Shown here: piece after piece, positions 1-54,655 of the stretch
How the letters are laid out: every line of letters starts with the position of its first letter
Numbering within the stretch: position 1 is the first letter of the stretch
From: Eubacteriaceae bacterium
Lineage (GTDB): Bacteria; Bacillota; Clostridia; Eubacteriales; Garciellaceae
DNA length: 54,655 nt
NCBI GenBank assembly: GCA_012838085.1
Contig: DUPX01000038.1
Location: 1-54,655 of the forward strand
Direction: 5' to 3'
Translations under genes and position numbers: made by a program
The notes under the pieces: generated by a model
What the model was told of the DNA's origin: nothing
The model's input: only the letters and a program-made list of their open reading frames with translations
Databases searched by the model: none

Positions 1-435
1 CCTAGAGTTTAAATATCTCAATACACTTTCATTATTTTTTAAATTATTATAAAAATACTTGGCTGCATCTTTATGAATACAATATTGAATTTGCTTCTTT
101 TTATATTGTAAATTTTCATAAGATAAATCTGTATTTCTATCAGGTAATATAATTCCTGCCCTATCAGCTAATAGCTTAAGGGCATCTATAAAACCCAAGT
201 TCTCAATATTCATAATAAAACTTATGACATTTCCTCCAGCACCACATCCAAAACAATGATATAATTGCTTTTCTGGAGATACACTAAAAGATGGGGTTTT
301 TTCTATATGAAAAGGACATTTGCCTTTATAACTTGTACCAGTTTTTTTTAATAACACATATCCAGAAACAACATCCACTATATCATTACGGGTTCTAACT
401 TCTTCAATTAACTCCTCTGGGTAAAAATTTGTCAT
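1..435 (-). CDS. dnaG: DNA primase, N-terminal part (cut by window edge)
   Basis: DnaG synthesises RNA primers at the replication fork. The 145 residues present start MTNFYPEELIEEVRTRNDIV. They carry the CHC2 zinc-binding domain: CPFH at about residues 40-43, then CFGCGAGGNV, the Cys/His pattern of bacterial primases, followed by the start of the linker to the TOPRIM domain. The ATG at 435 is preceded by a GGTGAT ribosome-binding sequence. The gene runs off the left edge, so the catalytic TOPRIM and helicase-binding domains are not visible. It lies directly downstream of dgt on the same strand, a common clostridial order in which rpoD usually follows. Identification is secure; only the extent is unknown. 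Confidence 0.95.
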   Translation of the reverse strand, partial: MTNFYPEELIEEVRTRNDIVDVVSGYVLLKKTGTSYKGKCPFHIEKTPSFSVSPEKQLYHCFGCGAGGNVISFIMNIENLGFIDALKLLADRAGIILPDRNTDLSYENLQYKKKQIQYCIHKDAAKYFYNNLKNNESVLRYLNSR

Positions 436-614
436 TTGTATCACCTTTAATCCGTCTTAATATAGTTTCGTCATCAAAAATATTTTTCCTTCTTATTAAT
501 ATAAAAAGAGAAAATCCTTTACTTTCTCTTCTCAGAGAATTTATAATTAAAATATCATGAATGAATATTATTCGACATACTTACCCTTTATTCCTTCTTT
601 TCATACATAATTAT

Positions 615-1613
615 TTATACCTTCCAAGGATCAGGTACAAAAATATCAGTAAATTTATTTATAGCATAAATATCCGTCATCCCTGCTATATAGTCACAAA
701 TAATTCTTTCCTTATCTTCCATATCTATTTTTCTTCTGAATTCCTCAGGTAAACTATCAATATTTTTAAAAAAATATTGATAAAGTTGTATCAAAATATT
801 CTTTGCTTTTTTACCTTCTTGTTTTGCTATAGAATTAATGTATACCTTGTCGAAAAGAAATTTTCTTAATTCCATAGTAGCTTTACTTATTTTTCCAGTC
901 ATAGCAATTTGGTTGTTTTCCATACTATTATTAATAACATCCTGAACCATAGTATTTATACGGTTGCTATGAGTTTCCCCTAAAATATTTACTATATCCA
1001 TAGGTAAATCTTCAGCTTTTATCACCTTTCCCCGAATTGCATCATCTATATCATGATTAATATAAGCTATTCTATCTGCTAGACGAACAACAGAAGCTTC
1101 TAATGTAGTAGGTTTATTTTTACCTGTATGATTCAATATCCCATCTCGCACTTCATAACTTAAATTCAGTCCTCCTTCCCTTTCTAAATAATCCACTACT
1201 CTAAGGCTCTGTTCATTATGTAAAAAATCAAATGGACACAATTCATTTAATGTATCTTCTCCTGTGTGACCAAAAGGGGTATGACCCAGATCATGGCCCA
1301 AAGCAATTGCTTCAGTAAGGTCTACATTCAAATTCAGAGCTCTTGCTATAGTTCTTGCAATTTGAGAAACTTCAAGAGTATGGGTTAAACGGGTACGATA
1401 ATGGTCCCCCTCAGGTGCTATAAAAACCTGGGTTTTATGTTTTAACCTTCTAAAAGCTTTAGAATAAATTATCCTATCCTTATCCCTTTCAAATATTGTC
1501 CTTACAGAGCAATGAGGTTCTTCCCTTTTCCTACCTTTACTTTTTTTGCTTAAAGTAGCATAAGGGGACAATATCTCTTCTTCCAAATTTTCCTTATAAA
1601 TTCTAATATCCAA
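615..1613 (-). CDS. dgt: Deoxyguanosinetriphosphate triphosphohydrolase-like HD protein
   Basis: This is an HD-superfamily dNTP triphosphohydrolase that hydrolyses dNTPs to nucleoside and tripolyphosphate. The metal-binding His/Asp residues are visible in HTLEVSQIARTIARAL, then GHDLGHTPFGHTGE, and further on in the DRIAYINHDIDD stretch. The length (~332 residues) fits the short Dgt-like family of Firmicutes. A longer frame opens with GTG at 1622, but the AGGGGTG Shine-Dalgarno overlaps that codon. I prefer TTG at 1613, which sits 6 nt after it and gives an N-terminus MDIRIYKENLEEE like family members. Downstream (lower coordinates) is dnaG. Upstream is a 313-base intergenic stretch. The true substrate preference among dNTPs cannot be read from sequence. 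Confidence 0.9.
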   Translation of the reverse strand: MDIRIYKENLEEEILSPYATLSKKSKGRKREEPHCSVRTIFERDKDRIIYSKAFRRLKHKTQVFIAPEGDHYRTRLTHTLEVSQIARTIARALNLNVDLTEAIALGHDLGHTPFGHTGEDTLNELCPFDFLHNEQSLRVVDYLEREGGLNLSYEVRDGILNHTGKNKPTTLEASVVRLADRIAYINHDIDDAIRGKVIKAEDLPMDIVNILGETHSNRINTMVQDVINNSMENNQIAMTGKISKATMELRKFLFDKVYINSIAKQEGKKAKNILIQLYQYFFKNIDSLPEEFRRKIDMEDKERIICDYIAGMTDIYAINKFTDIFVPDPWKV

Positions 1614-1701
1614 ATAATACACCCCTATTATTTTGAACTTATTTAATGTATACCCTAAAATTTAACTTTTTCCTCTTTTTTTAAATTTTTTTTAAATAAA
1701 A

Positions 1702-1840
1702 CTATTTTAACCATATAAAATAGCATCTTCAACTCTTTCGCAAGGAAACCCAAGTTTTGCTTTGACGGCTTTCAACCTGTGCTTCCTAGTGAATTCAGTA
1801 GCTGATACTCTCCTTCCAACCCCTATTTTATATTTAGTAT
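1702..1840 (-). ncRNA. Unassigned structured-looking intergenic element upstream of dgt
   Basis: The stretch between dgt and ppdK is not featureless. About 1725-1840 is clearly richer in G and C than the flanking A/T runs. On the minus strand it contains several short stems: UCAG/CUGA, AGUA/UACU, and a GCAAAAC...GUUUCCUUGC hairpin. It ends in a CTATTTTA/TAAAATAG hairpin (1702-1723) followed by a T-rich tract, which looks like an intrinsic terminator. It could be a small RNA, a leader of dgt, or a decayed short gene: one frame is open for about 50 codons but has no usable start codon or ribosome-binding site. I do not recognise a known riboswitch class. The type is a best guess. Confidence 0.3.
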
Positions 1841-1856
1841 AAAAACAGTACTTCCT

Positions 1857-1903
1857 ATTAAAAAATAAAAAGGATATTGCCTTCTTCTAAAGGACAATAC
1901 CCT
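1857..1903 (-). terminator. Intrinsic terminator of ppdK
   Basis: The minus strand reads GGGTATTG, then a TCCTT/AAGG inner stem, then CAATATCC, directly followed by TTTTTATTTTTT. This is a long hairpin plus U-tract 24 bases after the ppdK stop. It separates the ccpN-ppdK unit from dgt-dnaG. Confidence 0.85.
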
Positions 1904-1926
1904 AATTTTTTATTTTAATTTAAATT

Positions 1927-4563
1927 TTATTTTGCTTTATTTTCTAGAATAACAGCTTGGGCAGCAGACAGTCTAGCAATGGGTACTCTATATGGGGAAC
2001 AAGATACATAATCTAAACCTGCATTATGGAAGAAAACTATTGATGCAGGATCTCCACCATGCTCTCCACATACCCCAATTTTTAACTCAGGTTTTTCTTT
2101 CCTTCCTAAATCAACTGCCAATTCTACTAATTTCCCAACTCCTGTTTGATCAATGCTTTCAAATGGATCTTTTTCTAAGATGTTTTTCTCATGATATTCA
2201 TTTAAGAATTTACCAGCATCATCTCTAGAAAATCCAAAGGCCATTTGTGTTAAGTCGTTAGTACCAAAGGAGAAAAATTCTGCTTCCTTAGCTATTTGAT
2301 CCGCAACTAATGTAGCTCTGGGAACTTCTATCATGGTTCCCACTAGATAATCTAATTCTATTCCTGCTTTTTCTATTAATTCATCGGCTGTTTTTACTAT
2401 ATAATCTTTAAGGTATTCTAATTCTTCTACAATACCTACTAAAGGTATCATTATCTCTGGTTTAATTTCTATATTATCCTCTTTAGAAACTTCTATAGCT
2501 GCTTCAATTATAGCTTTTGTTTGCATTACCGCAATTTCAGGATAGGTAATAGCTATTCTACAACCTCTATGACCCAGCATTGGGTTAAATTCTTTGAGAG
2601 ATTCAATTATTTCTTTTAGTTCGTCAAAGCTTATGTCAAAGTCTTTAGCTAAAGATAAAATATCCTTATCCTGGACTGGAAGAAATTCATGTAGTGGTGG
2701 ATCTAATAGTCTTATTGTAACAGGTCTACCACCCATGGCCCTAAATATACCTTTAAAATCTTCTTTTTGCATTGGTAATATTTCATTTAAATATTTTTCC
2801 CTTTGCTCCTTTGTATTGGAAAGAATCATTTTTCGAACAGAGCTAATTCTTTTTTCGTCAAAGAACATATGCTCAGTCCTACATAGTCCAATACCCTCTG
2901 CTCCAAACTTAACAGCAGTTTCAGCATCAGCTGGTGTATCAGCATTAGTCCTTATTCTTAGTTTTCTAAATTCATCAGACCATTCCATTAGTTCTCCAAA
3001 ATGTCCTGAAAGAGTGGGCTCTACAGTTTTAATTTCTCCTGAGTAAACTAATCCAGTACCGCCATCTAATGAAATAAAATCTCCTTCTTTATATACCTTG
3101 CCGTCAACAATAAATTCCTTTTTTTCTTCATTTACCCTAATGGATTCACATCCTGCTACACAGCATTTACCCATTCCTCTTGCTACTACGGCCGCATGGG
3201 AAGTCATTCCACCCCTTGCTGTTAGTATTCCACTAGCAAGATACATACCCTCGATATCTTCTGGTGATGTCTCTTGCCTTACTAAAATAGCCTTTTCCCC
3301 GCTATTGACTGCTGTAACAGCAGCTTCTGCAGTAAAGTAGATCTTACCTGTAGCTGCCCCTGGAGAAGCAGGTAAACCCTTTGCTATAGCTGATGCATTT
3401 TTAAGGGCTTCCTCGTCAAAATTAGGATGTAAAAGTTGATCAAGTTGCTTAGGTTCTATACGCATCAATGCTTCTTCTTTAGATATAATTCCCTCCTCCA
3501 CAAGTTCTGAAGCTACTCTTATTGCAGCTGTAGCAGTTCTTTTACCACTTCGTGTCTGCAAAATATATAGTTTGGATTTTTCTATTGTAAATTCTATATC
3601 CTGCATATCTTTGTAATGTTTTTCAAGTTTTTCAGCTGCGTCTTTAAATTGTTTATAAAGTTCTGGAGAAACTTCTTTTAAGTGAGAAATAGATTGGGGA
3701 GTTCTAATTCCTGCAACAACATCTTCCCCTTGGGCATTCATTAAAAATTCACCATATAGTTTATTCTCTCCAGTTGATGGGTTTCTTGTAAAGGCAACAC
3801 CAGTACCACAATCATCTCCCATATTTCCAAATACCATTGTTTGGACATTTACTGCAGTTCCCTTAATACTCTTTGGAACTTCATTAATTCTTCTATAAGT
3901 AATGGCCCTAGGATTATTCCAGGAAGCAAAAACAGCCTCAACAGATTTTAGCAATTGTTCCTTTGGGTCATAGGGAAAATCTTCTCCTGTTTCTTTTCTA
4001 ACTACTTCTTTAAACTGTTCTACTAATTCTTTTAAATGTTCAGCAGTTAATTGGGTATCTTCTGTGAAATTATTTTCTTCTTTCATTAACTCCAATAAAT
4101 TTTCAAATTTATCCTTATCTATTTCCAGTACCACATCACCAAACATCTGGATAAATCTTCTATAACTATCATAAGCAAACCTTTCATTTTGAGTATTTTC
4201 TGCTAAGGTCTTAACAGTATCATCATTTAACCCCAAATTTAATATTGTATCCATCATACCAGGCATTGAAATAGCTGCTCCTGATCTAACAGACACCAAT
4301 AGTGGATTTTCCACTGAACCGAATTCCTTACCGGTTTCCTTTTCCAATTTATTTAAAGAAGAATATATTTCTTCTATAAGGCCTTCAGATAATTTTTCTC
4401 CAGTTTGATAAAACTGATTACAGGCTTCTGTGGTAATAATAAAACCTTGAGGAACAGGTAAACCCATATTAGTCATCTCTCCAAGGTTAGCACCTTTACC
4501 TCCTAAAAGATCCCTCATAGTTGCATTTCCTTCTTTAAACATGTAGACATTTTTTGCTGTCAA
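1927..4563 (-). CDS. ppdK: Pyruvate, phosphate dikinase
   Basis: PPDK interconverts ATP + Pi + pyruvate and AMP + PPi + PEP, serving PPi-linked glycolysis or gluconeogenesis in anaerobes. The 878 residues match the usual length. Domain order is: ATP-grasp from residue 1 (GGKGANLGEM; VRSGAAISMPGMMDT; EFTIEKSKLYILQTR); swivelling phosphohistidine domain with GGMTSHAAVVARGMGK, whose catalytic His is residue 456; and the PEP/pyruvate TIM barrel with GVCGEHGGDP, whose catalytic Cys is residue 832. The start is TTG at 4563, seven bases after GGAGG. It lies 57 bp downstream of ccpN. The PPDK regulatory kinase/phosphatase (PpsR, DUF299), often encoded beside it, is absent here. A divergent paralogue lies at 37.6-41.7 kb. 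Confidence 0.97.
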   Translation of the reverse strand: MTAKNVYMFKEGNATMRDLLGGKGANLGEMTNMGLPVPQGFIITTEACNQFYQTGEKLSEGLIEEIYSSLNKLEKETGKEFGSVENPLLVSVRSGAAISMPGMMDTILNLGLNDDTVKTLAENTQNERFAYDSYRRFIQMFGDVVLEIDKDKFENLLELMKEENNFTEDTQLTAEHLKELVEQFKEVVRKETGEDFPYDPKEQLLKSVEAVFASWNNPRAITYRRINEVPKSIKGTAVNVQTMVFGNMGDDCGTGVAFTRNPSTGENKLYGEFLMNAQGEDVVAGIRTPQSISHLKEVSPELYKQFKDAAEKLEKHYKDMQDIEFTIEKSKLYILQTRSGKRTATAAIRVASELVEEGIISKEEALMRIEPKQLDQLLHPNFDEEALKNASAIAKGLPASPGAATGKIYFTAEAAVTAVNSGEKAILVRQETSPEDIEGMYLASGILTARGGMTSHAAVVARGMGKCCVAGCESIRVNEEKKEFIVDGKVYKEGDFISLDGGTGLVYSGEIKTVEPTLSGHFGELMEWSDEFRKLRIRTNADTPADAETAVKFGAEGIGLCRTEHMFFDEKRISSVRKMILSNTKEQREKYLNEILPMQKEDFKGIFRAMGGRPVTIRLLDPPLHEFLPVQDKDILSLAKDFDISFDELKEIIESLKEFNPMLGHRGCRIAITYPEIAVMQTKAIIEAAIEVSKEDNIEIKPEIMIPLVGIVEELEYLKDYIVKTADELIEKAGIELDYLVGTMIEVPRATLVADQIAKEAEFFSFGTNDLTQMAFGFSRDDAGKFLNEYHEKNILEKDPFESIDQTGVGKLVELAVDLGRKEKPELKIGVCGEHGGDPASIVFFHNAGLDYVSCSPYRVPIARLSAAQAVILENKAK

Positions 4564-4592
4564 ATTAACTCCTCCTTTTTTATAAGTATATT

Positions 4593-4616
4593 ATAGCTGT
4601 ATAATTAAACAGCTAT
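4593..4616. repeat. Inverted repeat between ccpN and ppdK
   Basis: The sequence ATAGCTG-N10-CAGCTAT (7-bp perfect arms) sits just upstream of the ppdK Shine-Dalgarno, about 30 bases before the start codon. It could be an operator, perhaps for the adjacent CcpN-like regulator, or a weak mRNA hairpin. It has no U-tract, so it is unlikely to be a terminator. Confidence 0.4.
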
Positions 4617-4620
4617 TAGT

Positions 4621-5283
4621 TTATAATTTTATATCAGACTTTTCCGAACCAAATTGTACAAATTTTTTTGTAATATTTGTTTTGGAAATCTTACCAATAA
4701 TTTTATATTGGGCCTTGCCCTTTTCATTTATTAACTCTTGAACTACAGGCAATGAATCTATTTCATGGTTAATTATCTTCAAAGCAGCATCATAAATTGA
4801 ATCCTCTGGATATACAAAGGCAACATTAGGCATTCTAGTCATAATCATCCCTACAGGAATTCTATGTATGTCTTGATTCCCAATGGCTGATTTTAAAAAG
4901 TCCTTTCTAGAAACCACTCCCAATAAAAATTGTTCCTTACTTTGTATAAAAATTGTGCCAACATCTTCTAAAAATAATGTCACTATAGCATCATATATAC
5001 TTGTTTCTTCTAGAACAGCTACAGCAGATGATTTAACATCCTTTACTTTTATTTTTTTCATGGAATCCCCTATAAAACTAAATAAGGATTTACCTGAATA
5101 TATGTATCCAACCTTAGGCTTTGCAATAAGTATTTCTAGCATAGTTAATAAAGCTAAATCCGTTCTGAGGGTAGCCCTTGTTAAATTAAGTTTTTTTGCA
5201 ATATTTTCACTGGTGATGGGTTGGTATCTCTTTACAATCTCAATTATTTTAGTTTGACGATGTGAAAACTCTATGGTACTCAC
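4621..5283 (-). CDS. ccpN: CcpN-family transcriptional regulator (HTH + tandem CBS)
   Basis: The protein has an N-terminal DeoR/GntR-like helix-turn-helix (about residues 8-60, containing NIAKKLNLTRATLRTDLALL), then two CBS repeats (about 80-200; DAIVTLFLEDVGTIFI and DAALKIINHEIDSLPVV). This is the layout of B. subtilis CcpN/YqzB, which represses gluconeogenic genes according to adenine-nucleotide levels. The start is GTG at 5283, giving MSTIEF, which matches the CcpN N-terminus even though the AAGGGG Shine-Dalgarno nearly abuts it. It is the first gene of a two-gene unit with ppdK. In many relatives a ppsR gene lies between them; here none does. Target genes are inferred from context only. 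Confidence 0.88.
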   Translation of the reverse strand: MSTIEFSHRQTKIIEIVKRYQPITSENIAKKLNLTRATLRTDLALLTMLEILIAKPKVGYIYSGKSLFSFIGDSMKKIKVKDVKSSAVAVLEETSIYDAIVTLFLEDVGTIFIQSKEQFLLGVVSRKDFLKSAIGNQDIHRIPVGMIMTRMPNVAFVYPEDSIYDAALKIINHEIDSLPVVQELINEKGKAQYKIIGKISKTNITKKFVQFGSEKSDIKL

Positions 5284-5291
5284 CCCTTAGT

Positions 5292-5324
5292 AATTATTTA
5301 GTATTGTTTAAAAACTAAATAATT
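5292..5324. repeat. Inverted repeat in the ccpN leader (possible operator)
   Basis: AATTATTTAG and CTAAATAATT form perfect 10-bp arms around a 13-base AT-rich spacer. The repeat lies between the ccpN promoter and its ribosome-binding site. That position suits autoregulation by a dimeric repressor. An RNA hairpin is the alternative. Confidence 0.45.
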
Positions 5325-5342
5325 TCCCTTGTGCTAGATTGT

Positions 5343-5372
5343 ATTATACTATATATCCAAGTATTATTTCAA
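5343..5372 (-). promoter_or_regulatory. Predicted sigma-A promoter of ccpN-ppdK
   Basis: On the minus strand, TTGAAA, an 18-bp spacer, then TATAAT. The -10 lies about 60 bases upstream of the ccpN start, right after the glyS terminator region. Confidence 0.6.
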
Positions 5373-5395
5373 TGATGAACATAGCTAATCTTAAA

Positions 5396-5417
5396 AAGCC
5401 TCTAATAATAGAGGCTT
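5396..5417 (-). terminator. Intrinsic terminator of glyS
   Basis: AAGCCTCTA-TTA-TTAGAGGCTT hairpin followed by TTTTT on the minus strand, 16 bases after the glyS stop codon. Confidence 0.8.
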
Positions 5418-5432
5418 AAATCAATTATATTT

Positions 5433-6821
5433 CTAATATTCTAATGCTTTTTCCAAAAATTCTACAATTCTTTCTATTTCAATACGTTCTTGTTCCATAG
5501 AATCTCTGTGACGGATGGTAACACTATTATCTTCCAGTGTATCAAAGTCTATTGTAATACAAAATGGTGTTCCTATTTCATCTTGTCTCCTATATCTTTT
5601 TCCTATACTGCCAGTCTCATCATAGTCTACAAAGAATTTTTTACTTAAAGTATCATATACATTTAAGGCCTTATCCTTAAGTTTTTTGGTTAAAGGCAAT
5701 ATAGCAGCTTTTACAGGTGCTAATTGAGGATGGAATTTTAAAATATTTCTACTTTCACCATTATTTATTTCTTCTATTTCAAAGGCCTCTGTTAAGAAAG
5801 CCAATAATAATCTATCTACACCCACAGATGGTTCAACACAATAAGGAATATATTTTTCATTAGTAATTGGATCCATATAAGTCATATCCTGACCAGAATG
5901 TTCCTGATGTTGTTTTAAATCATAATCAGTCCGGTCAGCAATTCCCCACAATTCTCCCCATCCAAATGGGAAAAGATATTCAATGTCTGTTGTAGCTTTA
6001 CTATAATGGGATAATTCATTTTTACTATGATCTCTAAATCTAATATTTTCCTCTTTAATACCCAATTCCAGCAACCAATTTTTACAAAAACTTCTCCAAT
6101 AATTAAACCATTCTAAATCTTCTCCAGGTTTACAGAAGAATTCAAGTTCCATTTGTTCAAACTCTCTAGTCCTGAATATGAAATTACCAGGGGTTATTTC
6201 ATTTCTAAAGGACTTACCTATTTGTCCAATGCCAAAAGGTATCTTTTTTCTAGAACTTCTTTGAACGTTTTTAAAATTTGTAAAAATTCCTTGGGCTGTT
6301 TCAGGTCGTAAATAAATATCTGAACTAGAATATTCTAAAACACCTTGGCGAGTTTTAAACATTAGGTTAAATTGTCTAATATCAGTAAAATTATTTTTCC
6401 CGCATTTAGGACAGGGAATGTTGTTTTCATCTATATAATTTAGCATTTCCTCACTACCCCATCCATCCACAATTAATTCTTCCCCTTTTTCAAGGACAAA
6501 ATCCTCAATAAGTTTGTCTGCACGAAAACGAGCTTTGCATGCCTTACAATCCATTAATGGATCGTTGAATCCAGCTATATGGCCAGAAGCAACCCATACT
6601 TCAGGATTCATTAATATTGCAGAATCCAGTCCAACATTATAAGGACTTTCCTGAATAAATTTTTTCCACCAGGCTTTTTTAATGTTGTTCTTTAATTCTA
6701 TACCTAGCGGGCCATAGTCCCAGGTATTTGCCAAACCACCATAGATTTCTGACCCTGGAAATATGAATCCCCTTGTTTTAGCTAGGCTAACAACATCATT
6801 CATAGTTATACCATTAGACAT
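5433..6821 (-). CDS. glyS: Glycine--tRNA ligase (single-chain, alpha2 type)
   Basis: This class II synthetase charges tRNA-Gly. The 462 residues and the opening [15 protein letters not shown] identify the eukaryote-like homodimeric form rather than the alpha2-beta2 GlyQ/GlyS of Bacillus. Motif 2 is seen as [20 protein letters not shown]. The motif 3 region is [14 protein letters not shown], and the C-terminal anticodon-binding domain covers about residues 365-460 ([16 protein letters not shown]). A zinc-binding-like CKAC...CPKC insertion lies near residues 92-141. The ATG at 6821 has an AGGAGG ribosome-binding site. The gene stands alone behind a glycine-type T-box leader and ends in its own terminator. 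Confidence 0.97.
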
Positions 6822-6844
6822 AATAATACCTCCTTAAATGTTCA

Positions 6845-7046
6845 AAAAATAAAACCTCCTATTTCCAACTAAGGGACGGATTTTAATCCGCGGTCCCACC
6901 CTTGTTGACCAGAAGGTCCACTTAATAACTGTACTCAAAAGTTCCTTTTGCAAAAGACTTTTACCAGGCTTCCACCCTCCCCAGCTCGCTAAAAAAAGTT
7001 TCCTTTACTACTCTTCTTTCTCAATGTACCTCTTATATTGTTTTCT
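6845..7046 (-). promoter_or_regulatory. T-box leader of glyS
   Basis: The minus strand carries the T-box signature AGGGTGGGACCGCG (about 6890-6903) and, upstream, Stem I landmarks AGAGTAGTAAAGG and GAGCTGGGGAGGGTGGAAGCC. Uncharged tRNA-Gly pairing would favour the antiterminator. The competing terminator is a long nested hairpin: CCTTCT/AGGAGG outside, then CAAC/GTTG, AAGGG/CCCTT and CGGAT/ATCCG, followed by TTTTATTTTTT. A glycine triplet GGA lies on the 3' side of Stem I where the specifier is expected, but I could not fix the loop boundaries. Glycine specificity rests mainly on the downstream gene. Confidence 0.88.
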
Positions 7047-7048
7047 AT

Positions 7049-7077
7049 AAATTATCAAAAATATACTCCTTTGTCAA
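7049..7077 (-). promoter_or_regulatory. Predicted promoter of the glyS T-box transcript
   Basis: A perfect TTGACA (-35) lies 15-17 bp upstream of overlapping -10 candidates GATAAT and TAATTT on the minus strand, only a few bases after the stop codon of the preceding gene. Confidence 0.65.
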
Positions 7078-7080
7078 CTG

Positions 7081-7554
7081 CTATTCCCACCTTTTTCCCA
7101 TTTCTTCCTTAGCTTTATCTTCTGCCATCTTAACCATATCATAAACTTTTTCATTAACATTGATATTATTCCTATTAGGTCTTTCAATCTCAATAGTACA
7201 TTTTGAGACAAATGCAACAGCGGCACCAATAGCAGTTATATAGGGTAAGAATACCGCTCCTACTGCACCAGCAGTAATAGGAATATCTAGTATTAAATAT
7301 TCATCCTTTTTTACTTTAATTCGATTGATATTACCCTTTTTTACAATTTCTTTTAATTTATCCACCACTTCTGATCCTGCCACATGTATCTGTTCTGTCC
7401 AAGTATCCTTCTTCTTTTTTTCTTCTATTATAATTATGGCTTGTAAAATATCTCCCTTTGCTAAATCCAATGCTTCCTTAGCTTCCTTATAGTCTACCTC
7501 TATTCTCTCTCTTATAATATCAATCTTTTCTAGCTCTTGGTACAATTTACCCAT
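7081..7554 (-). CDS. DUF4342-type small membrane-associated protein with UBA-like N-terminus
   Basis: Function unknown. Residues about 8-45 (VDYKEAKEALDLAKGDILQAIIIIEE) resemble the UBA/NAC-like three-helix fold of DUF4342 proteins. A beta-rich middle (WTEQIHVAGSEVVDKLKEIV, then IKVKKDEYLILDIP) follows, then a hydrophobic stretch ITAGAVGAVFLPYITAIGAA at about 94-113, perhaps one membrane segment. The charged C-terminus follows. It is the last gene of the era-recO run, 16 bp after recO. The ATG at 7554 abuts its AAAGGAG. TTG at 7545 would have better spacing, so the start is uncertain by three codons. The family name is from memory of the domain pattern; no role is claimed. Confidence 0.7.
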   Translation of the reverse strand: MGKLYQELEKIDIIRERIEVDYKEAKEALDLAKGDILQAIIIIEEKKKKDTWTEQIHVAGSEVVDKLKEIVKKGNINRIKVKKDEYLILDIPITAGAVGAVFLPYITAIGAAVAFVSKCTIEIERPNRNNINVNEKVYDMVKMAEDKAKEEMGKRWE

Positions 7555-7570
7555 CTCCTTTATAGGATTA

Positions 7571-8323
7571 TTAATTGCTATCCATAATCTCTAAAAAATC
7601 TAAGGTGTGAAAAGATTTTTCTAAATATTTACAAACATAGGCTTCCATAATATTATTTAACTGTCTTAAAAGAGAAGTATTGACTTCTAGTTTACTTAAT
7701 GCAGAAAGAGGATTATATAAAATATATGAAATAATATCTACCCCTTCCCTTGTTATTTTTTTTCCATAAAAATCTTCATTAAAGCATTTAGAACATAGTA
7801 TTCCCCCATTTTCATTGCTAAATTTAATACTATGGTCTATTTCTCCCCCACAAGAAACACAATTCTTTAGATGGGGAGCATAGCCAGATAGAGCCATTAA
7901 TTTAATTTGAAAGGCTAATTTTATCAGATCTAAATCCAAATGCTTTGAATAAGTCATATGGTTAAGAGTATGCAAAAGAAGAAAAAAATATTTTTCTTCT
8001 TTTTGATTTTCTTCAAGGGCAGCATTTATTAGTTCAATAATATAAGAAGCATAGGTAAAATCCCGTAGATCTTTTCTTAAATTATAAAATGATTCTCTTA
8101 ATTCAGCTGTGTTAACATAGATCATTGATTTTCCCTGGAAAAATATAAAATTGCTATAGCAAAATAATTGGGTAGAAGATAAAAATCTGTTATTAGTTCT
8201 CCGGGCTCCCTTTGCTAAAGCCTGTAGTTTGCCATAATCCTTAGTGAAAATTGTCAATATCTTATCTGCTTCACCATAATTAATTTGTTTTATAATTATT
8301 CCAGAAGTTTTTAATAGCCCCAT
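7571..8323 (-). CDS. recO: DNA repair protein RecO
   Basis: RecO anneals ssDNA and, with RecR, loads RecA in the RecFOR pathway. The 250 residues show the N-terminal OB-fold (MGLLKTSGIIIKQINYGEAD...) and a helical C-terminal half. A Cys4 zinc module is visible as CVSCGG at about residues 160-165 and CSKC at about 177-180. The ATG at 8323 follows a GGGAGAAGG ribosome-binding site. The order era-yqzL-recO-glyS is the classic Firmicute arrangement, which supports the call. Confidence 0.94.
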   Translation of the reverse strand: MGLLKTSGIIIKQINYGEADKILTIFTKDYGKLQALAKGARRTNNRFLSSTQLFCYSNFIFFQGKSMIYVNTAELRESFYNLRKDLRDFTYASYIIELINAALEENQKEEKYFFLLLHTLNHMTYSKHLDLDLIKLAFQIKLMALSGYAPHLKNCVSCGGEIDHSIKFSNENGGILCSKCFNEDFYGKKITREGVDIISYILYNPLSALSKLEVNTSLLRQLNNIMEAYVCKYLEKSFHTLDFLEIMDSN

Positions 8324-8335
8324 TTTACCTTCTCC

Positions 8336-8491
8336 CTATAATAATTTCTCCTCTAAGTTGGATAGAAAATTTTTTTCTTGTTTTTTATAATAAAAGTCTT
8401 TGCAGTCATGTGCTTCTATAAAATCCCGATAAAGTAAATATAAATCCAATCTTCCTGTTTTATTAAACCATTCCCAAAGTAATTTTTCCAT
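8336..8491 (-). CDS. yqzL: YqzL-like small protein
   Basis: A 51-residue protein MEKLLWEWFNKTGRLDLYLL... with the aromatic N-terminus and TGxxDxYLLYRDF pattern of YqzL, which sits between era and recO in Bacillus; here too it is between them. Function unknown. The open frame extends to an ATG at 8518. The GGGAGGAAG Shine-Dalgarno lies inside that extension, five bases before the ATG at 8491, so I take 8491 as the start. No membrane segment is visible. Confidence 0.75.
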   Translation of the reverse strand: MEKLLWEWFNKTGRLDLYLLYRDFIEAHDCKDFYYKKQEKNFLSNLEEKLL

Positions 8492-8594
8492 ATAAACTTC
8501 CTCCCTTTTTATTAGCATTATTATATTAGAATATCCCTTAAAATATAATTAATACTATCCATTGCCTATTAAGGAGGTAATTTTTAAGTTTACT

Positions 8595-9488
8595 TTATTG
8601 ATAGCCTAAATCCTTTAGTTCTCGCTGCTTATTTCTCCAATCTGATTTTATCTTAACCCATAATTGTAAATTAACTTTAATCCCTAATAAGTCTTCAATA
8701 TCTTTCCTAGCCCTTTTTCCAATTTCTTTTAACATAAATCCATTTTTCCCAATAATAATCCCCTTATGGCTATTCTTCTCACAATAGATATTAACCTGAA
8801 TATCTAAAAGGTTTTTTTTATTCCTTTCCTTAATTAAAATGACTTCTGTAGCTATTCCATGGGGCACCTCTTGCTGGAGTAATTGTAATGCTTTTTCTCT
8901 AACTATTTCAGCAACAATAATTCTTTCTGGTTGATCTATAATCATGTCCTCAGGAAAATACTGGGGACCTTCTGGTAATTTATCTACAATAATTTCTAGT
9001 AAATTAGATAGGTTTTCATTGGTCTTTGCAGAAATTGGTATTATTTCATCTATATAATCAATATCCTTATATAAAGAAATTTTCTTTAATAATTCATCCT
9101 TAGTCAATAAATCCATCTTATTTATTAATAAAAATACAGGGGTTCTTACATCTTTAAGAGTTTCTAATATATATTGATCCCCCGCTCCTATATACATACT
9201 TTCATCCACTAAATATAAAATAACATCTACTTCATTTAAGGTTTGTTTTGCTGCATTGACCATATATTCCCCTAATTTATTTATAGGTCGGTGAATACCT
9301 GGTGTATCTACAAATACAATTTGGTAATTCTCCTTAGTATAAATACAACGAATTGTATTTCTAGTAGTTTGAGGTTTATTTGAAACAATTACCAGTTTTT
9401 CTCCCATAATTTTATTTAATAAGGTTGATTTACCTACATTAGGCCTCCCAATAATAGTAACAAAACCAGAATAATATTTTCTTTCCAT
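8595..9488 (-). CDS. era: GTPase Era
   Basis: Era is an essential GTPase that binds the 3' end of 16S rRNA and checks 30S assembly. Of 297 residues, the GTPase domain is N-terminal: G1 GRPNVGKS at 14-21, the switch region with QTTRNT, G3 DTPGIH, G4 NKMD near 122, G5 SAK. A C-terminal KH domain (about 200-290) contains the IIIGKNGFMLKEIGKRAR motif. The ATG at 9488 has GAGGAGG upstream. It is placed between cdd and yqzL-recO as in many Firmicutes. Confidence 0.97.
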   Translation of the reverse strand: MERKYYSGFVTIIGRPNVGKSTLLNKIMGEKLVIVSNKPQTTRNTIRCIYTKENYQIVFVDTPGIHRPINKLGEYMVNAAKQTLNEVDVILYLVDESMYIGAGDQYILETLKDVRTPVFLLINKMDLLTKDELLKKISLYKDIDYIDEIIPISAKTNENLSNLLEIIVDKLPEGPQYFPEDMIIDQPERIIVAEIVREKALQLLQQEVPHGIATEVILIKERNKKNLLDIQVNIYCEKNSHKGIIIGKNGFMLKEIGKRARKDIEDLLGIKVNLQLWVKIKSDWRNKQRELKDLGYQ

Positions 9489-9501
9489 AGATTTACCTCC
9501 T

Positions 9502-9912
9502 CTATTTTACCAAGTCTTTTTCATTAAAAGGATATGGAAATAAATCTTTAACTGAAAGACTAAGTATTTCACCTTTGTTATTTTGAAATATTACTTGAAA
9601 TTCCTTAGAGAATTCAGAAATAACCTGACGACATATCCCACAGGGAAATGTATATCCTGAAAAATCACTTACAATAGCTAGCGCCAAAAAATCTCTCTCC
9701 CCCTCTGATATTGCTTTAAATATGGCTGTTCTTTCTGCACAATTTGTCGCCCCATAAGAAGCATTTTCAATATTACAACCTGTAAAGATTCTACCCTCTT
9801 TAGTTAGCAAAGCAGCTCCAACTGAAAAATTTGAATAAGGAGCATAAGCATACTCTTTAGCTTCATAGGCAGCTTTTAATAATTTTATCTTGGTTTCCTT
9901 ATCTATTATCAA
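9502..9912 (-). CDS. cdd: Cytidine deaminase
   Basis: Deaminates cytidine and deoxycytidine to uridine and deoxyuridine in pyrimidine salvage. The 136 residues match the small tetrameric class. Zinc-site motifs are CAERTAIFKA (Cys and catalytic Glu) and PCGICRQV (two Cys ligands). The substrate-binding NIENASYG is also present. The start is TTG at 9912 with GGAGG seven bases upstream. It lies 13 bp upstream of era, in the usual position. Confidence 0.96.
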   Translation of the reverse strand: MIIDKETKIKLLKAAYEAKEYAYAPYSNFSVGAALLTKEGRIFTGCNIENASYGATNCAERTAIFKAISEGERDFLALAIVSDFSGYTFPCGICRQVISEFSKEFQVIFQNNKGEILSLSVKDLFPYPFNEKDLVK

Positions 9913-9944
9913 TGGTTTTCCTCCATTTCTATTAATAAATATCC

Positions 9945-10640
9945 TTAATATAATTGAAAAATCAATACTGTAATTAAAGTGCCTATAATTCCACCTACTA
10001 TAACTTCAAAAGGTGTATGTATTCTTCCCTCTATCCGACTTTGGGAAATTAAAAAGGCTAGTAAAAAAGCCATAGTAGAGACTAATGCATCTTTTGAAAT
10101 AAAAGATATAGCAGTAGATATTGAAAAAGAGATTGCACTATGACCGCTGGGCATCCCCCCCACCATATATGAGCCTTCACTATACTTAGATTTCACTCCT
10201 ATGACAATAACTACTACCAACACCAAGCTGACAAAAGTTAAATGACCCGGAGATTGTTGGACCCTATGTAAAATAATCTTTGCCATAGGGTTAAGTCGAT
10301 TAAAAAATAATACATAAGCCACAATCATAGAGTTTACAGCTGCAATTAAAACAGTACCAGCAGCCACATTCTTTGCAATCCTTGCTAAAGGATGATAAGA
10401 CTTGGTATAAAGATCTATAGTAGATTCTATTGCAGTATTTATCATTTCTGTAATAATTACCAAACATATTGTAAAAAATAATATTATTAGTTCTACTCGG
10501 TTAAAATCCATAAAAAGACTTATTAATATTACTATGGTCCCTATGGTAAAATGGATTTTCATATTTCTTTGGGTTTTTAATGCATATATTAATCCAGAAA
10601 TAGCATAATTAAAACTATCTATAAGGTTTCTAATTTTCAT
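9945..10640 (-). CDS. Fused lipid kinase (DgkA/UndPK-like) - PAP2 phosphatase
   Basis: Two membrane modules are joined in one 231-residue chain. Residues ~1-110 are the small three-TM lipid kinase: TEMINTAIESTIDL with the conserved Glu and Asn, then KNVAAGTVLIAAV. In Gram-positives this enzyme usually phosphorylates undecaprenol. Residues ~115-231 have a PAP2-type phosphatase pattern: GGMPSGHSAISF, then SRIEGRIHTPFEVIVGG, giving the acid phosphatase PSGH and the SR..H signature. The fusion joins a kinase and a phosphatase acting on similar lipids, so it may recycle undecaprenol and its phosphate. The ATG at 10640 has TGAGGTGG. It lies between ybeY and cdd, where Bacillus has a stand-alone dgkA. 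Confidence 0.9.
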   Translation of the reverse strand: MKIRNLIDSFNYAISGLIYALKTQRNMKIHFTIGTIVILISLFMDFNRVELIILFFTICLVIITEMINTAIESTIDLYTKSYHPLARIAKNVAAGTVLIAAVNSMIVAYVLFFNRLNPMAKIILHRVQQSPGHLTFVSLVLVVVIVIGVKSKYSEGSYMVGGMPSGHSAISFSISTAISFISKDALVSTMAFLLAFLISQSRIEGRIHTPFEVIVGGIIGTLITVLIFQLY

Positions 10641-10656
10641 TTTTCCACCTCAGGAT

Positions 10657-11145
10657 TTAATTTCTAAAGATTTTTATTTTTGCCATTACTAATTTTTCCT
10701 TTTCCCTCATTATAAATTTTTCTTCAGAGTTCATATGGTCATAACCTAATAAATGAAGCATTCCATGGGTTGTTAAATATGCAGATTCTCTTAAAATTGA
10801 ATGTCCATATTCCTTAGATTGTTCAATAACCTTATCCATAGAAATAATAATATCCCCTAAAAGCAAATCTGTTTCCATATTAGAGTTTTCCTTATATCTT
10901 TCTAATAATAACCTTTCAATTAAAGGAAAAGATAAAACATCTGTGGCAGTATTAATACCCCTAAACTCATTATTTAGTTGTTGAATTTCATCATTATCTA
11001 CAAAAGATATGCTTATTTCAACAGGAAAGTTAATTCCTTCTATCTCTAATGTTAAACTAATAACCTTCTCTAAAATTCTTTGGATTTCACTAGTTATCTC
11101 TATATGGTCCTGGCGATTATCAAAATATACAGATTCCACTTTCAT
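10657..11145 (-). CDS. ybeY: Endoribonuclease YbeY (rRNA maturation factor)
   Basis: YbeY is a zinc-dependent endoribonuclease involved in 16S rRNA 3' maturation and ribosome quality control. The signature HGMLHLLGYDHMNSEE (three zinc His residues) lies near residues 130-145. The GINTATDVLSFPL stretch is also typical. 162 residues is normal. It directly follows phoH (8 bp gap), the usual phoH-ybeY-dgkA order. The ATG at 11145 has a weak AAGGTAGGG ribosome-binding site. Confidence 0.95.
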   Translation of the reverse strand: MKVESVYFDNRQDHIEITSEIQRILEKVISLTLEIEGINFPVEISISFVDNDEIQQLNNEFRGINTATDVLSFPLIERLLLERYKENSNMETDLLLGDIIISMDKVIEQSKEYGHSILRESAYLTTHGMLHLLGYDHMNSEEKFIMREKEKLVMAKIKIFRN

Positions 11146-11152
11146 CCCTACC

Positions 11153-12145
11153 TTATCTAACTTTATTAAAATTATCCTTTAATTGCTTTTTGTCATAGCT
11201 TTCATAAGCTTCTATAATTTTTTGAACTAATGGGTGGCGAACTACATCTGCCTGGGTTAGATATATAAATTCTATACCTTTCACATTTTCCAAAATTTCA
11301 ATAACCTTCTTCAGACCAGAACCTCTACCATGGGGTAAATCTATTTGAGTTATATCACCTGTAATAATGGCTTTAGAGCCCATTCCCATCCTTGTCAAAA
11401 ACATCTTCATTTGCTCTGGGGTAGTGTTTTGAGCCTCATCTAAAATAATAAATGCATCATCTAAGGTTCTTCCCCTCATATATGCTAGAGGCGCAATTTC
11501 AATAACGCCCTTTTCAATATAGTTCTGGTAAGTATCTGTTCCCATAAGATCAAATAATGCATCATATAATGGTCTAAGGTAAGGGTCTACCTTTTCCTGT
11601 AAATCCCCGGGTAAAAATCCTAGATTTTCTCCGGCCTCTACTGCAGGACGAGTCAGGATAATCCTACTTACCTCTTCATTTTTAAAAGCGGAGACAGCCA
11701 TTGCAACAGCTAAGTATGTTTTTCCTGTACCTGCCGGCCCTATACCAAAGACAATTTCGTTTTTTTTGATGGCTTGGACATATCTTTTTTGTCCTAAGGT
11801 TTTACTTCTAATCTGTTTGCCCCGAGCTGTGTAACAAATCACATCATTTAAGGTGGAAAACTTATCCCCTTCCCCTTTTTTTGCAAGGCTTATTATATAA
11901 TTAATGGATTGGGTTGTAATAGCCTTATTATTCTTGATACTTTCTAATAAAATCTCAATTATACTTTTTACAATTGATACTTCTTCTTTATTGCCTAATA
12001 CTTTAATATTTCCATCCCTAACAATAATCTTTGTTGAAAAATTCTTTTCAATAACCTTGATATTTTCATCGAAATTACCAAATAATTTCATTTGATATTC
12101 TAAATCTTCAATATTAATCCTTTCTTCCATTAATTGATGATCCAA
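11153..12145 (-). CDS. phoH: PhoH-family ATPase
   Basis: A cytoplasmic P-loop ATPase related to superfamily 1 helicases and linked by neighbourhood to RNA metabolism with YbeY. Walker A is GPAGTGKT (residues 136-143); Walker B is FIILDEAQNTTPEQMKMFL; the TRPAVEAGENLGFLPG and ITGDITQIDLP motifs are also present. An N-terminal KH-like segment precedes the ATPase. The 330 residues match PhoL of Firmicutes. The start is TTG at 12145, ten bases after GGAGG; an internal ATG at codon 6 has no ribosome-binding site. Its exact reaction is unknown. Confidence 0.94.
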   Translation of the reverse strand: MDHQLMEERINIEDLEYQMKLFGNFDENIKVIEKNFSTKIIVRDGNIKVLGNKEEVSIVKSIIEILLESIKNNKAITTQSINYIISLAKKGEGDKFSTLNDVICYTARGKQIRSKTLGQKRYVQAIKKNEIVFGIGPAGTGKTYLAVAMAVSAFKNEEVSRIILTRPAVEAGENLGFLPGDLQEKVDPYLRPLYDALFDLMGTDTYQNYIEKGVIEIAPLAYMRGRTLDDAFIILDEAQNTTPEQMKMFLTRMGMGSKAIITGDITQIDLPHGRGSGLKKVIEILENVKGIEFIYLTQADVVRHPLVQKIIEAYESYDKKQLKDNFNKVR

Positions 12146-12162
12146 AAGTTATTATCCTCCCT

Positions 12163-13383
12163 TTAATCAGTAAATTCTTTTATGACTGCTATATTTTCCA
12201 ATGCTTCAATAGTCACCTTTACAATACTCTTATCTGCGTCTTTACTAACAATTTCTATTGTAGAATTTCTAATTTCCACCTTTCTTTTTCTTTCTTCCTC
12301 TATAATGGTTTTAACTTCCTCTAAGGCAATTTCTTTTATTCTATTGTCTGATAAATTTTTTAGTTCTCTTTGCTTAATATATTTAACATTCTTAAAATAT
12401 ATTGGTATCCTAATGCCCATAATATCAATAAGTGCTGTAGCACTTTCTATTTTATCATAGCCATCCAAAGAATTTTTAGACTTTTTAAATAAAATTTCTT
12501 TTTTACCAATAATTATCCCTTTCTCATTTATTACTTCATCTAAATTAGCCATAAAATCTTTAAATTTAACCTCTATTTCATATTCATACCAGGTTTGTGC
12601 ATAAACATCTCCCCAAGCATGGATCCTTGTACCATCAATACTATTTTCTCCTTCTATCCCTTTTTCTTTCTCAGGATTTTCATTTCCTAGAATTTCACCA
12701 CTTATTAATAAATCTCCTTCTTTTACTAAATCTCCTTTTTTTACCATAGCCTCCCCACCATAGACTAACATGCTATGGATAATTCCATCTCTATCTGCAA
12801 AAACATTTGTAGGGATGTTTTTATTTAATATAGGTGGAGGGTTTACCTTTTCTACTATCTCCACATATGCTTTAATACCCTTAATAGAAATATGGACATA
12901 GGAAATATCCTTATTATTTATAATCAGCTTATTTTCTAATTCATTTTCTGAAAGCTTATATTTTAGCTTACCTTTCTTTAATCCTAAATCATTTAATTGT
13001 TTTATAATAATATTTGTTGGAATCTTTTTATTTCCAGTAACCTCTATTTCCCAAACAAAGGAGGTCAAGGTAATTATAATAATCAATGTGATTGAAGCAC
13101 CCATTACTAAGAATATCCTTTTCTTCATTTTCCAAAGTATAAAGGGCAGTCCTTTTTTATCAATAATAGCTATTCTACAGGGTACTTTTTTTATAATACT
13201 TTTTAATTTTATAAAATCCCTTTTCCCCACTTTGATATATATACAAGTACTAGAATCTCTAATTATATCCCATAGGAAAATTTCTTCACTTGCCACAAGA
13301 TTTAAAAACTTTTCCAACATAAATCCTTCAATTTTTATAATAACATAGCCCCTAAAATAATGCCATAACTTTACAATAAGCAC
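12163..13383 (-). CDS. yqfD: Sporulation protein YqfD
   Basis: A membrane protein needed for efficient sporulation in Bacillus, where it is made in the mother cell. The N-terminal domain (KLWHYFRGYVIIKIEGF...) is followed by a single TM segment near residues 90-113 (IFLVMGASITLIIIITL). A large extracytoplasmic region contains WEIEVTGNKKIP, a POTRA-like start, and then a domain with VKKGDLVKEGDLLISG. The frame is open to GTG at 13392, but that codon abuts the AAGAAGGTGG site. GTG at 13383 has proper spacing and gives the family-like MLIVKLWHYFRGY. The gene is coupled to yqfC (15 bp) and precedes phoH, as in Bacillus. Confidence 0.92.
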   Translation of the reverse strand: MLIVKLWHYFRGYVIIKIEGFMLEKFLNLVASEEIFLWDIIRDSSTCIYIKVGKRDFIKLKSIIKKVPCRIAIIDKKGLPFILWKMKKRIFLVMGASITLIIIITLTSFVWEIEVTGNKKIPTNIIIKQLNDLGLKKGKLKYKLSENELENKLIINNKDISYVHISIKGIKAYVEIVEKVNPPPILNKNIPTNVFADRDGIIHSMLVYGGEAMVKKGDLVKEGDLLISGEILGNENPEKEKGIEGENSIDGTRIHAWGDVYAQTWYEYEIEVKFKDFMANLDEVINEKGIIIGKKEILFKKSKNSLDGYDKIESATALIDIMGIRIPIYFKNVKYIKQRELKNLSDNRIKEIALEEVKTIIEEERKRKVEIRNSTIEIVSKDADKSIVKVTIEALENIAVIKEFTD

Positions 13384-13397
13384 GAGTGCCACCTTCT

Positions 13398-13676
13398 TTA
13401 ATCTATATATTCAAAAGAATTTATTTCTCCTGTGATAATTATTTCCTCTTTTATGATTGTCTTTATATATAAATTTTGGCCAATTATTTTTATCATTCCG
13501 GAATTACTAGAAATTCTAATTCGCTGAGTGTTATATTCAATAATCCCCTTATGATTCTCAATATTCAATTGTAGGTTACCTATTAAAGTTATCTTAGGAA
13601 GATCAAGGGTTATTTCCTTAGGTAGCTCTAAAGTTTCTGAAATTCCACCTTTTAAATTGTTTATTTTACTATTCAT
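13398..13676 (-). CDS. yqfC: Sporulation protein YqfC
   Basis: A 92-residue beta-rich protein of the YqfC/YabP family, with ELPKEITLDLPKITLIGNLQ, then GIIEYNTQRIRISSNSGMIK. YqfC acts in the mother cell during sporulation, and this small fold is also seen in YabP. The open frame extends upstream to 13751, but it crosses a terminator hairpin, and the ribosome-binding site (GAGGGTGGGG) lies just before the ATG at 13676. It is the first gene of the yqfC-yqfD-phoH-... run, with a possible sigma-E promoter upstream. Confidence 0.9.
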   Translation of the reverse strand: MNSKINNLKGGISETLELPKEITLDLPKITLIGNLQLNIENHKGIIEYNTQRIRISSNSGMIKIIGQNLYIKTIIKEEIIITGEINSFEYID

Positions 13677-13699
13677 TACCCCACCCTCTCTATTTTTAT

Positions 13700-13726
13700 A
13701 TTTATGCCCATTTTTATTTACTATGC
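13700..13726 (-). promoter_or_regulatory. Candidate sigma-E promoter of yqfC
   Basis: On the minus strand, GCATAGT, a 13-base spacer, then CATAAAT, resembling sigma-E -35 and -10 elements. In Bacillus yqfCD is expressed from sigma-E in the mother cell, which makes the match plausible. It is short and AT-rich, so chance is possible. Confidence 0.4.
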
Positions 13727-13731
13727 AAAAG

Positions 13732-13774
13732 AATAAATCAGCCCACAACAAATAATGTTGCGGGCTGATTTATT
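13732..13774 (-). terminator. Intrinsic terminator after the nfeD-floA unit
   Basis: A hairpin with ~19-bp arms and a 5-base loop (AATAAATCAGCCC... paired to ...GGGCTGATTTATT, one mismatch), followed by CTTTT on the minus strand. It separates the FloA operon from yqfC. Confidence 0.85.
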
Positions 13775-13782
13775 CTTATTAA

Positions 13783-14262
13783 TTATCTCTGAGACTTTGG
13801 AGGTCCCAATATCTCAGAAAATATTAAGCCTTGAATAATAGAATTTGGAGAAAAATTTAAAATATTATCTAAACTTTCCTTATCTACTTCTAAGTCTATT
13901 GTAGTTTCTTCAATAACATTTAAAGGTCTGTGTAAATCATATACTGGAACTTGGGACTCTTTATCATCATAATCAATATGATCTGTTTCAATGGATTCTT
14001 CAATTTCTAATTTGCCTTCCCCAGGTTCTCCTTCTTCCATGTTGAGCTTTTCCTGAATATCCTTTCTTAGCTCTTCTATTATGCTTTCAAATGCGCCTCT
14101 AGCAGGTACATTTGGCTGTTCATAAGGAGTTTTTCTCATACTCCTTCTTCTTTCATATTCCCTTTTTTGTTTTTTACTATTGTTTAACCCTCTTATAATA
14201 GGAATAATAATAAAAATCAATAAGGGGATTATACTCTCAAATATTCCCTCAAAAAAGTCCAT
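13783..14262 (-). CDS. Small membrane-anchored acidic protein in the floA operon
   Basis: I do not recognise a named function. The 159 residues begin with one hydrophobic segment (about 5-25, FEGIFESIIPLLIFIIIPII), then a basic patch KKQKREYERRRSMRK, a disordered acidic middle (EGEPGEGKLEIEES...), and a conserved-looking tail IIQGLIFSEILGPPKSQR. That tail type recurs in clostridial proteins encoded with FloA/NfeD, as far as I recall. The ATG at 14262 has AGAGGTGATT upstream. It is 20 bp after floA, so it is probably co-expressed and could be an accessory of the membrane microdomain system; this is inference from position only. Confidence 0.7.
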   Translation of the reverse strand: MDFFEGIFESIIPLLIFIIIPIIRGLNNSKKQKREYERRRSMRKTPYEQPNVPARGAFESIIEELRKDIQEKLNMEEGEPGEGKLEIEESIETDHIDYDDKESQVPVYDLHRPLNVIEETTIDLEVDKESLDNILNFSPNSIIQGLIFSEILGPPKSQR

Positions 14263-14282
14263 TTAATCACCTCTAGGCATAT

Positions 14283-15269
14283 TTACCTATTATCTTTTCT
14301 GGAATTCTTATCTATCTTAGAAATAGAATCTCTCATTTGGGTATCTGCTAAAATATTTTTCATATTATAATAATCCATAACTCCTAAATTACCTTCTCTA
14401 AAAGCCTGGGACATTGCCAAAGGAATCTCAGCTTCCGCTTCTACAACTTTAGCTCGCATTTCCTGAACAGCTGCTACCATTTCTTGTTCCCTAGCCACTG
14501 CCATAGCTCTTCTTTCCTCAGCCTTAGCCTGGGCAATACGTTTATCAGCCTCTGCTTGATCAGTCTGTAATTGAGCACCTATATTTCTTCCCACATCTAC
14601 ATCTGCAATATCGATGGATAGAATCTCAAAGGCAGTACCTGCATCTAAACCTTTATTTAAAACAGTTTGAGAGATTGAATCAGGATTTTCCAAAACATCT
14701 GTATGAAATTCAGAACTACCTACAGTTGTAACAATACCCTCTCCTACTCTAGCAATAATGGTTTCTTCTCCAGCTCCCCCTATAAGCCTATCTATATCAG
14801 CTCGAACTGTAACTCTAGCCTTAACCTTTACTTCAATACCATCCTTGGCAACTGCAGAAATTATTGGGGTTTCAATCACCTTAGGATTAACCTTCATTTG
14901 TACAGCTTCTAACACATCCCTACCTGCAAGGTCAATAGCTGCAGCTCTTTCAAAGGTAAGCTCTATATCAGCCCTCTGGGCTGCAATTAAGGCATTTGCT
15001 ACCTTATCTACATTGCCTCCTGCTAGATAATGGGCTTCAAATTGATCCACCTTTACATCTAGCCCCGCCTTACTAGCCTTAATAAGTGGGACCACTACTC
15101 TTCTAGGCACTACCCTTCTAAGTCTCATTCCAATTAAAGTAAATATTCCAATAGGAACCTTAGCTGCTAAAGCAGCAACCCATAATCCTACTGGTATAAA
15201 GCTAAATAGTACTGCCAATAAAATAAAGACAATTCCAACAAATATAATAATTCCTATCATTTGTGGCAT
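14283..15269 (-). CDS. floA: Flotillin-like protein FloA
   Basis: FloA forms membrane microdomain scaffolds that influence membrane fluidity and protein organisation. A hydrophobic N-terminal hairpin (about residues 4-50) is followed by an SPFH/PHB-like domain and an Ala/Glu-rich coiled coil ([19 protein letters not shown]). It ends with [20 protein letters not shown]. The 328 residues match Bacillus FloA/YqfA. The ATG at 15269 has GGGAGG. It is encoded right after nfeD (14 bp), the standard operon partner. Confidence 0.97.
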
Positions 15270-15283
15270 TATAATAAACCTCC

Positions 15284-16582
15284 CTAATCTAATTTTTTTA
15301 CAATAATCCTATTTCCTTCTATCTTAATTACCTTTACTTTTTCCCCTTTTTCAATAAAGATATTTTCTGATACTACATCTAATTTTGTATCTTCAATCTC
15401 TATAGTTCCAGCTGGCCTTAAAGGTGTAATTGTAACACCCTCCTTATTTATATATGGTTTATAACTTTTTGAACTAATATAGCCATCAGAAGTCTTTAAA
15501 GATGTAGACAAGGTAATTTTTTTAAAGAACTTATTCCTTGGGGCAAATCTAAACAACAGTATAAAGGCTATAATGGTCAACACTATAGCTATTACTATAG
15601 ATATTAAAGCTTGCTCTATTGAAGAAGATGCTAAAACAATGCTTGCAATAATAGCGCTAATTCCCAATATTCCTGGAATACCAAATCCAGGTATCAGTAC
15701 CTCTACTAATAATAATATTATGCCTATAAAGAATATTAATATTACAAGCCAACTGCTATGGCCCGCCAGTAAAAGTCCGCCAAAAAATAAACCAAAGGCT
15801 GTCAAGCTAACCACTCCTCCCAACCCAAATCCAGGGGTGAATATTTCTACTACAGCACCAATAAAACCAATTGATAATAGAATAGAAGTTGCTGCCGTGT
15901 TAGTAACTAAAGATGATAATAATAATTGAAAAGAAGGTGATAATTCTTGTTTATTAAAGTCTTGCAAATTTGCAACTCTCTCTATTTCACTAATAGATTC
16001 TACTATCCCATCTATAATCTCAAAATCCATCGCCTCTTGAGAGGTAAGTGTTAATAGCTTACCCTTTTCAATTATTCCTTCAATCTCAATATCAGCATCT
16101 GCCATTGCTGCAATTATCTTAGGGTCCCTATCTCTTAATTGGGCAACATTTCGTAATTTCCCAGCCCAATAACTGATATATTTTTCTTCTTTAGGCCGAG
16201 TTTCTGCTGCTCCAATGGTAGAAGATGGAGACATGTAAATATCCTCAGCAGATATTGTAATAATAGTTCCAGCAGATATTGCCTCTCCATCTACAAAAGC
16301 TATGGTTTTTATTGGAGTCTTTAATATTGCTTCACTTATAGACAGAGCACTATCTACTAAACCTCCCGGTGTATTTATTTTAAATATTATGGCCTTAGCA
16401 TTATTTTCTTCAGCTTCTTTAATGCTCTGGGTTACAAATGCCGTCATAGCTGGCCCTACTTCTCCTTCAACAGGGACTACATAATAGGGTTGTTTTTCTC
16501 CACCTACCTGACCGCCTACCATAATAAATATTGTTATAAGAAAAAGCATTATATAAAATATCTTTTTTATCAGTTTTATCAC
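15284..16582 (-). CDS. NfeD-family membrane serine protease (long form)
   Basis: Layout: signal/anchor segment (residues ~8-25), ClpP-like protease domain (~35-200; catalytic Ser103 in AISAGT, candidate Lys near 142), several TM segments (~215-345), and a C-terminal OB-fold NfeD domain (~370-430, [17 protein letters not shown]). The long form pairs with FloA and may process or organise microdomain proteins. The annotated GTG at 16582 overlaps the GAGGTGAT site; initiation three codons later at CTG (16573) has better spacing. It is the first gene of a unit with floA and the small membrane ORF, behind a clear promoter. Confidence 0.93.
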
Positions 16583-16661
16583 CTCGATTCTATTGGCAAG
16601 AAGATAAATAATCCGTCTCTGGAGTGTAAAACCTTTTGTTTAGCAATAATCACTTTATAAA

Positions 16662-16690
16662 ATTATATCATTTTTTTTTCTTTCCTACAA
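16662..16690 (-). promoter_or_regulatory. Predicted promoter of the nfeD-floA unit
   Basis: On the minus strand, TTGTAG, exactly 17 bp, then TATAAT (inside GATATAATTT). It is about 80 bases upstream of the nfeD start and just after the rpsU terminator. Confidence 0.6.
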
Positions 16691-16720
16691 TCTGTATGAA
16701 TCAATATTGTTGATATTAAT

Positions 16721-16751
16721 AAAAATATAAAGACCTAGAATATCTAGGTCC
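16721..16751 (-). terminator. Intrinsic terminator of rpsU
   Basis: GACCTAG-ATATT-CTAGGTC hairpin followed by TTTATATTTTT on the minus strand, about 20 bases after the rpsU stop. Confidence 0.85.
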
Positions 16752-16768
16752 TAAATAGTTTTTAATTA

Positions 16769-16951
16769 TTAATAAAACTTTCTTTTTCTCTTTCTGGCTG
16801 CTTCAGATTTTTTCTTTCTTCTAACACTTGGTTTCTCATAATGCTCCCTTTTTCTTACCTCAGATAAAACACCTGAACGAGAACATTTTCGTTTAAATCT
16901 ACGAAGTGCATTTTCTAAAGATTCATTTTCTCCAACCTTGATTTCTGACAT
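16769..16951 (-). CDS. rpsU: 30S ribosomal protein S21
   Basis: A 60-residue, highly basic protein [20 protein letters not shown]... ending in [17 protein letters not shown]. It matches bS21, which sits near the anti-Shine-Dalgarno end of 16S rRNA and helps initiation. A very strong ribosome-binding site (GGAGGGAGGG) precedes the ATG at 16951. It is monocistronic: own consensus promoter (17042-17069), ~90-base leader with inverted repeats, own terminator. Confidence 0.97.
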
Positions 16952-16970
16952 ATATTTCCCTCCCTCCGCT

Positions 16971-17021
16971 AGTAACAGTACGTAAAACTCTTAATACTAC
17001 TGTAGTGTTACGTGGGATGCT
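16971..17021 (-). promoter_or_regulatory. Leader of rpsU with inverted repeats
   Basis: The untranslated leader contains GTAAC and AGTA segments that can pair with TACT and GTTAC about 30 bases away, plus a small ACTAC/GTAGT stem. This might fold into a hairpin near the ribosome-binding site and allow S21 feedback. I know of no established class to place it in. Confidence 0.3.
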
Positions 17022-17041
17022 ATTACATAAACACATCCTAT

Positions 17042-17069
17042 ATTATATATGAATAAAATCCTATGTCAA
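17042..17069 (-). promoter_or_regulatory. Strong sigma-A promoter of rpsU
   Basis: Perfect TTGACA, 16-bp spacer, perfect TATAAT on the minus strand, about 90 bases upstream of the rpsU start. Confidence 0.85.
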
Positions 17070-17078
17070 TAGTTGGAT

Positions 17079-17423
17079 TTAGCCTGGTGGCCAGGCCAAT
17101 TGTCTACCGCCTAATAAATGATAATGGAGATGACCTACAGATTGTCCACCCTCTTTTCCGCAATTATTAACAACTCTAAATCCACTCCCATCTATTTTTC
17201 TGTCCTGGGCTAATTTTCTAGCCACATTATGAATATGTGATATAATATCCAATTTATCATCAGGAATATCCATTAAAGAATTGAAATGTTCCTTGGGAAT
17301 AATTAAAATATGAGTAGGTGCTTGGGGGGAAATATCATTAAAGGCTACAACCCTATCATCTTCAAAGATAAAATCACTAGGTATTTCCTTTTCTACTATC
17401 TTACAAAATAAACAATCCTTCAT
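17079..17423 (-). CDS. HIT-family nucleotide-binding protein (Hint-like)
   Basis: A histidine-triad hydrolase or transferase that typically acts on AMP-lysine or other nucleoside phosphoramidates. The triad is HLHYHLLGG at about residues 98-106; the N-terminus CLFCKIVEKEIPS and NDISPQAPTHILIIPKEH are standard for the Hint branch. A CxxC near residues 4-7 suggests zinc binding. 114 residues is normal. The ATG at 17423 has GGAGGGGGTG. It is often found near rpsU and mtaB in Clostridia. The physiological substrate is unknown. Confidence 0.92.
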   Translation of the reverse strand: MKDCLFCKIVEKEIPSDFIFEDDRVVAFNDISPQAPTHILIIPKEHFNSLMDIPDDKLDIISHIHNVARKLAQDRKIDGSGFRVVNNCGKEGGQSVGHLHYHLLGGRQLAWPPG

Positions 17424-17503
17424 TTTTTCACCCCCTCCTATAAATCTAAAACAAAAAATACTCTTAATAATATTTATTCAACATTTATAATAAAAATCCT
17501 TCT

Positions 17504-18814
17504 TTAAGAATTGATAATCCTTCCTTCCATGTGTCCCATACCTATCCTTTCCAAGGTAACAGGCAAGATTTTGCCCTTTACATCCTCCTTGTTATCACAT
17601 AGTACCCTAATATAATTATCAGTCAATCCCTCATATATATTATTATTCTTACCTAAGTTTTGTTCAAATAAAACCTTTGCTGTGCTACCTATAAACTTTT
17701 TATAAAATAGTTTTTCCTGTTCATCAGCTAAAGCAATAAGTTCCTTGCTTCTTTCTTCCTTAATATTCCCATTTACCTGATTAGGATATTTAAAAGCAGG
17801 AGTTCCCCTTCGTGGAGAATATTTAAATACATGAATTTTGCTAAAACCTATACTTTTAGCAAAGTCATAGGTTTCTTTAAATTCCTTATCTCCTTCTCCT
17901 GGGAAACCCACCATTATATCTGTGGTGATTGAAGCCTGAGGAAAATACATCCTAATATTATCAATGAATTGACTATATTCCTCAGTAGTATATTTTCTTT
18001 TCATTGCCTTTAAGATTGTATCTGATCCACTTTGTAGGGAAACATGAAAGTGGGGACAAAATTTATCAAGTTCAGCTAGCCTTTCTAAAAAATTACTTGT
18101 TAGAAGGGTGGGTTCTAAAGAGCTTAATCTAATTCTTTTTAAACCCCTTAATTTATTTATATTTTCCATTAATTCAATTAGTGAAATATTCCCAGTATCC
18201 TTGCCATAGGAAGCAACATGAATTCCTGTTAAAACTACTTCTTTATAACCAGCCTTTATAAGATTCTCTACTTCCTTAATAACACTCCCTGGTGGTCTAC
18301 TTCTTATTGGTCCCCTAGCATAAGGAATAATACAATAAGAACAGAATTGGTTGCAACCCTCCTGTATTTTTATAAATCCTCTAGTTTTACCCCTTATTTC
18401 ATATACCGTTAGATCTTCAAAATCCCGCTCTTTCATAATGTCTTCTACTGCATTTATCTTATCTTCTGACTTATCCTTTATCATATTTACTAGTTTTACT
18501 ATATTTTTGCGATCCTTATTTCCTATCACTAGATTAACTTCAGGTATACCCATCACCTCCTCTGGTGAAGTTTGAGCATAGCATCCAGCAACCACAATAA
18601 TAGAGTTTTTATTTGTTTTTTTTGCTTTCCTAATCATTTGTCGAGACTTTCTATCACCTAAATTTGTTACAGTACAAGTGTTAATTACATAAACATCTGC
18701 CCTGTCTTCAAAATCTACAATTGAATATCCTTCCTTTTCAAAAATCTCTGCTAAAGTCTCTGTATCGTATGTGTTTACCTTACATCCAAGCGTATGAAAT
18801 GCTACCTTTTCCAA
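17504..18814 (-). CDS. mtaB: tRNA (N(6)-L-threonylcarbamoyladenosine(37)-C(2))-methylthiotransferase
   Basis: A radical-SAM enzyme converting t6A37 to ms2t6A37 in ANN-decoding tRNAs. The N-terminal UPF0004 domain supplies three Cys (HTLGCKVNTYD; VINTCTVTNLGDR; VVAGCYAQTSP). The radical-SAM cluster motif is CNQFCSYCIIPYARG near residue 154. The TRAM domain is C-terminal (~373-436). The LGCKVN opening and 436 residues indicate MtaB rather than MiaB or RimO. TTG at 18814 follows AGGAGG and directly abuts the rsmE stop, so translation is probably coupled. Confidence 0.95.
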   Translation of the reverse strand: MEKVAFHTLGCKVNTYDTETLAEIFEKEGYSIVDFEDRADVYVINTCTVTNLGDRKSRQMIRKAKKTNKNSIIVVAGCYAQTSPEEVMGIPEVNLVIGNKDRKNIVKLVNMIKDKSEDKINAVEDIMKERDFEDLTVYEIRGKTRGFIKIQEGCNQFCSYCIIPYARGPIRSRPPGSVIKEVENLIKAGYKEVVLTGIHVASYGKDTGNISLIELMENINKLRGLKRIRLSSLEPTLLTSNFLERLAELDKFCPHFHVSLQSGSDTILKAMKRKYTTEEYSQFIDNIRMYFPQASITTDIMVGFPGEGDKEFKETYDFAKSIGFSKIHVFKYSPRRGTPAFKYPNQVNGNIKEERSKELIALADEQEKLFYKKFIGSTAKVLFEQNLGKNNNIYEGLTDNYIRVLCDNKEDVKGKILPVTLERIGMGHMEGRIINS

Positions 18815-19567
18815 TTAATATCCTCCTAAGTCCCCCAGTACATACATAATTATAGCAAGGGAAGTAAAACCAGCAGTTTCTGTTCGTAAAATTCTAGGAC
18901 CTAAAGTAAAGGATGTTACACCCCTTTCTTGGGCCTGTATGATTTCTCCTTCATCAAATCCTCCTTCAGGACCTATCAAAATTCCGACTTTACTAATATT
19001 GTTATCTATTAAAATTTCTTTTAATCCCTTGGTATTTTCCTTCTCGTAAGCAATAAGATTTAAATCATTCTTTTTTAAATCTTCCCAAATTTCTCTAAAA
19101 TCTCTAACCTTTTCAATTTTAGGAATTTTTCCCCTTTGTGATTGTTTTGCAGCTTCAAAGGCTATTCTTTGCCAACGTTCTATCTTTTTTATTTCTTTTT
19201 TTGTGTTTTCAATATTTACAATAGTTCTTTTAGTATAGATTGGTACTATAGAATAAATACCTAGCTCAGTACATTTTTGAATAATCATATCCATTTTAGT
19301 AGATTTAGGCAATCCCTGATATAAAGTAACTTCAATATTAGATTCCCCTTTAGAAGGGTAATAATTCTTTATATTAGTCTTTATATTATCATTCCCAATT
19401 TCACTTATGTTTACATTATAATCAGTTCCTAACCCATCGCATATTTCTAATTCTTGTCCTATCTTTAACCGTAATACCTTTTTAATATGTTTTACATCTT
19501 CACCTAAGATATTTATAGTTCCATTAGCCCTATCTATCTGGTTAGAATCTACAAAAAAACGAGCCAT
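18815..19567 (-). CDS. rsmE: 16S rRNA (uracil(1498)-N(3))-methyltransferase
   Basis: RsmE methylates U1498 of 16S rRNA. It has a SPOUT fold with an N-terminal PUA-like domain (ARFFVDSNQI...). The C-terminal knot is seen as LIGPEGGFDEGEI and LGPRILRTETAGF near residues 200-235. The ATG at 19567 sits right after GGGAGGAGTATA; an upstream in-frame GTG at 19585 lies inside the prmA end and has no site. The start overlaps the window of the prmA stop by a few bases, so it is tightly coupled to prmA as in other Firmicutes. Confidence 0.95.
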   Translation of the reverse strand: MARFFVDSNQIDRANGTINILGEDVKHIKKVLRLKIGQELEICDGLGTDYNVNISEIGNDNIKTNIKNYYPSKGESNIEVTLYQGLPKSTKMDMIIQKCTELGIYSIVPIYTKRTIVNIENTKKEIKKIERWQRIAFEAAKQSQRGKIPKIEKVRDFREIWEDLKKNDLNLIAYEKENTKGLKEILIDNNISKVGILIGPEGGFDEGEIIQAQERGVTSFTLGPRILRTETAGFTSLAIIMYVLGDLGGY

Positions 19568-19581
19568 TATACTCCTCCCAA

Positions 19582-20517
19582 TCACACTCTACAACAAAGG
19601 GCTACCCATTCACCCATTTTTTCAATAGAAAGTATCTCAATTTTTTCTTCTTCTAATGCTGATTTTACATCCTCCAACCTATCTAGAATTATGCCTGAAG
19701 CAATTAAAATGCCCTGTTCATTTAAATTTCTTCGTATATCTTTTATCAAATCTAATATTACGTCAGTTACAATATTTGCAACAACTATATCGCCCTTTTC
19801 TTTTATCTGATCAAATAAATGTCCCTCTCGAATTTCAAAAATATCTTCCACATTATTGATTAATATATTTTCCTTAGCTACCTTAATTGCAATAGGGTCT
19901 ATATCCACACCTATTACCCTTTTACTTTTTAGCTTAGCTGCTACTATGCCAAGTATGCCAGTACCGGAACCAATATCTATAACTATGTCATCCTCTTTTA
20001 CATACCTTTCCAACAACTGGATACACAATTGTGTAGTTTCATGGGTACCAGTTCCAAAGGCCATTCCTGGGTCTAATTCAATAATATGCTCCCATTCTTT
20101 TCCTTCATATTTTTCCCAGGAAGGTTTAATAACAATATTTTTTCCAATCTTCAACGGTTTATAATATTGCTTCCAAGCAGAGGACCAATCTTCCTCAAAG
20201 ACTTCTGCTATAGTGACCTCTCCTAATCCAGCATCAATTCCAGCATCTCGAACTTGTTCCACCCGTTCTTTTATAAGTTGGATATTGTCTGAGAGGTTTG
20301 GAGATTCAGATAGATATCCCTTTACACATACATTTTCCTCTAATGCACCTAATAATCTTTCATCAATATAATCCCAGTTTTCTGTTTCATTTTGAAAGAC
20401 TATTACATCTTGTGGGTCTTCAATTACCACCCCACCAGCACCTGACTCATGAAGTATATTAGACATACTCTCCACTGCTTCATGGGAAGTTTTTATTTTT
20501 ACTTCAATCCACTTCAT
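19582..20517 (-). CDS. prmA: Ribosomal protein L11 methyltransferase
   Basis: PrmA trimethylates ribosomal protein L11 using SAM. The N-terminal substrate-recognition domain (MKWIEVKIKTSHEAVE...) precedes a class I methyltransferase domain: motif I IDIGSGTGILGIVAAKL near 180, GVDIDPIAIKVAKEN, and VANIVTDVILDL near the catalytic site. 311 residues is typical. The ATG at 20517 has AGGAGG. It is downstream of dnaJ in the heat-shock cluster, a widespread Firmicute order. Confidence 0.96.
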   Translation of the reverse strand: MKWIEVKIKTSHEAVESMSNILHESGAGGVVIEDPQDVIVFQNETENWDYIDERLLGALEENVCVKGYLSESPNLSDNIQLIKERVEQVRDAGIDAGLGEVTIAEVFEEDWSSAWKQYYKPLKIGKNIVIKPSWEKYEGKEWEHIIELDPGMAFGTGTHETTQLCIQLLERYVKEDDIVIDIGSGTGILGIVAAKLKSKRVIGVDIDPIAIKVAKENILINNVEDIFEIREGHLFDQIKEKGDIVVANIVTDVILDLIKDIRRNLNEQGILIASGIILDRLEDVKSALEEEKIEILSIEKMGEWVALCCRV

Positions 20518-20586
20518 CTACTGACCTCCTATTTACAACAGATAATTAACAATATAAATCCCTATAATTTATATTAATGCTTAATA

Positions 20587-21720
20587 TTATACTCCAAAAA
20601 CATCCTTAACCTTATCAAAAAAACTCTTTGTCTGTTCATGGACCTCTTCCCCACTTATTGCAGCAAATTTTTGTAAAAGTTCTTTTTGCTCCTTGTTAAG
20701 TTTTTTTGGCACTTCTACTTTAATTTTAACAAATTGATCTCCTCTACCACGACCATTAATATTAGGTACTCCTTTTCCTCTTAAACGAAATACAGTTCCT
20801 GTTTGGGTGCCTTCTGGAATGGAATATTTAACTTTTCCATCTAGGGTAGGTACTTCTAACTCATAGCCTAAGGCCGCTTGAACAAAGGTTATAGGTACAT
20901 CACAATAAATATTGTTACCTTCCCTGGTAAAAATAGGATGGGCTTTTACATGAATATATACATATAAATCTCCCCTTCTGCCTCCTCTTTCTCCAGGTTC
21001 ACCTTCTCCTCTTAAGGGTAATATACTGCCATTATCCACACCAGCAGGAATATTCACTAATATAGTTCTAGTTTTTTGCTCCTTTCCACTTCCATGGCAG
21101 TTAGTGCAAGGAGAATCTATAATTTCTCCACTCCCGTTACACCTATCACAGGTTTTAACATTTACAAATCGTCCTAAGGGAGTGTTTTGAGTATATTGTA
21201 TTTGACCTGATCCACTGCACTTATCACAGGTTCTAACATTTGTTCCCTGTTGGGCTCCAGTACCACCACAACTATGGCAGTCTTCCATACGGGTCACCCT
21301 GATATTTTCCTTTTTCCCAAATGCAGCTTCCTCAAAATTTAATTCAATGTCTACCCTAAGATCTGCCCCTTTTTGAGGCCCCTTCCTACGACTACTGCCA
21401 AAACTACTGCTTCCACCAAAAAACATATCAAATATGTCTTCAAATCCGCCAGCTCCACCAAATCCACCAGCTCCAAAACCACCAAAACCATTAGGATCAG
21501 TTCCGGCATGACCAAATTGATCATAGCTAGCTCTTTTTTGGCTGTCGCTTAAAACTTCATAGGCTTCATTTACTTCTTTAAATTTATGCTCTGCCTCTTT
21601 ATCACCTGGATTTAAATCCGGATGGTATTTTTTTGCAAGGGTCCTATATGCCTTTTTTATATCCCCTTCAGTGGCATTTCTATCAATACCTAAAATGTCA
21701 TAATAATCTCTCTTGCTCAT
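20587..21720 (-). CDS. dnaJ: Chaperone DnaJ
   Basis: Type I Hsp40 co-chaperone. The J domain (1-70) has the HPD motif in YHPDLNPG. A Gly/Phe-rich segment follows (~75-115). Four CxxCxGxG zinc repeats are visible ([32 protein letters not shown]). The C-terminal substrate-binding and dimerisation domains complete the 377 residues. The ATG at 21720 is preceded by AAAGGGGTGAAGT. A terminator-like hairpin separates it from dnaK, so its level may be lower than or uncoupled from dnaK. Confidence 0.97.
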
Positions 21721-21769
21721 TACTTCACCCCTTTAGCCCTATTTAGGGACAAACCTTTTTTCTTCAAAA

Positions 21770-21807
21770 ATCCAGCAACCGAAGTACCTTTATTCTGGTT
21801 GCTGGAT
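21770..21807 (-). terminator. Hairpin between dnaK and dnaJ (attenuator-like)
   Basis: ATCCAGCAACC paired with GGTTGCTGGAT (11 bp, loop of ~16 bases) followed by TTTTG on the minus strand. The T-run is short, so termination may be partial. No convincing promoter is seen between it and dnaJ. Confidence 0.65.
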
Positions 21808-21862
21808 TAGGATTACTAAATTGTCTAGTATATATCTTTATACTGTTAATAATATTATTATA

Positions 21863-23701
<1,839 letters not shown>

Positions 23702-23735
23702 TTACAAAAACCTCCTTAATCATTCCTATTAAATA

Positions 23736-24308
23736 TTATTTTTCATGAACACAAACCTTAACAACACTTGCCCTTATAACCTTGTCTTTTAGTTTGTATC
23801 CTTTTTGTAAAACATCTATTATTATATTATCTTCGCAATCTTCTATATGTTCTTGGGCAATAGCATGGTGAAAATTAGGATCAAAATTCTCACCAAGGGC
23901 GGGGATTTCTTCTACTCCTTCCCTTTCTAACACTTGGATTAATTGTTGAAAAACCATCTCTACCCCTTGAATATAACCATAATTATTATCCCCTATTTCC
24001 TTGAGGGATACTAAAGCCCTTTCGAAATTATCCAATACAGGAAGAATATTTCCTACTATATCTCTTACAGCATTAGTATAGGCTTCACTTTTTTCTCGGG
24101 CCACCCTTTTCTTATAATTATCAAAATCTGCCCTTAGTCTTAATAGTCTTTGCTCCTTTTCTTCAATGTTGGCTTCTAATTCCTTAACAATTTCCTCCAT
24201 ATCTACGGAGTCTTGTTCCTCCTCTTTCTTGTCATCCACCTCTGCTTGGATTATTTCCTCTTCTTCCAGAACTTCTTGTTCATTATTATTATTTAGTTCT
24301 TGTTGCAT
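23736..24308 (-). CDS. grpE: Nucleotide exchange factor GrpE
   Basis: GrpE promotes ADP release from DnaK. An acidic, disordered N-terminus (to ~residue 45) is followed by a long coiled coil (EANIEEKEQRLLRLRADFDN). The beta domain carries PALGENFDPNFHHAIAQEH and VLQKGYKLKDKVIRASVVKV, which are family hallmarks. 190 residues. The ATG at 24308 has AGAGGTG. It is between hrcA and dnaK. Confidence 0.97.
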   Translation of the reverse strand: MQQELNNNNEQEVLEEEEIIQAEVDDKKEEEQDSVDMEEIVKELEANIEEKEQRLLRLRADFDNYKKRVAREKSEAYTNAVRDIVGNILPVLDNFERALVSLKEIGDNNYGYIQGVEMVFQQLIQVLEREGVEEIPALGENFDPNFHHAIAQEHIEDCEDNIIIDVLQKGYKLKDKVIRASVVKVCVHEK

Positions 24309-24352
24309 TTTTTCACCTCTTGCTATATTTTATATAAAAGGGTAATTACCAT

Positions 24353-25387
24353 TTAATCAATTAATGTTCTTTTAACCAATTCATTTAATTGGCCAGTCAA
24401 ATGATTTAAAAGTCCAACTACCCTACTATATTCCATTCTCGTAGGACCAATAACTCCAATAGTACCTAAAGTTCTTCCATTTAATTGGTAGGTAGCTGTT
24501 ATTAGACTACACTCCCTAACCTCATCCATCTTATTCTCTGATCCTATAGTAATATTTATTCCATCATCCGTACCAGAAGATAGTAATTGAACTAAGATAT
24601 TTTTTTGTTCCCATAGGTCTATGAACTCCTTAGCCTTTTCCAAATCCTTAAATTCAGGGAAGTTAAATATATTGGTAATTCCATTGGTATATACCTTAAT
24701 GCCATCATTATTAGACAAGGTATCTTTTATAATGGGTATTATATCCCTTAATAGAATTCTTTCTTCTTCATTAAGAACATTTAATATATCAAATACTTCC
24801 TGCTCAAATTGTAAAATACTAGACCTCCGTATAAGCTCATTTAAAACATTACTGATCTTAATTAGGGTATCACTATTAATTTTTTTATCTATATTAATAA
24901 CAACATTCCTAACTACACCTTCTTTACTAATAATAACCATAAGTATCTTATCCTCTTGTAGGGGAACCAATTGAATATGTTTTATTGATGCACTACAAAG
25001 TTGAGGTGTTAAGGCCAGTGATGTGTAATTAGTAAGATTGGATAAAATTTTGGAGGTTTGGGAGATTATCTTATCTAGCTCTCCTACATGGCTTTCATAC
25101 TCTTTATTGATAGTCTCTTCAATAACCTTGTTTATCTTTTCTACCTTCATTAATTGGTCAACATAAATACGATAGGCCTTATCTGAAGGAACTCTACCAG
25201 AAGATGTATGGGGTTGCTCTAAAAATCCCATTTCCTCTAAATCTGCCATTTCATTCCTAATGGTGGCAGGACTTATTCCCAAATTATATTTTTTTGCTAA
25301 TGTCCGTGAACCAACCGGCTCAGCAGTAGCTATATAATCCTTAATAATAGCATGTAAGATTTTCATCTTTCGCTCCCTAATATCCAA
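24353..25387 (-). CDS. hrcA: Heat-inducible transcription repressor HrcA
   Basis: HrcA binds CIRCE operators and represses class I heat-shock genes; GroEL modulates it. The N-terminal winged helix (ERKMKILHAIIKDYIATAEP... TIRNEMADLEEMGFL... TSSGRVPSDKAYR) and the C-terminal regulatory domain are complete. I place the start at TTG 25387, after a strong GGGAGGTGAT, giving 344 residues (family length). The longer frame from 25414 begins inside the CIRCE element. It autoregulates through the CIRCE just upstream. Confidence 0.97.
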   Translation of the reverse strand: MDIRERKMKILHAIIKDYIATAEPVGSRTLAKKYNLGISPATIRNEMADLEEMGFLEQPHTSSGRVPSDKAYRIYVDQLMKVEKINKVIEETINKEYESHVGELDKIISQTSKILSNLTNYTSLALTPQLCSASIKHIQLVPLQEDKILMVIISKEGVVRNVVINIDKKINSDTLIKISNVLNELIRRSSILQFEQEVFDILNVLNEEERILLRDIIPIIKDTLSNNDGIKVYTNGITNIFNFPEFKDLEKAKEFIDLWEQKNILVQLLSSGTDDGINITIGSENKMDEVRECSLITATYQLNGRTLGTIGVIGPTRMEYSRVVGLLNHLTGQLNELVKRTLID

Positions 25388-25407
25388 AATATCACCTCCC
25401 TTTCTTG

Positions 25408-25434
25408 TTAGCACTCAATAGTTGTGAGTGCTAA
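25408..25434 (-). promoter_or_regulatory. CIRCE operator of the hrcA operon
   Basis: Perfect TTAGCACTC-N9-GAGTGCTAA inverted repeat, the canonical HrcA binding site. It overlaps the expected transcription start, about 20 bases upstream of the hrcA start codon. Confidence 0.98.
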
Positions 25435-25445
25435 TTCTTGATATA

Positions 25446-25474
25446 AAAATACCATTACTTTTATAATTTGTCAA
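25446..25474 (-). promoter_or_regulatory. Sigma-A promoter of the hrcA operon
   Basis: Perfect TTGACA, 17-bp spacer, TATTTT on the minus strand, ending 11 bases before the CIRCE element. Confidence 0.8.
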
Positions 25475-25490
25475 TACCTTTAATGGGTAT

Positions 25491-26621
25491 TTATAGAAAA
25501 GATTGAAAAACATAATTTGCAAAGTCCAATCCTTTGGATGTAAGGGCTATATTTTCTCCTTTTTTTATTAAATTTTCTCTTACTAATTTATCTAAAGTCT
25601 TACCATATCTAGACTCAATTTTCTCTCCATAGGTATTGAAAAAATCTCTAGCAGAAATACCTTGGATTTTCCTAAGCCCTAAGAATATATATTCCTCTAT
25701 TAGGTCTTCTTTGCTTAATTTATTAACACTTGAAATTGGTAATTGATTATTAGCCAGGGACTCTATATATTTTTCTACTGAATTATAATTTGAAAACCTA
25801 TTATTATTTAAAAAGGAATGGGCAGAGGAACCTATGCCTATATATGGTTTAACATCCCAATAAATCAAATTATGTATACATTGAAAACCTTCTTTGGCAA
25901 AATTTGATATTTCATAATGATTATAGCCCTGGGATGTCAAAAATTTTTTTGTATAATAATACATTTCCCGTTCTAAATCTTCATTGATATTAATTCTTCC
26001 CTTTCTATATAATTCATAGAAAGGGGTTCCCTCTTCTATAATTAGGCTATAACATGATAAATGGGTAGGTTGTAACCTTACTACCTCTTCTAAAGTTTCC
26101 TGCCAATCCTCCATAGATTGGTTGGGTAATCCAAATATTAAATCAATATTTATATTATTAAAACCAATTTCCCTAGCATTATTAAAGGCCTGAAGAAATT
26201 GTCTTTTGGTATGAATTCTACCCAAATCATTTAATAGTCTATCTTGGGTAGTTTGAACTCCTATACTTAATCTATTAATGCCCCCTTCCTTATAATCTGA
26301 TAGTTTAAAAAAATCATAGGTCCCTGGATTCCCTTCCAATGAAATTTCCGCATTATTTATAATTGTAAAATTATTCCTAATGGTTTCCATAATTTCTATT
26401 ATATACTTAGAATCAATATAGGTAGGGGTGCCTCCACCTATAAATATAGTCTTAACTATAATATCTGGATATTTTATAGCTATTAGTTGAATTTCTTTCT
26501 TTAAGGCAATAATGTAGGGAGTAATCATCTCTTCTAAATTGGAATAGGAAGGAAAGTCACAATAATAGCACTTTTTTGCACAAAAAGGAATGTGGATATA
26601 TAATCCACAATAATTATTCAC
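25491..26621 (-). CDS. hemW: Radical SAM protein HemW (heme chaperone, HemN-like)
   Basis: Once annotated as oxygen-independent coproporphyrinogen oxidase; HemW proteins bind heme and pass it to targets. The cluster motif is CAKKCYYCDF near residues 14-23 (CxxxCxxC). The HemW branch lacks the extra N-terminal Cys of true HemN. GGGTPTYI and NPGTYDFFKLSDYKEGGINR follow. A HemN C-terminal domain starts near 300 (KLSKEDLIEEYIFLGLRKIQG). 376 residues fits. GTG at 26621 follows AGAGGTGG. It lies 10 bp downstream of lepA, as in Bacillus. Confidence 0.93.
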   Translation of the reverse strand: MNNYCGLYIHIPFCAKKCYYCDFPSYSNLEEMITPYIIALKKEIQLIAIKYPDIIVKTIFIGGGTPTYIDSKYIIEIMETIRNNFTIINNAEISLEGNPGTYDFFKLSDYKEGGINRLSIGVQTTQDRLLNDLGRIHTKRQFLQAFNNAREIGFNNINIDLIFGLPNQSMEDWQETLEEVVRLQPTHLSCYSLIIEEGTPFYELYRKGRININEDLEREMYYYTKKFLTSQGYNHYEISNFAKEGFQCIHNLIYWDVKPYIGIGSSAHSFLNNNRFSNYNSVEKYIESLANNQLPISSVNKLSKEDLIEEYIFLGLRKIQGISARDFFNTYGEKIESRYGKTLDKLVRENLIKKGENIALTSKGLDFANYVFQSFL

Positions 26622-26631
26622 TCTACCACCT

Positions 26632-28437
26632 CTAATTTAATTTTAAAACAGACATAAAGGCTTCTTGAGGCACTTCCACATTACCCACTTGACGCATTCG
26701 CTTTTTCCCCTCTTTTTGCTTTTCTAATAATTTTCTCTTTCGGGAAATATCTCCTCCATAGCATTTAGCCAATACATCTTTTCTTAGGGCTCTTATAGTT
26801 TCCCTTGCAATAATTTTTCCCCCTATGGCTGCCTGTATGGGTATCTCAAACATTTGTCTAGGTATAACTTCCTTAAGTTTTTCTGCTATTGCTCTACCCC
26901 TGGTATATGCCTTGTCCTTATGGACTATAAAGGATAAAGCATCTACTATTTCAGAGTTTAATAAAATATCCAGCTTTACTAAAGAAGATCTTTCATAGCC
27001 CTTTAATTCATAGTCAAAGGAAGCATAACCCTTTGTCCTAGATTTTAGTGCATCAAAAAAATCATAAATAATTTCATTTAATGGCAGGTCATACTCTAAG
27101 ACCACCCTTGTTTCTTCAATATAATTCATGGTTTTATAAGTCCCTCTGCGCTCCTGACATAATTCCATAACTGACCCTAAAAATTCAGTGGGAGCCATTA
27201 TAGATGCTTCCACAATGGGTTCTTCCATATAATCAATTTCCATTGGAGGAGGCAGATTTGTAGGATTGTCCACCCAAATAATTTCCCCATCAGTCTTTAC
27301 TACTTTATATATTACGCTAGGAGCAGTAGTTACTAAGTCAATATTATATTCTCTTTCCAGCCGTTCTTGAATTATTTCCATATGCAATAGGCCTAAAAAT
27401 CCACAGCGAAAACCAAATCCTAGAGCAATAGATGTTTCTGGTTCAAATAGCAATGCTGCATCATTTAATTGGAGTTTATCTAAGGCATCCCTTAAGTCCT
27501 CATATTTTGCCCCATCTGCTGGATAAATGCCACAATAAACCATAGGATTAATTTTCTTATAGCCTGGCAATGGCTCTGTCGCAGGATTATCAGCATCTGT
27601 TATAGTATCTCCCACCCTTGTATCCTTCACATTTTTTATACTGGCCGCTACATAGCCAACTTCACCAGCATTCAATTCATCTACCGGCATTAATGAAGAT
27701 GCGAATAACCCCACCTCATTTACTTCAAATACACTACCGGTGGACATCATCTTAATCTTAGAATCCTTCCTTATGGTCCCTTCCTTTACCCTAATGGAGG
27801 CAATAACACCTCTATAAGAATCATAGTAAGAATCAAATATTAGCGCTTTTAAAGGTGCATTTATATCTCCTGTAGGTGGTGGAACATTCTTTACTATGGA
27901 TTCTAATACACTTTCAATTCCAGTACCTTCCTTTGCAGATATCAAAGGGGCTTCCTTAGCTTCTACTCCTATTACTTCAGTAATTTCTTCCTTAATTCTT
28001 TCAGGATCAGCATTGGGCAGGTCTATTTTATTAATTACTGGTATAATTTCTAAATCATTATCTATTGCCAGATATACATTTGCAAGAGTTTGAGCTTCTA
28101 TACCCTGGGCTGCATCCACAACTAAAATTGCACCCTCACAGGCAGCAAGACTTCTGGATACCTCATATGTAAAGTCCACATGACCTGGAGTATCAATTAA
28201 GTTTAATAAATATTCTTGGCCGTCCTTAGCCTTATAAACCAATCTAATGGCTTGAAGCTTTATGGTGATTCCCCTTTCTCTCTCTAAGTCCATATTATCT
28301 AAAACTTGGTTAGCCATATCCCTTTGGGAAATTACTCCTGTCCTCTCAATTAACTTATCAGCTAAGGTGGATTTTCCATGATCAATATGGGCTATAATAC
28401 TAAAATTTCTAATATTCTCCTGTCTATTTGATGACAT
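26632..28437 (-). CDS. lepA: Elongation factor 4 (LepA)
   Basis: A translational GTPase that can back-translocate ribosomes and aids 30S biogenesis. G motifs: [28 protein letters not shown]. The LepA-specific C-terminus ([37 protein letters not shown]) is complete at 601 residues. The ATG at 28437 has AAGGAGG. It heads a unit with hemW and has its own promoter (28505-28534). Confidence 0.98.
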
Positions 28438-28504
28438 TTATTTTCCTCCTTGGAATAAACCCTGAATGATTCCATATAATAATCTTAGTTAAAATCTATA
28501 AGGT

Positions 28505-28534
28505 ATTATAACATAAAACCGGATAGTTTGTCCT
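28505..28534 (-). promoter_or_regulatory. Predicted promoter of lepA-hemW
   Basis: AGGACA, 18-bp spacer, TATAAT (within TTATAAT) on the minus strand, about 70 bases upstream of lepA. The remaining bases to 28655 show no gene I can support; a 38-codon frame there has no ribosome-binding site. Confidence 0.5.
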
Positions 28535-28655
28535 TACAAACCTTACTACCTTCAAGGGTATACTTAATATATTGGGTGCAAAATGTCACTGATAATTGCC
28601 ATGGTGAGTATAGTCCCATCATCTAAGTTTTAGTTTTCTCCAAGATATACTAATG

Positions 28656-28958
28656 CTACTTTCCACTATTGGCTTTCCACCTATCCCTTATCTCTATAAA
28701 AAAATCTATAGGAAGTTCTATCTTTTCACCAAAAAATACAATTCCTAGGGTATTAGTATCAACATCTTTTTCTATGGAAAATATCTTATTGGTCTTGGTA
28801 GCATCTACTAATGAATAATAGATATTATTAATATGGCTTATAGAGATAAATACAAGGATAATTGCAAGTAAGATAAGTAGACAAAATCTCCTTTTATTAC
28901 GTCTTAAGAGTCTATTTCTTTCCATCCTGGTTAACAAATCCATCACTCCGCTAATCAT
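28656..28958 (-). CDS. Small single-pass membrane protein in the yqxA position
   Basis: No recognised domain. A basic N-terminus (RMERNRLLRRNKRR) precedes one TM segment (about residues 26-43, LLILLAIILVFISIS). A ~55-residue outer part contains KIFSIEKDVDTNTLGIVFFGEKIELP. It sits between spoIIP and lepA, exactly where Bacillus has yqxA, so it may be the counterpart, though similarity is not evident to me. The start is uncertain: the ATG at 28958 has no ribosome-binding site, while GGAG lies eight bases before an in-frame TTG at 28937. The two give 100 and 93 residues. Confidence 0.6.
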   Translation of the reverse strand: MISGVMDLLTRMERNRLLRRNKRRFCLLILLAIILVFISISHINNIYYSLVDATKTNKIFSIEKDVDTNTLGIVFFGEKIELPIDFFIEIRDRWKANSGK

Positions 28959-28995
28959 TTGTTTGTATTTTTTGACAAAATCTATAAGTTTATAC

Positions 28996-30129
28996 TTAAC
29001 CTTCTAATTCAATAATAATTTCTCCTAGTACTTTTGCTAAAGGTTTAGAAGCTTCTAATGCTTCCTCTAAGGTGTTTAAATTACTACCTACCTCTAAAAG
29101 AGCTGCATAATCAGAGACAAATTGATTATATTTTCTATTATCTCTGCTCAATAGCCCTCTTGTAATGCCTGGATATTTTTTATTAAGTTGATTCTCAATA
29201 TTTTGGGCAAAACTTAGATTTTGTCTATGATTAAAATTATCATTTCCAACTACCATCATAACCTTTGCAACCTTCTGTTCTCCAAATACTGATACACAAT
29301 TTTCCCTATTTTTCTTGGTATCTTTAAGTCCATCCCTATGAATATCAAAAACATATTTAATAGTTGGATTTTCCTTTAATACCCTCTCTACAGTCTTTAA
29401 TGAGCGGGTATATGAGCCATCATAGCTTGGATAGTCATGGACAGTAGTATCATGTAAAACCTGTATACCATATTCATTATTTAAAATGTTTTTTATTTCT
29501 TCCCCTACCCTAGCAATATTTTTATTCTTGTCTAGGGTTCTCCAAGGGCTAATATATTCTATCTTAGTTTTAGAAGAAGAAGTATAACTCTCAGTGGTAT
29601 GGGTGTGATATATTAACACCAGGGGCTGGTTATTATTTATCTTTACATTTGTAGGTTTTATATCTTCTATTACCTTTTCACTATCATCGATAGTCACAGA
29701 TGAAAGTTCATCATAGATGGCAATTTGGTCTTCCAATGTTATTTTTACATCATCTGGTTCATAAATTTCTAACAATGGAATTTGTGTGCATAATAAGGTT
29801 TTAGGATCTCTTAAATTAATTTTCGTTGTCATAGAAAATATAGATAGAAATAAATTATTATCCTTTCCCTTATACCCCAACTCCATCATAGGGATAGTTT
29901 TTTTAAAAATTAATTTTAAAAAATCAAGGGATAATTTATTAACTTGTTCATTTTTAGTAATATTATTAGGGAATATATTATTCTGATTATCAACTTCTAC
30001 AATTTCATCTTCCTGAAATTCCTGTGCTGTTCTTCTAATATTATCCGCTAATATACTACCCTGATATCCAATTGCCAATAGTAGAGATATTATTAAAAAC
30101 CAGAAAATAATGTTAAATTTATTATCCAC
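28996..30129 (-). CDS. spoIIP: Stage II sporulation protein P
   Basis: A membrane-anchored peptidoglycan hydrolase (amidase/endopeptidase) that with SpoIID and SpoIIM drives engulfment of the forespore. An N-terminal TM anchor (about residues 6-24) is followed by a linker and the catalytic domain: LVLIYHTHTTESYTSSS near 172, YVFDIHRDGLKDTKKN near 242, and SDYAALLEVGSNLNTLEEA near the C-terminus, the His/Glu pattern of the SpoIIP domain. GTG at 30129 has GGGGTGG spaced correctly. Downstream of gpr, as in Bacillus. Confidence 0.96.
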   Translation of the reverse strand: MDNKFNIIFWFLIISLLLAIGYQGSILADNIRRTAQEFQEDEIVEVDNQNNIFPNNITKNEQVNKLSLDFLKLIFKKTIPMMELGYKGKDNNLFLSIFSMTTKINLRDPKTLLCTQIPLLEIYEPDDVKITLEDQIAIYDELSSVTIDDSEKVIEDIKPTNVKINNNQPLVLIYHTHTTESYTSSSKTKIEYISPWRTLDKNKNIARVGEEIKNILNNEYGIQVLHDTTVHDYPSYDGSYTRSLKTVERVLKENPTIKYVFDIHRDGLKDTKKNRENCVSVFGEQKVAKVMMVVGNDNFNHRQNLSFAQNIENQLNKKYPGITRGLLSRDNRKYNQFVSDYAALLEVGSNLNTLEEALEASKPLAKVLGEIIIELEG

Positions 30130-30202
30130 ATATCCACCCCTTTTCTATTACTATATCTTTATACATTATTCCAAGTATATAAAATTTATTCTTTATAAAA
30201 TT

Positions 30203-30236
30203 TAGCAAAACAAAACTTCCCCAATTAAGGGGAAGT
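30203..30236 (-). terminator. Intrinsic terminator of gpr
   Basis: ACTTCCCC-TTAATT-GGGGAAGT hairpin followed by TTTGTTTTG on the minus strand, right after the gpr stop. It separates gpr from spoIIP. Confidence 0.85.
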
Positions 30237-30240
30237 CTTA

Positions 30241-31248
30241 TTAGTTTACATATCTATTTACATCACTTAAATCTATTCCTGGGTGGAGAGCAATATTTAG
30301 CCCATTTGCCACCACAACAGAAATATCATTTATTATTAAATCCACTTCCTTAGGGGTAACCATTAAATCCCCTACATAAGGGTGAAGAATTTGCTTAATA
30401 AGTAAATGTTTTTCTTCCCTATTGATTTCCTTTAACATATTATAAAACTCTTTTCCCTTAGCAGATTCTTCTATCATAGCATCTAACATTAAATCTATTG
30501 TATCATTAGCCAAAGTGGTGGCATCTACCACTGTTGGTACACCTATTGCTATTACAGGAACACCTAAAGTTTCTTTATTTAATGCCTTTCTCTTATTCCC
30601 AACCCCTGATCCAGGGCTAATACCAGTATCGGCAATTTGAATAGTAGTATTTACCCTTTCCATTCTCCTTGAAGCTAGAGCATCTATTGCGATCACCTGA
30701 TCAGGCTTAACCTTTTCAACAACACCTTTTATTATTTCTCCAGTTTCAATTCCTGTGAGGCCCAATACACCTGGCGCTACTGCACAAACTGGTGTTAATT
30801 CTTCATCAACCATATCTGGGATATTTTCCAAAAGATGTCGAGTCACCATTAATCGGGAAATTACTTTAGGGCCTAAAGCATCTGGGGTTATATTCCAATT
30901 TCCCAAACCTACCACTAGGGTAGTGGCATCTTTATTTATCCCATCTTTTACTATCTCTCGTAATTCAATTGCCATAACCTTAGCAACTTCCTCTTTAAAT
31001 TCCTCACCCTGATCTCTTATTTTAGGAATTTCCAAGGTAATATAGTTTCCTATAGGCTTACCCATAATTTTTTCCCCTGCTTTTTTCTCAATCTGTACCC
31101 TGGTAATTTTTATATTATCTTTTGCCTCCTGGTTGATTATTACCCCTGGTATTTCTTCATGAATCATTTCCCTAGCTTCAATAGCTAAGTCTGTCCTTAT
31201 GTTTTTGTTATTTATTTTCTCCACCTCCTCATCTTTAGTATTTTCCAC
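30241..31248 (-). CDS. gpr: Germination protease GPR
   Basis: An aspartic-like protease made as a zymogen in the forespore that degrades small acid-soluble proteins at germination. Hallmarks: NIRTDLAIEAREM near the N-terminus, MGKPIGNYITLEIP, VGLGNWNITPDALGP, DALASRRMERVNTTIQI, and SGVGNKRKALNKETLGVPVIAIGVPTVVDA (quoted in part). The long open frame back to 31509 overlaps rpsT and is not credible. Start choice is hard: GTG 31248 has no site, GTG 31224 abuts GAGGAG, and ATA 31215 is ideally spaced from GGAGGTGG. I report the longest sensible form. Confidence 0.85.
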   Translation of the reverse strand: MENTKDEEVEKINNKNIRTDLAIEAREMIHEEIPGVIINQEAKDNIKITRVQIEKKAGEKIMGKPIGNYITLEIPKIRDQGEEFKEEVAKVMAIELREIVKDGINKDATTLVVGLGNWNITPDALGPKVISRLMVTRHLLENIPDMVDEELTPVCAVAPGVLGLTGIETGEIIKGVVEKVKPDQVIAIDALASRRMERVNTTIQIADTGISPGSGVGNKRKALNKETLGVPVIAIGVPTVVDATTLANDTIDLMLDAMIEESAKGKEFYNMLKEINREEKHLLIKQILHPYVGDLMVTPKEVDLIINDISVVVANGLNIALHPGIDLSDVNRYVN

Positions 31249-31338
31249 AACAATATAAATAATTCTATAAATTATAAAGAATAAACCCTTTGAAAAAAGG
31301 TATAATAGAAATAATTTGGCAGAGGTATCCAGTATTGA

Positions 31339-31367
31339 TTGATTTTTATTTTTAAACATGATAAAAT
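31339..31367 (+). promoter_or_regulatory. Predicted promoter of rpsT
   Basis: TTGATT, 17-bp spacer, TAAAAT on the plus strand, about 35 bases upstream of the rpsT start. Confidence 0.55.
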
Positions 31368-31402
31368 TAATCCTGTTATAAAGGGATTGAGGGGGTGAAG
31401 AA

Positions 31403-31663
31403 ATGGCAAATATTAAATCCGCTATAAAGAGAGTAAGGGTGGCTGAATTTAAAACAAATCGAAATAAAATGGTCATGTCCAATTTAAAAACTACTATTCG
31501 TAAATTCAATAATGCAGTTGAAAATGAAGATAAAGAGCTTTCTAAAGAGCTTTATAGAGAAGTAACAAAAAAATTAGATAAAGCTGCTTCTAAAGGTATA
31601 ATTCATGCAAATACTGCTGCTAGAAGAAAAAGTAATCTTGCAAAAAAAATAAAAACTCTTTAG
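31403..31663 (+). CDS. rpsT: 30S ribosomal protein S20
   Basis: An 86-residue basic helical protein, [20 protein letters not shown]..., with the bS20 pattern ([42 protein letters not shown]). It binds 16S rRNA early in 30S assembly. The ATG at 31403 has a GAGGGGGTG site. It is monocistronic on the plus strand, divergent from gpr and convergent with holA, with its own promoter and terminator, as in other Firmicutes. Confidence 0.98.
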
Positions 31664-31673
31664 TTAAAGATAC

Positions 31674-31707
31674 AAAGCGTACAAGAAGGTGTGCGCTTTA
31701 TATTTTT
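31674..31707 (+). terminator. Intrinsic terminator of rpsT
   Basis: AAAGCGTACA paired with TGTGCGCTTT (one mismatch), then TATATTTTT. It lies between the rpsT stop and the holA stop and may serve both strands in part. Confidence 0.8.
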
Positions 31708-31712
31708 CCTAT

Positions 31713-32711
31713 TTATTTGGTATATTCAAAGACTAACATCTCTAATGCTAATTTTATTTCTAATTTTCCAGTTTTTATCTTTAAATCTACTTTAGAAATA
31801 TCTTCTAAAGCTTGTTTCAATATATCTTCTTTAAAGAAATTACTTTGGGATAAGCCTTTACCTACTATAAAGGGCGCTAAACTCAGTTTACTGGCAATTA
31901 AATCCTGGGAATAGCCTTTCTCCCTAAGTTTTTTACATTGAATTAGAATTCTAAACTGTCTTGCTATCATATTCAAAATCATAAAAGGACTTTCTCCACC
32001 CTTTAACATTTCATTTAAAAGCCTAAGGGCAGTTATTTTATCTTTTTTCCCTATAGCATCCACCATTCTAAAAATATCATTTTCCAAACTTCTAGTAATA
32101 AGGCTATCTATATCTTCTTTAGTTATTTCCTTCCTATTGCCAATATAATTAATAATCTTATCCACTTCATTATCTATATCCATTAGGGTTTTTAAACTAT
32201 TTTTCAATAAATAGCCTGTATTTTCAATAAATAAAAGCAAAACTGATTTTTTTATAGTCTTACCTTTTCTAATAATCCTATTTTTCAACCATTTTTCCAG
32301 TTGATAAGGTTTAAGTCTATCAAACTCAATTATTTTACCATATTTATTAATTGTCTTATAAAGTTTTTTCCTTTTATCTACATTCTTAGATTGCCAAAAT
32401 ACTAGACAGGTAGTGGGAGAAATATTTGTTAGATAATTTGCTATATCCTCTGCCTCTCTTTCACTACCCTTAGATTCTCCTCCTTGTAAATAGTTATAGT
32501 CTTTAATAATTACCAATCTACAATCTTCCATAAAAGGCAAGGTTTCACAAGAGTTTATTATTCTTTCAGCAGTTATATGCTCCCCTTCCATATACTCATA
32601 ATTCAGATTTTTATAATTAGGGGATAATACCCCCTCCACTAAATTATCAACAAATTCATTACATAGGTATTGTTCCTGCCCAAATATAAGATAAATATTT
32701 TCAAATTTCAT
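31713..32711 (-). CDS. holA: DNA polymerase III subunit delta
   Basis: The clamp-loader subunit that opens the beta clamp. 332 residues with the HolA N-terminal domain (MKFENIYLIFGQEQYLCNEF...), a degenerate AAA region (EDCRLVIIKDYNYL; LVFWQSKNVDKRKKLYKTI), the conserved ENDIFRMVDAIGKKDKITAL, and the C-terminal collar helices (MIARQFRILIQCKKLREKGY). No Walker A is expected in delta. The order comEC-cwlD-holA-rpsT matches the Firmicute comEC-holA-rpsT neighbourhood. Confidence 0.95.
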   Translation of the reverse strand: MKFENIYLIFGQEQYLCNEFVDNLVEGVLSPNYKNLNYEYMEGEHITAERIINSCETLPFMEDCRLVIIKDYNYLQGGESKGSEREAEDIANYLTNISPTTCLVFWQSKNVDKRKKLYKTINKYGKIIEFDRLKPYQLEKWLKNRIIRKGKTIKKSVLLLFIENTGYLLKNSLKTLMDIDNEVDKIINYIGNRKEITKEDIDSLITRSLENDIFRMVDAIGKKDKITALRLLNEMLKGGESPFMILNMIARQFRILIQCKKLREKGYSQDLIASKLSLAPFIVGKGLSQSNFFKEDILKQALEDISKVDLKIKTGKLEIKLALEMLVFEYTK

Positions 32712-32728
32712 TAAGAGTCACATCCCTT

Positions 32729-33463
32729 TTATCCATTCAAGTATTCCCCTATGGCCATGTAAATCTGATATGCAATAGAATACCTAAATTTGTCCTTTTT
32801 TAATAAATTATAGTCTTCTTTATTGCTTATGAAGCCATTTTCCACAATTACTCCAGGGCTTTTTGTGTTTTTTAAAATATAATAGGTCCCACCTCTAGAT
32901 TTATTATGCTTTTTATATCTATAATATTTATTGAATTCTGTATTTAATCTTTTCTGAATATATTTTGCCAATTCTTTTGATGGTTCTGATTGGTTATAAT
33001 AGAAAACAATAGGTCCTTTTATGCTTTTATCCTTTGGGAAAGAATTTACATGTATACTAATAAATAAATCCGCCTTATTATGGTTTATAATATTAACCCT
33101 AGCGTTTAAATCCCTTCTATTTCTAGTATCCTTTATAGTACTAAGTTTGCTTAGTTCTATATCCTTATCTCTGGTAATTATACAGTTAGCCCCTGATTCA
33201 TCTAAAAGTTCCTTTAAGTATTTTCCTATTGCTAGATTAATATCCTTCTCCATTAAACCACCAGAACTAACAGCCCCACCATCTACTCCTCCATGACCTG
33301 GATCAATCACAATAGTTTTATTAATAAAATAATTACTACTATATTTAAATGTAGGAACATCTATATCATTTCTAATGTAAATTAATATATTAAAAAAAAT
33401 TATAATCGCTAATAAAATAATTAGTTTTTTAATGTATTTCTTTGATATATAAAAAATATCCAT
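32729..33463 (-). CDS. cwlD: N-acetylmuramoyl-L-alanine amidase (CwlD-like)
   Basis: A zinc amidase of the Amidase_3 family. The N-terminal signal-anchor (about residues 12-30) precedes the catalytic domain: VIDPGHGGVDGGA (zinc His), Glu in LMEKDINLAIGKYL, SIHVNSF (zinc His), and VENGFISNKED (catalytic Glu). The size (244 residues) and lack of cell-wall repeats match CwlD, which makes muramic-delta-lactam in the spore cortex. The ATG at 33463 has GGAGG. Another amidase role cannot be ruled out from sequence alone. Confidence 0.85.
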   Translation of the reverse strand: MDIFYISKKYIKKLIILLAIIIFFNILIYIRNDIDVPTFKYSSNYFINKTIVIDPGHGGVDGGAVSSGGLMEKDINLAIGKYLKELLDESGANCIITRDKDIELSKLSTIKDTRNRRDLNARVNIINHNKADLFISIHVNSFPKDKSIKGPIVFYYNQSEPSKELAKYIQKRLNTEFNKYYRYKKHNKSRGGTYYILKNTKSPGVIVENGFISNKEDYNLLKKDKFRYSIAYQIYMAIGEYLNG

Positions 33464-33535
33464 AATTGCCTCCAGAATTCCTTTATTATTGATAAAATAT
33501 TATCATTATTATTTTTTATGCCGCCAGCATAGTTT

Positions 33536-35878
33536 TTAATTAATGTAATGTCTAACCCTTATCCAATCACCATTGGTAATCACTTCAACAGCTCCATCTT
33601 TATCTGTTCTGTATATTCTAATAGAAATATCCTCCAATAATTTTACTACATCTGGATTAGGATGATTAAAGTTATTGCTTTCACCAACAGAAATAATAGA
33701 AATTCTGGGTCTTACCCCAGCTAGAAATACTTCACTAGAAGAAGTATCACTGCCATGATGAGGAACTTTTAAAACATCCGCTTTGATATTTTTCTCCATA
33801 TCAATTAAAGTATTTTCTGTCTCCTCTTGGATATCGCCGGTAAAAAGAAATGAACTATTATTGTAATCTAGTCTGATAACAATAGAAAGATTGTTGATAT
33901 CTTTTTGTTCATCTACTATTATAGCATTACTTTTGGGAGAAAGAACTTCCATACTAATATTCTTATCCACCTTTATTATATTACCTTCTGTCAGCTTTAT
34001 TACTTTAATACCCCTTCTCCTTATCTCTTCAATAAAATCATTCATATATTTGTAATCTATATCAAAGACTCCAATTGCCTCTATAGGTATTTCCCCAATA
34101 AGTTCTTCTATTCCCTTCATATGGTCATCATGGGGATGAGAAATAATAACAAGGTCTAAACTGTTTATCCTTTTTGAATAAAGTGCAGGTAATAGTACAT
34201 CCTTAGAGATCTTTCTCTTCCCCTGATACTCTGGATAACCACCACCATCAATTAATATAGTGATTTTATTCGGTGTTTCTATAATTGCACTATCCCCTTG
34301 ATTTACATCTAGATAGGTTATTTTTAGAGGCCTAGGAATTAATAATATTGTAAAATGTATTATTACTAAAATACTTAATACAATAAAAGATATCCTTTTT
34401 ACCTTTTTTATACCAATAGGTATGTAATTGGCTATAATAAATAAAACAAATATATATATTATTAATCCTATTATAGTGAATGGTGGTAAAGATAAGGTGG
34501 AGTAAGAAAGAGAGGAAAAAAACTCTGCTATCTTTAAAACCCATTGAAAAATAAAACCTGCTAAAAAAAACAAATATTTCCCAATAAAGGGTGTCAAAAG
34601 GTAAAAACAAATTCCTCCAATAGATGTAATCAGCAATATGCCTAAGGAGGGAATAATAAGTAGGTTTGTAATTGGAGAAATAATAGAAAGCTGATGAAAA
34701 TGAAATATTGAAATGGGTAAAGTACCAAGTTGAGCAGCCAGGGTTACTGCTAAAAGCTGGCCAATAACAGGAGGCATAAATCTAATCTTTAAAAGATATT
34801 CTAGTATTGGTGAGTAAAATAAAATAATAGAAAAGGCTGCTAAAAATGACAATTGGAAGCTAGCTGTAAAAATCAATAAAGGATTGGGAATCAAAATAAT
34901 CAGCCCTGCTAGAGATAAAGCAGATATTCCATCATACTTCTTACTTATTACCCTAGAAAATAAATAAATCCATGTCATTATACTTGCACGAATAACTGAA
35001 GCCACTCCACCGGTGACTACTATATAAAAAGCCAACACCATTGTTATTATAATTAGTTTAAAGGGATTAGAAATCCTTAAAATTTTAGTTATAAAGTATA
35101 CAAAGCTAACTAAAAACCCTACATGAAGACCAGACACTGCTAGAATATGTGCAATTCCCGAGTCTACAAAATTATCCCTAATACTATTATCTAAATCCTT
35201 TTCCCCAAAAATTATTCCCTTTAGCAAGTCTCCATGGTCTTTAGATAGGTTTTCTTCTATAACCTTTATAATATTAGCCTTTATATTAAATGCATTATCC
35301 CTAACCATTCCTAATGATTTTTTCCCTAATACTTCGACAGACTCTTCTCCTATGGATAGGGTAGAATATACATTTTTAGTCTTTAAATATGTAGAATAGT
35401 CAAATCCTCCAGGATTTCGTTTCTCTTTAGGAAGTTTAATTCTTCCTTGAAACCTAATAATGTTCCCTTCAGAAATACTAATATTAGACTTACTTTCATC
35501 ATAAAAATATATATTTCCTAGCACTTTTTCTTCTATTAAGTAGTCTTTGCCATCTTTCACTATTTTATCTGTCCTAATATAGACTTCTATCTTATCTTCT
35601 TTAATCAGTGGTGGTTGAATTACTTGCCCCTGTATTAATACTTTTTGATTTTCTAAAAAACTCAGGTTTGATTCCCTGTTAATATGAATAATACCAGTAA
35701 AATATCCAGTTAATAAGCTAAAGAAAAATAATAAGAATATCAACTTTTTATTTCTATAAAGTAAAATAAGCCCTAATAAAATAATACTTAGGATTATTAT
35801 CAAGATATAGTTATGAATTTTTGCTAAGATAATACCTAGAATATATATAGCTAATATATTGAAAAGAGGCCGTCTCAT
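33536..35878 (-). CDS. comEC: ComEC/Rec2-family DNA uptake channel
   Basis: A polytopic membrane protein that moves transforming ssDNA across the membrane. Layout: N-terminal TM helices, an OB-like DUF4131 domain (VLIQGQVIQPPLIKEDKIEV...), the multi-TM ComEC core (LLKGIIFGEKD; ILAVSGLHVGFL; AASVIRASIMTWIYLF-like segment), and a C-terminal metallo-beta-lactamase domain with ISHPHDDHMKGIEEL, LFTGDIQEETE and KVPHHGSDTSS. 780 residues is full length. The ATG at 35878 uses the GAAGAAGG at the end of the preceding gene. comEA is encoded separately at 48 kb. Whether this organism is naturally competent is unknown. Confidence 0.95.
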   Translation of the reverse strand: MRRPLFNILAIYILGIILAKIHNYILIIILSIILLGLILLYRNKKLIFLLFFFSLLTGYFTGIIHINRESNLSFLENQKVLIQGQVIQPPLIKEDKIEVYIRTDKIVKDGKDYLIEEKVLGNIYFYDESKSNISISEGNIIRFQGRIKLPKEKRNPGGFDYSTYLKTKNVYSTLSIGEESVEVLGKKSLGMVRDNAFNIKANIIKVIEENLSKDHGDLLKGIIFGEKDLDNSIRDNFVDSGIAHILAVSGLHVGFLVSFVYFITKILRISNPFKLIIITMVLAFYIVVTGGVASVIRASIMTWIYLFSRVISKKYDGISALSLAGLIILIPNPLLIFTASFQLSFLAAFSIILFYSPILEYLLKIRFMPPVIGQLLAVTLAAQLGTLPISIFHFHQLSIISPITNLLIIPSLGILLITSIGGICFYLLTPFIGKYLFFLAGFIFQWVLKIAEFFSSLSYSTLSLPPFTIIGLIIYIFVLFIIANYIPIGIKKVKRISFIVLSILVIIHFTILLIPRPLKITYLDVNQGDSAIIETPNKITILIDGGGYPEYQGKRKISKDVLLPALYSKRINSLDLVIISHPHDDHMKGIEELIGEIPIEAIGVFDIDYKYMNDFIEEIRRRGIKVIKLTEGNIIKVDKNISMEVLSPKSNAIIVDEQKDINNLSIVIRLDYNNSSFLFTGDIQEETENTLIDMEKNIKADVLKVPHHGSDTSSSEVFLAGVRPRISIISVGESNNFNHPNPDVVKLLEDISIRIYRTDKDGAVEVITNGDWIRVRHYIN

Positions 35879-35885
35879 ATCATAT

Positions 35886-37064
35886 TTAACCTTCTTCCCT
35901 CTTTCTTAACAAGCCATACATTAAAGCAGTTATTGGAATAGATGCCAGAAGACCTATACTTCCTGTAAGGGCCCGGACTACCTCAGTAGCTATTAAATCT
36001 AGATTTAATACATTGACAATAGATGTTTCATAAGCAATAAATAATAATAATAGTGGTATTGCACTACCTGTATAAGCTAAAATCAAGGTATTTGACATGG
36101 TCCCCATGATATCTCTACCTACAACCAATCCAGATCTTACTAAGTCCTTAGTAGCAATAGAAGTATTATTGCTCCTTATCTCATCCATAGCTGAAGAAAT
36201 TGACATAGCAACATCCATTACTGCACCAAGGGCACCAATAATAATTCCGGCAAATAATAAACCTTTAAAATCAAATTCTATACCCTGTGGTATAAACATT
36301 AACATCTGAGCCTCCTGGGCACTTAACCCTGTCAATTTCGCAATATTTCCGAAACCATAGGATATTATCCCAGCAATCAATACACCACATAGGGTACCAA
36401 TTATTGCAGATATAGACTTTAGAGTGAATCCTGAAACAATAAATATGGTTACAATGGTGGAGAATATACAGACTATTATTGCTAAAATAATAGGACTATA
36501 TCCCTTTAACATTAATGGCAATAAAAAATATACTATCGACAAAGCAGTTACTCCAAGACCTATCAAAGATTTTACCCCTTGCCATTTACCAATTATTATA
36601 AGTAGTATAATAAATAATATTGTTAAATTTCTTAAATGGGGCCAGCGGACAAAGTCAGAGATATATACATTAACAATACTATCTTTCCCCTCTGTTAATT
36701 CAGCAAATATCATCACCTTATCCCCTTCTTTTACCCAAATATCATAGGCTGCACTTCCCATATTAATATGGTCTATAGTGTATTTTTCCCCCTTGAATTT
36801 ACCATCTAGTATTTCCAGCTCCACTACTTGATAAATATCAGGGAAACCTTGGCCAGCCAAGTCTTCATCCAGAAGGGGTTCTTCCCTAACTTTTATAATC
36901 TGAGCCCGGTAGAATTCTGTAGGGTATTCTATTTCCTCCCCATATCCGTCAAAATTATCATCTAAAGATTGTATCTCTTCAACTGTATTATCTTCTATAG
37001 CTAATACCTGTATGGGTAATAAAAGCAATGCAATAATGAAAAAGGATATAATAATTTTTTTCAA
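35886..37064 (-). CDS. YibE/F family membrane protein
   Basis: A signal peptide (residues 1-22, ending VLA) is followed by an extracytoplasmic domain (~25-140, with VVELEILDGKFKGEKYTIDH). About eight TM helices (~145-385) form the YibE/F domain: FIPQGIEFDFKGLLFAGIII, GAVMDVAMSISSAMDEI, SGLVVGRDIMGTMSNTLILA. These family signatures are clear, but the transported or signalled molecule is unknown. TTG at 37064 follows AGGAGGA. It is 7 bp upstream of comEC, so the two are likely co-transcribed, but no functional link is established. Confidence 0.88.
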   Translation of the reverse strand: MKKIIISFFIIALLLLPIQVLAIEDNTVEEIQSLDDNFDGYGEEIEYPTEFYRAQIIKVREEPLLDEDLAGQGFPDIYQVVELEILDGKFKGEKYTIDHINMGSAAYDIWVKEGDKVMIFAELTEGKDSIVNVYISDFVRWPHLRNLTILFIILLIIIGKWQGVKSLIGLGVTALSIVYFLLPLMLKGYSPIILAIIVCIFSTIVTIFIVSGFTLKSISAIIGTLCGVLIAGIISYGFGNIAKLTGLSAQEAQMLMFIPQGIEFDFKGLLFAGIIIGALGAVMDVAMSISSAMDEIRSNNTSIATKDLVRSGLVVGRDIMGTMSNTLILAYTGSAIPLLLLFIAYETSIVNVLNLDLIATEVVRALTGSIGLLASIPITALMYGLLRKREEG

Positions 37065-37143
37065 ATAAATGTCCTCCTAGGCCTAGAATTTTTATTATTA
37101 TATCCTTTTTGATATGTTCACTTCAAGTATTAATATATTTTGT

Positions 37144-37422
37144 CTATGTAAAAGGTAAATAATCTAGGTGGGTTTTATCATTATCAAAATAGTGTATATT
37201 CCCTGATATCCTAACTATATGAGTGTTTGTATTGTGATTAATCTGAATATCTTTTGCCCTTCCATCATCTCCTCGAAATCTAAGATATTGCTTTATAATA
37301 TCTTCAGCTACTTTAGGGCTAAGATTATCATAAATAGAAAAATAATCACTTTCTCTCATTTCTAAAACCATCTCTAATACACCTCCGTCCCACTTCCTTG
37401 TTTCCCTAAGGCTATTGAACAT
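37144..37422 (-). CDS. Hypothetical 92-residue protein
   Basis: No family recognised. The cytoplasmic-looking sequence has no membrane segment: MFNSLRETRKWDGGVLEMVL, a helical middle (SPKVAEDIIKQYLRFRGDDG) and a polar C-terminus containing QINHNTNTHIVRISGN, likely beta. Two good ribosome-binding sites exist: GGAGGGAG before ATG 37422, and GGAGGTG before ATG 37371. Both in-frame starts are plausible. It is the last-transcribed end of the divergent region facing the dikinase-like gene and could be co-regulated with it. No function is inferred. Confidence 0.6.
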   Translation of the reverse strand: MFNSLRETRKWDGGVLEMVLEMRESDYFSIYDNLSPKVAEDIIKQYLRFRGDDGRAKDIQINHNTNTHIVRISGNIHYFDNDKTHLDYLPFT

Positions 37423-37578
37423 ATAAAACTCCCTCCATAATTTTTATTGTTGTTATAATATAACTCCAATAACAAAATCTGCACTATTATTAATATGTTC
37501 CGTCACCCTGTTTTCATACATAATAAAGCCCTTAATTTGTTCTCCATAAAACCAAAGTATTATAAAAGTCCTTTATGA

Positions 37579-37584
37579 TATAAT
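37579..37584 (+). promoter_or_regulatory. -10 element upstream of the dikinase-like gene
   Basis: TATAAT (in GATATAATATT) lies about 37 bases before the ATG at 37621. No good -35 is present at 16-18 bp, which could mean activator dependence. The rest of the 37423-37605 gap shows nothing I can support. Confidence 0.4.
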
Positions 37585-37620
37585 ATTAATATAATTTTTT
37601 ATGATTTGGAGGTACGAAAA

Positions 37621-40600
37621 ATGGAAAAAGGTTTTTCTTCAAAAGCCTTAGAGGTAAATTTAGCCCAAACCCGGGACATTGAAATGAATATACCTGAAGA
37701 TCAACAATGGTTTGCAGAATTATCAAAGTCCTATTGGGGCATATATAAAAGGACAAAAGAATTTATATTAGAGCTAAATCATCAATATATTAATTATAAA
37801 TATGTAATAGAAAATCTTCACAATATAAGTCTTACTGACCTATGGTTTTATAATTCTGTCCCTGAATCAGAAAAGGCTCTTAACATATTAGTGGATATAT
37901 TTGAAAAGCTTTTACAACAAAATCTAAGTGAAGGTGAGAGGGAGCTTTTAATTACCACCCTAATAAAGTTTATGGATCGCCTTGCAAAACTAGATAATTA
38001 CCCAAGTTCCATTATCCATAGATGTCTTGAAATAGTAAAAAAAGATATAAAGAAAAATGAATTATTGTATATAAGAAACTCTGGATATTTTAAGTCCTAT
38101 TTAAATAAAATAGCAGCCAGCAAAGAATATAATAAAATAGTAGTTAAAATGACCAAAGAATTACTAGAAAAATGTATTGATTATTGGGAAAACACCTCTA
38201 AAGCTGAGGAATGGTTTAAGGGGAAAAGTGTATTATTTCAGCCCCAAAATGCAGAAAAGATAATAAACATGGAAAAACCTTTCTTTAAAGAACTTAGAAG
38301 TCGTTTAGAAAATACTGATACTTGGCAAGGGCTACAGGAATTATTTTTCTTCAATGATATTTCAAACCATTTTCGTAGACTAACAGACCAATTTGATACC
38401 TCATTAGAAAAAATCTATTATATCAACTACCTTCTTCATCTTCCGGGCATGGTTCAATTAAAAGACCACCTCTTATATGATATGAATAGACTATTAAGAA
38501 GTGTATTAAAAGAATTAGATAATGAAGAAATAATACTATTTCTGTCCAATATCCTATCCCTGTTTAAAGAGCTTAAAGAAGAACATGCAAATACTGTGCT
38601 AGATTGTATTTTGACCCTTGGAAAAGAAGTAATCAATATAAAAGATGATAAGATAATATCTCATTTTATAAAAGAACTGACAGGGCTAGGTTTTATTTAT
38701 CCAGGTCAGCTAAATATTAATAGTGATTGGCAAATACAAGTAAATACAAATCATGTAAAAAACATAAGAGTATGGCTAGAGCTTATTGGTTACTCTCCAT
38801 TGGCTATGAGGGAACTCCTTTCTGCATTGATAGTTAATCTAAAATTAGGAGGAATCTTTATATCTGATACTGACCTTTTCCAAAGGGATGTAACAAAGCT
38901 CCTAAATGCTGAAATACAACCCGTATATAGACAAATGAAACAATTAGCAAGGATATTCCCAGTATACTTTAGGGATATAGGAGCAGAGGGTAAATTAAGG
39001 GAGGTAACCACTGCTGTAGATGAATTATCCAAAAGAAAGGACAGATTAATTCATTTTCTTAGAAAACAAACCCATACCGAGAGTAATAATACCCATATAG
39101 AGTTAACCAAGAGAATAATTCAGTATTGGCATGATGGAGATTTTAGACCACTAAAGAATATTGTTCCCCAGGATGTATATAATCAACTAGACACTAAAAG
39201 TCCTTGGTTTATCAATGTCCACACAGTATTAAAAGCACTATGTAATAAAAAGAATTGTGATCCTGAAGAACTGTTAAAATCAAATCTAGAAGAATTAGAA
39301 TTAGAAATAAATAACTTAAGTATAGGGACAGCTAATGATAAAAAAAGGGTATTATACCTTCTCCAATTATATAGCCTATTGCTAGAAAAATACTCCTTAG
39401 AAACAGAAAATATAATAACAATGCTAAGAGATTATAGATTCTTTAAAGATAAAGATCTAGAACAATTGGAATCCTTTTTTAATAAAAATGATTATAAAAA
39501 TGCACTAATCAAATTATATACCTTTATGAGGCATCTAAAACATATAATCCTAGATCCAAAAAAAAGTACCGCTCTAGAAAATATTTATTATAAGCGCCAT
39601 GTAGCAATCGGAATCCCATCAATGTATGGCCAATACATTGAGCCAAAATTCGAAGCCCTAGGGTTAATGTACAGATTGGAGAAGGTAGCCCAAGGACTAA
39701 TGGTTCGGCTAATACAAACATTAAATCTTGAATATATTACTGCAAAGACCTTTAGACATATATTGAAAGTGTTAGAATTATTTAAGCAAGGTTTAGAGCT
39801 GGATGGAATTAATAATCAAGGATTTAATTCCAATCTAGAGATGTTTAAATACAGCCTAACCTCCCCTAGCTTTACATTGGACCAATATATAAATATATTT
39901 CAATTTATGGCACAGGATATTAAACAAATAATTAATGAATATTTTTTAGATGTATATAAAAGTCCTTTAAAAATAATAATCCCCCAATTGAATAAAAAAA
40001 TTCCACCAGATATAGATGAAAAACATCTCTATCATATGGAATCAGAAAAATTCTTTAGGGATAATCTTACATCTGCCTTCTTAGTTCAAGACTTGGATAA
40101 TTTTATTACTAGTATATTAAGTACCCTAAGAAATATGGTAGATAATTACACTAGCGAGTTTATTAGCCAAATGATGACCTATGACCCGGATTTGACAATA
40201 AGCTCTTTAAGTCAAGAAACAATAGAGATGGATAACCCAGTTTTTCTCGGAGCAAAGGCATATTTTCTAAAAAAACTAATTTCCTATAACTTCCCCATAC
40301 CTCCAGGCTTTGTCTTAACTACCGAAGTTTTCAGGCATAAAGATAATGTACAGGAACATCCCTATATAGTACAAGAATTAGAACAACTTATCTTAAACCA
40401 TATTTGGGAAGTAGAACAACAAACAAATCAACAGTTTGGGAATCCGAGAAATCCCTTGTTATTCTCTGTTCGTTCTGGGTCGGCTTTTTCCATGCCTGGT
40501 GCAATGAGAACCTTCCTCAATGTAGGTATGAATGATGAAATAGCAGAAGCATTAAGTAAAAAACCTGGCCATGCCTGGACAGCTTGGGATTGTTATAGGC

Positions 40601-41706
40601 GATTTATTCAAAGCTGGGGTATGGCATATGGCATAGAAAGAGATATATTTGATAATATAATAATGGAATATAAAAAGAGACATAAGGTAGAATTAAAGGC
40701 AAACTTCACTCCAGATCAAATGAAAGATATGATAAATGCCTATAAGAAAGTACTAGAAGATAATAATATTTTAATAGAATACAATCCATTAAAACAGCTA
40801 AAACAAGCAATATTTAAAGTTATAGATTCTTGGTCTTCTGATAGGGCAATATTCTATAGGAAGCATTTACAAATATCCGATGAATGGGGAACAGCCGTAA
40901 TTGTTCAAAAAATGGCACTAGGTAATCTTTCCTATAATTCTGGAACAGGTGTAGTCTTTACTAGCAGCCCTCTAAATAACAAACCAGGTATAAATCTATA
41001 CGGAGATTTTACCCTGTATAGTCAGGGTGAGGATATAGTTTCTGGACTCGTTCATACACTACCAATAAGTGAAAACCAAAGAAAGTATCAGTATACCTAT
41101 AGTAATATCTCCTTGGAATCAGCATTTCCGAAGATTTATGATGCATTATTAGAGCTATCTATTCAGCTAATAGAAGATTATGGTTTTACTCACCAAGAAA
41201 TAGAATTCACTTTTGAATCAGAGCATCCCAAAGACCTATATATACTACAAACTAGAAAACAAAAATTAAAAAAACAAAAATCCCTATCCACCTTTGTCTT
41301 AAGTCCGGAACAAATGAAATTTTTAGGATCAGGGATAGGTGTTGGTGGAGGAGCACTATCTGGAATATTGGTTTTTGATATGGAGGATTTAGACTACTAT
41401 AGCCAAAAATATCCACAGAAAAAACTAATATTAATAAGACCAGATACAGTACCGGATGATATTCCCATGATATTTAAATGCCACGGTCTTATAACAGCAA
41501 AAGGTGGGATAACCTCCCATGCAGCTGTGACTGCAGGTAGCATGGGAAAAGTATGTATAGTTAATTGTAAAGAATTAATAGTAAATGAAGTAGAAAAATT
41601 TTGTACCATAAATGAAAAGGTTTTTAAATCAGGAGACAGACTATCTATAGATGGCAATCTAGGAAATATCTTTGAAGGAGAATATGATATATTAAATGAA
41701 TTATAA
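37621..41706 (+). CDS. PPDK-like dikinase with large unknown N-terminus and no PEP barrel
   Basis: 1361 residues (ATG 37621, seven bases after GGAGGT). Residues ~1-865 are a mostly helical region I cannot assign. Residues ~870-1230 match the PPDK ATP-grasp: Lys879 in LGAKA, Arg951 in SVRSGSAFSMPGAM, QGEDIVSGL, Glu1193/Glu1195 in EIEFTFE, Arg1212 in LQTR; these ATP contacts are retained. The swivelling domain has GGITSHAAVTAGSMGK with His1300. The protein stops ~60 residues later, where PPDK continues into its PEP/pyruvate barrel. By analogy with glucan-water dikinase and rifampin phosphotransferase it should move phosphate from ATP via His to some acceptor, perhaps bound by the N-terminus. 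The acceptor is unknown. It is followed by the GAPDH-like gene. Confidence 0.8.
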   Translation: MEKGFSSKALEVNLAQTRDIEMNIPEDQQWFAELSKSYWGIYKRTKEFILELNHQYINYKYVIENLHNISLTDLWFYNSVPESEKALNILVDIFEKLLQQNLSEGERELLITTLIKFMDRLAKLDNYPSSIIHRCLEIVKKDIKKNELLYIRNSGYFKSYLNKIAASKEYNKIVVKMTKELLEKCIDYWENTSKAEEWFKGKSVLFQPQNAEKIINMEKPFFKELRSRLENTDTWQGLQELFFFNDISNHFRRLTDQFDTSLEKIYYINYLLHLPGMVQLKDHLLYDMNRLLRSVLKELDNEEIILFLSNILSLFKELKEEHANTVLDCILTLGKEVINIKDDKIISHFIKELTGLGFIYPGQLNINSDWQIQVNTNHVKNIRVWLELIGYSPLAMRELLSALIVNLKLGGIFISDTDLFQRDVTKLLNAEIQPVYRQMKQLARIFPVYFRDIGAEGKLREVTTAVDELSKRKDRLIHFLRKQTHTESNNTHIELTKRIIQYWHDGDFRPLKNIVPQDVYNQLDTKSPWFINVHTVLKALCNKKNCDPEELLKSNLEELELEINNLSIGTANDKKRVLYLLQLYSLLLEKYSLETENIITMLRDYRFFKDKDLEQLESFFNKNDYKNALIKLYTFMRHLKHIILDPKKSTALENIYYKRHVAIGIPSMYGQYIEPKFEALGLMYRLEKVAQGLMVRLIQTLNLEYITAKTFRHILKVLELFKQGLELDGINNQGFNSNLEMFKYSLTSPSFTLDQYINIFQFMAQDIKQIINEYFLDVYKSPLKIIIPQLNKKIPPDIDEKHLYHMESEKFFRDNLTSAFLVQDLDNFITSILSTLRNMVDNYTSEFISQMMTYDPDLTISSLSQETIEMDNPVFLGAKAYFLKKLISYNFPIPPGFVLTTEVFRHKDNVQEHPYIVQELEQLILNHIWEVEQQTNQQFGNPRNPLLFSVRSGSAFSMPGAMRTFLNVGMNDEIAEALSKKPGHAWTAWDCYRRFIQSWGMAYGIERDIFDNIIMEYKKRHKVELKANFTPDQMKDMINAYKKVLEDNNILIEYNPLKQLKQAIFKVIDSWSSDRAIFYRKHLQISDEWGTAVIVQKMALGNLSYNSGTGVVFTSSPLNNKPGINLYGDFTLYSQGEDIVSGLVHTLPISENQRKYQYTYSNISLESAFPKIYDALLELSIQLIEDYGFTHQEIEFTFESEHPKDLYILQTRKQKLKKQKSLSTFVLSPEQMKFLGSGIGVGGGALSGILVFDMEDLDYYSQKYPQKKLILIRPDTVPDDIPMIFKCHGLITAKGGITSHAAVTAGSMGKVCIVNCKELIVNEVEKFCTINEKVFKSGDRLSIDGNLGNIFEGEYDILNEL

Positions 41707-41844
41707 TATATCTTTAGTGTGAAATATATATTATATATTATGACATAATTATATCCGTTGAAATATTTAGTGGCAATCAATCTAGGAAAACCATTATATC
41801 TATGATAAAATTAGTATAACAAAAAAGTTAGGAGTGTTGCTAAT

Positions 41845-43098
41845 ATGGAATTACCTTTAAAAAGCAAGAAAATCTTAGGAATTAATGGAATAGGCCGTAT
41901 CGGAAAACTTACCCTATGGAATCACCTTAACCTCCGACACTTTGATAGTATAGTAATAAATGCAGGACGACAAATAGGTAAGAGGCCAGAAGATATTATC
42001 CACTATCTTACAAAAGACTCTACATATGGTTCTATTAATAGATTTTTGTTTGGTTATACAGGTAAGTCCTGTGAGATAACAATTGAGGATGAAGAAGATT
42101 GTATATTTAAAATAAACGGAATTACAGTAAAGGTTTTAAGAAAGAAAAGAAATCCTAGAGATATAGATTGGGCAAAGGAAGGGGTAAGGCTGGTAGTGGA
42201 TTGTACTGGTGTGTTTTTAGATCCTACCCTACCAGCAGATCACCCTAAGGGAAGTATTCGAGGTCACTTAGAGGGAGGAGCAGAAAAAGTAATAGCCAGT
42301 GCCCCCTTTAAGATAAAGGACTCATCACAGAAAATGCCAGAGGATAGTGGGCTATTTGTATATGGAGTAAATCACTTCAATTATGATCCCTCTAGTCACC
42401 ATATACTTTCAGCGGCAAGCTGTACCACAACAGGTCTAGCCCATATGATAAAACCCCTACTGGATACAGAGGAAACTTCTAGAATAATCACTGCTTCCAT
42501 GTCTACAGTACACGCAGCCACTAATAACCAAAATATCTTAGATGCCGCACCAAAGTCAGGAGTGACAGACCTCAGAAGGAATAGATCAGTATTTAATAAT
42601 ATAATCCCCACATCTACAGGGGCAGCTATAGCCTTAGAAGAAGTCCTTCCAGAGATAAAAAAGGTAGGATTTATGGCAGATTCAGTAAGGGTACCAACTA
42701 GTACAGTATCCTTAATATCACTAAATATTACCTTCCGCACTGAATTAAATGAAACAGGAGATCCGATAATAGATAGGGAATTTATAAATAATATATATAA
42801 AAATGCATCCCAAGGAGCACAAAAAGATCTACTAGTCTTTAGTGAGGAACAAAATGTCTCCTCAGACCTAATGGGCTACCAAGCTGCAATAATAATAGAA
42901 GGGGTAGAAAACCACACTAGAACAGGATTCTTAAACATAGCAGCAGACACTCTAAGAGAATCTGGAATAGACACTCAACAAGATGTAAATATACCAGTGA
43001 CCCATGCAAAAATATTCGGTTGGTACGATAATGAATTTGGTAACTATGTAAACTGCCTAGGAAAATTATCAGTATATGTTGAAAAAAATATGGTATAA
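41845..43098 (+). CDS. Divergent glyceraldehyde-3-phosphate dehydrogenase-like protein
   Basis: 417 residues against ~335 for ordinary GAPDH. Recognisable: Rossmann motif INGIGRIGKLTLW; catalytic Cys193 in SAASCTTTGLAHM; His223 in MSTVHAATNNQNILD; NNIIPTSTGAAIALEEVLPEI; C-terminal IFGWYDNEFGNYVN. Differences: the Asp that normally ends beta-2 and holds NAD ribose (IND/VND) reads INAGRQIGKR here, hinting at NADP or another cofactor. Extra segments lie around residues 125-185 and near 365-385. The ATG at 41845 follows AGGAGTG. It lies 138 bp after the dikinase-like gene on the same strand, so the two probably act together. A phosphorylating aldehyde dehydrogenase is likely; glycolytic GAPDH is less likely. 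Confidence 0.85.
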   Translation: MELPLKSKKILGINGIGRIGKLTLWNHLNLRHFDSIVINAGRQIGKRPEDIIHYLTKDSTYGSINRFLFGYTGKSCEITIEDEEDCIFKINGITVKVLRKKRNPRDIDWAKEGVRLVVDCTGVFLDPTLPADHPKGSIRGHLEGGAEKVIASAPFKIKDSSQKMPEDSGLFVYGVNHFNYDPSSHHILSAASCTTTGLAHMIKPLLDTEETSRIITASMSTVHAATNNQNILDAAPKSGVTDLRRNRSVFNNIIPTSTGAAIALEEVLPEIKKVGFMADSVRVPTSTVSLISLNITFRTELNETGDPIIDREFINNIYKNASQGAQKDLLVFSEEQNVSSDLMGYQAAIIIEGVENHTRTGFLNIAADTLRESGIDTQQDVNIPVTHAKIFGWYDNEFGNYVNCLGKLSVYVEKNMV

Positions 43099-43182
43099 GG
43101 TGGGATGACAATAAGTTTATAGTTTTGTTTTAATAAAGACTATATTTTTGAATGCTGTAAAACAAATATAGCTAATATTGAA

Positions 43183-43208
43183 AAATAGCCGATAATCTCG
43201 GCTATTTT
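43183..43208 (-). terminator. Terminator hairpin after tRNA-Sec
   Basis: AAATAGCCGA paired with TCGGCTATTT, followed by TTTTC on the minus strand. It lies between the convergent GAPDH-like gene and tRNA-Sec and may act on both strands. Confidence 0.75.
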
Positions 43209-43222
43209 AAGTTCTTATACAA

Positions 43223-43320
43223 TGGCGGGAATATGTGGGAATCGAACCCACCCAGGACGCTCTTAACGCCCCGCAACTGGTTTTGAAGACCAGGAGGCAC
43301 ACCAGCACCCATCTATCCCC
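43223..43320 (-). tRNA. selC: tRNA-Sec (anticodon UCA)
   Basis: 98 nt including encoded CCA. The anticodon arm is CTGGT-CTTCAAA-ACCAG with UCA at 43284-43286. The long variable arm is GCGGGGCG...GCGTCC. The T arm is GTGGG-TTCGATT-CCCAC. The acceptor GGGGATA pairs with TATTCCC (one G-U), consistent with the extended selenocysteine acceptor/T stack. It is the last element of the selD-selA-selB cluster. Confidence 0.95.
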
Positions 43321-43331
43321 ATATAAATAAC

Positions 43332-43337
43332 ATTATA
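43332..43337 (-). promoter_or_regulatory. Possible -10 element for tRNA-Sec
   Basis: TATAAT (within GTTATAATG) on the minus strand, 12 bases upstream of the tRNA 5' end. The -35 region is poor. The tRNA may also be read from the sel operon, as no terminator is seen after selB. Confidence 0.4.
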
Positions 43338-43443
43338 ACATCAAATACTACTTAAATATAGTAAATTTAATATGTTTTTCTTAATTTTCAATTTATTCTT
43401 TTATTATGTCTCTTACGCTCCTATTTCCCTTATAACTACTAGG

Positions 43444-45336
43444 CTAATAAAGTGTTCTTTTATCTCCCTTTCTTTTGGTTATTTTTTCTTGGTCAAATTT
43501 TTCTAACAGAGCTATGGCAAATTTTCTACTAGTTTTTAGTAGGTCTCTATATTTTGCTGCATTTATTTCTTTATGTGCCTTTAAGTATTCTTTTAGTATT
43601 ATTATTGAATTTTCATAAGTGGCTTTATGAAAGTATATTTCTTCGCCAATCTTTATTAAGCTACCCCAGTCTACTAGGGCCTGAAAAACCTGTTCTTCTT
43701 CTTTATTATTTAAAATTGTTTCTGGTCTTGGTGGGTTGCAATTTTCCTTTATAAATTCTTCTTCTATCCTATCTGCTATAGATTTTTGTTGTTCTGTTAG
43801 TCTTACTTCAAAATCCCTAAGAGCAATAGTCTCTCTTTCTATTTTTAAGTAGTCCCTATCTTTCATGTATTTAAATAGTTCTTCTACTATTTTTACTCTG
43901 GTCTTTCCTAGAAATTTACTTCTAACCTCTTCCTTTGGTGCTCCAGGTTTTAATGGATGTTTTTTATGATAATCTTCTAAATAATTTGAAATCCTCTTTA
44001 TTAATTCCCCTACTACTCCCTTATGGATTAAGAATATTTCCTCATTAATCTTGAACATTATTATAGACTTTTCTTCTAGAAGGCTTTTATATGCCTTTTC
44101 CATTTCCTTTGGGGAAATTCCTATATTTTTATATATATTCTCTAAGGGCATAAGATCTAAAGCCTGGAAGTTTAAAAATTGTAATAGGATATCCCTTGGA
44201 TCACCCTTTTCCTTTAGCTTTAATTCCTTTATTATATCCTCCTTATATCTTTTTTTTTTCGGAGGATTGATATCTAGAATTAATGCCCCACCTATTGTTA
44301 TCATTGGTGAGTAGAAGCGAATTATAACATGGTCCATTGGTTTTGCTGTAGTAGATTTTTCTAAGATAAATTGAGCATAGCCCTCTTCACCAGCTAACAA
44401 TTCTTCTTTATCCAGTAAGGATACCCTTGCTAAGATCTCGCTGGTACCTATATATAGGTGTACTCTATCATTATGTTTTATTGGAAAAGGTGAATCTTTT
44501 AGAAGGGTGATTTTACCATCTAGCATTATAGTGTCCTGTAGGGAATCTATCTGTGCTAACACATCTCCTCTAGATATTTGGTGTTTTTTTATATTACTTA
44601 AATTTACTGCCACCCTTTGGCCCGCACTTGCCCTGTCTACCTTTGAGTCATGAACTTGTAAGCTTCTTATCTTAACCATTTTTGCACCAGGATATAACAT
44701 GGCATTGTCGTTTATATTAATTGTCCCTTCTACTAAAGTCCCTGTAACTATAGTCCCAATTCCTGTAATTGTAAACACTCTATCTATAGGTAGCCGAAAG
44801 GATTTGGTATTGTCCCGATTTTTTACCTTGGCCGTAAGATTGTCTATTTGTTCTATCAACTTATCTATTCCAGTCTTTTTAGTTGAAGATACTGGTATTA
44901 TTGGAGCATCTTTTAAGAAGGTATCTGCTGTAGCTTCTCTTACTTCCTCTGTAACCATCTCTATCCATTCCTCATCTACAATGTCAGATTTAGTCAGGGC
45001 TATTATTCCTGTTTTTACCTGAAGTAGATTTAAGATGTTTAAATGTTCCTGGGTTTGAGGCATAACCCCTTCATCTGCTGCTATAGCAAGTATTACGATA
45101 TCTATTCCCCCTACCCCTGCCAGCATATTCTTAATAAATTTTTCATGGCCAGGTACATCTATTATTCCTGCCCTTCTTCCACTAGGCAAATCAAAGTAAG
45201 TAAAGCCTAATTCTATAGAAATACCTCTTTTCTTTTCTTCTGCTAACCTGTCTGTATCCCGGCCAGTGAGTGCTTTTATTAATGTGGTTTTACCATGGTC
45301 TATATGGCCAGCTGTACCGATGATAATATTCTCCAT
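43444..45336 (-). CDS. selB: Selenocysteine-specific elongation factor SelB
   Basis: SelB brings Sec-tRNA to UGA codons that carry a SECIS. G motifs: [44 protein letters not shown]. The EF-Tu-like domains (to ~350) lead into four winged-helix SECIS-binding domains (~380-630). 630 residues is normal. The ATG at 45336 overlaps the selA stop by one base (TAATG), so translation is coupled. It is followed by tRNA-Sec. Confidence 0.97.
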
Positions 45337-46760
45337 TAGTATCCCCCATTATTTTTAAGTATGTTTTTTAGAGATTTATCTATATCTTCTATGTCCTTGT
45401 CTGTGAGGGTACGCATATCGAAACATACCCTATCTTTAAATATTCTAGCGAAAATAGGTTTATCTGCGTATCTTAGTTCTTTCTCTAATTGGCTGGTGGA
45501 AATATTTTCACTATAACAACTTACTACATAGGTAGGTAGCTTTTCTAAAGGTAGTGCTCCTCCCCCTACCTGGGATTGGGATTCTTCTATTTTGATTTGA
45601 GCAAAGTTTTCAAGAGATGAGGTTAGTCTATCCTTTAATTCCTGTGCCCTTTTATAAAGTGTTTCTTTTTGAACTGTTAACATTCTAAGGGTGGGAATTC
45701 TATTTATAATATCCTCTTCCTCTTCATAGATTTTTAAAGTAGCTTCTAAAGCTGCCAGGGTGAGCTTATCTATTCTCAGAGCACGATTTAATGGATGTCT
45801 TTTAATAAGGTCTATATACTTTTTTTTACCAATTATTATTCCTGCCTGGGGTCCCCCTAATAGCTTATCACCACTAAAAGTCACTATATCCATACCTGCT
45901 GCAACTACTCCTTGAACAGTAGGCTCTGGTGAAAGGCCATACTGAGTCAGATCTATTAATACTCCACTACCTACATCTTCTATAGAGGGAAGATTGTGTT
46001 TTCTCGCTAATTCTACTATTTCTTGAGTAGATACACTTTTTGTAAAACCTAATATTTTGTAATTACTTGTATGAACCTTTAGCAATGCCCCTGTATTATC
46101 ATTGATAGCATTTTCATAGTCTTTTAGGTGGGTTTTATTTGTAGAACCTACCTCTACTAATTTGGCACCACTTTGTTCCATTACTTCTGGTATTCTAAAG
46201 GAACCTCCTATTTCTACTAATTCTCCTCTGGATACTATTACTTCCTTATCTTTTGCCAAGGTTGTTAGTACTAAGGTTACTGCTGCCGCATTATTATTTA
46301 CCACCAGGCTACTTTCTGCCTTTGTTAGTTTACATAATAATTTTTCTACATGAGTATATCTAGAACCCCTTTCTCCAGTATCTACATCTATTTCCAATGT
46401 AGAATATTCACTTGCTACTGACCAGAGGGCCTCTTTTACTTCCTCACTTAATAAAGAGCGGCCTAAGTTGGTATGAAGAACTACCCCAGTGGCATTTATT
46501 ACTGGTCTTAAACTCATAGTTGTATTCTTTTCTATTGTTTTTTCTATTTGTCTTATTAATTGGGCTAGACTTAAATCATATGTAAGTATTTCTTCTTCAC
46601 TTAAATTCATTATTTCTTGACGTATGTTTTCTAAGGTCTCACGAATTGAACTCACAATATTTTTATGGGATGTTATATTGTTTAATTTTTGTATTTGGAG
46701 TAATGTTAATATTTGATCAACTGATGGTATTGTTTTTAGAATTTCATTTTTTGTTTTCAA
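45336..46760 (-). CDS. selA: L-seryl-tRNA(Sec) selenium transferase
   Basis: A PLP enzyme turning Ser-tRNA-Sec into Sec-tRNA-Sec with selenophosphate. 474 residues: N-terminal tRNA-binding domain (~1-75), then the PLP fold with [47 protein letters not shown], and the Lys of [19 protein letters not shown] at 46760 follows GGAGG by eight bases. Between selD and selB. Confidence 0.97.
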
Positions 46761-46822
46761 TGGTTTATCCTCCTATTATTACTGTAGTTTAATACAATTT
46801 AAAACGAGGAATAATAGCCCTT

Positions 46823-47863
46823 TTATTTTATTACTAGCTCCTTTTTACCTCTTTGTAATACTCTACCTATTTGGGCATAAGGTGTTTTTAGTGTATTTTC
46901 TAATCTTGTTAATAATTCATGAGCCTTTTCTTCTTTTATAGTTATTAGTAACCCTCCAGAGGTTTGTGGATCACATAAGATTTTCTTTATAACATCTGGT
47001 GTGTTTTCAGCCCATAATGTCTTATTTTTTACATATTCTATATTTGCATATGCTCCTCCAGGTACAAAGCCCATTTCACCTAATTCTATTGCTTCTTCTA
47101 TTATAGGTACTTGATTATATTCTATTTCTATTGATACATTGCTGGCTTTTGCCATTTCATAAGCATGGCCTAATAGTCCAAATCCTGTTATATCTGTGCA
47201 TCCATTAATACCTATTTCCTGCATTGCATCTTTGGCATCTTTATTTAGGTATGCCATTATATATATTGCCTTATCTATTACATCTCCTGAGACAAAATCT
47301 GCTTTTATTGCTGTATTTATAATGCCTAGCCCTATAGGTTTAGTCAATATTAATATATCTCCTGGTTGGGCATGAGAATTAGCTCTAAATTCTAAAGGAT
47401 GAACCATACCGGTTACTGATAAACCATATTTTGGTTCATTATCATCTACACTATGACCTCCTACCAGAAGGGCTCCGGCTTCTGCTATCTTGTCTGCTCC
47501 CCCTTTTAAAATCTCTCCTAATATCTCCTCTGGTAGACATTCTGGAATACACACTATATTCATAGCTGTTAATGGGGTACCTCCCATTGCATATATATCA
47601 CTTAATGAATTTGCTGCAGCAATTTGTCCAAAGTAATACGGACTATCTATTACAGGAGTAAAAAAATCCAATGTTTGTACTATTGCTCTTTCTTCATCTA
47701 TTTTATATATGGCTGCATCGTCAGAGCTGTCTATTCCTACTAATAAATTTTCATTTTTATTTACTTTTAAGTCCTTTAGTGCTTTTTCTAAGGCCCCCGG
47801 CCCTATTTTTGCTGCTCAGCCAGAGCTTCTGACCATTTGGGTTAATCTATATTTTTTTGTCAT
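46823..47863 (-). CDS. selD: Selenide, water dikinase; selenoprotein with UGA=Sec at codon 16
   Basis: SelD makes selenophosphate from selenide and ATP. A plain ORF scan gives only the part from 47671. Reading on, the ATG at 47863 (GAAAGGAAGAG upstream) opens MTKKYRLTQMVRSSG, then UGA (47818-47816), then AAKIGPGALEKAL. The UGA falls at the family's redox position SG(C/U)xxK, next to the catalytic Lys19. ATP-site motifs GIDSSDDAAIYKI, TLDFFTPVID, GGHSVDDNEPKYGLSVTG and TDITGFGLLGHAYEM follow. 346 residues is full length. First gene of selD-selA-selB-tRNA-Sec, so the enzyme depends on the pathway it feeds. Confidence 0.96.
47790..47818 (-). promoter_or_regulatory. Bacterial SECIS-like hairpin downstream of selD UGA
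   Basis: After UGA and 11 bases, the mRNA reads AGGGCC-GGG-GGCCUU: a six-pair stem with a GG-containing apical loop whose start is 17 nt after the UGA. Spacing and loop agree with bacterial SECIS elements bound by SelB. Confidence 0.8.
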
Positions 47864-47888
47864 TTTACTCTTCCTTTCTGTAAAGAAT

Positions 47889-47917
47889 TGTATAGCAATA
47901 GTTGACCTAATGGTCAA
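47889..47917 (-). promoter_or_regulatory. Promoter of the sel operon with overlapping palindrome
   Basis: TTGACC, 17 bp, TATACA on the minus strand, about 26 bases upstream of the selD ATG. A perfect palindrome TTGACC-ATTA-GGTCAA (47902-47917) covers the -35 element, the expected place for a repressor operator. Confidence 0.65.
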
Positions 47918-47979
47918 ATCTTTAAGATAAACAAAGTATTTACTCTTATATATTTCTACAGGCCTTAAGTTTCCATGGA

Positions 47980-48618
47980 TTATATTTTTATTTTATCCTT
48001 TATACTATTATATATTTTTTCCCCTATTCTTTTTACATTCATTAATTCTTCTTTGTTTTTAAAGCCTCCATTGGTTTCCCTGTATTCTATTATATTACTG
48101 GCTAATACATCACCTATTCCTGAGAGGGTCTTTAATTGTTCTAGGCTGGCGGTATTAATATTGATTATATCACTATTTTTACTTCCTGAATTAGTGCTTA
48201 TGGCATTAATAATCTCTTCCTTAGGTATTTCACCTTTCTTGGGTATGTATATTTTCTCCTCATCCCTTAGCTTTTGAGCAAGATTTACATATTCTAAATC
48301 TGCTTCTGCTGTGGCACCTCCAAGTTCTTTTATTGCATCAATAAGTCTTGCACCCTCATTCATTTCAACTACACCTGGATTTTTTACTTGGCCTATAATA
48401 TGTACCATAATTTTATTTGTTTCTTGTGTTTGTTCTGTCTCTTGCAAGTTATTTTCTTCCCAATGTTCTTTGTTTGCATCTTCCATCTTTTTATTATCAT
48501 CTATTATTAGCATTGATTTTTTATTTTCATTATGATGAAACCAGATTCCCCCTATTAAAAGAAGTATTATACCAATAATTATAAAATATATCTTCTTTTC
48601 TTTGATATAATTTCCCAT
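47980..48618 (-). CDS. comEA: ComEA-like DNA-binding protein
   Basis: A membrane-anchored dsDNA receptor for uptake. One N-terminal TM (about residues 10-27, YFIIIGIILLLIGGIWF) is followed by a disordered linker and an SLBB domain (~75-130: VHIIGQVKNPGVVEMNEGAR). The C-terminal helix-hairpin-helix pair has NINTASLEQLKTLSGIGDVL and VKRIGEKIYNSIKDKI. 212 residues is typical. The ATG at 48618 has GGGGGGATAAGG. It is divergent from the carboxypeptidase gene and ~12 kb from comEC. Confidence 0.95.
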   Translation of the reverse strand: MGNYIKEKKIYFIIIGIILLLIGGIWFHHNENKKSMLIIDDNKKMEDANKEHWEENNLQETEQTQETNKIMVHIIGQVKNPGVVEMNEGARLIDAIKELGGATAEADLEYVNLAQKLRDEEKIYIPKKGEIPKEEIINAISTNSGSKNSDIININTASLEQLKTLSGIGDVLASNIIEYRETNGGFKNKEELMNVKRIGEKIYNSIKDKIKI

Positions 48619-48710
48619 CCTTATCCCCCCATCTTCTTATAATTCGACTTATTATAATGTTTTCCTCTTATTTCTAACAATTTAATGTACCTAACACTAT
48701 TAATTTTTGT

Positions 48711-48716
48711 TATACT
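48711..48716 (+). promoter_or_regulatory. Possible -10 element of the carboxypeptidase gene
   Basis: TATACT on the plus strand, about 37 bases before the ATG at 48753. No good -35 is seen, so a different sigma factor is possible. Confidence 0.35.
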
Positions 48717-48752
48717 AGAATAGTAAATCTCATCTTAGGAGGCCATAAAATT

Positions 48753-49988
48753 ATGTATCGCAAAATATTTTTTATCACAATACTTATATTTTTCCTACTT
48801 ACAAATCTTACCTTTGCTAAGGAGCTAAACATTTTATCTCCTTCTGCAATTTTAATAGAGAGCAATACTGGTCAAATTCTATATGAAAAAAATATTGATG
48901 AAAGACTTTATCCTGCCAGTACTACAAAGATAATGACTGCCTTGCTATTGTTGGAAGAGGGAAATCTTGAAAAGGTTATAGAGATTAATAAGGATGTACC
49001 GGATTTAATTGAACAGGGTAGTAGTCAAATATATCTAATCCCTGGAGAATTAATAACTAGGGAGCAATTATTATTTGCTTTATTGATAGATTCTGCAAAT
49101 GATGCTGCTGTAGCTATTGCCCAAGATATATCAGGAACAGTAGAAAAATTTGCAGAAAAAATGAATAATAGAGCTAAAGAGTTAGGAGCTGTAAATACTA
49201 ATTTTGTTAATCCCCATGGACTTCATGATAACAATCATTATACAACGGCTAGAGATTTATCCTTAATTGCCAAAGAAGCTATGAAAAATTCTATTTTTAG
49301 GGAAGCAATATCCACTTCTCGATACATAATACCTGCTACTAATAAACAAGAAACTAGGTATCTATATAATACTAATCGTCTTATTAGAAATACCAAATAT
49401 AAAAATTATTATTATGAAAAAGCTACTGGTATAAAAACTGGCTATACCTCTAAGGCAGGCTATTCTTTAGTGGGTGGTGCTAGTGATGGAAACATCGATC
49501 TTATAAGTGTAATACTAAATAGTACAGTCACCCAAGTATATGAAGACACCCATACCTTATTTGATTATGCTTTTAAGAATTTTACATCTCAGATAATCAT
49601 AAACAAAGGGGATGTGGTAAAAGAAATATCTTTAAATGATAAGGGGGATACTATATCTGCTATAGCAGGAGATGGTTTTGAATACTTATGCTTAGAAAAT
49701 CAAAAAGAGAATATTATTCAAAGAGTTGATTTGCCTGATAAAATAACTCTACCTATTGAAAAGGATGAGGTATTAGGTACTTTAGTTTTTTCATTAGGGG
49801 AAAAAGAAATTGGGAGTATTCCATTGATTGCAGATAAAAGTGTAGAAAAACCTAGTCTTATATCTACTTTTATAAAAGACTTTAGTATATGGCAATATAT
49901 TGGAGTATTTATTGTGTTGTTTCTTCTGTATAGGACTTATGTTTACTTTAGGAAGAAGAGAAGACGTAGAAGAAGGATGTTTGGATAA
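48753..49988 (+). CDS. D-alanyl-D-alanine carboxypeptidase (DacF-like PBP5 family)
   Basis: Removes the terminal D-Ala from peptidoglycan stem peptides. A signal peptide (1-22) precedes the S11 peptidase domain: SxxK at 56-59 (PASTTKIMTA), SxN at 114-116 (DSANDAAVA), KTG at 228-230 (GIKTGYTS). A PBP5_C-like beta domain follows (~270-360), then a C-terminal TM anchor (~375-395) and a very basic tail RKKRRRRRR. 411 residues. The ATG at 48753 has AGGAGG. DacF is sporulation-linked in Bacillus; that assignment here is inference. Confidence 0.93.
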   Translation: MYRKIFFITILIFFLLTNLTFAKELNILSPSAILIESNTGQILYEKNIDERLYPASTTKIMTALLLLEEGNLEKVIEINKDVPDLIEQGSSQIYLIPGELITREQLLFALLIDSANDAAVAIAQDISGTVEKFAEKMNNRAKELGAVNTNFVNPHGLHDNNHYTTARDLSLIAKEAMKNSIFREAISTSRYIIPATNKQETRYLYNTNRLIRNTKYKNYYYEKATGIKTGYTSKAGYSLVGGASDGNIDLISVILNSTVTQVYEDTHTLFDYAFKNFTSQIIINKGDVVKEISLNDKGDTISAIAGDGFEYLCLENQKENIIQRVDLPDKITLPIEKDEVLGTLVFSLGEKEIGSIPLIADKSVEKPSLISTFIKDFSIWQYIGVFIVLFLLYRTYVYFRKKRRRRRRMFG

Positions 49989-50079
49989 GAATAATAATTT
50001 AATGATGGCTGGAAAAAATTTGACACTGGCTTAACAATAGGTAAAATCAAGGCCTTAAAATCCTAAAGTCTTTCAATAA

Positions 50080-50108
50080 AACAGGATGAAAACTTCATCC
50101 TGTTTTAT
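50080..50108. terminator. Bidirectional terminator between carboxypeptidase gene and ridA
   Basis: AAAACAGGATGAA paired with TTCATCCTGTTTT with flanking A/T runs on both sides. It serves the convergent genes on either side. Confidence 0.85.
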
Positions 50109-50110
50109 TG

Positions 50111-50497
50111 TTATTCTGGTATCACTGCAATAACTTCTATTTCTATATTTGCATCCTTGGGTAGTCGGGCAACCTCTACACAAGACCGAGCTGGTTGGTT
50201 TTCTGTAAAGTATTGGCCATATATTTCATTTATCTTGCCAAAATCATTCATGTCTTTAATAAATACTGTAGTTTTGATAACATTTTCTAAATTGGTATTG
50301 GCTGCCTCTAAAATTGCTTTTATGTTATCTAATGTTTGTTTTGTTTCTGCTTGAATGTCTTCTCCTATAAACTCCCCTGTTTTAGGATCAATAGCCATTT
50401 GTCCAGATGTAAAAAATAGATTTCCTATTTTTACTCCTTGGGAATAGGGACCTATTGCAGCTGGTGCATTAGGTGAATTAATAGGTTCTTTTTGCAT
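50111..50497 (-). CDS. ridA: RidA family enamine/imine deaminase
   Basis: Hydrolyses reactive enamine/imine intermediates such as 2-aminoacrylate made by PLP dehydratases. 128 residues with the Rid signature: [20 protein letters not shown], then the Arg of [21 protein letters not shown] (Arg105-type residue in PARSCVEV). The ATG at 50497 has GGAGG. It lies 74 bp downstream of the threonine ammonia-lyase gene, whose product generates its substrate. Confidence 0.96.
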
Positions 50498-50571
50498 GGT
50501 AATACCTCCTATTTATAAATATATAAGCATTTATCTAACAATAATTGAGTGATTGTATATTCAATTGTATA

Positions 50572-51780
50572 TCATTCTTCTATAATTGTATAACCATTTC
50601 TTGTCAATTCCTCTTGAATTTCTTTAATATGGTGATGGTCTCTAGTTTCTAGTACCATAGATACTTCCTGAAAGCCGATATTTACATATGGCTTTAACCT
50701 GGTTTGAAAGATGGAATATATATTTGCCCTTGTTTTAGCAACTATTTCTAATAGTATTTGTAAATTACCAGGTTTGTCTGGTATGGAAACTATGATTTCC
50801 GCCATTCTTCCATTTTTCAACAAACTATTATCTATAATATTTATAACCATATTCATATCAATATTCCCACCTGATATCAAAGCTACTATTTTTTTATTTA
50901 CCATATTTATTTTATTGTGAATTAATGCTGCTACAGATGCAACACCCGCCCCTTCTGCAAGTATTTTTTCCTTTTCTAGGAATATAAATAAAGCATTTGC
51001 TAATTCATCCTCTGATACAACTATTATTTCATCTACTAGGGATTTTATAATATTATAGGTAATATCCCCAGGTGTTTTTATTGCTATTCCATCAGCTATA
51101 GTATTTGCTGATTTTAAGGTATGTATTTTACCTATCTTTAATGATTCTTTCATACTGGAGGCCTTTTCTGCTTCTACTCCAATAATTTTCACCTTAGGAT
51201 TTATTGCCTTTGCTGCTATGGCTATTCCAGAGATTAAACCACCACCTCCGATTGGGACAATAATAGCATCTATAGTCTGTATTTCTTCAAATATCTCAAT
51301 TCCAATTGTGCCTTGGCCGGCTATTACATAAGGATCATTATAAGGATGAATAAAGGTGGTTTTATTTTGTCTTTGTATTTCTATTGCCTTCTCATATGCT
51401 TCATCATAAACATTGCCATAAAGGACTACTTTTGAACCATATTGCTGTGTTGCCATCACCTTAGCTACTGGAGCACCCACAGGCATTACTATAGTTGATT
51501 CTATTCCATTAAGGGCAGAAGCTAAAGCAACTCCTTGTGCATGGTTACCTGCAGAGGACGCTATAACTCCCCTCTTTTTTTGTTCTTCTGTTAGGTTTGC
51601 TATTTTATTATAGGCTCCCCGTATTTTGAATGATCCAGTTTTCTGCAAGTTTTCACATTTTAGAAATACCTGATTGCCACAAAGGGAAGATATTATTTTG
51701 CTGGGAATTAAGCTAGTAGGTGTTATAATTCCCTGGATAGTCCTCCTTGCCTCTTTAATATCTTGTAAGGATATTTCCAT
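50572..51780 (-). CDS. ilvA: Threonine ammonia-lyase with C-terminal ACT domain
   Basis: A PLP fold II dehydratase converting threonine to 2-oxobutanoate and ammonia. The PLP Lys lies in TGSFKIRGAYNKI; the phosphate-binding GGGGLISG and SSAGNHAQGVA are present. An ACT domain occupies ~325-402 (AEIIVSIPDKPGNLQILLEI). The ~400-residue form occurs in both catabolic and biosynthetic enzymes; the symbol ilvA is a convention. I start at ATG 51780 after AAGGGGTG; the GTG at 51789 lies inside that site. No ilv genes are adjacent. ridA follows. Confidence 0.93.
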   Translation of the reverse strand: MEISLQDIKEARRTIQGIITPTSLIPSKIISSLCGNQVFLKCENLQKTGSFKIRGAYNKIANLTEEQKKRGVIASSAGNHAQGVALASALNGIESTIVMPVGAPVAKVMATQQYGSKVVLYGNVYDEAYEKAIEIQRQNKTTFIHPYNDPYVIAGQGTIGIEIFEEIQTIDAIIVPIGGGGLISGIAIAAKAINPKVKIIGVEAEKASSMKESLKIGKIHTLKSANTIADGIAIKTPGDITYNIIKSLVDEIIVVSEDELANALFIFLEKEKILAEGAGVASVAALIHNKINMVNKKIVALISGGNIDMNMVINIIDNSLLKNGRMAEIIVSIPDKPGNLQILLEIVAKTRANIYSIFQTRLKPYVNIGFQEVSMVLETRDHHHIKEIQEELTRNGYTIIEE

Positions 51781-51796
51781 TAATTTCACCCCTTAT

Positions 51797-51826
51797 ATTA
51801 AAGGCTAGCTTGAAAATTTAGCTAGC
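51797..51826 (-). terminator. Hairpin after leuS
   Basis: GGCTAGCT paired with AGCTAGCC and followed by TTTAATAT on the minus strand, just before the ilvA ribosome-binding site. The weak U-tract and the lack of an obvious ilvA promoter suggest partial read-through from leuS. Confidence 0.65.
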
Positions 51827-51834
51827 CCAATGAT

Positions 51835-54303
51835 TTATGTTTTTATTACTATATTTATTAATCTCTTTGGTATAACAATTATTTTTATTATCTCTTTACC
51901 TTCAATATAGTCTTTTATTTTATCCTGTTCTAGGGCAGTCTTTTCTATTTCTTCCTTGGTTGCATTTATTGGAACAATAATTCTATCCCTTACCTTTCCA
52001 TTAACTTGAATGACTAGCTCCCTTTCTTCTCTTTTTAATGCTTCATTATCATATTTTGGCCAGGGCTGATTATGGATGCTATCCTTTTTTCCTATTAATT
52101 GCCACATTTCTTCTGTTATATGGGGCACAAAAGGAGATAGTAAGGTTATTAAGCTCTCTATAGCCTCTCCTAATAAATCTCTATTGATATTATCTTTATC
52201 TCTATAATGATTTATGGCATTAACTAACTCCATTATAGAACTTATTGCTGTATTAAAATTAAATCTTTCTTCTATATCTTCATAAACCTTTTTTATGGTG
52301 CTATGAAGAACAAATCTTAGATCTTTATCCACTTGATTTAACATTTTTTGTTCAATATTATAAGGTAATTTTATTTCTTCCTTTAATTCTTGAACCAATC
52401 TCCATACCCTATTAAGAAATCTATAGGCTCCTTCTACACCTTGTTCACTCCATTCTAAATCCCTTTCTGGTGGAGAAGCAAATAAGATAAATAATCGGGC
52501 GGTATCTGCCCCATAGTTTTCTATTATTTCTTCTGGGCTGACAACATTTCCTTTGGATTTAGACATTTTATCTCCATCTTTTAACACCATCCCTTGAGTC
52601 AATAGGTTTGTTATAGGTTCGTCATTAGAAATCATATCTAAGTCATATAATACCTTTGCGAAGAATCGTGTGTACAATAGATGAAGTATAGCATGTTCTA
52701 CTCCGCCAATATATTGATCTACTCCTAACCAATAATCTACAATTTCTTTATCAAAAGGCTCTTTTTCATTGTGAGGATCACAGAACCTTAAATAGTACCA
52801 GGAGGAATCTACAAAGGTATCCATAGTATCAGTTTCTCTTTTTGCTTTCTTCCCACACTTTGGGCAATCGGTATATAAAAACTCTTCTGAGTCTAATAGA
52901 GGTGAATGCCTATCTTCCCTTAATTCTAAGTCTGTAGGAAGTATTACTGGAAGGTCTTCTAAGGGAATGGGTACTATACCACAATCATCACAATATACTA
53001 TAGGAATTGGTGTCCCCCAATATCTTTGCCTGGATATTAGCCAGTCTCTTAATCTATAGGTAATTGTTTTCTTGCCATTGTTCTTCTCTTCTAATTCTTT
53101 TACAATCTCTTTATAGGCTTCCCTATTATCCATTCCATTATATCTACCAGAATTAACCATTATACCATCTCCGGGATAAGCCTCTTCCAAGGTATCCTCT
53201 GATAAGTTGCCTTCTTTTGATTGAATAACTATGGGAATGGGAAGGTTATATTTTTTTGCAAATTCAAAATCTCTTTGATCATGGGCGGGCACCCCCATAA
53301 CTGCACCTGTACCGTAATCCATTAAGACATAGTTTGCTATCAAAATAGGAACCCTTTCTTCATTAATTGGATTTATAGCATATGCATCTATAAATAACCC
53401 AATCTTTTCTGCCTCAGTTGATGTTCTATCTAATTCACTTAAGGATTGCATTTCTTTAATAAATTTCCTAATTTTTTCTTTGTTTGGTGAAAATTCTATT
53501 AGTTTCTCTACTAGGGGGTGTTCTGGTGCAAATACTAAATAGGACACACCAAAGATAGTATCTGGTCTTGTGGTAAATACATTAATTTTATCCTCTATGC
53601 CTTCAATCTTAAAAGTAATTTCTGCCCCTTCACTTTTCCCGATCCAATTTTTCTGCATTAGCTTTACCTTTTCTGGCCAACCATCAAGCTTTTCCATGTC
53701 CTTTAATAGTCTTTCAGCATAGTCGGTAATTTTGAAAAACCATTGACTTAAATTTTTTCTTTCTACTGTACTTTCGCATCTTTCACAGGCTCCGTTTACC
53801 ACTTGTTCATTTGCCAATACTGTTGTACAGGATGGACACCAATTAACTGCTGCCTCTTTTTTATATGCTAAGCCTTTTTCGTACATTTTTAGAAAAATCC
53901 ATTGATTCCACTTATAATATTCTGGACTACAAGTAGCTATTTCCCTATCCCAATCATAGCTTATTCCTAATCCTTTTAATTGTTCCCCCATATTATTAAT
54001 ATTATCCCAGGTCCAAATATTAGGGTGAATTTTATTATTTATGGCTGCATTTTCTGCCGGCAATCCAAAGGAGTCCCAGCCCATTGGATGAAGAACATTA
54101 TATCCATTCATCTTTTTGAATCGTGCTACAACATCTCCTATAGAATAATTTCTTACATGACCCATGTGCAACTTACCTGATGGGTAAGGAAACATCTCTA
54201 GAGAATAATATTTTGGCTGATCATTCTTTTCTGCTTTAAAACTATTTGTATTTAGCCATTCCTCTTGCCATTTTTTTTCAATAGTGTTAAAATTATAAAC
54301 CAT
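51835..54303 (-). CDS. leuS: Leucine--tRNA ligase
   Basis: Class I synthetase. HIGH-type motif in [15 protein letters not shown] near residue 45; zinc-like CPSC...CERC near 157-178; the editing CP1 domain with [24 protein letters not shown] in [17 protein letters not shown] near 582; anticodon-binding domain and C-terminal extension. 822 residues matches bacterial LeuRS. The ATG at 54303 has TAGGAGAGG. Controlled by a leucine T-box. Confidence 0.98.
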
Positions 54304-54342
54304 CTTTTTACCTCTCCTAGCATAATATTTATTTGATAAAAT

Positions 54343-54550
54343 AAAAACCTCCTATCCCTGTAGGGACGAGAGGTTTCCCGCGGTACCACCCTAGTTAATT
54401 AATAATAATTCTGCTTAATTTAAATAACGGCTTTTACCGAGTATATTTTTTTATGGCGAGTTCAACATTGTCTTTTACTAATTTCCACCAACCATTAGCT
54501 CTCTTTAAAAATTCATATGTTTACTACTCCAAAATATACTTTAATATTTA
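54343..54550 (-). promoter_or_regulatory. T-box leader of leuS (Leu specifier CUC)
   Basis: The minus strand shows Stem I with GGAGTAGTAAACAT and ATGTTGAACTCGCC. In the specifier position GAA is followed by CTC, a leucine codon. The T-box AGGGTGGTACCGCG follows. The terminator is AAACCTC...GGAGGTTTTT with an inner CCCT/GGGA stem (54343-54376) and TTTTTATTTT. This controls leuS by tRNA-Leu charging. Confidence 0.93.
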
Positions 54551-54561
54551 ATTTAAATAAT

Positions 54562-54589
54562 TGTATAGCTTCAAACACTAGAATGTTAA
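54562..54589 (-). promoter_or_regulatory. Predicted promoter of leuS
   Basis: TTAACA, 16-bp spacer, TATACA on the minus strand, just upstream of the T-box Stem I. Confidence 0.6.
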
Positions 54590-54633
54590 TACTATATATT
54601 CAAATTTATTTTTAATAATAAATTTACCTGTAT

Positions 54634-54653
54634 TTCCACAATTAATTGTGGAA
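54634..54653. repeat. Perfect 20-bp palindrome at the right edge
   Basis: TTCCACAATTAATTGTGGAA is fully self-complementary, 45 bases upstream of the leuS promoter. It may be an operator or part of a terminator of a gene beyond the window; no T-run is visible in what remains. Confidence 0.5.
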
Positions 54654-54655
54654 TC

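Follow-up and report, generated by a model that had tools for sequence, protein, structure and literature searches.

Which acceptor is served by a protein that has the ATP-grasp and phosphohistidine domains of pyruvate, phosphate dikinase (PPDK), lacks the phosphoenolpyruvate (PEP) barrel and begins with some 865 residues of no recognisable kinship? This question is raised by a gene in the window analysed here, that is, the whole 54,655-nucleotide stretch of contig DUPX01000038.1 from a Eubacteriaceae bacterium. PPDK, PEP synthase, the glucan-phosphorylating dikinases and rifampin phosphotransferase combine one ATP/His engine with different acceptor modules, and the N-terminus of the present protein (hereafter, the dikinase) is a further module without a recognisable relative, found in several phyla and undescribed in the literature searched. 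Indeed, the full-text literature covered, to which most subscription papers do not belong, describes neither such a dikinase nor a gene pair of a dikinase and a glyceraldehyde-3-phosphate dehydrogenase (GAPDH). Since the dikinase gene usually adjoins a GAPDH gene, our results suggest a new step of phosphate transfer adjacent to glycolysis, with 3-phosphoglycerate (3PG)/1,3-bisphosphoglycerate (1,3-BPG) as its possible, still uncertain, acceptor pair.

The dikinase gene

The dikinase gene occupies positions 37621–41706 of the forward strand as a frame uninterrupted from the ATG at 37621 to the stop at 41706, and encodes 1361 amino acids. As judged from the sequence comparison, a chance frame is excluded, because the full 1361-aa protein is conserved in several phyla. 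The ATG at 37621 is the likely start, since a sequence readable as a ribosome-binding site (GGAGG, 37608–37612, forward strand) sits 8 bases 5′ of it; the same position disfavours the TTG at 37606 as a start. Pattern scanning found a terminator-like hairpin 3′ of the dikinase/GAPDH pair (43182–43208, forward strand) and no terminator-like site between the two genes.

A PPDK-type ATP/His half without the PEP barrel

The sequence-only reading of this gene had recognised in its C-terminal half a PPDK-type ATP-grasp and His module and had reported the PEP barrel as missing, and both points were borne out. Pfam identified PPDK_N at residues 919–1221 (E 5.6e-30) and PEP-utilizers at residues 1267–1348 (E 1.1e-16), with neither a PEP barrel nor any further domain above the cut-off, and the PPDK of Clostridium symbiosum (C. 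symbiosum) aligned to residues 875–1216 and 1233–1356 (E 3.6e-72). On the basis of PF01326, PDB entries of PPDK and the residue map, the PPDK-type ATP-grasp domain extends over residues 871–1221 (40231–41283, forward strand), and on the basis of PF00391 and of PDB entries 1kbl and 2fm4 the swivelling phosphohistidine domain extends over residues 1233–1356 (41317–41688, forward strand); most of the PPDK linker between them is gone, and a short linker is left. The barrel is not encoded next door in relatives either, as none was found among 823 ORFs around them. Note that a canonical PPDK does lie in the same window, as had been seen from the sequence (1927–4563, reverse strand, 1436 bits to TIGR01828).

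The catalytic residues of PPDK correspond in the dikinase to K879, R951, R993/R994, E1193 (an Asp in PPDK), E1195, Q1210, R1212, T1298 and H1300, and all are kept in relatives. Among them, His1300 of the GGITSHAA motif (codon at 41518–41520, forward strand) is, from the PPDK alignment, the predicted phosphorylated histidine, and is invariant in 70 sequences. The NCBIfam scores reach 373 bits for PPDK versus 65 for PEP synthase and 27 for rifampin phosphotransferase, and the PPDK-only stretch with R993/R994 is kept. In a model of residues 172–1361, the ATP-grasp/His pair superposes at 2.8–3.4 Å on 1kbl, 2dik and 1dik, in which the His domain lies on the acceptor side, versus 14.7 Å on 2r82, in which it lies on the ATP side. 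By alignment, the dikinase carries the complete ATP/His engine of the PPDK type, and the protein is very probably an active dikinase.

A helical N-terminal module with two invariant patches

Residues 1–865 (37621–40215, forward strand) had been proposed to be new, and HMM, PDB sequence and fold searches indeed assigned them to no characterised family. Both checks by which the sequence-only reading could have been refuted, for a known family here and for a barrel next door in relatives, left it standing. They matched nothing in Pfam, NCBIfam, PADLOC or the PDB sequences, the latter being searched also with a 61-sequence profile. AlphaFold returned a confident all-alpha model (pLDDT 87, pTM 0.79) with a single beta hairpin (residues 652–673), for which Foldseek retrieved nothing from the PDB beyond generic proteins with helical repeats (TM-score at most 0.3), and from the viral structures no significant match.

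Across 70 sequences, conservation along this module is uneven and culminates in two patches, both abundant in Arg, Lys, His, Asp and Glu: residues 401–500 (38821–39120, forward strand; GGIFISDTDLFQRD ... IGAEGKLR ... HTESNNTHI), with 34 invariant positions, and residues 651–700 (39571–39720, forward strand), which include the hairpin 652–673 of the model (ENIYYKRHVAIGIPSMYGQYIEPKFEALGL), with 20 invariant positions. Their density of invariant positions equals that of the ATP-grasp core (20 in residues 951–1000 of the same sequences), and since both patches match the ATP site in this respect, they argue for a putative binding or catalytic site. The patch loops are modelled with moderate pLDDT, with no gain when the C-terminal domains are included. 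The conservation speaks for a functional module more than for a dead remnant or a passive spacer, and the N-terminus probably serves as the acceptor module; as an alpha-solenoid in the model, it could equally be a protein-binding scaffold.

Distribution and phylogeny of the family

The family is widespread in bacteria and spans phyla. A scan of GTDB genomes yielded at least 582 confirmed dikinase matches, and the whole architecture of ~1360 aa was found in several phyla at 46–72% identity. The 80 retained of these at least 582 matches come from Bacillota (Acetobacterium, Alkalibacter, Fusibacter, Sinanaerobacter and Syntrophomonadaceae), Thermodesulfobacteriota (Geobacteraceae and Desulfobacteraceae), Bacteroidota, Cloacimonadota, Calditrichota, Ignavibacteriota, Chloroflexota and others. 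Nearly all homologs that are not cut by a contig end are ~1360 aa long and colinear, and in an order-level sample the relatives with a complete dikinase display 54–68% identity. Within phyla the distribution is patchy: the dikinase was found in 5 of 299 genomes of the phylum of the window, and, for one Bacteroidales host whose class was sampled with 295 genomes, only in that host itself. A sixth N-terminal match among the 299 genomes (in G144, E 8.8e-4) belongs to an RNase G/E-like ORF and was taken as chance. No dikinase was found on viral contigs. In a tree of the ATP-grasp/His half, the dikinases stand apart from the PPDKs as one group (bootstrap 92 and 98), the rooting being indicative only, with the outgroup E. 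coli PpsA on a very long branch. The sequence-only reading had been silent on both this phylum-spanning family and the GAPDH partner.

The GAPDH partner and other neighbours

The conserved GAPDH partner is the best functional clue to the dikinase. In the window, the partner gene (41845–43098, forward strand, 417 aa) is, from its Gp_dh_N and Gp_dh_C domains, a divergent GAPDH paralog, whose dedication to the dikinase is indicated by conserved neighbourhood and co-occurrence. It retains the catalytic Cys and His together with the phosphate-site Thr and Arg, and scores 311 bits against TIGR01534 (GAPDH type I), below the equivalog cut-off of 367 bits. The NAD-binding Asp is replaced within an N-x-G-R motif, which may reflect a shift to NADP.

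Sixty loci were informative, the dikinase gene being near-complete and flanked by sufficient sequence to either side; in 51 of these, a complete or fragmentary GAPDH gene lies no more than 400 bases from the dikinase gene. In 36 loci, a paralog of 400–460 aa follows the dikinase gene directly and in the same orientation, and the arrangement of the window (a ~417-aa paralog in tandem) is the commonest type; a GAPDH of ~335 aa with near-canonical sequence, mostly divergent upstream, occurs in 18 loci, and four loci (L079, L083, L104 and L117) have one GAPDH of each kind, one on either side of the dikinase. The other host genomes tested contain two to four GAPDH-family genes each, and therefore chance adjacency should, by our estimate, be well under 1% per locus. 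In addition, the dedicated paralog is present in exactly the five dikinase genomes among the 299 of the phylum or, setting aside the genome of the window, in 4 of 4 dikinase genomes versus 0 of 294 others. In the order-level sample, G000, G001, G014 and G022 carry both genes, one other genus (Acetobacterium) possesses the dikinase but lacks the dedicated paralog, and the paralog never occurs by itself. A functional link between dikinase and GAPDH is thus very likely.

Beyond GAPDH, genes resembling SerA, the 3-phosphoglycerate dehydrogenase, are found in five loci, in two forms and at a distance of two or three genes downstream; they were recognised by eye and by BLAST among themselves, without a family model. 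No recurring sugar or glycerate genes were found near the dikinase. Note that a SelB-like cluster beside the dikinase in many Bacteroidales was discarded, the full-length SelB match being limited to L077 and the others covering ~96 residues or none.

Proposed reaction and alternatives

The chemistry of PPDK provides the starting point: after ATP has pyrophosphorylated the His, the gamma phosphate is accepted by inorganic phosphate (Pi), and the beta phosphate is donated by the His domain once this has swung. In the dikinase, which should work as a phosphohistidine dikinase, ATP bound in the ATP-grasp domain would likewise pyrophosphorylate His1300, the gamma phosphate would pass to Pi to yield PPi, and the swivelling His domain would deliver the beta phosphate to its acceptor, bound at the charged patches 401–500 and 651–700. 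Pi, and not water, is the expected acceptor of the gamma phosphate because the ATP half scores as PPDK-like and keeps the R993/R994 stretch. The enzyme would then be a dikinase that depends on Pi (ATP + Pi + X → AMP + PPi + X-P) and is coupled to GAPDH. GAPDH genes of two kinds, with SerA in places, point to the glyceraldehyde-3-phosphate/phosphoglycerate node, and the simplest reaction joining the dikinase to GAPDH is the one at the 3PG carboxylate, 3PG + ATP + Pi ↔ 1,3-BPG + AMP + PPi. From textbook free energies of hydrolysis, we estimate this reaction to be near equilibrium, so that either direction is possible. Our best full explanation, offered tentatively from sequence, is that 3PG may be the acceptor and the dikinase an AMP/PPi-linked counterpart of phosphoglycerate kinase (PGK).

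Several observations speak against this proposal. There is no metabolic gap to fill, because canonical GAPDH and PGK are both on another contig of the genome of the window, and PGK is present in 24 of 25 other dikinase host genomes, the exception (G371) being possibly incomplete. The dikinase as a replacement of PGK is consequently rejected, and the proposed route would run parallel to PGK. We also know of no dikinase that phosphorylates a carboxylate, and the dikinase of Acetobacterium occurs without a dedicated GAPDH.

In the first alternative, a dikinase of the same build would phosphorylate another triose-level acceptor (e.g., a hydroxyl of glycerate or glyceraldehyde), and GAPDH would use the phosphorylated product. 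This reading shares the evidence for the dikinase and for the GAPDH link, and other dikinases of the superfamily phosphorylate hydroxyl groups, namely those of rifampin, glucan and phenols (for the phenol-type enzymes, PMC12167813). It nevertheless leaves the need for a second, dedicated GAPDH unexplained and finds no recurring sugar or glycerate genes in the vicinity, and we consider it doubtful. In the second alternative, the enzyme would be a regulator or scaffold whose helical N-terminus binds GAPDH and whose His domain phosphorylates or controls it, by analogy with VadK of Mycobacterium tuberculosis, a relative of PPDK without the barrel, which undergoes autophosphorylation and has methylcitrate-cycle enzymes as interaction partners (PMC13400623). 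The all-alpha, solenoid-like N-terminus and the constant GAPDH partner agree with such a role; however, the two sharply invariant charged patches look more like the site of a small ligand than like a broad surface for protein contacts, and the partner varies by lineage (417-aa paralog, 335-aa near-canonical GAPDH, none in Acetobacterium), which makes this role unlikely. Finally, a diverged PPDK without catalytic or phosphotransfer function, whether dead remnant or fusion artefact, would account for the absent barrel but is most improbable and was rejected on the grounds of full-length conservation across phyla, of the lack of stops within the full-length homologs of related genomes and of the retention of all catalytic ATP-grasp and His residues, the last being the argument of the sequence-only reading.

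Returning to the 3PG reaction, the host PPDK and an H+-pumping pyrophosphatase, located ~4 kb beyond PGK in the genome of the window, are fitting for a PPi economy. With still more reserve, we suggest that a phosphoglycerate, phosphate dikinase with its own, possibly NADP-type GAPDH could form a parallel branch of lower glycolysis/gluconeogenesis in bacteria with such an economy. If PPi is made or used at the phosphoglycerate step, this would bear on the PPi source of PPi-dependent anaerobes, a question presented as open for Clostridium thermocellum in PMC8863071. Because of the genetic link with GAPDH, one defined new reaction of central metabolism can be put to the test in cultured and sequenced hosts, namely Fusibacter paucivorans, Alkalibacter mobilis, Sinanaerobacter and Acetobacterium.

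Comparison with known families

By HMM score and tree, the nearest relative of the dikinase is PPDK (TIGR01828; 1KBL), with which it shares the domain order ATP-grasp then phosphohistidine and the catalytic residues. In contrast to PPDK, the dikinase lacks the C-terminal PEP/pyruvate barrel with its catalytic Cys and most of the linker, adds the 865-residue N-terminal module, has a GAPDH neighbour and stays, at 373 bits, far below the equivalog cut-off of 843. Glucan, water dikinase places its His domain before the ATP domain, an order reversed in the dikinase, in which Pfam also finds no carbohydrate-binding module. PEP synthase differs by its PEP barrel, and the 65 bits of the dikinase compare with a cut-off of 740 (TIGR01418); for rifampin phosphotransferase (RIF_Ptrans_rph), the 27 bits compare with a cut-off of 999, and the rifampin-binding domain stands between ATP-grasp and His, where the dikinase has a short linker. 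For each of these families, at least one tested defining feature is missing from the dikinase, which on sequence criteria therefore falls outside PPDK, PEP synthase, rifampin phosphotransferase and glucan, water dikinase alike. The VadK or truncated mycobacterial PPDK type (NF004531/PRK05878) is likewise a barrel-less, PPDK-derived combination of ATP-grasp and His (PMC13400623), but its model gives 275 bits versus 373 for PPDK, and VadK has other partners and no such N-terminal module. Rifampin phosphotransferase, the two-component dikinases of the phenol type (HpeHI and PpsAB) and the prodigiosin ligases resemble the dikinase in joining ATP-grasp and a swivelling His domain to a different acceptor module (PMC12167813), whereas their sequence match is weak, their acceptor modules are unrelated and their domains are arranged otherwise. 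PGK, which works with GAPDH, is an unrelated protein, and yet 3PG and 1,3-BPG, the pair on which it acts, would also be interconverted by the proposed dikinase reaction, using ATP + Pi to give AMP + PPi, so that the dikinase would be to PGK what PPDK is to pyruvate kinase.

Genomic neighborhood of the dikinase-GAPDH pair

The selenocysteine genes selB-selA-selD (43444-47671 of the window, minus strand) adjoin the pair formed by the PPDK-like dikinase and the GAPDH paralog, and in L077, a Cloacimonadota contig, the pair has selA on one side and selB on the other, with selD close by (6611-17173). Such sel genes were found beside the pair in two lineages only, among the 80 loci of the matches listed, and their proximity may be a coincidence. 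On the 5′ side of the dikinase, the window carries two opposite-strand (minus) genes, encoding a YibE/F-like membrane protein (35886-37064) and a ComEC-type competence protein (33536-35878), neither of which was found again as a dikinase neighbor in relatives. In Syntrophomonadaceae and relatives (L057, L060 and L068), a conserved run, with gene identities assigned by eye, comprises NagB-like, dikinase, GAPDH paralog, DUF362-like, long SerA-like and glutaredoxin-like genes.

Elsewhere, Sinanaerobacter, Acetobacterium and Alkalibacter genomes possess, besides the canonical pair, an additional divergent GAPDH-family gene abutting a divergent second phosphoglycerate kinase (PGK) gene (G360:C17:5762-7538; G361:C26:165226-167023; G362:C9:22416-24181 and G362:C71:91785-93571). 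In the window's own genome, membrane H+-pyrophosphatase, PGK and canonical GAPDH genes all lie inside ~8 kb (G000:C39:22262-30548), a clustering consistent with a pyrophosphate-based energy economy.
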